DNA from: a virus
IMG/VR virus record: IMGVR_UViG_3300036760_000011
Coordinates: 1-30,124 of that record
DNA length: 30,124 nucleotides
Reading direction: 5' to 3' (one strand)
The translations under genes and the position numbers were made by a program. This document shows positions 1 through 30,124 of this stretch, one piece after another. The notes under the pieces are model-generated. The model was not told where the DNA came from. It saw only the letters and a list, made by a program, of their open reading frames with translations, and searched no databases. How positions within the stretch are numbered: position 1 is the stretch's first letter; every line of letters begins with the position of its first letter.

Positions 1-1455
1 TACAAGAGTTATACTGTGTCATTTCCTATACAGAATGATGATGCTGTGGTGTTTGGGTTAGCTGGTAGACAGGTCAATGCTGTGCGTCATTTGTTAGATC
101 TCGGTAAGCTTATTGTTATGACCGGAGGTGCGGAGATATCGGTTGAGGGAGATGATGCTGGAATTCTACGTCCTGATGCTATCAATCCACAACAGATATC
201 ATACAACGGTAGCGGTAGACTTCAACCACTTCCTATTAATGATTCTGCGGTGTATGTACAGGCTAGGAACACGATAGTGCGTGATCTTAAGCCTATCAAT
301 TTGGATAAATATAGCAGCACAGATTTGACAATCTTTGCTGCACATTTGTTCGAAGGTTATACAATTGCTGACTGGGCGTTTGCACAGACACCGAACTCTA
401 TTGTTTGGGTAGTACGCAGTGATGGTAAGATGCTTGGATTGACGTATCTACGTGAACATGAGATTTGGGGATGGCACCGTCATGACACCGATGGTGTAGT
501 GGAGAACGTGTGTGTGGTGCCAGAGGGGGCTGAGGATAGAGTGTATCTTGTGGTAAGGCGCACTATAGAAGGTGTTGTACAGAGATACATAGAACGTATG
601 GCTTCAAGATTTTTCACTGACATCAATGATGCTGTCTTTGTAGATAGTGCGTTGACTTACAACGGATGGAATGATAGATTTGATAATGAAGTATTTGAAA
701 GTGGTGTGACCATAGAACTTTCTGGTGGTACTACTTGGGCGTATGACAATATGTTGACAATCACACACAGTCTTGCTTTATTTACAACTGGCAACGTAGG
801 TGATGCTGTGGTGATACGTGATACAGATGGTGAGGAATATACTGTACTTATCACTGAATTTGTAAATGTTGCAACAGTACGTGGCTTTCCTAATCGAACA
901 ATCCCAGTATCATTACGTTCTACGCCAACTACTCATTGGGCTATGGCAGTAGACACATTCAGTGGTCTAGATCACCTAGAAGGTAAGGATGTAGCTGTAT
1001 TCGGTGATGGATTTGTGGTGACTAGTCCAAATAATCCAGATCTTCCTACTGTTACTGTGTTAGGTGGTGAGGTAACATTTGATCGCCCATATGCTCGTTT
1101 ATGTGTAGGTCTACCATATTTGTCTGACATGGAGACATTAGACATTGATACTCCGAGTGGAGCATCACGCAAAGACAGAGGAACTAATATTAACCGAGTA
1201 GGATTGTTCATTGAGAAGTCTCGGGGTATTTGGGTAGGACGTCATGAACCTGAAGGTACTGATCCTATTGAAGGTTTAATAGAGATGAAACCACGTAGTT
1301 TTGAGAATCCACTGAGACCTGTTGATCTTATTACTGATGATATACATATAAACATTGAATCCAACTGGGATTCCAATGGCCGTATATTCGTACGACAGGT
1401 AGATCCACTTCCACTTACTATTCTCGCGGCCATTCCGCAGGGGTATATAGGATAA
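1..1455 (+). CDS. Tail tube/nozzle-type structural protein, 5' end outside window
   Basis: The reading frame is open to the first base of the window. The first available start is a GTG at 16, but it has no clear ribosome binding site and sits inside a conserved-looking stretch (FPIQNDDAVVFGLAGRQVN), so I read this as a C-terminal fragment of a longer gene. The segments DLGKLIVMTGGAEISV and NSIVWVVRSDGKMLGLTYLR, then a WGWHRH region, resemble the long beta-rich proteins that podoviruses encode just before their internal virion proteins, often annotated as tail tubular B, nozzle or 'FCCH-domain' protein. The likely role is the distal part of the short tail tube through which DNA and ejection proteins leave. 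Its TAA overlaps the next ATG (TAATG), so the two are probably translationally coupled. The tail-nozzle role is inferred from similarity and position. That it is a virion protein is fairly secure. Confidence 0.72.
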   Translation, partial: YKSYTVSFPIQNDDAVVFGLAGRQVNAVRHLLDLGKLIVMTGGAEISVEGDDAGILRPDAINPQQISYNGSGRLQPLPINDSAVYVQARNTIVRDLKPINLDKYSSTDLTIFAAHLFEGYTIADWAFAQTPNSIVWVVRSDGKMLGLTYLREHEIWGWHRHDTDGVVENVCVVPEGAEDRVYLVVRRTIEGVVQRYIERMASRFFTDINDAVFVDSALTYNGWNDRFDNEVFESGVTIELSGGTTWAYDNMLTITHSLALFTTGNVGDAVVIRDTDGEEYTVLITEFVNVATVRGFPNRTIPVSLRSTPTTHWAMAVDTFSGLDHLEGKDVAVFGDGFVVTSPNNPDLPTVTVLGGEVTFDRPYARLCVGLPYLSDMETLDIDTPSGASRKDRGTNINRVGLFIEKSRGIWVGRHEPEGTDPIEGLIEMKPRSFENPLRPVDLITDDIHINIESNWDSNGRIFVRQVDPLPLTILAAIPQGYIG

Positions 1456-2039
1456 TGGCAGCCTTCACAGTAGCACTAGCCACTATAACAGCAGCTAACC
1501 TGTTGTCTCAGTACCATAGTCAGAGACAGAGTGCAAAAGGTATCGAGAAACAAGGGGATTACGAAGCTGCTATGCTTGAGCAGAATGCCAAGATTGCTGA
1601 GCGACAGGCTCAGGATGCGTTGCTACGTGGTAAGTTGGAAGAGCAGAAGATCGGTGCAAATACTCGTCAAATTATAGGTGCACAGCGGTCTATCATCGGT
1701 GCACAAGGTCTTGACTTAGAGTCTGGCTCAGCACTTGATCTCCAGTTGGAAGCTGCTAGTATGGGTGCATTAGACGCTATGACTATACGTAATAATGCAC
1801 GACGTGAAGCTTGGGGTTATAATGTTGAAGCTGGTGATGCTCGTAATCGTGCTGTGCTTACGCGTTACGCTGCTCGTAATGCAGCCGCAGGACAGCGCAA
1901 TGCAGCCACTAGTACCCTACTAACAGGTGCTCTACAGATAGGCACCATGTTTTATGATAGTAGCTCGATACCTAAAACCAAAACATCTAGATCGACGTAT
2001 ACGCCGAAACCTCGTATTCCTCGGTTAATGGAACGCTAA
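1455..2039 (+). CDS. Small internal virion protein, T7 gp14-like
   Basis: This 194-residue protein has a hydrophobic N-terminus (residues 1-16). A long Ala/Gln/Arg-rich helical body follows, with the pattern KGIEKQGDYEAAMLEQNAKIA, IIGAQGLDLESGSALDLQ and TIRNNARREAWGY. That pattern is characteristic of the gp14-like internal core/ejection proteins of podoviruses. In T7, gp14 is ejected first and forms a pore in the outer membrane for the DNA-translocation channel. A second hydrophobic patch lies near residues 155-167 (TLLTGALQIGTMF). The start ATG overlaps the preceding stop (TAATG) and the stop lies one base before the next ATG. Position, size and motifs agree. The pore role is known for T7 and inferred here. 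Confidence 0.85.
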   Translation: MAAFTVALATITAANLLSQYHSQRQSAKGIEKQGDYEAAMLEQNAKIAERQAQDALLRGKLEEQKIGANTRQIIGAQRSIIGAQGLDLESGSALDLQLEAASMGALDAMTIRNNARREAWGYNVEAGDARNRAVLTRYAARNAAAGQRNAATSTLLTGALQIGTMFYDSSSIPKTKTSRSTYTPKPRIPRLMER

Positions 2040-2040
2040 T

Positions 2041-3771
2041 ATGCCAACCGTACCCCGTATAGATCAGCAACGAGCGAGTCTTGTTCCCTTGCCGGGAGCA
2101 CGACTTACTGTGCAAACACCCGGAGGAGCGTTCGCTGGACCAGAGCCGGTAGATCTTAGCGGAGTACAGAAGATCGTTGCAAGTATCTGGCAGGAGGAAC
2201 GTGACAAGGCTGACCAGATAGCTGTCCTAGACGCAGAGAGTAAGCTTGCGGACACAGAGACTCGATTACTCTACGATCCAAAGACAGGTGTCCTTAATCG
2301 TAAAGGTAAGGACGCATTCACAGCACCAGAGGAAGTGAGTACAGCTTGGCAGCAAGCTGTGAGTGACATTGAATCTGGCCTTAGTACTGACAGACAGAGA
2401 TTGGCATTTAAACGCACAGCTACATCACGAGCTATAGATGTTAACCGTGTGGTACAGCGACACGTTGCTGGAGAGATGGAGACATACGATAAAGATGTAA
2501 CAGAAAGTTTCCTTGTCAATGAGCGTAACACAGCACTAGCCAGCTACAACGATGAGAACAGGGTGCAATTGTCTGTAGATAGACAGAAGGCAGCACTCGA
2601 AGATTTCGGTAAGCGTAACGGTTGGGCGTCTGAGAAGATTGCCCGACTTACGGCTGAGAATGTAAGTCGCACCCGTGAGGGTGTTATTAACAGGATGCTG
2701 GCTAATGATCAAGATCTTGCAGCGTCTGCATACTATCAACAACATAAGGGTGATATAGTAGGCGAAGATGCAGCTAACATTGAGAAGGCACTCGAAGAAG
2801 GCAGTTTGCGTGGTGAAAGCCAGCGTCAAGCTGACCAGATAGTGAAAGTTGGCAACCGTGCTGATGCACTGGCAAAGGTGCGCCAGATTAAAGACCCGAA
2901 AGTGCGCGATGAGGTGGAGTCACGTGTTAATCGCTACTTCAGCGAGATGCGGGAAATCAAGAACGAGAACCAGAATGATCTGTACTTACGTGCTACCAAT
3001 ATACTCGATGCACATCCGGGCGTATACAATGCACGGAGTGTAATTTCGCCGCATATATGGTCACAACTTGACCTTGGTCAACGTAATGCACTGGAGCATC
3101 GTGCTAAAGGTGATGATGACAATCAGCCTAACAACAATGGACTCTTTCTCGATTTCTTATCTCTGGATCCTAAGACCACAGGCAAGCTGAGTAGGTCTGA
3201 CTTTGAGTCCAAGTACTGGAGTAAGTTTGACAAATCACACCGTGAACGAGCCGCAGTCATGTGGGCTGCTGCTCAGGATCAGCTTCGTACTGGGAAGATG
3301 GATCCCAAGATTGCCGCTGATGTGTCATTCAATCAACAGTTTACCAATACACTCAAGACCTCTGGTTTCATTGATGCTGACAAGACACCTACCAAGTGGG
3401 GTAAGGATAAGGCAATGGGCGTAGCGCTAATGGAACAGAAGTCTAGTGCTGAACTAGATGAGTTTCAGAGAGCACATGGCCGTCTGGCTACTGTGGCTGA
3501 ACGCCAGGAAATTATTGATCGTGCTGTGGTACAGAAGGTATTTATATCACGCTTTGGTCGAGATAAAGAAGTACAAGCTGGAATGGTGACAGAGGATCAG
3601 CGTGGTCGGGCGTATGTACCACATGATAAAATTCCACCTGCTGAGAAGAACGCTATCTATCATCTTATACAATCTAAGGGCGCACGAGTTACTAATGACA
3701 AGATAGAAAGAGCGTATGCTGCGTTCATTCTCAATGATACAGTATTATTCAACTCTATTATAATCGAGTAA
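2041..3771 (+). CDS. Internal virion core / ejection protein
   Basis: This 576-residue protein is almost entirely predicted helix, rich in charged residues and Gln. It has no transmembrane segment and no catalytic motif that I can see. The N-terminus (PRIDQQRASLVPLPGARLTV), followed by a region with LLYDPKTGVLNRKGKDAF, is typical of the middle-sized ejection protein found between the gp14-like and gp16-like proteins of podoviruses; it plays the part of T7 gp15. The family often has a lytic transglycosylase fused on, but no such domain is present here. It begins 1 bp after the previous stop and ends in a TAATG overlap with the giant gene, so it belongs to the same coupled string. It is expected to sit inside the capsid on the portal and leave with the DNA. 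The exact orthology to gp15 is inferred. Confidence 0.78.
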   Translation: MPTVPRIDQQRASLVPLPGARLTVQTPGGAFAGPEPVDLSGVQKIVASIWQEERDKADQIAVLDAESKLADTETRLLYDPKTGVLNRKGKDAFTAPEEVSTAWQQAVSDIESGLSTDRQRLAFKRTATSRAIDVNRVVQRHVAGEMETYDKDVTESFLVNERNTALASYNDENRVQLSVDRQKAALEDFGKRNGWASEKIARLTAENVSRTREGVINRMLANDQDLAASAYYQQHKGDIVGEDAANIEKALEEGSLRGESQRQADQIVKVGNRADALAKVRQIKDPKVRDEVESRVNRYFSEMREIKNENQNDLYLRATNILDAHPGVYNARSVISPHIWSQLDLGQRNALEHRAKGDDDNQPNNNGLFLDFLSLDPKTTGKLSRSDFESKYWSKFDKSHRERAAVMWAAAQDQLRTGKMDPKIAADVSFNQQFTNTLKTSGFIDADKTPTKWGKDKAMGVALMEQKSSAELDEFQRAHGRLATVAERQEIIDRAVVQKVFISRFGRDKEVQAGMVTEDQRGRAYVPHDKIPPAEKNAIYHLIQSKGARVTNDKIERAYAAFILNDTVLFNSIIIE

Positions 3772-6700
3772 TGGGTTCAAGCATTCAGAGGTTTTTAGAT
3801 CAGAGTAAGGACGGTCCTCAGAAACGTGAGGATAGTCAAGTTGGACGATGGCTTACTGGTGAAGATGAAGATGCCAAACTCAAGCTATCTGTTCATGTGG
3901 CTGATCCTTCACAAGCAGATAAATCTGCCCGTATCCTCCGGCTACAGACCAAGACAGGTCTTCCTCAGGATCTCATCGAACGTAATCTTGATTCTATAGA
4001 GACACAAGCTCGTAAATCAGATTTTAATGCTGATGCGTTCCGTCGTGCTAGTCCTATAGTTGCTAAGTGGCTTGCTGAGAATCCTCATAACGTAGCTGTC
4101 GCTACTCCTGACTTGAAGAAACTGAGTTGGATGGAGCAGGAGTTTGGTTATGTGGCAGATCAATGGAAGCAAGGTGTCGCACTTACAGAATTAACACAGA
4201 TTGGACTAGCTGCGATGGATGGTACCATCACCTCTGCACAGCGTAAACGTCAGGTTGAGTTAGACGAACAGTCAACTCATTTCCGTTCACATGATGATTA
4301 CGGGTGGCTTGGTAATGTATTTGCTGATTTACCCGGAGCCGTAGCAAACCAGATCCCTATCTTCGGTATGACTCTAGGTGGTCAGGTAGAGGGTGCCGCC
4401 AAGGGAGCCGCAGCAGGTACGGCTGTCGGACTCGCTGGTGCTCTTCCGGGCGCTGCTGTTGGTGCAACCGCAGGTGCGCTGTTAGGATGGCGCTTGGGAG
4501 CAGGCTTGCAGGCTGCACGTATGGAGGGTGCGCTTGCGTACCTAGAGTATGAGAAGTTGAAGGATGAGAATAATAAACCTCTTAGTAGAGAGACTGCGCT
4601 AGGTGCAGCCGTTATCACTGGAGTAGTGAACGGTGCACTCGAGATGGTTGGCTTTGAATCGATATCTCGTAATATTCCTGGACTGCGTGGTTTACAGCGT
4701 GGAGCTATCAAGAAAGCGTTGATGAGTGAAACGTCACGTAAAGCGTTCTCACGTTACGCACGAGGCGTAGGAGAGAGCACAATATTGAACGGTGGTCAGG
4801 AGTATTTGCAGGATGTAATGAAGAACGGTGCTGAAGAAATAGCGCTCATGATTAATGATGGTAGTATTAAGACAGCCTCTCCTGGCCAGATAATTGATCG
4901 TATATTCTCTCCAGCGCATGTGGCAGAGGGATTGTCTGATGCATATCAGGGAGCACTCGGCGGCGGGGGAATGTCGGCTGCTGGCGGCTCAATCAGTCTT
5001 GGTATTGATGTACAACGAGCACGTAATGCTCGTAAGATATCGAACTTCTTCCAAGCACTTGGTGAGACAACCAGTAACAGTGAACTGGTAAAGAAGCTTC
5101 CTGACAAGATGCAGGAAGTTGTTGCACGTATAACCAAAGACGGTCCAGCAGAGACGGCTCACACTCCTGTAGATGCTTGGAACACCTACTGGCAGGGACA
5201 TAACCTTGCACCCGAGGACGTGGCTGACGAACTAGGAATACGTTCACAGTATGATGAGGCTGTGAGTACAGGTGGTGATATCGCCATTCCTATGTCTGTA
5301 TATGCAGCGAAGTTGGCTCCCACACCACACAACAACTTCTTTGTAAAGGAGATGCGTCTAGACCCCTCAGCCATGAACCTCCGCGAGAGCGAGGAGATGT
5401 CTAAGAAGCTGGACGATTTAGCTCAGGAGAATAAGACTGAGGCTCCTGCTACAGAAGACATTGTGTCTGGCATTGCTAAGGAATTGATGACAGCGCGACC
5501 AGACATGTACGATGAGGAGACAGCGCGTACAACGGCTGAGGTACATGCCAGTATCTTCGAGGCTCTTGGTAAGCGGGTAGGTAAGGATCCTGTGGAGTTG
5601 TTCAAGCAATATGCGCTGAGTACACAGTTAGCTGAGAATGCTATTCCCGTTGAAGGAGCATTAAATCAAGATAGAGTTCTTCAATCACGCATACAAGGGC
5701 TGTCTCCAGAAGCAACAACTCAGGCTCGTGTATTTTATGAAGGATTTAATGCTTCTGTGAAACGGCTGCTGACTGCAATGAATGTAGAACAGTCTCCAGA
5801 AAAGATACAAGCAGCCAGAACAGAGTTGGTAGATTTACTACGACAACTCAATGAGTTTGAACATGGTGGTAATACTCTGTTTCAAGCAGGTCGTAAGAAA
5901 CCCAAACTCATATCACCACAAGAAAAAGATTTTAATCCACGACGCAAGAATGAACATATCGTTGGGGCTGCTATTAAGCTGCCTAATGGTGATGTGTATG
6001 CAGGAGACTGGCATGGTGCTGCTATTGATTCTTATTTTGAAGATAATTTTCCCGATGCTTGGAAATCAAATAAACCAGTTAGTCTCCCTGAAGGTACTGA
6101 TACGCATGGATTTATTACGAGCACAGGTAGATATGTAACAGAAGTGGAAGCTGAACAGATTATGCTTAGGGAGAAACAAATTAAAGGTAAAGCTGTTGGA
6201 GAGATGACAGCTCAACATATACCAGAGCAAGATAATATTTATATTAGTGATGAAGAATTTTATCAATCTTCTAATGATGCTATCGTACCTCTGCTCGGTG
6301 GATTCTTCAGCAAGGCTGAGTCTATCGTAGAGCAGAAGATGCCCGCACGCGCAACTCCTGCTGATATACGTGGACTGCTCAAAGATATCAAGGCTGAGGA
6401 GCGTGAGTGGCTTGGGCTGGACAAGTACCTAGACAGCCTACCAGCAGATAAGAAGGTGAGCAAGCAAGAGTTGACAGCATTCTTGCAGGCTAGCCGATTG
6501 AATGTGGTGGAAGTAACTAAGACTGAGTTCATTAATGATGAGCGTGTTTTGGATGATGCGTGGGATGAATTTATACGTAACTATAGAAGACATCGTGTTA
6601 CTAGTGATTTCAGAATAGAACATACCAATGAAGGTTGGAAAGCAACTTTCTTGTCTGATGCACTTGCAGCAGAGCCTTGGGAGCAAGACCATCTTGGTGA

Positions 6701-9700
6701 ACGTGTAGGCGGTGATGAGGTACTCTTTCATTCTAGATTAGAAGCTGTTGCACAAGCTGAAAGGTTTATTGAAAGAATGTTAGATGATGCTGTCATACAA
6801 AATGATGAACGAGCTACCATTTGGGTTAATGAACAGCAAGTGATCCTAGCTGATATGCTTAGTACAGAAGGTGGCGATGACTATGTGGACGAGTCCTACG
6901 AGTCCTACACCCTTCCCGGAGGAGAGAACTATCGGGTGTATAAGTTTACGTTACCCGGAGTGTATGGAACTAATGATGAAGGGTCACAGAAATTCCAATC
7001 TGCACATTTCCCTGAGTTGAACATCTTCGCTCACATACGTGTCAAGGATCGCACTCTCCCCGACGGTCGTAAGATGTTCTTCGTCGAGGAGACACAGAGC
7101 GACTGGCACCAGCAGGGACGAGAGAAGGGGTATGTTGGTAATATAACTGATGAGATGATGAGTGATGCGAATAGTGCAATTGGGAGAGCACGAAATACTG
7201 TTGATATACATGCTGCGATACTGTCTAACAAATATGGTGATCTGGTTGCTTCTACTGCTGTTAGTACTGCTGATCAAGTAGAAGCTGGTCGCTTATACGC
7301 AGAGTTACATAGAGCAGAACTAGAGTATGACAGACTTCGTCAAAGACAGCGTACTACTATCCCCAACGCTCCCTTCAAGCGTACATGGCACGAGTTCGTA
7401 ATGAAGCGTGTTCTGCGCCTAGCTGCCGAGGGTGGGTACGACGTAGTGGGGTGGACAACAGGGGAGCAGCAGGCAGAGAGATATGATCTGAGCAAGGTGG
7501 CTGACAGAATATCATGGATAAATACAAGTGGAGAGAATGTGAGTATAGAAGCGTATAAGAAAGCTGTGCAAGGCGCTGATTTATATGCTCCAGGTCATGA
7601 CATTCTTCAACACCGTGCAGAGTACCCGCTCTCTGACCTGCCAGATGTAATAGGTAAGGAGCTAACGCAGAAAATCGTAGCCGAGATTGCTAAGGACACA
7701 CGTAGTGGTATATTCCGTGGCGAAGACCTCAAGGTCGGTGGCCACGGTATGCGTGAGTGGTACGACGGTATCCTACCCAAGTTCATGAACAGCTTCACGC
7801 GCAAGTGGGGAGGGAAAGTAGAGGAGACACCGTTAGATACTCCTGAGTCTGGGGAGTTGATGGAAGATGTCCACACTCTTACTCTCACTCCCGAGCTAAA
7901 GCAAGCTGCTCTACGTAACGAGTTCAGTCTGTATCAGCCAGGACCGAGAGGGACAAATGTTATTTTACGATACTCTGGTAAAGGATACCCTGAAGTTGGT
8001 GATAAATTGTGGTATCTATTGGACGCTGCTAAACAAGCTATGGGACGCATTGTTCAACTTAATGAACTTAAACTTTTAATAACACCCAATACAACATCTA
8101 TAGAACCTTGGAGACTATCGTTTCTTGTAGGCAATTATCCTATAGGACATCTAAGTTACGCAACACACCAAGAAGCTTTGATGTCGGCAGAAGAACATGG
8201 ATTTAAGCCGGTAGCATTCCGTCAAGATGAAGGTGCTACTGGCCCTCGTGGGAGTATTCGTTTCAGTGAGAATGGTGTCAACATAAACCTATTTAAGAAC
8301 GCTGATCTCAGCACGTTCCTCCATGAGACAGGACACTTCTATCTTGAGGTACTGCGTGACTTAGCTGGTAGCAATGAGAGTATCAAGAAAGACTACGATA
8401 TACTCCGCTCATGGGTAGGTGCTATGAGTGAGACTGATGTACTTACACGTGAACAACATGAGATGATAGCTCGTGGATTTGAGAAGTATCTCATGGAGGG
8501 TAATGCTCCAAGTATTGCGCTTCGTGCCGCATTCACACGTTTCCGTGCATGGCTTACAACCATCTATCGTAGCTTGGTGAATCTGAAAGTTGAACTTACT
8601 CCTGAAGTACGTGGTGTGTTCGACCGTCTAGTTGCTACCGAGGATGAGATAGCCACAGCTTACAAGAATCTTGGCCCACTCTTTACAGATCCCAAAGCTG
8701 CTGGTATGACAGATGAAGCAGCCGTAAGGTACGAGGATGCCATTGCTGAGGCTCGTGCTGCATCAGAGGAGGAGTTGACTACTAAGCTCATAGACGATGT
8801 GCGTAAGGAGCAGAAGCGTCAGTACAAGCAACAGCGCGAGCAGGTACGCCAGCAGGTTGCTGATGAAGTTAATCAGGATCCTGTGTGGCTGGCTGTGTCC
8901 GCCCTTAGTCGCAACCAACTCCCAGATGGTAGTCCGCTTCTTATACCCAAAGCTATTCCTAAGCTAAATAGACAGGCTATCGTAGACATGTACGGAGGAG
9001 ACAGTAAGGTGCTGCTCTCGCTCCCGCAAGGAATATATACCAAAGACGGCGGTATCCATCCAGATGAGGCTGCCGCACTATTTGGCTTTAAGTCTGGTGA
9101 TGAGATGCTGAAGGCTCTACCCGGACGTGGAGAGGGGACAGCATTGTCACGCATAGAGCGTCTTACCGATGAGAAAATGCGTGCTGAGCATGGTGACTTA
9201 TACACTGATGGCCGTCTGCCTGCTGAGGCTATGAAGGCCGTACACAACGATGAACGTGCCAAGCTGCTTCACATGGAACTCCAGCACCTTGCCAGTGACA
9301 ACCTACCAGCGCTGAAAGGTCTCATACGTAAGGTAGTGCGTCGTGTACCTGCCACTAAGCAAGTACGTGCAGAAGCTGAACGCTTGATAGCAGGGAAAAA
9401 GAATCGGGACATCAACTCTAACACGTACAGACAGGCTGAGGGTAAAGCCAGCACCGCCGCACGTGAGGCGCTCCTGAAAGGTGATGTGGAGCTAGCGTTC
9501 CAAGAGAAACTGAAGGAGACATTCAACCATGAGCTATTCCGTGCGGCCAGTGCTGCACGTGAAGAGATGGACGCTGTCGCAGAGAACATGGCTCGTTTCA
9601 ACAAGACCAGCACGCGTGATCGTCTCAAGAAAGCTGGAGGTAGCTATCTTGCACAGATAGACAGCATACGTGAACGGTTTGATTTCCGTGTCAGTGTTAC

Positions 9701-12020
9701 TAGCAAGGATCTTGACAGTAAGCAAAGTCTACTCGACTTTGTCAACGAACAGGCTGATATGGGCCTACCTGTTGATGTGCCTGCTGCGTTGTTGAATGAG
9801 GCGAACAAGAAGCATTACAAGGATCTTACCCTCACCGAGCTACGTGATATTGACACAGCAGTCAGGCAAATAGAACATCAGGCTCGGCTCAAGAATAAAC
9901 TCCTTGCTAGCAAGCGAAAGCGTGAGTTTAACGAAGCTAAAGCTGATATCATCGGAGCAATAGAAGAGAATCATAAGCGAGCCACCGAGCCTCTTGACCT
10001 AGTACCCAGCTTACGTAAACGACTTCGTGCAGGGTTGAAGAGTGCTATGGCAGCACATACGAAGATGGAGTTCCTCTTTGAATGGCTTGATGGCAATAAG
10101 GACAATGGAACAGTGTGGCAGTATCTATTCAAACCATTTGCTGATGCTGAGAGTGCTGAGAACAAGTTACAAAAACATGCAGCTAATGAGATGGCTGTCA
10201 TATTCAATGAATACAGCCGCGCTGAACGTGCACGATGGTTTTATAACAAGATACACGTAGACGGTTTTGAAACTACGTTTACCAAAGCTAATCTACTCAC
10301 TGTTGCAATGAACTGGGGAAATGAAGGAAACCGTGAAGCAATGATGGCTGGTTACGGATGGACAGAGGAAAAGGTACAGAAGCTTCTGGATCTATTAGAC
10401 GAGCGTGATTGGCGTGTAGTGCAGGCCATATGGAAGCACCTAGAGACATACTGGCCCGCTGTAGCCAAACTTGAGCGTGAGTTAAATGGACTGCCTCCAG
10501 AACGGGTAGAAGCTAATCCGTTCCAGACCAAGTATGGAGAGATGCCAGGAGGGTACTATCCTATAGTGTTCGAGAGTAAGCTATCATGGCGACAAGCCAA
10601 GCTTAATGCACGTGAGCAAGTGCAAGACCTGTACGGTGGTAAGTGGTCACGAGCGATGACCAAGCATGGTCATACTATCGAGCGAGAGAATAGTGGTGGT
10701 AAGCCAATAGTACTGGACCTGAGTGGGTTGACAGAGCATGTGTCTAATGTCATTCATGATCTTACTCATCGTCGTGCTGTCATTGACGTAGGTCGTCTCA
10801 CTGATAATGCTGAAGTACGTAGTGCATTTGAGCAGACAGTGGGACGTGAGATGTATCGTCAAATCAATCCGTGGCTTGTTAACATAGCTACAGATAGACG
10901 TGGTAATTATACCAATGCAATTGAAGGATTGCTCGGTAAAGCTCGTACAGGCGCTACCGTGGTGAACATGGGTTGGAAGATGACCACCGCTATTGTTCAA
11001 TTCCTCGGGTACACTGGTAGCGTGAAGGAGCTAGGAGTACAATACGCCATGCTAGGACTACGAGATACTTACGCTCACCCTTGGGAGGTACGCAAGCACT
11101 GGGAGTTCGTGACCAGTCGTAGTGGGTTTATGCATGATAGACTTACCACGTATGATCGTGATGCGCGTGATGCACTCAAGCGTCTACACGTTGTCGGTGC
11201 TAGTGGTGGTCCACTATCTATAGTAGATGCATATACATCTGGCATGGCGAATACGTGGTTTAGCCTCATCGGTTGGATGGACATGGGCGTATCCATTCCC
11301 ACATGGTTAGCTGGTTATCGTAAGGTAATGGACGGTAAGGTGGAGGGTCTGGCTGCTGGAGATGAGGAGGCAGCTATTGACTACGCGGACAAGGTTGTGC
11401 GCCAGACACAGGGTGTGGGTAGTGCTAAGGACTTGGCTACGGTGCAGTCTGGTAGTGAGACGTTCCGTCTATTTACCATGTTCTACAGCTACTTCAGTGG
11501 TCTGTTCAATCAATTCGTAAAGGTATCTCATCAGTATCAACTTGATAAGTCTAAAAGCAAGGTGATAGGCGCAGCCATGTTGCTGTGGTTTGCCCCTGCT
11601 GTGCTGAGTGAAGTAATGTTAGGTCGCGGTCCAGGTGATGATGCGGATGATGAGGAGTGGCTCAAGTGGTTGCTGAAAACAGAACTACTCTATCCACTTC
11701 AGTCTGTCATCTTAGTACGTGACATCGTAAACGGCATGACACAGTTTGGCTACGAGCCGAGTGCTGCGTTCGACGCTTACGAGTCTATCTCTAAGACAGG
11801 ACGTGCAATCGCTTTGCGTGTTACTGGTGATAAGGATGAATTCACACGTGCTGATGCTAAAGCTGCTGCATTGATGGTAGGATACTTCACCAAGCTTCCT
11901 GCACGACAGGTGTGGTTGTCTGCTGAATACTTCTATGATTGGCTGACGGGAGAACAAGAACCTGCCAACTTGCTCGAGGGAGCATGGCACACTATCGTAA
12001 CAGGTAAACCGAGAGACTAA
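3771..12020 (+). CDS. Giant multidomain ejection/polyvalent protein with zincin-type motif
   Basis: This 2749-residue protein fills more than a quarter of the window. From N to C: a helical region resembling phage ejection proteins (1-195); a glycine-zipper, membrane-prone segment (about 200-245, GAAKGAAAGTAVGLAGA); a helical region with WNTYWQGHNLAPEDVADELG (about 468); a KLPNGDVY...HGFITSTGRYV module (about 735-800); a conserved module with NYRVYKFTLPG, FVEETQSDWHQQGR and WTTGEQQAERYDLSK (about 1050-1245); a metallopeptidase-like HETGH motif at 1518-1522 within LSTFLHETGHFYLEV; long charged helices (1620-2150); and a C-terminal domain with FRLFTMFYSYFSG (about 2563) and a hydrophobic stretch (about 2597-2617). 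The FVEE..SDWH, HExxH and C-terminal modules match the 'polyvalent protein' domains described in phages and mobile elements. By position it replaces T7 gp16, so it is probably packaged and injected. Enzymatic activity is inferred from the motif only. It is coupled by TAATG at both ends. Confidence 0.85.
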   Translation: MGSSIQRFLDQSKDGPQKREDSQVGRWLTGEDEDAKLKLSVHVADPSQADKSARILRLQTKTGLPQDLIERNLDSIETQARKSDFNADAFRRASPIVAKWLAENPHNVAVATPDLKKLSWMEQEFGYVADQWKQGVALTELTQIGLAAMDGTITSAQRKRQVELDEQSTHFRSHDDYGWLGNVFADLPGAVANQIPIFGMTLGGQVEGAAKGAAAGTAVGLAGALPGAAVGATAGALLGWRLGAGLQAARMEGALAYLEYEKLKDENNKPLSRETALGAAVITGVVNGALEMVGFESISRNIPGLRGLQRGAIKKALMSETSRKAFSRYARGVGESTILNGGQEYLQDVMKNGAEEIALMINDGSIKTASPGQIIDRIFSPAHVAEGLSDAYQGALGGGGMSAAGGSISLGIDVQRARNARKISNFFQALGETTSNSELVKKLPDKMQEVVARITKDGPAETAHTPVDAWNTYWQGHNLAPEDVADELGIRSQYDEAVSTGGDIAIPMSVYAAKLAPTPHNNFFVKEMRLDPSAMNLRESEEMSKKLDDLAQENKTEAPATEDIVSGIAKELMTARPDMYDEETARTTAEVHASIFEALGKRVGKDPVELFKQYALSTQLAENAIPVEGALNQDRVLQSRIQGLSPEATTQARVFYEGFNASVKRLLTAMNVEQSPEKIQAARTELVDLLRQLNEFEHGGNTLFQAGRKKPKLISPQEKDFNPRRKNEHIVGAAIKLPNGDVYAGDWHGAAIDSYFEDNFPDAWKSNKPVSLPEGTDTHGFITSTGRYVTEVEAEQIMLREKQIKGKAVGEMTAQHIPEQDNIYISDEEFYQSSNDAIVPLLGGFFSKAESIVEQKMPARATPADIRGLLKDIKAEEREWLGLDKYLDSLPADKKVSKQELTAFLQASRLNVVEVTKTEFINDERVLDDAWDEFIRNYRRHRVTSDFRIEHTNEGWKATFLSDALAAEPWEQDHLGERVGGDEVLFHSRLEAVAQAERFIERMLDDAVIQNDERATIWVNEQQVILADMLSTEGGDDYVDESYESYTLPGGENYRVYKFTLPGVYGTNDEGSQKFQSAHFPELNIFAHIRVKDRTLPDGRKMFFVEETQSDWHQQGREKGYVGNITDEMMSDANSAIGRARNTVDIHAAILSNKYGDLVASTAVSTADQVEAGRLYAELHRAELEYDRLRQRQRTTIPNAPFKRTWHEFVMKRVLRLAAEGGYDVVGWTTGEQQAERYDLSKVADRISWINTSGENVSIEAYKKAVQGADLYAPGHDILQHRAEYPLSDLPDVIGKELTQKIVAEIAKDTRSGIFRGEDLKVGGHGMREWYDGILPKFMNSFTRKWGGKVEETPLDTPESGELMEDVHTLTLTPELKQAALRNEFSLYQPGPRGTNVILRYSGKGYPEVGDKLWYLLDAAKQAMGRIVQLNELKLLITPNTTSIEPWRLSFLVGNYPIGHLSYATHQEALMSAEEHGFKPVAFRQDEGATGPRGSIRFSENGVNINLFKNADLSTFLHETGHFYLEVLRDLAGSNESIKKDYDILRSWVGAMSETDVLTREQHEMIARGFEKYLMEGNAPSIALRAAFTRFRAWLTTIYRSLVNLKVELTPEVRGVFDRLVATEDEIATAYKNLGPLFTDPKAAGMTDEAAVRYEDAIAEARAASEEELTTKLIDDVRKEQKRQYKQQREQVRQQVADEVNQDPVWLAVSALSRNQLPDGSPLLIPKAIPKLNRQAIVDMYGGDSKVLLSLPQGIYTKDGGIHPDEAAALFGFKSGDEMLKALPGRGEGTALSRIERLTDEKMRAEHGDLYTDGRLPAEAMKAVHNDERAKLLHMELQHLASDNLPALKGLIRKVVRRVPATKQVRAEAERLIAGKKNRDINSNTYRQAEGKASTAAREALLKGDVELAFQEKLKETFNHELFRAASAAREEMDAVAENMARFNKTSTRDRLKKAGGSYLAQIDSIRERFDFRVSVTSKDLDSKQSLLDFVNEQADMGLPVDVPAALLNEANKKHYKDLTLTELRDIDTAVRQIEHQARLKNKLLASKRKREFNEAKADIIGAIEENHKRATEPLDLVPSLRKRLRAGLKSAMAAHTKMEFLFEWLDGNKDNGTVWQYLFKPFADAESAENKLQKHAANEMAVIFNEYSRAERARWFYNKIHVDGFETTFTKANLLTVAMNWGNEGNREAMMAGYGWTEEKVQKLLDLLDERDWRVVQAIWKHLETYWPAVAKLERELNGLPPERVEANPFQTKYGEMPGGYYPIVFESKLSWRQAKLNAREQVQDLYGGKWSRAMTKHGHTIERENSGGKPIVLDLSGLTEHVSNVIHDLTHRRAVIDVGRLTDNAEVRSAFEQTVGREMYRQINPWLVNIATDRRGNYTNAIEGLLGKARTGATVVNMGWKMTTAIVQFLGYTGSVKELGVQYAMLGLRDTYAHPWEVRKHWEFVTSRSGFMHDRLTTYDRDARDALKRLHVVGASGGPLSIVDAYTSGMANTWFSLIGWMDMGVSIPTWLAGYRKVMDGKVEGLAAGDEEAAIDYADKVVRQTQGVGSAKDLATVQSGSETFRLFTMFYSYFSGLFNQFVKVSHQYQLDKSKSKVIGAAMLLWFAPAVLSEVMLGRGPGDDADDEEWLKWLLKTELLYPLQSVILVRDIVNGMTQFGYEPSAAFDAYESISKTGRAIALRVTGDKDEFTRADAKAAALMVGYFTKLPARQVWLSAEYFYDWLTGEQEPANLLEGAWHTIVTGKPRD

Positions 12021-13609
12021 TGACAATCACATCACTCATTTCACGAAACACGTATCCTGGTACTGATGACACAGGACCGTTCCCATATACATTTCGTATC
12101 TTTGCTGCCACAGACTTACGTGTACTCATACGGGCTGCTGACGGTACATCCACGCTACTGTCTTACCCTACGGACTACGCTGTTACTGGTGTAGGAGTAG
12201 GGACTGGCGGAAGTGTAACTCTTACAGACCCATTGGTGACAGGTGAAACACTTGTTATTCGGAGAGTTCGTCCGCTCACTCAACTAGTGGATATTCGTAA
12301 CCAAGGGTCATTCTATCCTGCTACACACGAGGATGTGTTTGATAGTTTAACAATGATAGCACAACAGATAGATGATGAAGCACAGCGTTCTGTTGTATTG
12401 GATGAATCATTTGATCCTATAGGCATTCAGCTTGCTATTATTCCAGGAACTTCAGGACAAGTGCTCGGATGGGGTCCAGGCGGTCTTGTAAATTTGGATG
12501 TCACTGGCGGAGGTGTGCAAGGTCCTCAAGGAATTCAAGGAGTTCCGGGAGAAGGAGTGCCTGTTGGGGGTACTACTGGACAAGTGTTGGCTAAGACAAG
12601 TGGGACAAACTTTGATACAGAATGGGTGGATCAAGAAATCGGTGGGGGTGGAGGAGGTATAACTGAAGCGTATGCCAATACCAAGTATGTCCGTCTTATA
12701 GGAGGAGATCCAGGAGGACATATGACTGGTCCTCTTGGTATTGGAATCACTCCACTCTATCCTCTTCACGTAGAGACCAGTGTACCTGCTGATAAGGTTG
12801 CATTTATCCGGAATACGGCAGCCAATGGCTTTGGTCTTAAGTTACAGAATGGTCTCAACACCAACTACGCATTCAAGATTGTAAATGCTGCTGATACAGC
12901 ATCTATCATTCAAGGATTCGGTGCTGGAGTTTTGATGATAGGACCGAATGCCGGAGCACAATCACGGGCATTGGCCGGAGGACAGCCTGCATTAGTCATC
13001 GCTAACGGTATTGGAATTGCGGGCGGTGACGCTCAGATCCACTTCGTCTCGAACTCGGCTGTTGACAATACATACGGGGGTGGTGCAACCGGAGGTCCAA
13101 ACCGACAAAGTATAGGAGTGGCGGGTGCTTCGCTCGGAAAGGAACGTCATGCGATGTTCTATCTCGGTAGCGATTTTGGTTTTCGCCATGCTTGGAATTG
13201 GGACCCAGATCAATCGCATCCAGATACCGCTCTTGGTTGCATGCTGTGGGGCGATGAGAGCAATGGTGCCATCACTTTCGACTATATCCAGCCCGCAGTA
13301 TCAACACCTACTACATGGAGTGTCCTGTCCGGAGGTAAGCAACTCTCAATCTTTCCTGGTGGATGGAACATTGGTGATGGATATCAAGTCGGTGAGTTCG
13401 TTGACATCTGCTCATTCAGAGCAACACGTGGTATATCAGTCCGGGTTTCTCCCACCACGAATGCTGGACTAGAAGTGTTGCGATTGGCTGGTGATGTTGG
13501 GAACGCGAACCGGGTTTCCGTCTACGTTGATAGTGCCCTGAAGAATGTGACACAGGGTGCGGATGATGCTGCTGGCACTGGCTTCACCTATCTGCGAGTT
13601 CCTAACTAG
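12020..13609 (+). CDS. Tail fibre / receptor-binding protein
   Basis: This 529-residue protein has three parts. Residues 1-130 resemble the virion-attachment domain of T7-type tail fibres (NTYPGTDDTGPFPYTFRIF, SYPTDYAVTG, RRVRPLTQLVDIRNQGSFYPATHEDVFDSL). Residues 166-180 are collagen-like (GPQGIQGVPGEG), with a glycine run near 208-213. The rest is a beta-rich, glycine-rich distal region, presumably the receptor-binding tip. The start overlaps the giant gene's stop (TAATG). Base composition changes within the gene: lines around 12300-12420 are about 37-42% GC, while 12960-13140 is about 55-57%. This suggests that the tip was exchanged independently. No sialidase, lyase or chaperone motif is visible. 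The attachment role is well supported. The receptor is unknown. Confidence 0.85.
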   Translation: MTITSLISRNTYPGTDDTGPFPYTFRIFAATDLRVLIRAADGTSTLLSYPTDYAVTGVGVGTGGSVTLTDPLVTGETLVIRRVRPLTQLVDIRNQGSFYPATHEDVFDSLTMIAQQIDDEAQRSVVLDESFDPIGIQLAIIPGTSGQVLGWGPGGLVNLDVTGGGVQGPQGIQGVPGEGVPVGGTTGQVLAKTSGTNFDTEWVDQEIGGGGGGITEAYANTKYVRLIGGDPGGHMTGPLGIGITPLYPLHVETSVPADKVAFIRNTAANGFGLKLQNGLNTNYAFKIVNAADTASIIQGFGAGVLMIGPNAGAQSRALAGGQPALVIANGIGIAGGDAQIHFVSNSAVDNTYGGGATGGPNRQSIGVAGASLGKERHAMFYLGSDFGFRHAWNWDPDQSHPDTALGCMLWGDESNGAITFDYIQPAVSTPTTWSVLSGGKQLSIFPGGWNIGDGYQVGEFVDICSFRATRGISVRVSPTTNAGLEVLRLAGDVGNANRVSVYVDSALKNVTQGADDAAGTGFTYLRVPN

Positions 13610-13620
13610 AGGACGACATC

Positions 13621-14019
13621 ATGCTTGTAAAGAACAGAGATCTTATGAATGTAGCCACAGCACTAGGGTTAATAGTAGACTTGAAACCTAAGAAAGGATT
13701 ACTCGGATTCAAGTTTGCTTTAGCGCAACGTCATATTGAGTTCTATGCCACCCCTATTGGAGAGAGCATGAATGAAATTCTCATGCACCATATAGAACGT
13801 GACGATAAACAAGAGCCAGTACTACATTCCAGTGGTAAAGGTTACAAGCTGGCTACTCCAGACGCATATCAAGAGGACCTTGATACACTACTAGATACAG
13901 AGATAGAGGTAACACCGTGGCCTCCCGTAGTATTTACCTCTGAGGATATCGACAAAGCTGAGATCGAAATTCCCAATAGAGCATACCGTTTGCTCGGCCC
14001 TCTTCTCGAGAATATTTAA
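13621..14019 (+). CDS. Phage protein of unknown function (132 aa)
   Basis: I do not recognise this 132-residue acidic protein. It has no signal peptide or membrane segment. It is a mixed alpha/beta sequence with a strongly acidic second half (YQEDLDTLLDTEIEVTPWPPVV, FTSEDIDKAEIEIP). A good Shine-Dalgarno sequence (AGAGGAC, about 6 bases before the ATG) separates it from the tail fibre by 11 bp. The next gene starts immediately after its stop. It lies between the fibre and the lysis genes, where podoviruses often place small accessory or tail-assembly proteins, but no function follows from that. Confidence 0.7.
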   Translation: MLVKNRDLMNVATALGLIVDLKPKKGLLGFKFALAQRHIEFYATPIGESMNEILMHHIERDDKQEPVLHSSGKGYKLATPDAYQEDLDTLLDTEIEVTPWPPVVFTSEDIDKAEIEIPNRAYRLLGPLLENI

Positions 14020-14403
14020 ATGAATCAACCACATCAGCGTAGAAATGAATTGGGTGAACCAGTATATGAGAAAGTTACTGATCAAAATAAATCTTTCCGT
14101 TGGAGCTTAGAAATTGAACGATGGTTTAAGCTCTTCTGGCCATTAATTACTGTTTTAGCTGGTGGATTCATGGCATCTGTCTGGGGACCTCTCAGACAAA
14201 TTCCAACACTTACAGCAGAAGTTGCAACTATGTCTGAACAACATGTGATATTCGCAAAAGCTGATTCTACTGGTCTAAATCGTGATGCTGATATGGCGTA
14301 TGCCATTGCTATTCTTACACGACTTGAGTGTCTTAAAACAAGTGACACAGAACGCGCAGCCTCTGGTATTCATTGCACAGATATTCCACTTCCTCGGAGG
14401 TAA
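14020..14403 (+). CDS. Small single-pass membrane protein in lysis cassette
   Basis: This 127-residue protein has one clear transmembrane segment at about 37-57 (KLFWPLITVLAGGFMASVWGPL). A hydrophilic, Arg/Lys-bearing N-terminus precedes it. A C-terminal domain of about 70 residues follows, with two cysteines near the end (LECLKTS...IHCTDIP). The positive-inside rule suggests N-in/C-out, which would place the cysteine-bearing domain in the periplasm. The ATG abuts the previous TAA with no spacing, so translation is probably coupled. Directly upstream of a holin-like gene, it could be an i-spanin-like protein or a holin modulator. I see neither a long coiled coil nor an embedded lipoprotein partner, so spanin is not established. 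Confidence 0.68.
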   Translation: MNQPHQRRNELGEPVYEKVTDQNKSFRWSLEIERWFKLFWPLITVLAGGFMASVWGPLRQIPTLTAEVATMSEQHVIFAKADSTGLNRDADMAYAIAILTRLECLKTSDTERAASGIHCTDIPLPRR

Positions 14404-14408
14404 CAGCC

Positions 14409-14708
14409 ATGGATCTCGACACCCTTCGTCCATTCGCATCACGTATCATTGCACCTGCTATATCTATACTACTGGCTTGGCTGGCTACTAAGCTAGGTAT
14501 TACATTCGGTGCAGATACTGAAGGTCATCTCACTGAATTCGCAGTAAGTATCTTCCTTGGTGTTTTCTTAGCTGTCAATGGTGTCATTCACAAAACACTC
14601 GACAAGAAACTGAATCCTGGTGATGCTGCTTCATCACACATTGCAGCACAGGAGAAGACCGAATCCATCGTTCTCAAACACAAACGCGGAAAATCCGCGA
14701 GAATGTAG
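14409..14708 (+). CDS. Holin-like protein, two membrane segments
   Basis: This 99-residue protein has two hydrophobic helices, about 11-32 (SRIIAPAISILLAWLATKLGI) and 43-62 (EFAVSIFLGVFLAVNGVIHK). The connector is short and acidic, and the C-terminal tail is long and charged and ends KHKRGKSARM. This is the layout of a class II-type holin, which makes lesions in the inner membrane to release or activate the lysin. I place the start at the ATG at 14409 because GGAGG lies about 8 bases upstream. An in-frame ATG at 14373 would overlap the previous gene and has no such site. The gene stands two genes before a lysin-like gene. Holins share little sequence, so the call rests on topology and position. 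Confidence 0.72.
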   Translation: MDLDTLRPFASRIIAPAISILLAWLATKLGITFGADTEGHLTEFAVSIFLGVFLAVNGVIHKTLDKKLNPGDAASSHIAAQEKTESIVLKHKRGKSARM

Positions 14709-14739
14709 CATCTTCATTATCAACAATGGAGTAATCATA

Positions 14740-14925
14740 ATGGGACACCTCAGAGTATCGAGCGCACAAAACCGTCAGGTATGGGACGCTCTCCGACAGT
14801 ACAAAGATATCAAAATAAAGGCTGGTGATTTGCCCGGAATTGGTGTCTTTGGTGCATTCATTCGTTGGTCAGCCAGTGTCAAAGGAGTATTGACATGGCT
14901 CGTTGGACCTGACATGTCGTCGTGA
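14740..14925 (+). CDS. Small protein of unknown function (61 aa)
   Basis: This 61-residue protein starts MGHLRVSSAQNRQVWDAL. I chose the ATG at 14740 because TGGAG lies about 8 bases before it. An upstream in-frame ATG at 14620 would run inside the holin-like gene. It is basic in its first half and has a modestly hydrophobic, Gly/Trp-containing stretch at about 31-56 (LPGIGVFGAFIRWSASVKGVLTWLVG). That could be a membrane-associated helix, though it is interrupted by Arg and Lys. Its TGA overlaps the GTG of the following lysin-like gene (GTGA), which supports its being translated. A role in lysis is possible from context only. Confidence 0.6.
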   Translation: MGHLRVSSAQNRQVWDALRQYKDIKIKAGDLPGIGVFGAFIRWSASVKGVLTWLVGPDMSS

Positions 14926-15578
14926 CCATGATCAGCACCCTACCTCCGGGCACACTTGGATTTGACTGTAATACACCTGTCAGTCAAGTGGTAGCGCATA
15001 AGTTTGTAAGTGCAGGTTATCGTTTCATTGTGCGATATGTGCCGCGTGTTACTAGAGCTAGTCATGATCTATCGGCAGCTGAGCTAATGAACCTGTTGCT
15101 CGGTGGTCTGGGTGTAATGGTCGTGCAACATGTGTCTGGAGCAGGTTGGCAGGCGAGTGGTGTTCTGGGTGCTAGCTATGGTATCACAGCAGCTAAAGAA
15201 GCTCATCTGTGTGGTTATCCTGCTGGAGCCACTCTTTGGTGTGATCTGGAAGAAGTCGGTAACACAGGTCTAAGTGTTATTGAGTTCTGTAATGAATGGT
15301 ACAAGCAGGTGAAAGATGCGGGTTACGAGCCAGGACTGTATGTAGGCTACAAGTGTGGTCTCACCGCTGTCGAGTTATACCGTAAACTTCACTTTCAACG
15401 CTATTGGAGTGCATACAATCTTAACACAGATCACATTCCTATAGTGCGTGGAGTACAGATGAAACAGCACGCATATCCCCCACCATCAGATCGTGTGGGA
15501 GAAGTGTCATTCGAGTACGATGAAAATGTGATACTCGTTGATAAGCTTGCTGGTACTCCTACTCTCTTGCTTCCTTAG
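14922..15578 (+). CDS. DUF1906 / Rv2525c-like glycoside-hydrolase-fold protein, candidate endolysin
   Basis: This 218-residue protein begins with LGFDCNTPVSQVV and contains RFIVRYVP, GVMVVQHVSGAGW, ATLWCDLEEVG, GYEPGLYVGYKCG and YWSAYNL. This succession fits the TIM-barrel DUF1906 family (glycoside-hydrolase-like, related to GH25), with the acidic residues of FDCN and CDLE at the expected active-site strands. In phages such domains are likely to degrade or bind cell wall. It follows a holin-like gene, which makes endolysin the best guess. There is no signal peptide and no obvious separate wall-binding domain. The start is the GTG at 14922, overlapping the previous stop, or the ATG at 14928. 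Its stop codon overlaps the stop of the convergent resolvase gene. Catalytic activity on peptidoglycan is inferred. Confidence 0.75.
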   Translation: MTMISTLPPGTLGFDCNTPVSQVVAHKFVSAGYRFIVRYVPRVTRASHDLSAAELMNLLLGGLGVMVVQHVSGAGWQASGVLGASYGITAAKEAHLCGYPAGATLWCDLEEVGNTGLSVIEFCNEWYKQVKDAGYEPGLYVGYKCGLTAVELYRKLHFQRYWSAYNLNTDHIPIVRGVQMKQHAYPPPSDRVGEVSFEYDENVILVDKLAGTPTLLLP

Positions 15579-16147
15579 TTCTTCAGTTCCCACGTTACGG
15601 TAGGGGCGATCAACTCAACACGATTTACCCTACCGTGGCGTATGGGACCACACGGTCTCAGTGGTGGTAGTACCTTTCGTTTTAAGTCTGAGAGATCATT
15701 GCTGCCTCTCATTAACAGGTATTGTGCCAGCACACGCCATGCGCTATGTGCGTGACGCCAGCGTGGATCTCCCGGACACTCAAGGAACTCCTGCCAACGT
15801 GTCAGGTACCGTCCTATGAGTAACTTGTTTAACTCAGTAGGACTAGGATCCTTGGGTGGTACCTCGCTCCACTCATGGCCTGCTAGTAGCATAGCATACT
15901 TGAGTGCACCTATAAGCTGGAGTGTGTGACCACTGGCAAACCGCTGATAGCCTACTGGCCGCTGCTGATAGCTCTCAACGATGGTATGGGTTTGTACTAT
16001 TGGCACGAGGAAACCTACAGTCGGAACGAATGACATAGCTCCAATGTTGATTACACCCATATTAGCTGTGTACACACCATTGTCAACAGCGAGTTTAGCG
16101 TACCCTACCCAGACCTCTCCGGGATCAATGCCAAGATAGTGTCTCAT
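15575..16147 (-). CDS. RuvC-like Holliday junction resolvase / RNase H-fold nuclease
   Basis: This 190-residue protein opens with RHYLGIDPGEVWVGYAKL, the first catalytic-strand signature of the RuvC/RNase H fold (acidic residue in GIDPG). The second acidic position is in HTIVESYQQRP. A conserved-looking GALKYAMLLAGHEWSEVPP follows. The last acidic/His region is near DPRWRHAHSAWRVLAQYLL. Such enzymes cut branched DNA during replication and packaging of phage genomes. The ATG overlaps the polymerase gene's stop by 4 bp (ATGA), and an AAAGGAG sequence lies about 11 bases upstream. It is the last gene of the leftward block, and its TAA overlaps the TAG of the convergent lysin gene. Resolvase specificity is inferred. 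The fold assignment is fairly firm. Confidence 0.78.
   Translation of the reverse strand: MRHYLGIDPGEVWVGYAKLAVDNGVYTANMGVINIGAMSFVPTVGFLVPIVQTHTIVESYQQRPVGYQRFASGHTLQLIGALKYAMLLAGHEWSEVPPKDPSPTELNKLLIGRYLTRWQEFLECPGDPRWRHAHSAWRVLAQYLLMRGSNDLSDLKRKVLPPLRPCGPIRHGRVNRVELIAPTVTWELKN
15593..15640 (+). other. Stem-loop just past the convergent stop codons
   Basis: ACGGTAGGG (15597-15605) and CCCTACCGT (15628-15636) form a perfect 9-bp stem with a 22-base loop. In a rightward transcript, two U-G pairs and two more Watson-Crick pairs extend it to 13 bp (15593-15640). It lies 15 bases after the lysin gene's stop, inside the 3' end of the antisense resolvase gene. There is no T-tract, so it is more like a 3'-end protecting or Rho-blocking hairpin than a standard terminator. 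Confidence 0.4.
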
Positions 16148-18036
16148 AGTTTGATCTTCTCCTTTCGTTGCCAGTTCTTTCTACTACCGCTCATGTCAGC
16201 AATGATAGGTACTTTGAACGAGTTGGTGTCAGCTATCAACTCAAGTACGCGTCTATCAGTACGTGGATCTCCCTCGCTCTCGTACACTATTTCGTCATGT
16301 ACTTGGAGAAGGAGAGCTAATTCACCTGTTCCTAGTTGTAATTCTCGGTACACTGCGACCATTCCGAACTTTGTATAATCGGCAGCACTCCCTTGGATCC
16401 TGCTATTGAATGCTTTGTACGCTTCATCTTTATCAAGGAACCTGTGACGTCCATAGGCTGTCGTAACAAACCCACGAGCCTCTACTATCTTCTCTAGTTG
16501 CCGTGCTGTGCGCCCAACAGTAGGGAAGATCTCCTTATACCTTGCGCGTAGCTGTTGTGCTAGCGCACGGTGTGGACTCTCCGCTGACGATGGTCGATAT
16601 CCTAACTCAAGACAGCTATGGTACGCTTCTTGTGCACTGATACGCGTCATCAGCATCTCAGTATGCTGCTCCTCACCTGCACCGAAGATGGATGCAAAGT
16701 TCAAATCTTTGGAAAACTTACGTTGGCGCTCACTCGGCTTACGTATGCCATACATCTTGTAAGCTGTGGCCATATGAGGATCGAACTTATGACCACTGTT
16801 GAATCCTTTAACCAGCGATGGTTCACCTGTAAAGTGTGCAGTGAACCTCATCTCCACCGCCATAGCATCTGCCATTCGCAGCACTAGTCCCTTACGTGGA
16901 ATGAATGCTGCCCTGACACCAGACTCACGATCTTGACCCTGAAGATTAGGATCACTGCACGACATCCTACCAGTGTCAACGTTCTGGGTGAAATGACAGT
17001 GGATCAAATTCTCATCAGTGAGTGCGTGTAATATGCCATTAGCACCTGTGCTGTAGTTATACTGTGTCTTACGATAGGTTAATAGCTCTGCACCTATGGG
17101 ATGCGTGAGTCGAATTAGAGCATTCTTATCGGTACTAAGTTGTTGAACACCTGTCTTCTTACTCTTCTTAGTAAGACGCTCAGTAGTCAGCCCTAAGCCT
17201 CTCTCACGCTTCTTACCGTACAACAGAGCACGTATTTGTGGATGACTGTTCCAATTAATTGCACGACCTGCTATATCGTTCAACCGCTTGATATTCTTGG
17301 CTCGCTCTATCTTTAACTCATCACGCCACTCTTCAAGCATCGGACGATTTACCCTGATACCCCGTTCTTCCATATCGCGCAAGGCTAGTGTAAGCCAACG
17401 TTCATTCTTGTACAGACGCATGAGACTAGGACTGTCATCCGGCTGCACCCATGCACGTATTTGCTCTATGAACTGAAGGTGAAGCTGGAGCGTGTACCAT
17501 GCGTCAAGCGCACTGTACTTAGCATATAGACGCCACGGTGCCAGCAACCAGTCACCCTTATGTTTACCTCCAGCAGCTTTGATAGCAGCCATCAACTCCT
17601 TTTCTGGTCCCTTGGCATTAGGATCTATATATGCTCGAGCTAAATTCTTAAGGTGATGGTCGCTGTGTGTTGCATTACCGACACCACGATTGTCTAGTAT
17701 GTGACTTTCAAGCTTAGTATCATGCACAGGGTAAGGTATATGAAGACCGAATGTCTCTCGTAGATGGTGCATATCAAACACAGCTTCGTGGAACACCAAC
17801 TCTCGATGTTTCTTTACTTCATCAGATAAGAATTCTATCACTCGTTCTAATGCACCCTTATATGCGAATAGTGCTGTGTCATGAGCGGCAAGATTTATGC
17901 TTCCTACCAATTCTCCTTTCCACGGCAGTCCTGTGGTCTCTGTATCTACAGCTAATGGCCCTCCACGGAGATGAGATAATATTTCATCTATACCATCTGT
18001 TCCTCGTATCATATACAGATATTGTGGTCGTCTCAT
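16144..18036 (-). CDS. DNA polymerase, family A, with 3'-5' exonuclease
   Basis: This 630-residue protein is the phage replicative polymerase. The exonuclease domain shows D31/E33 in DTETTGL, D88 in FHEAVFD and Y174/D178 in YSALDAWYT. The polymerase domain shows motif A as ADAMAVEMR (D390, E395), motif B as RQRKFSKDLNFASIFGAG (K443, F447, F451) and motif C as QVHDEI (H580, D581, E582). There is no 5'-3' exonuclease domain, as in T7 and most phage enzymes. Where E. coli Pol I has Tyr766 and Phe762, this enzyme has Phe451 and Phe447. Its ATG overlaps the stop of the helicase-primase gene and its TGA overlaps the resolvase start, so the three are co-translated. Confidence 0.95.
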   Translation of the reverse strand: MRRPQYLYMIRGTDGIDEILSHLRGGPLAVDTETTGLPWKGELVGSINLAAHDTALFAYKGALERVIEFLSDEVKKHRELVFHEAVFDMHHLRETFGLHIPYPVHDTKLESHILDNRGVGNATHSDHHLKNLARAYIDPNAKGPEKELMAAIKAAGGKHKGDWLLAPWRLYAKYSALDAWYTLQLHLQFIEQIRAWVQPDDSPSLMRLYKNERWLTLALRDMEERGIRVNRPMLEEWRDELKIERAKNIKRLNDIAGRAINWNSHPQIRALLYGKKRERGLGLTTERLTKKSKKTGVQQLSTDKNALIRLTHPIGAELLTYRKTQYNYSTGANGILHALTDENLIHCHFTQNVDTGRMSCSDPNLQGQDRESGVRAAFIPRKGLVLRMADAMAVEMRFTAHFTGEPSLVKGFNSGHKFDPHMATAYKMYGIRKPSERQRKFSKDLNFASIFGAGEEQHTEMLMTRISAQEAYHSCLELGYRPSSAESPHRALAQQLRARYKEIFPTVGRTARQLEKIVEARGFVTTAYGRHRFLDKDEAYKAFNSRIQGSAADYTKFGMVAVYRELQLGTGELALLLQVHDEIVYESEGDPRTDRRVLELIADTNSFKVPIIADMSGSRKNWQRKEKIKL

Positions 18037-20156
18037 GTCATACGTACCTTAAGCGCAATACCCTTCCAGCCTCGTACATTCTTTCTCTTCACAGGTTTGA
18101 ATTCTGGTTTCTCTGCAAGCAAACGTGTGAACCATCCCATACTAACGGGACGCTGACCTGTACCACGTGTCTCCATCCACCAGTCAGTAAATGCTTGATA
18201 CAGTGCAGCGGTACTAACCCAACTAGCAGGATCCATCTTACTGCTCGTTATGAGGAACTCACCAAGTATATCATTCTCATCACGGTAGTGTCTGGTAGCT
18301 CTCTTCACTGCGATGGGTTCATGTAATCCAGTCTTACGCCATTCAATACAACCATCTATCGCCCAATTAAGAATACCAGGAATCTCCTTCAGTAGTTTCT
18401 GAGCTAGACGCTTGTCTCTGTTATCTGCGGTGAATACAGCGGTGAATGGGATTAATCGTATTCTACGCCAGAACCCTTCAGTCTGCTCCTTCACTATAGG
18501 TTTATGATTGGCCGCTAAGAACAGCTTATGCTGTGGCTTGAACTCAGTCTCACTCTCATACAACTTACGAGCCGTAACCGTGTCACTACCTGTTAGCATC
18601 TTAATAAGCTTACTGTCAAACCCCTTCTCGCTATCAGCTTCACTGGCTGTCACCAGTCGTGCACCATGTAATCGTGCGATATCAGTGCGCGGACCGCCAC
18701 TATCAAACCTATGGGCGAGGAAAGTATTGAAATCTGTCTGTCGTGCATACTCTCCTAACATACTACGCAGCGTCTCAAGGAACGTGGACTTACCATTGCT
18801 ACCCTGTCCATAGCAGAAGAACAAACACTCCTCTCGTGTATCACCTGTAAGTGCATAACCTACTGCCCGCTGTAAGAAATTGACTAGCTCAGTGTCGCCA
18901 GACATAATCTCTGTGAGAAACTTATTCCATAGAGGTGCGTTTGCATTAGGATCGTACTGCACAGGGGCCAGCTTGGTGATTAAATCTTCACGTCGATGTG
19001 GTCTAAGGGTGCCAGTACGCAAATCAACTGTACCATTCTCCACATTAAGGAACCACGGATTACTGTCGAGCATATCTGGCGTGGTTGAAAGCTCTGGTTC
19101 AGTCGCTGCCAGTTCAAGCATATTTCGTATTCTGTTTGCACTCTCACTGGTAACTGCGTGCTTGATAATACTGTCTCGCTTATCTGCATCTGTGACCTCG
19201 TTAGCTTCTAAATAGATACGTCGTACCGTCTGCTTGGCTAGTCTGTTTACCTCACCTGTAGTATCAGGTGTCCAACGTGAACCATCCCACATCATCCACG
19301 GTCTACGCATAGACATGATAGCCCGTACTGTGCCTTCATGCTGTGTGATGAACCTACGTGCGTTACCTAAGTCTGTGAAGTGTTCGCTGTATGCCTTGGG
19401 GGACTTGCGTGCTATGCTCTTGGCTATGCGCCGTATGTCACGGTCAGGTAATGGTGGATTGACACGTGTCTCATTCTCTTCACGTAAAGCTGCTAGTATG
19501 GCCGATTCACTAGCACCTCGCCGGCGCATGGTGCCTGCTAGCGATGTCAGTAGGTTGTCACGCTCACCCTCACCGATAACATCTGGTAGTGGTGGTGCTT
19601 GTTGACGCGTAATGTCCACACCGTTGTCACCTAATAACGACAGTAACCGTTGTGGGAACCTACGCAGTGACATCTTGTTCTCCCACCTATACACGCGTCC
19701 CGTCTCTGGATGTATGCTTGGCGGTGCTACTACATAGCCACCGTCTCCAAGAACATCTAGCGCATACTTACGACCATCCTTACGTATGCGTATGGTACGC
19801 GGTATGGGACTGCTATCTAAGGTGGGCGCGTAATACAAGTGACGCTTACGATTGTGGCCGCTACTGGCCTCACGTGTCTCAGACAGTTTGAGTAGGCTAA
19901 CTAGTTTCCAACCGTCAGTCTCTCCTTGCTTGGGGTCATCTAAATCTATTACGATGGGTCCGGTTGTGCTACTACAAGCTATACCGATATTGGCGTCTGG
20001 GTGTTCTCTCCACCATCTACGTATCTGTTTCTTGTTTGTAGTTGCGTCCAAGAAACCACGAGACTCGGGGAAAGGTTTCTTTCCTTTGAGAGGAAAGACT
20101 CCCCACCCCCGAGCCGCGTAGCGTAGCGCAGCAGCGAGCAACTGCTCGTCAGCCAC
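18033..20156 (-). CDS. Prim-Pol primase fused to D5-type SF3 helicase
   Basis: This 707-residue protein is a primase-helicase. An archaeo-eukaryotic Prim-Pol domain fills about residues 1-175: GWGVFPLKGKKPF, the metal-binding VIDLDD at 69-74, RHLYY around H106, and DVLGDGGYVVAPPSIHP. A PriCT-like helical segment (about 196-252, LTSLAGTMRRRG...LPDRDI) follows. The C-terminal half is a D5/P4-type superfamily 3 helicase, with Walker A GQGSNGKST at 450-458, ASEAD near 504-508 and the arginine-rich GFWRRIRLIPF at 561-571. It should unwind the phage origin and prime DNA for the family A polymerase. The start is a GTG at 20156, seven bases after the SSB-like gene's stop; there is no strong Shine-Dalgarno sequence, which suggests coupling. 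It overlaps the polymerase gene by 4 bp. Confidence 0.93.
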   Translation of the reverse strand: MADEQLLAAALRYAARGWGVFPLKGKKPFPESRGFLDATTNKKQIRRWWREHPDANIGIACSSTTGPIVIDLDDPKQGETDGWKLVSLLKLSETREASSGHNRKRHLYYAPTLDSSPIPRTIRIRKDGRKYALDVLGDGGYVVAPPSIHPETGRVYRWENKMSLRRFPQRLLSLLGDNGVDITRQQAPPLPDVIGEGERDNLLTSLAGTMRRRGASESAILAALREENETRVNPPLPDRDIRRIAKSIARKSPKAYSEHFTDLGNARRFITQHEGTVRAIMSMRRPWMMWDGSRWTPDTTGEVNRLAKQTVRRIYLEANEVTDADKRDSIIKHAVTSESANRIRNMLELAATEPELSTTPDMLDSNPWFLNVENGTVDLRTGTLRPHRREDLITKLAPVQYDPNANAPLWNKFLTEIMSGDTELVNFLQRAVGYALTGDTREECLFFCYGQGSNGKSTFLETLRSMLGEYARQTDFNTFLAHRFDSGGPRTDIARLHGARLVTASEADSEKGFDSKLIKMLTGSDTVTARKLYESETEFKPQHKLFLAANHKPIVKEQTEGFWRRIRLIPFTAVFTADNRDKRLAQKLLKEIPGILNWAIDGCIEWRKTGLHEPIAVKRATRHYRDENDILGEFLITSSKMDPASWVSTAALYQAFTDWWMETRGTGQRPVSMGWFTRLLAEKPEFKPVKRKNVRGWKGIALKVRMT

Positions 20157-20163
20157 TCGGCTG

Positions 20164-20904
20164 TTACCGGCGAGCAGTCTTCTTCTTAGCTACTGGCTTC
20201 TTGGCTACTGATTTCTTCTTGGCTACTGTACGGCGAGTTGGAGGTTCATCATCCTCATCCTCATCTTCGTCGTCCGAGTCGTCGTCCTCATCTTCGTCTT
20301 CGTCGTCAGAGTCATCCGAGTCATCCTCATCCTCATCTTCGTCGTCCGAGTCGTCGTCCTCATCTTCGTCTTCGTCGTCAGAGTCATCCGAGTCATCCTC
20401 ATCCTCATCCTCTTCATCGTCTGAGTCAGTGTCCTCATCAAGATCTTCATCATCGTCAGACTCATCGATGTCTTCGTCCTCGTCGTCACTTGCACTTGCT
20501 CCAGGAGGCAGGTACTGAATCACCTTGTTCTGCTTGCCGAACTCTTCAGTCACCTGCTTCTTGATGACAGCACCAAATCCCTTGGAAGCAAGGAATAGCT
20601 TCATCACGTCCTGTAGTGTGAGACCCTTCTTGACCTTCTTCTTCGGGATACCGAGTGCTAGCAACAGTTGAGCAATCTTCCACCCCACATGTGCTGCGAT
20701 ATTGTCAAACACCTCGATCCCTTTGTGTGGACCAGATGAGATGGTCATCGCGGCTTGGAAAATGTTGCTCTCTGTCCCTGGCTTGATCTTGGTGTCTGCC
20801 TTCTTTGGCTTGAACTGGTAACGTCCACCCGGAGCGACTTTGAAAGACTTCGCTTTGAAATCGTCATCCGTCAAACGGATAACGTCCTTCTTGCTGGCTG
20901 CCAT
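20164..20904 (-). CDS. SSB-like (DUF669-type) protein with acidic then basic tail
   Basis: I place the start at the ATG at 20904, with GAGG about 9 bases upstream; a GTG at 20919 overlapping the previous stop would add five residues. The 246-residue protein has an N-terminal domain of about 130 residues (SFKVAPGGRYQFKP, FDNIAAHVGWKIAQLLLALGIP). This resembles the DUF669/single-strand-binding proteins that phages encode next to a Sak4-like ATPase. Residues 140-220 are almost only Asp, Glu and Ser, built from a 24-residue repeat. Residues 224-246 are basic (RRTVAKKKSVAKKPVAKK). Acidic tails of SSBs recruit partner proteins; the basic end after it is unusual. The gene sits between the ATPase and the helicase-primase, consistent with coating ssDNA at forks or during annealing. 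Confidence 0.75.
   Translation of the reverse strand: MAASKKDVIRLTDDDFKAKSFKVAPGGRYQFKPKKADTKIKPGTESNIFQAAMTISSGPHKGIEVFDNIAAHVGWKIAQLLLALGIPKKKVKKGLTLQDVMKLFLASKGFGAVIKKQVTEEFGKQNKVIQYLPPGASASDDEDEDIDESDDDEDLDEDTDSDDEEDEDEDDSDDSDDEDEDEDDDSDDEDEDEDDSDDSDDEDEDEDDDSDDEDEDEDDEPPTRRTVAKKKSVAKKPVAKKKTARR
20249..20411 (+). repeat. 72-bp tandem repeat encoding the acidic tail
   Basis: Two adjacent copies with a period of exactly 72 bp (copy 1 from 20252, copy 2 from 20324) are identical over essentially their whole length. They encode a 24-residue Asp/Glu/Ser unit in the SSB-like gene. On the plus strand the repeat is a run of TCATCC, TCGTCG and GAGTCA words. Because 72 is a multiple of three, copy-number change by slippage would alter tail length without breaking the frame. 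Confidence 0.9.
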
Positions 20905-20915
20905 TGTCGTACGCC

Positions 20916-21680
20916 TCACTTGGTTGATGTGCGCCGCACACGGTGCGATACTACACTACTCGAACCTGCGGCTATTAGCTCGAATAGTTTGGTCAGTGCT
21001 GTGGTGTCGTCTACATCTACGCGAATCTTACGCTGCTCAGGCGTAAGCCAACGTGCTCGTGTCTTAGCGTAGAAGTCATCTGTGCTGTTCAGGTGCAGGT
21101 AGCGAACCCCCTTCTTCCCTATACGGAAGTATGCAATGTGATCACAGAAATATGGGAGTTGATTCTTCATTGCTCCCAGTAGGTGCGGTCGCAGCCTACC
21201 TGTATCGAAGTCTGTGGCTTCGGAACATATCAGTATCTTGTGCTTCCGTACTTTCTTGAACTTGCGTAGATATCGTCGCAGCTTGTTACCCATAATACCA
21301 TACTCACGTTGTTCCAGTTGATCAACCTCGCGACGATCGTCCTTCTCCATGGCTGTATCAGCCAGAGCATCAAGAATGATAGCTTGTATGTCATCGAAGT
21401 GGTCGAACACCACACTGTCAAACAACCTACGCCAGTTCTCTCCACTGCCTGTACCTGTCATCTGGTCGTAGATGGTGTCGAGATGTTCTATCTTCGATAC
21501 ATCCACACTACGCACATGCTCCAGTCCGGGAGCATCTGCTATAGAGAGAAGACCCTTGTTGCTGTCAGCTATGAGCGGACGCGGCGCTGTAGCACAGAGG
21601 GTACTCTTACCCACACCGCTAGCACCATACACGCACCATGTCTGCCAGCGTGACTGTGCTGTCACTGGCTTGGCTTTCAT
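20916..21680 (-). CDS. Sak4-like / AAA_24-type RecA-fold ATPase
   Basis: This 254-residue ATPase has Walker A at 19-27 (GASGVGKST) and a Walker B-like VVFDHFDDI at 91-99. The spacing and the downstream CSEATDFDTGRLRPHLLGAMKNQLP region are typical of the short RecA-fold phage proteins grouped with Sak4 (single-strand annealing or recombination mediators). They are regularly encoded beside an SSB-like DUF669 protein, as here. The start ATG overlaps the RyR gene's stop (ATGA) and has little Shine-Dalgarno sequence of its own, so coupling is likely. Its TGA overlaps the possible GTG of the SSB-like gene. The recombination role is inferred from the family. The ATPase fold is clear. Confidence 0.82.
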   Translation of the reverse strand: MKAKPVTAQSRWQTWCVYGASGVGKSTLCATAPRPLIADSNKGLLSIADAPGLEHVRSVDVSKIEHLDTIYDQMTGTGSGENWRRLFDSVVFDHFDDIQAIILDALADTAMEKDDRREVDQLEQREYGIMGNKLRRYLRKFKKVRKHKILICSEATDFDTGRLRPHLLGAMKNQLPYFCDHIAYFRIGKKGVRYLHLNSTDDFYAKTRARWLTPEQRKIRVDVDDTTALTKLFELIAAGSSSVVSHRVRRTSTK

Positions 21681-22027
21681 CCTAGGAGAACTTTGGCAAT
21701 AGCGAAGAAGAGATGATCTTTCGTCTGTTGCTCAGGAGGAAGTTCACTAAATGAAACCAGACATGGATGTAGCTTGGATTCAGGATCTTTTGTTGGTCCA
21801 TAACGCCAACCATCACGCAATTTCTCTGTCATCCAACTAGTATGAGAGTCAGACGGTTGAGACACACTTCCATCATACACAGCCCGTACCCTATAAACAG
21901 CAGATTTACGTTGCCAGTCTGGCGCATCATTCCATGACGGTTGACTGGTGTCACCTATGCTTTCGCAATAGGCACGGTTTGCCTCGTGACATACACGAGC
22001 AATCTGGTGCTCGGTGGCTCTCATCAT
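21677..22027 (-). CDS. RyR-domain protein
   Basis: This 116-residue protein is almost wholly a RyR-type domain. The stretch begins IARVCHEANRAYCESIGD, continues through PDWQRKSAVYRV and SWMTEKLRDGWRYGP, and ends with LVSFSELPPEQQTKDHLF. These short single-domain RyR proteins are common in phages, but their phage role is not known. Some RyR-domain proteins in bacteria are discussed as ligand or nucleotide sensors in defence-type systems. The ATG at 22027 has GAGGA about 7 bases upstream and overlaps the nuclease stop by 4 bp. A second ATG follows at once. It lies between the nuclease and the ATPase, inside the recombination operon. Confidence 0.8.
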   Translation of the reverse strand: MMRATEHQIARVCHEANRAYCESIGDTSQPSWNDAPDWQRKSAVYRVRAVYDGSVSQPSDSHTSWMTEKLRDGWRYGPTKDPESKLHPCLVSFSELPPEQQTKDHLFFAIAKVLLG

Positions 22028-23007
22028 CTTGGCTTCCTCGGTTGAAATTCTGTGGTGAGCACATGTTTCAACGCGCCTGCATCACCACGTAACAGGCACG
22101 GCATCTTGAAATCGCATGACCATGAGCAACTATCCATCGGACTGGGATACACGGCACCATCCAATATGTCGAGTGCTTGGCGACCTGCATCCTTGACCCA
22201 CTGATCTATCTCATCAACACCACGTTCTATAGGCTCACGATAAAACAGCGCGGTCTTTACACGGTCTGTTGGGAGTTGCTTGCGTAGGATCTGGTAATAT
22301 ACAATGAACCGCCTCATCGTAGGAAACAGAACACGCATCGCCCACAAATAGATAGTAAGCTGAAGCATATTCTCCACATTATCATACGAGATAGTTTTCT
22401 TGAACTTACTCTCGAGCGTAGTCATTGTACGCTTCATGTTCACTGGCTGAAAGCCTACATCCAGCTTACCACGGATAAGGATACTCTTGTCCGGTACGAG
22501 AGGTAGTACAAACCAATGGTCTGGAAATGCGGCACGCAGTCCTATGTCATGGTCATTGTACTCAGTGCGCTTATCAAAGAAGTGCTCCACGTACCCGTAG
22601 CACATGGCATGGAGAAGTTCTTTGTCGGGAAGAGGTAGCTCCGTAACTGGCGTGGAGTTAGCGATCCGTTTATATATACGTGTAATCTGCTTCGGAGTAC
22701 GACTCAGATACGGTAATGTATAGAATGCGTCGAGTATCTCGTGACCCTTACTACCCATCACTAGCGGAATACGAGCAGTGATAGGCTCCAGCTTACACTG
22801 GTAGCCCCAATGGTGCTTCACCCTACAGCGAAGAAACTCACTAAGCTCAGAGGCAGATAGGATGAGAGGATTCTCCGGTGTAGGGCGAGGCATGTTAACA
22901 CGTCTGTCACTTGACGCCAGCAGGCTTGGCTTTGCCAGCTTATGTGCAGACCGTAACATCATCTCATCTTTGGTCTGCTGTGTTACTACGGGTAGATTTC
23001 TATTCAT
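22024..23007 (-). CDS. Cas4/RecB-like PD-(D/E)XK nuclease with candidate Fe-S cysteines
   Basis: This 327-residue protein has the RecB-type nuclease layout: H89 in MGSKGHEILD, D183 in RGKLDVGF, E199-x-K201 in LESKFKK and Q216xxxY220 in QLTIY. One cysteine precedes the core (C61 in FLRCRVKHHW) and three follow it in C294-x3-C298-x5-C304. This arrangement resembles the four cysteines that hold a 4Fe-4S cluster in Cas4, AddB and phage relatives. The expected activity is 5' or 3' end resection of double-stranded DNA for recombination or host DNA breakdown. The ATG overlaps the helicase gene stop (ATGA). An internal Met39 (MPRPTPENP) could be an alternative start, since the first 38 residues look unstructured. 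Confidence 0.82.
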   Translation of the reverse strand: MNRNLPVVTQQTKDEMMLRSAHKLAKPSLLASSDRRVNMPRPTPENPLILSASELSEFLRCRVKHHWGYQCKLEPITARIPLVMGSKGHEILDAFYTLPYLSRTPKQITRIYKRIANSTPVTELPLPDKELLHAMCYGYVEHFFDKRTEYNDHDIGLRAAFPDHWFVLPLVPDKSILIRGKLDVGFQPVNMKRTMTTLESKFKKTISYDNVENMLQLTIYLWAMRVLFPTMRRFIVYYQILRKQLPTDRVKTALFYREPIERGVDEIDQWVKDAGRQALDILDGAVYPSPMDSCSWSCDFKMPCLLRGDAGALKHVLTTEFQPRKPR

Positions 23008-24614
23008 GTGAACAGTTTCCTTAGTTCTCCTACGGTGAATACACCTGTAAAGGTGCTGTGTCTATCTATCAGGCGACGCTCCATGCGTTGCTCGTAACTG
23101 TCTGTGACTATCACACGATAGCTTGTAGTGGGAACCAGTTTACCCGTACCCTCCTCGGGTCTATCCACTCTACCATCACGCTGTTCAAAATCACGCGGTG
23201 TCCACGGTAAGTCAAGATGAATAACATACCCGTACCCACCAAGATTCAGAGCCGTATCTCCGGCGGCAGACACGACTATCAGTGCGTTGAAATCTCCACG
23301 TAGAAATCGTTTCTTTACCTCACGTATCTTCTTATGCATCCCACCGTGTATGTAACCCACTGTCAGCCGTTGCTTGGCTAAGAACACACCTAGATGCTGA
23401 GCAGCTTGCCTGAATTCGGTGAAGATAACAGTGGGCGCATCTATCTGGTCAAGTAGCTCTAGTATGGCAGGGTACTTCACTGACTTCTCTCGACCACCTA
23501 CCAGTGCAGGATCAATCAGGTACTGACGCATACGCGTGACACGTGCAAGGTCATTGATAATAGGTACATACTTGTCTCCTCCACCTAATGCAGCTAGCTC
23601 AGCAAACGCTTGCTTACGTAAACGGTCATACTCTCGTTTACCACTGGTTGTTAGTGCTACACTGATAGCAGATGGATGCGTGATACGTGGTAGAGATTTG
23701 AATACCTCCTGTTTAGTACGACTAATGGTGAACGGTGCTATCTCCCATCGTAGTAGCTTGGGTCTACGTGCTCCCTTAATATCAAAGCCACCGAACGGTC
23801 TGGGAGAGGCTTTGACATGCATATGAAAGAATCGCCAATAGGAACGGTACACGTCAGGATATAAGAACTTGAGTATGGAGAATAATTCACCCGGATCTTT
23901 GCTAAATGGATGAGCGGTACACGCCATGCGTGCGAGAGATCGTAGCTTATAGGCATTCAGACTCCTCAACGCTTTCCTGTTAGCCATGTACTGTGCTTCA
24001 TCGAAGATGATAGCATCCCACGGTCGCTGTCTGTAGCCTAGTCGTGCATGTGTGAGTGATTCCCAATGACCTATTACCCATCCCTCCCGTGTACTGGCTT
24101 GGACGATCTGTTCAGCAATGGTACCCTGTACAATTGTTATCTGTTCGTGACGACCTATCCACTGATGAATGGCGTCACTCCATTGCTCCTTGGCGATATT
24201 CTTTGTAATGATAAGGATACTTCTAGCTTTTACTATCACGGACGCCCAGAGGAGCGCTTGAAGGGTCTTGCCGACGCCCGTCTTATCGGCTACTAGATAC
24301 GCTGGCATATTAGCCATACGAAAATAGTGGAGCGCTGCACGTTGATGGGGAAATGCTTGCCACTCTAGTCTGCTGACAGGCCATGCATCAGTGAGCAGTT
24401 TCACCTTAGCCAGCTTGACACGCCACTTCTCTTCAGTATCAAGTATGTAATGAGTGCTCGGAGATAACATCATCCCGCGTTTCTCAGCAGCTTTGATAAT
24501 AGCAGGGAGGACAGGACATCGTTGCACTACTGCGGCATCTGCACCGATGATGGATGCCATACGGTCTATGTCGTGCTCAGACCATCGTAGTTGGGTGCCT
24601 CGGAGTCGTAACAT
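23004..24614 (-). CDS. SNF2-type superfamily 2 DNA helicase/translocase
   Basis: This 536-residue protein has an N-terminal segment of about 85 residues and then two RecA-like lobes. Motif I is DKTGVGKT (K116), motif II is DEAQ (205-208), and motif III is a TAHPF variant. In the second lobe are VIFTEFRQAAQ (motif IV region), VSAAGDTALNLGGYGYVIHLDLPW (motif V) and QRDGRVDRPEEG (motif VI). DEAQ replaces the usual DEAH/DEGH. Phage SNF2-type proteins probably remodel branched DNA or displace proteins. Here it sits next to a RecB-like nuclease, so an end-processing pair is plausible. Its ATG overlaps the stop of the small basic protein (TAATG), and its stop overlaps the nuclease start. Confidence 0.88.
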   Translation of the reverse strand: MLRLRGTQLRWSEHDIDRMASIIGADAAVVQRCPVLPAIIKAAEKRGMMLSPSTHYILDTEEKWRVKLAKVKLLTDAWPVSRLEWQAFPHQRAALHYFRMANMPAYLVADKTGVGKTLQALLWASVIVKARSILIITKNIAKEQWSDAIHQWIGRHEQITIVQGTIAEQIVQASTREGWVIGHWESLTHARLGYRQRPWDAIIFDEAQYMANRKALRSLNAYKLRSLARMACTAHPFSKDPGELFSILKFLYPDVYRSYWRFFHMHVKASPRPFGGFDIKGARRPKLLRWEIAPFTISRTKQEVFKSLPRITHPSAISVALTTSGKREYDRLRKQAFAELAALGGGDKYVPIINDLARVTRMRQYLIDPALVGGREKSVKYPAILELLDQIDAPTVIFTEFRQAAQHLGVFLAKQRLTVGYIHGGMHKKIREVKKRFLRGDFNALIVVSAAGDTALNLGGYGYVIHLDLPWTPRDFEQRDGRVDRPEEGTGKLVPTTSYRVIVTDSYEQRMERRLIDRHSTFTGVFTVGELRKLFT

Positions 24615-24796
24615 TATCGGCGACCCTGCTTCTTACGCAGTTTAGCAGCGCTCTTAGTCGCAGCATCCTTACGGTACTGTCGAAGACGACGCCTGATAAT
24701 CTGTTGGGCTGTGTATCCGCGCCAGAAGGGAGCGGTGCGCTTGCGCGGTAGTCCGGCAGGTCGTGGTGTAAATACCCGCCGACGTATTCGTTTCAT
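24614..24796 (-). CDS. Small Arg/Lys-rich protein
   Basis: This 60-residue protein starts MKRIRRRVFTPRPAG. It is extremely basic, with clusters RRRLRQYRK and KLRKKQGRR. It is either a nucleic-acid-binding peptide or a protein with a ribosomal-protein-like character. A GTG at 24805 would add three residues; neither start has a strong Shine-Dalgarno sequence. The TAA overlaps the helicase ATG as TAATG, the same junction type used elsewhere in this phage, and that is the best evidence that it is translated. It is the first gene of the replication operon and follows a 147-bp gap containing one copy of the 17-bp inverted repeat just upstream of its start. Confidence 0.6.
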   Translation of the reverse strand: MKRIRRRVFTPRPAGLPRKRTAPFWRGYTAQQIIRRRLRQYRKDAATKSAAKLRKKQGRR

Positions 24797-24805
24797 TAGG
24801 GACAC

Positions 24806-24943
24806 AGAGATATTTCGATTGTTGTGTGACGGAGCGGACCCTACAATGGCTCAATCTACAGCACAGCAGCAAAGTTGGAGTATATATACCAGACCTCTAG
24901 TGCTACTGTACTGTAGTTGCGCCCCTACTCACCCGCCGGAAAG
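24806..24943. promoter_or_regulatory. Intergenic gap between two leftward genes; possible control region
   Basis: This gene-free gap is one of only two longer gaps in the leftward block. It holds one copy of the 17-bp inverted repeat (24816-24832). On the minus strand it also holds an extended -10-like TGGTATATAT (24882-24891), with a 14-bp near-palindrome, CTACAGTACAGTAG, at 24903-24916 where a -35 or operator would lie. No good -35 hexamer is present. It would be the natural place for the promoter of the replication operon. This is inference from layout and weak motifs. Confidence 0.35.
24816..24832 (+). repeat. 17-bp inverted repeat, left copy
   Basis: CGATTGTTGTGTGACGG reads here on the plus strand and again, exactly, on the minus strand at 28038-28054. 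After a short gap both copies continue with related words (GGACCCTACAATG here, GGACCCCACAGTG in the other). It lies 11-20 bases upstream of the basic-protein gene's possible GTG and ATG starts. Confidence 0.85.
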
Positions 24944-25741
24944 CTACTTGGACAGCTTGACGTTGCCCTTCATGATGTCCCATGCGAGGTCAACACGACG
25001 TCCACCGGCGGTGATGAACTGCTCATACGTCATCCCCTTCTTGAGCAGGTTCCAACTGTTGAAGCCATGTGTATCCTCACGACGAGGATTGACCTTCTCC
25101 AGCCGGATGATGGTCTTGCCGCTGTACATGGACACCCGTCCCGGACCGTTGCTCTCGCCGTTGCTGGTGCTCTTTGCAGCGACTTTCTTGCTTGAACCTT
25201 TCTTCCCCTTCTTGCTACTCTTGCGGGACGCGACTGCGGTCTCTTTGGCTGCCATTGTGATACCCTCTTTGTTTCCGGTGATGAGCCGCAGGACAATCCT
25301 GACGGCTACTATTGGGTCATTCGACTTCGGCACTCGTCCGCCCAACTCCCGAATGACCGCATGGAGTAGAGGAACGCTCTTCCCACCAAACTTCTCCAAC
25401 CAACTACGTACTGTCCAACCCTCGTTGGATGCTACCCTATGTCGTAGCGTGTCCCACGAGGTAACACGACCGTCGCCCATACTGCTATGAATCAAACGCT
25501 TGACAGAAACTTTCCTGTCCATCGCTGTATGCTCAGCTAGCCAACCCACACACTCACGTCCAGCGGCATCAAGCCAGCGTACAGTATGCTCGCGTGTATC
25601 ACCGGTGATAGGACTCGATAGTTTATTCTTCAGGACACCTACTATCGTATCCTCTCCCAAGTGCTGTGCACCCCAAAATGGGCGTCCTGTCTCTTGACGT
25701 GGTACTACGACAGCAGCCGCTAGGAGTCTGTAGTACCTCAC
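24944..25741 (-). CDS. Two-part basic protein with repeated NPRR/WNLL/GGRR domain; probable internal start
   Basis: I do not recognise the first 160 residues (contains FWGAQHLGEDTIVG, GRVTSWDTLRHRV, EGWTVRSWLEKFGG). The second part, from Met163, has a Lys/Ser-rich linker (RKSSKKGKKGSSKKVAAKS) and then a domain at 208-265 with NPRRE, WNLLKKGMT, TAGGRR and WDIMKGN. This domain is about 63% identical over 46 residues to the N-terminus of the gene at 26136-26777. The start is a GTG at 25741 overlapping the previous stop, preceded by a perfect AAGGAGG at a short spacing. The in-frame ATG at 25255 also has AGAGG about 8 bases upstream, so a separate 103-residue product is likely. It may be a fusion of two former genes, and it is possibly DNA-binding. 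Confidence 0.72.
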   Translation of the reverse strand: MRYYRLLAAAVVVPRQETGRPFWGAQHLGEDTIVGVLKNKLSSPITGDTREHTVRWLDAAGRECVGWLAEHTAMDRKVSVKRLIHSSMGDGRVTSWDTLRHRVASNEGWTVRSWLEKFGGKSVPLLHAVIRELGGRVPKSNDPIVAVRIVLRLITGNKEGITMAAKETAVASRKSSKKGKKGSSKKVAAKSTSNGESNGPGRVSMYSGKTIIRLEKVNPRREDTHGFNSWNLLKKGMTYEQFITAGGRRVDLAWDIMKGNVKLSK

Positions 25742-26139
25742 GCTGCCTCCTTCAGACGCTTACGTCTGGGTCGCTTGACAACAACGGGAGGAGGAGCCAT
25801 ACGAGCACATCCTCCTATAGCCTTGAACACACGAAGCTCGATGAACTCGAGGGTGTCATGCTTACTGAACCTACGCTTACGGCTGTATCGTCTACGAATG
25901 TGCTTGACTTTATAACCAGTAAGCGGACCACGTGTCCATGTGATGAATCTCCACTCACGCACATTTTCGTACGGTTGTGGATTGTCTTTCAACATCCATG
26001 CGCACACCACATAGATGTTTACTACTGGGATGGTGCGATCAGCAAACTTGAGTCTGTCTTGCTCACGCATTTGCTGTCGCAATCGTGCCAACCGTTCCTC
26101 CTCATATGTGGGAGGTACGGGTGATACAAGAAGTGTCAT
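25738..26139 (-). CDS. Basic phage protein of unknown function (133 aa)
   Basis: This is a 133-residue protein with no family that I recognise. The N-terminus is a charged helix (YEEERLARLRQQMREQDRLKF). The middle is beta-like and aromatic (NIYVVCAWML, REWRFITWTRGPLTGYKV). The second half carries two very basic patches (HIRRRYSRKRRFSK and KRPRRKRLK). The start at 26139 is well supported by AGGAG six bases upstream and a 4-bp ATGA overlap with the previous gene. Its stop overlaps the next start as GTGA. The charge suggests nucleic-acid binding; nothing more specific can be said. Confidence 0.72.
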   Translation of the reverse strand: MTLLVSPVPPTYEEERLARLRQQMREQDRLKFADRTIPVVNIYVVCAWMLKDNPQPYENVREWRFITWTRGPLTGYKVKHIRRRYSRKRRFSKHDTLEFIELRVFKAIGGCARMAPPPVVVKRPRRKRLKEAA

Positions 26140-26777
26140 CGGGTTCTCCTCTTAGTCTTGGAGGGTCGGTGCTTCTTGCTGTCCTTAGCTTGCTTGCGTG
26201 CTGTGTGTGCCTTCACCTCCTTGGTGTGTTGGCGACGATGTCGTTTGACTTTCCGTAGTGCTGCACTGTGAGCCAGCTTACGGAGACGCACATCTGGAAA
26301 CGAAAATTGCCCTGCAATGATGAGGTCAGCTTTCTCACCTGCTGCTGCTCTGACGTAACGATTCCCCTTGGGGCTGACATATACCATCAGCTTAATCGTA
26401 CGTCCCCTCATCGTGCGCTGTTCTCCACGGTCATCTTTGAACGCGACGTTCTCATAGTACCACTCGCGCTCACTAGTCCATAGATTGCTGCTCTTCAACC
26501 GCTTGACACCCTTGTCATCTACTCGTGGTACTGGAGCCGCTCCCTTGATGAACCGGGGACTCACCGTAGCTACTGGGATAGTGGCTGCCTTACCACTGCT
26601 GTCCACTAACTTACAGTTACCCTTGTCAACGTCCCAGCGTAGGTGATCACGCCTACCGCCAGCGGCAAGGTACTGCTCCACGGTCATACCCTTACGCAGT
26701 AGATTCCATGCTGTCCAGCCAGCAGTACCCTTGCGCCGAGGATTCTCCATCACGAGACGCTTGATGATGACTGTCAT
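26136..26777 (-). CDS. Protein with duplicated NPRR/WNLL/GGRR domain and basic C-tail
   Basis: Residues 1-58 of this 213-residue protein (NPRRKG, WNLLRKGMT, AAGGRR, WDVDKGN) match the C-terminal domain of the gene at 24944-25741. The domain is therefore present at opposite ends of two near neighbours. The middle (about 75-165) has LWTSEREWYYENVAF, RTMRGRTIKLMVYVSP and IAGQFSFPDVRLRKL and is not recognised. The last 40 residues are strongly basic (RKVKRHRRQHTK, KHRPSKTKRRTR). The start has GAGGT about 6 bases upstream and a 4-bp ATGA overlap with the previous gene. DNA or RNA binding is likely from charge, and the domain could recognise phage DNA or host nucleic acid. Function unknown. Confidence 0.74.
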   Translation of the reverse strand: MTVIIKRLVMENPRRKGTAGWTAWNLLRKGMTVEQYLAAGGRRDHLRWDVDKGNCKLVDSSGKAATIPVATVSPRFIKGAAPVPRVDDKGVKRLKSSNLWTSEREWYYENVAFKDDRGEQRTMRGRTIKLMVYVSPKGNRYVRAAAGEKADLIIAGQFSFPDVRLRKLAHSAALRKVKRHRRQHTKEVKAHTARKQAKDSKKHRPSKTKRRTR

Positions 26778-27061
26778 GCAGGTACCTCAGGGAGTGGGTG
26801 TGCCGCCAACCACTCCACGTGATGGTCGGTCTTGCACTCGTCATACATGGCACGTAGTAAGATGTTAGTACGATCTAGCGACTTATGCAGCAGCGCATTA
26901 GTCCACTCACGCCAGTGGAGCAGGATATGACGCTCCCACCGACGTGCTTTGAAAATGTCTTCTGTGGCACCGATGGTCTTGGCAACTGAGCCATCGTTAT
27001 GTATGGTGATGTCTATCACAACGCCATTGGTATTACGACGTACTGTGGTGAGGAATGTCAT
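26774..27061 (-). CDS. Phage protein of unknown function (95 aa)
   Basis: I place the start at the ATG at 27061 (MTFLTTVRRNTNGVV), which overlaps the previous gene's stop (ATGA) and has GGGAG about 5-6 bases upstream. A start at 27073 would add four residues without such support. The 95-residue product begins with a beta-like stretch (VVIDITIHNDGSVAKTIG). A mostly helical part rich in Trp, Arg and His follows (ARRWERHILLHWREWTNALLHK). It is cytoplasmic, with no membrane segment. It is a typical early-type small phage protein with no recognisable family. Confidence 0.65.
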   Translation of the reverse strand: MTFLTTVRRNTNGVVIDITIHNDGSVAKTIGATEDIFKARRWERHILLHWREWTNALLHKSLDRTNILLRAMYDECKTDHHVEWLAAHPLPEVPA

Positions 27062-27261
27062 AACTTCTCCCAAGGTGGTAGCACAAAGCAGATTTGTCTG
27101 ACAAGATGTTCTGGGAATGGTGCGTTACCGTGGACATCCGTGGTCCTTAGCCACAACTGCCGTAGTTCTTCTTTGTCAGTCGCATTAGCTACGACTCGAC
27201 CTTGTACTACAAAAGCAAAAGCTGAACCAAGCAACGTGCCAGATCTCCAGTCATTTGTCAT
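27058..27261 (-). CDS. Small phage protein of unknown function (67 aa)
   Basis: The start at 27261 (MTNDWRSGTLLGSAFAF) is supported by GAGG about 8 bases upstream and a 4-bp overlap with the previous gene. A GTG at 27285 is less convincing. The 67-residue protein has a short hydrophobic beta-like segment (GSAFAFVVQGRVV) and then a charged helix (DKEELRQLWLRT). Its C-terminal part is PFPEHLVRQICFVLPPWEKL. I do not recognise it. Coupled overlaps at both ends indicate a real gene. Confidence 0.6.
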   Translation of the reverse strand: MTNDWRSGTLLGSAFAFVVQGRVVANATDKEELRQLWLRTTDVHGNAPFPEHLVRQICFVLPPWEKL

Positions 27262-27464
27262 CCCATTGCCCTCAGCTTGACCCACTCACGGCTCACGGTG
27301 ATGGTGTCCTCACGTGAGCCACGTCGAGCCTGCATGTAGTAGTCGTTGATCTCGTCCTGTGTGGCACCCACAGCACGTATGGCATTCGCTACGTCAGTAG
27401 CGATGTCCGTGCCTGTACGACCGTAGGTGCTGATGCTGACCTGCGGGTAGCGTGGCTTCTTCAT
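27258..27464 (-). CDS. Small phage protein of unknown function (68 aa)
   Basis: This 68-residue protein starts MKKPRYPQVSISTYGRTGTD. I chose the ATG at 27464 because GGAGGAG lies about 7 bases upstream, inside the end of the previous gene, and the stop/start overlap is TGATG. The sequence reads as a short strand, a helix (DIATDVANAIRAVGATQDEINDYYMQAR) and a final strand/helix with VSREWVKL. The pattern 'KxPxVxxxTYGRTG...A...A.RAxGA...EI' is seen in small accessory proteins of several phages, without a known function. It is likely to be expressed early with its neighbours. Confidence 0.65.
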   Translation of the reverse strand: MKKPRYPQVSISTYGRTGTDIATDVANAIRAVGATQDEINDYYMQARRGSREDTITVSREWVKLRAMG

Positions 27465-27670
27465 CAGTCTCCTCCACCGCAAGAAGCATTTCGTAGAACT
27501 GCTTCGTACACGAGACCCTTGTAGTAGTTGACAGAGTCTCTACTCAGACCAGAGTACGCAAGCATCCCGTGAAGGAACACAGCCCAACTGTATGCATCAT
27601 CACCACCGTACTTGCGAGCAGTGATACCCATCTTGCGGTATTTCTTGATGGTCTCTGGTGAAAGTGGCAT
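27464..27670 (-). CDS. Small phage protein of unknown function (68 aa)
   Basis: This is a 68-residue, mostly helical protein (MPLSPETIKKYRKMGITARK, SWAVFLHGMLAYSGLSRDSV) with a C-terminal CGGGD. A good Shine-Dalgarno sequence (GGAG, 6 bases before the ATG) follows an AT-rich leader. This is the first gene after the 460-bp structured gap, so any transcript starting in that gap would begin with it. It is not recognised. Confidence 0.62.
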   Translation of the reverse strand: MPLSPETIKKYRKMGITARKYGGDDAYSWAVFLHGMLAYSGLSRDSVNYYKGLVYEAVLRNASCGGGD

Positions 27671-27769
27671 GGTGTTCTCCTAGTATCAGTATCAGAGTAA
27701 AAATGTAATCAGGAATTTATATCGGTGGCTCACGGTCTTCCCTTGACCTCGCTGTGGGGTCACACGTAC

Positions 27770-27811
27770 ACGGTACAGGCGCGGCAGCTTCAGCGCGTGG
27801 AGAGGTACCGT
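27770..27811. repeat. Nested hairpin ACGGTAC...GTACCGT
   Basis: A 7-bp perfect inverted repeat (27770-27776 and 27805-27811) encloses a second 4-bp one (GCGC at 27779-27782 and 27793-27796) around a 10-base loop. It lies 100 bases upstream of the first gene of the leftward small-gene cluster. It has no T-tract on either side, so it is not an obvious intrinsic terminator. Confidence 0.55.
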
Positions 27812-27884
27812 CACCACAGGTCCTTCGTAGACGGACGTAGCTAGCGTCCTCAATCATGAGCCAAACTCGCTGGGATGTCCCATT

Positions 27885-27959
27885 GTCATTGCGTCCGCCC
27901 TCCGTCTATCGACCGTACCGTTGCAACGGATACGTGGGAGGCAAGGGGGACGCAATGAC
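27885..27959. repeat. 75-bp imperfect palindrome
   Basis: The outer arms are a perfect 12-bp inverted repeat, GTCATTGCGTCC (27885-27896) and GGACGCAATGAC (27948-27959). Inside is a 5-bp pair, CCTCC (27899-27903) with GGAGG (27937-27941). At the centre is the perfect 12-bp palindrome CCGTTGCAACGG (27918-27929), whose axis nearly coincides with that of the outer arms. Arms, inner pair and core can all form one long hairpin or cruciform. Confidence 0.8.
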
Positions 27960-28037
27960 CGATTAGCGAGACAATCGAGCTTGAGGCGTCGGGCCTCCCT
28001 AGGGTTGTACCCACCTCTACACCTGCACTGTGGGGTC

Positions 28038-28054
28038 CCGTCACACAACAATCG
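28038..28054 (-). repeat. 17-bp inverted repeat, right copy
   Basis: On the minus strand this reads CGATTGTTGTGTGACGG, identical to 24816-24832 on the plus strand. It continues with GACCCCACAG, a word that recurs on the minus strand at 27752-27761. The two copies point towards each other across 3.2 kb that holds the small-gene cluster and most of the structured gap. Confidence 0.85.
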
Positions 28055-28132
28055 TGGATTAAGAATTGCATGATACAACCGATTCCGCAAGTGGTAAAAT
28101 CGAATCCGACAAATGTATATATCGTGTATGAG

Positions 28133-28432
28133 TTACGACTTCGGTAGTTCTAAGGGCACCTGCACCGCTGCTGACCGCTTGACCTTGCGTGCGGCCTCTT
28201 CTTTCATGTACACCCGTAATACAGCATCGCGTGACACGGTGAGTCGTCTACTAGCGTACTCAGGTGGGCCAAATTCGCCTGCTAGCATACGGTCACGTGC
28301 TCGTTGATACCGACATCCAAGGTACGCGGCCACCTGCGTAGGGCGCATACGGCGCGGATTGTCAGGCACACGCTCAGGCTTGGGTCGGGCCATGAGGTGT
28401 GTCTTGTACTTACGTCTCGGTTTATCGGCCAT
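28133..28432 (-). CDS. Excisionase/AlpA-like helix-turn-helix protein
   Basis: I place the start at the ATG at 28432 (MADKPRRKYKTH), which has GGAG about 8 bases upstream and overlaps the end of the glycosyltransferase-like gene by 11 bp. The 99-residue protein has a basic N-terminus. Residues about 30-75 have a winged-HTH look (MRPTQVAAYLGCRYQRARDRMLAGEFGPP...SRRLTVSRDAVLRVY), matching the layout of excisionase/AlpA/MerR-like DNA-binding domains. A Lys-rich tail ends it. It borders the structured gap, so it may act on a site there, either as a regulator or as an architectural factor. No integrase is visible in the window, so a role in excision is not supported. Confidence 0.68.
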   Translation of the reverse strand: MADKPRRKYKTHLMARPKPERVPDNPRRMRPTQVAAYLGCRYQRARDRMLAGEFGPPEYASRRLTVSRDAVLRVYMKEEAARKVKRSAAVQVPLELPKS

Positions 28433-29384
28433 GAGTGTGTCTCCATATGAGGTGCTTGTATGCTTGCAGAAGATACTGACGTAACTCAGCATGATAGGAA
28501 CGAAACCACATTGTCTGTTGCTTGGTTGCTATCACGACTCGATTCTTGAATGCGTGCTTGATAGCCACTTGACTATCTATCACGTACTCGTGCTCCATTT
28601 GAATACCATGTCTATCTAGCATGAGGGCTGCCATAGGTTCAAACACCATCGGCAGTCCTGCACTCAGCATCTCGTAGAATCTATTGGCAGGGCTGTGCCA
28701 CTCAGAATGGGATTTAGGGTCCTCTATGTATAAGCCAAGACCATGTGAATTGAGTGCCTGATAGAATCCGTTACCATGCTGTAGTCCTCCCATGTGATGT
28801 GTGTCTGGATACATGTGAAGGAATTTCTTGCTGGTGCTACTGATAGTCACAGGAATAGAGGGATGAATGAAATATATGTCAAACGTATGTCTTCTCTGTA
28901 CTCTGTATGCTCCGTAGTAAAACAGGTCTCTCGTAGGATACCATGCGGGTTCTAAGTACATCTTGAGACACATGAGCGCATTCCAGTTCATTTGCATACT
29001 ATCTGGTGTAACTTGGCTGTTAGCCTCTACCGTTGTCCAGTAGTCTGTTGGTAGCTTCCCACTAGCAGCACGCACTACGAAAGCACGTCTGAATGGACTC
29101 TCAGCCTTACACTCTACGTCGAACCGTGGAGGCTTGATGGTGTAGTCGTTCTGTATCCAGACGATACGTGTCGCTCGTCGTATAGCAGGTGCTAGGTCTG
29201 CCAAACAATCACAGAAGGCATATGCGCCATTGACTATGAACAAGATATCTAGACGCTCGTCACGTATGCGCTTATCGTAGTACAGGGGTAAGTCAAGTGT
29301 CTTAGCAATGAATCGCGCTAGATGGTTACTTACCACCGTACTGCCCCTAGCAGGCTTACTGAAGCTGAATACAGCATTATTCAT
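28422..29384 (-). CDS. GT-B glycosyltransferase-like protein
   Basis: I chose the ATG at 29384 (MNNAVFSFSKPARG), with AGGAG about 9 bases upstream. The longer frame from 29492 would lie over the previous gene. The 320-residue protein has two Rossmann-like halves: an N-terminal part with LDILFIVNGAYAF and ATRIVWIQNDY, and a C-terminal part with GLGLYIEDPKS and SPANRFYEMLSAGLPMVFEP (about 231-250). The latter is the typical donor-binding 'N.(F/Y)(Y)E.l..G.P' region of GT-B enzymes. A YYGAYR motif (157-162) precedes the second half. Possible targets are modified phage DNA bases, virion proteins or host envelope sugars. No base-modifying partner is seen in the window. The enzyme class is inferred. 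Confidence 0.65.
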   Translation of the reverse strand: MNNAVFSFSKPARGSTVVSNHLARFIAKTLDLPLYYDKRIRDERLDILFIVNGAYAFCDCLADLAPAIRRATRIVWIQNDYTIKPPRFDVECKAESPFRRAFVVRAASGKLPTDYWTTVEANSQVTPDSMQMNWNALMCLKMYLEPAWYPTRDLFYYGAYRVQRRHTFDIYFIHPSIPVTISSTSKKFLHMYPDTHHMGGLQHGNGFYQALNSHGLGLYIEDPKSHSEWHSPANRFYEMLSAGLPMVFEPMAALMLDRHGIQMEHEYVIDSQVAIKHAFKNRVVIATKQQTMWFRSYHAELRQYLLQAYKHLIWRHTHGR

Positions 29385-29781
29385 CGTCGTGCTCTCCTGA
29401 TGGTCGGGTGAGCCAGCGGGTGAATAGATCGTAAAGTCGCGAGAACACGGCGCTATCCTCGCGCTTCCCATCAGCGAGCCGCGCAATCGCAACGGCAGAT
29501 GACTCCAATTCCCTTTTCGGTATGATGGCGTGCGTTTTCGGATTCACCACTACCACCTTGCCGGATACGAGAGAGGAGATATTGGTTGCAACTTCGCGAG
29601 TGAGAGCTAGAGCATCGTCGAGGCTGTGCTTGTCATCGGTGAGTGCATTGAGCATCTCCATGTAAGTTGCCCACCCTTCAATCGTCTTAACATGCCGCTC
29701 CGTCATCACCGGAGGCGGTTTCGTGGGTTCGCACCGGTTGATTTTCGTCTCGTCGTAATATCCGCCGTGTGGGTTTCTCAT
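29377..29781 (-). CDS. Phage protein of unknown function (134 aa)
   Basis: This 134-residue protein starts MRNPHGGYYDETKINRCEPTKPP, then is mostly helical (VKTIEGWATYMEMLNALT, DDALALTREVATNISSLVSG). It ends RPSGEHDDE. No membrane segment or known motif is visible. Its start overlaps the previous gene's stop by 4 bp (ATGA) and its stop overlaps the next start by 8 bp. The local DNA is about 60% GC and uses codons such as GCG, CGC and TCG more than the rest of the window, suggesting a different recent origin. Confidence 0.65.
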   Translation of the reverse strand: MRNPHGGYYDETKINRCEPTKPPPVMTERHVKTIEGWATYMEMLNALTDDKHSLDDALALTREVATNISSLVSGKVVVVNPKTHAIIPKRELESSAVAIARLADGKREDSAVFSRLYDLFTRWLTRPSGEHDDE

Positions 29782-30119
29782 GTGCTCACCCCTTCGCGTC
29801 GGGCGATCTCAATGTCGGCGCCCTCACGGAAGGAGCGGTACATTCCGCCCTCAGTGACGAGGAGGGCGATGATTGGCGTTAGCCCGCCTTCGCGCAGCAA
29901 GTTCTCCATCACATCGAGTCTTTTTGTGTCCGTCACTACTCCCGGTGTTTCCTGCTCGGCAGCGGAACGCCACTTTGCGGCGACGAATTTCCAGTTATCG
30001 ACTAACTCACGATTTGCCGATTCGGCATCATTTGATATTTCGCAAATCGTGGCATCAATACCGGCCGTCTTCGCTGCCGCTTCGATCTGCTCGCCTGTGA
30101 GATACCGGGCGCATTGCAT
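29778..30119 (-). CDS. Phage protein of unknown function (113 aa), start near window edge
   Basis: This 113-residue frame begins at an ATG five bases from the window end (MQCARYLTGEQIEAAAKTAG). The codon before it is not a stop, so the true start may lie further upstream. It is a charged helical protein (ESANRELVDNWKFVAAKWRSAAEQE) ending with EGADIEIARREGVST. Not recognised. It shares the high GC content of the preceding entry and overlaps it by 4 bp. Confidence 0.55.
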   Translation of the reverse strand: MQCARYLTGEQIEAAAKTAGIDATICEISNDAESANRELVDNWKFVAAKWRSAAEQETPGVVTDTKRLDVMENLLREGGLTPIIALLVTEGGMYRSFREGADIEIARREGVST

Positions 30120-30124
30120 CGCGA

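Follow-up and report, generated by a model that had tools for sequence, protein, structure and literature searches.

We interpret the 17-bp inverted repeat of this phage as a phage-specific pair of elements, one in each of two control regions that belong to a conserved block of early genes, and not as the edge of a mobile cassette, with base-pairing between two leader RNAs as the most likely mechanism, a reading to which we assign a probability of about 40%. Pairing of the leaders is adopted as a working model with modest confidence, and it is preferred because of the computed pairing, the unpaired state of the repeat on the side of the left gap (gap A) and its place shortly before the GTG of the gene for a 63-aa protein. 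A binding site for one shared protein and a recent inverted duplication free of function are close rivals of this mechanism.

Genomic setting

The window, i.e. the whole analysed stretch of 30,124 nt, ends where the IMG/VR record ends and covers all of the available genome. Its source is a podovirus-like phage, in which tail protein, internal virion protein, endolysin and tail fibre are encoded rightward, and DNA polymerase, primase-helicase, Sak4-like protein, exonuclease and helicase leftward. Named phages are distant even where they come nearest: for the tail protein, the closest are Cobetia phage Carin1 and epsilon15-like phages, with identities of about 40%. No near-identical phage was found in the phage collection, and no relative of the helicase was detected in bacterial genomes.

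The genes of the 14.5-kb leftward block are tightly packed: adjacent ones overlap or are separated by no more than 7 bp, with two gaps as the sole exceptions, and the non-coding share amounts to 4%. The order of the segment considered here is 63-aa basic protein, gap A, seven small genes, the right gap (gap B), a helix-turn-helix (HTH) gene and a glycosyltransferase-like gene (Table 1). Between the two repeat copies we find the seven open reading frames of the initial annotation, whose description as genes for basic proteins applies to five of them (pI 9.1-11.2) but not to the other two (pI 6.0 and 6.6). None of the seven matched Pfam, nor did the four that were checked against PHROG match there. 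The paralogy between the 213-aa and 265-aa proteins amounts to 60% over 53 aa. A structure model of the 265-aa protein is of moderate quality (pLDDT 70, pTM 0.54) and found no PDB match with an E value below 0.1.

Table 1. Positions of the repeat copies, gaps, structural elements and neighbouring genes in the window
Feature	Positions	Strand	Remarks
63-aa very basic protein	24614..24805	-	conserved closely before helicase; GTG start
Gap A (left gap)	24806..24943	-	138 bp, between 265-aa and 63-aa genes
17-bp repeat, left copy	24816..24832	+	CGATTGTTGTGTGACGG; exact match
Extension of left copy	24836..24848	+	GGACCCTACAATG; after 3-base AGC insertion
Long hairpin of gap A	24847..24919	-	about 20 pairs; loop contains GGTATATATAC
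265-aa basic protein	24944..25741	-	C-terminal domain (after internal ATG) is a separate ORF in L015
133-aa basic protein	25738..26139	-	homologue in L015 and L008, order kept
213-aa basic protein	26136..26777	-	N-terminal domain paralogous to C-terminus of 265-aa protein
99-aa protein	26774..27073	-	homologue in L015
Three small overlapping genes (75, 74, 68 aa)	27058..27670	-	no function assigned
Gap B (right gap)	27671..28132	-	462 bp, between HTH gene and first small early gene
Hairpin of gap B	27885..27959	-	arms 27885-27906 and 27938-27959, 82% complementary
Extension of right copy	28026..28038	-	GGACCCCACAGTG
17-bp repeat, right copy	28038..28054	-	exact match
Sigma-70-like candidate TTTACC-17-TATCAT in gap B	28098-28070		consensus match only
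Promoter-like element GATATATAC of gap B	28111..28123	-	consensus match only
HTH protein	28133..28492	-	weak match to excisionase/transcriptional-regulator family phrog_66

The repeat and its placement

A search of the window confirmed that the 17-mer occurs as an exact inverted pair and that its copies fall in the only two longer gene-free gaps of the leftward block, of 138 and 462 bp. The copies point at each other, one of them running against the direction of the genes. GGACCCYACARTG continues both 17-mers with 11 of 13 positions identical. The related sequence that had been noted beyond the core is thus real in both copies, with the amendment that in the left copy an insertion of three bases, AGC, separates the core from the extension. 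At about 33 bp the similarity ends abruptly, and the sequences beyond are unrelated. No third copy of the 17-mer is present in the 30,124-base record, even with up to three mismatches allowed.

Chance was modelled with first-order Markov sequences of window length, counting pairs at least 100 bp apart. Exact inverted 17-mer pairs arose 11 times in 300 such sequences, i.e. about 0.04 per window anywhere, which makes the match alone mildly unlikely instead of very unlikely, as had been claimed. Far rarer is the falling of the copies into both of the only two gaps, and it is because of this placement, one copy in each, that the repeat is striking.

Comparison with related phages

The relatives form a clade of metagenomic phage contigs obtained from scans with the helicase and the primase, one contig appearing under two labels (L072 and L007), and their genes were called with a simple codon-usage script. 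The closest relative, L015, whose primase is 69% identical, keeps the gene order, with homologues of the 99-, 213-, 133-, 265- and 63-aa genes followed by the helicase. Some or most of these homologues are retained in L003, L007, L008, L009 and L010, and the order of the interval genes is the same in L015, L003, L007 and L008. Their orientation is the same in all relatives examined. On the left flank the relatives retain the 63-aa gene and the helicase, while on the right flank gap B is preceded by the glycosyltransferase-like and HTH genes in L072 and L073 and by the HTH gene in L009 and L005, the HTH gene adjoining gap B in all four. The length of the interval varies, from 3.2 kb in this phage to about 5 kb in L005 and about 7 kb in L009. 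Because the relatives keep the order of its genes and both flanks, the interval is, judged from these sequences, ancestral early-gene territory of the clade and was not inserted here.

The repeat itself is absent from 12 relative loci, in which neither the core nor the 33-bp versions found a match above background, and exact IMG/VR searches with the 17-mer and with core plus extension returned no other contig.

The two gaps as probable control regions

Gap A folds better than shuffled sequences (z -3.07), and its position is kept in L003, L005, L007, L008, L009 and L010. Strong hairpins are found at this position in L003, L007, L008 and L010, and L009 is structured there as well. L015 has an extra gene after the 265-aa gene and instead carries a hairpin, its stem a perfect 12-13 bp, directly before the 63-aa homologue. 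The folding of gap B as a whole is no better than that of shuffles (z -0.99), so that of the structured non-coding region described earlier one long hairpin is left. An Rfam search of the window gave nothing above the gathering score, the weak microRNA matches being due to chance. In the relatives gap B spans about 690-830 bp (691 in L009, 728 in L005, about 830 in L072).

Gap B of L009, L072 and L073 contains the promoter-like motif TACCWTATWTG, as does gap A of L007, L008 and L010; gap A of L009 has a close form of it, TACCTTATATATG. In the window, GGTATATATAC in the loop of the gap A hairpin and GATATATAC in gap B may be its equivalents and are considered candidates. We additionally observed the palindrome TAAGT-N15-ACTTA at five sites in four relative genomes, all of them in gap B and none elsewhere, where 0.22 sites are expected and permuted arms average 0.27; it is without a counterpart in gap A of these relatives. 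Twister-P5 was matched above the Rfam gathering score at the end of the leader in L072/L007 and in L009, which has a further copy. Outside palindrome and ribozyme, the gap sequences are too diverged to be aligned for covariation. The proposal of a paired control region agrees with this setting, since in relatives both gaps are conserved and control-like.

Complementarity of the putative leaders

Motifs and position suggest that both gaps are start regions of transcription units. Gap B would start an early unit, and gap A a unit of replication genes comprising the 63-aa protein, helicase, exonuclease, Sak4-like protein, primase and polymerase. In leftward mRNA the gap B copy reads CGAUUGUUGUGUGACGGGACCCCACAGUG and the gap A copy CAUUGUAGGGUCCGCUCCGUCACACAACAAUCG, which can form 28 pairs arranged as 16, a 3-nt bulge, 6, one mismatch and 6. 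About 10 nt separate the 17-mer in gap A (CCGUCACACAACAAUCG in this mRNA) from the GTG downstream of it, with which the 63-aa gene starts and before which no clear ribosome-binding site is visible. On this side the core of the repeat is unpaired in its own predicted fold.

The leader duplex has a computed energy of -43.7 kcal/mol without the costs of opening local structure. With opening costs included, the interaction amounts to -26.8 to -31.1 kcal/mol, while the strongest among 115 other stretches of the block reached -24.4, and by this energy the predicted pairing is stable beyond the controls. Since RNAduplex on whole gaps strings distant helices together, pairing was assessed by co-folding and by a local helix score. 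By the gapped helix score, 1 of 300 shuffles did as well as the window. The relatives' own gaps show no comparable pairing in L009 and L007 and a borderline case in L005, where 5 of 300 shuffles were as good, and no complementarity maintained by compensating changes was found among relatives.

We propose a model in which the early leader from gap B would pair with the gap A leader just upstream of the start codon of the 63-aa gene and thereby adjust how well the replication unit is translated or how stable it is. Such pairing could occur in trans, with the leaders on two transcripts, or in cis, within a single read-through transcript. The more specific version, in which the early leader acts in trans on the replication-operon leader through the 28-bp bulged duplex and serves as a timing switch, is quite doubtful. 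Phage leader or antisense RNAs are known to pair with another phage transcript. The proposed element resembles them in having a complementary stretch just upstream of a start codon and the complement on a second transcript, but here the partners would be two putative leaders, 3.2 kb apart, whose transcripts come from the same strand.

Alternative explanations

Terminal inverted repeats are borne by insertion sequences, and the perfect, inward-facing repeat around a group of genes matches this arrangement, so that the copies could be the ends or exchange points of a mobile or swappable cassette, as the initial annotation had considered. In favour of this, the copies bound the interval exactly, and relatives differ in its gene content (3.2 kb versus about 5-7 kb). 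However, relatives devoid of the repeat share the inner gene order and the flanking genes, and we found neither relatives with and without exactly this segment nor different content between the same repeats. Genes that relatives keep in the absence of the repeats are the very outcome by which, according to the initial annotation, a cassette would be refuted. Unlike in insertion sequences, no target-site duplication is visible in the outside flanks (GAGATATTT on the left, TGGATTAAG on the right), and no transposase or recombinase was detected inside or nearby in Pfam, PHROG and tyrosine integrase searches, the last of which found none in the record or in seven relatives. The interval is ancestral to the clade, and we reject the cassette as very improbable. 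Still less credit is given to the repeats as part of a replication origin or as a pair of recombination sites bounding an invertible segment: hairpins lie beside each copy and the block encodes replication proteins, but the uniform orientation of the interval homologues and the negative search for tyrosine integrases argue against it. The suggestion of sites for a phage RNA polymerase across the genome found no support either, since instead of several copies oriented with the genes there are two, facing each other, and none lies near the rightward genes. A search for a phage-coded single-subunit RNA polymerase (PF00940) gave no match in nine relatives, whose records are fragments, nor did it detect its controls.

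Weightier are the two remaining explanations, although each taken by itself appears unlikely. Both copies could bind one phage or host protein, for instance the HTH protein encoded beside gap B, which would coordinate the two early promoters, possibly by looping out the intervening 3.2 kb. Both copies have a promoter-like element at a distance of no more than about 60 bp, in a control region, gap B of the relatives holds a clearly operator-like palindrome next to the same HTH gene, and the weak family match of that gene is to excisionases and transcriptional regulators. L5-type repressors set a precedent with asymmetric sites that lie in promoters and between genes (PMC9283540): the operators and stoperators of mycobacteriophage L5 comprise more than 20 asymmetric 13-bp sites oriented with transcription, and reversed sites lose function (PMC9283540). 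The resemblance extends to short asymmetric sites in such places (PMC9283540), whereas here two 17-bp copies lie in opposite orientation, many asymmetric sites oriented with transcription were not found and no repressor of the L5 kind was identified. That there are two copies only, facing opposite ways relative to transcription, thus speaks against a protein site, as do the 3-4-base difference in the spacing of core and extension and the palindrome of the relatives, which lacks a gap A counterpart. A 3-base insertion would probably be better tolerated by a bulged RNA duplex than by a rigid protein site. About as much weight is due to the explanation that the pair has no function and arose recently as a small inverted duplication, by template switching between the two hairpin-rich gaps. 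An event of this kind copying about 33 bp would leave the same picture as a paired element; the repeat is missing from all relatives and from the rest of IMG/VR, its outer part has already drifted by two substitutions and a 3-base indel, and the similarity stops abruptly. On the other hand, the 17-bp core is intact, and both source and target would have had to fall into the 4% non-coding part, in precisely the two control regions of the block.

Implications

The repeat, which seemed to be the edge of a mobile element, thus comes to mark two control regions of podovirus-like phages whose clade is poorly described. If the leaders do pair, they would constitute an RNA switch between early and replication genes that is encoded wholly in two leaders. 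In the relatives, the corresponding leader position holds the operator-like palindrome and, in two genomes, the predicted twister ribozyme, which, in the doubtful timing-switch version, may release a free leader RNA. Twister ribozymes have been associated with phage genes (PMC4604425), and the twister-P5 matches in gap B of the relatives agree with this, unlike the window itself, in which Rfam found no twister ribozyme. The operator-like palindrome and the ribozyme-bearing leaders of the relatives are testable in their own right and are perhaps the more useful by-product of this analysis.

Repeats and leaders in related phages

Among related metagenomic phage contigs, an 18-bp repeat, CCTACCCTACTAYAGGAG, lies immediately 5' of start codons and is confined to the early gene block, where every copy has the orientation of the genes. 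Beyond the copies of L003 (Table), it occurs nine times in L009, four times in L073 and also in L008 and L010; the window holds degenerate versions only. It may serve as a promoter that includes its own ribosome-binding site; alternatively, RNA may be processed there.

The palindrome TAAGT-N15-ACTTA was found in the relatives solely in the non-coding gap 3' of the excisionase-like HTH gene, and by its appearance it looks like an operator. At the 3' end of this long non-coding leader, related phages carry twister-P5 ribozymes scoring above the Rfam gathering score, two of them in L009; no twister-P5 ribozyme above that score was found in the window. The leader of L005, 728 nt long, is far more strongly folded than shuffled sequences (z -5.2) and matched no Rfam family.

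Positions of features in the related contigs and in the window
Feature	Contig	Position
18-bp repeat	L003	179, 2130, 3260, 6027
Palindrome	L005	3915
Palindrome	L009	555
Palindrome	L072 (same contig as L007)	2034
Palindrome	L073	5145, 5244
Twister-P5	L009	1072-1138, 1512-1571
Twister-P5	L007 (= L072 2702-2771)	253-322
Non-coding leader	L005	3789-4516
Predicted RNA hairpin	window	20045-20164
Repeats encoding acidic tail	window	20240-20470
265-aa protein gene	window	24944-25741
213-aa protein gene	window	26136-26777
2749-aa ORF	window	3771-12020

Other features of the window

The 265-aa and 213-aa proteins share a paralogous segment of 55 residues, at the C-terminal end of the former and the N-terminal end of the latter (60% identity). 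The C-terminal domain of the 265-aa protein is encoded in L015 as a separate ORF in a different frame, and inside the window's gene, near 25255, there is an ATG accompanied by a putative ribosome-binding site; the domain is possibly a nested or fused gene.

A very strong RNA hairpin (z -8.5) is predicted where the gene of a 251-aa acidic protein meets the primase gene, and structured stretches immediately 5' of primase are likewise present in L005, L007, L008 and L009. Long repeats encode the Asp/Glu/Ser-rich tail of the 251-aa protein (pI 4.2), which is retained among relatives.

3' of the endolysin-like gene, a single ORF of 2749 aa presumably encodes a very large virion protein.
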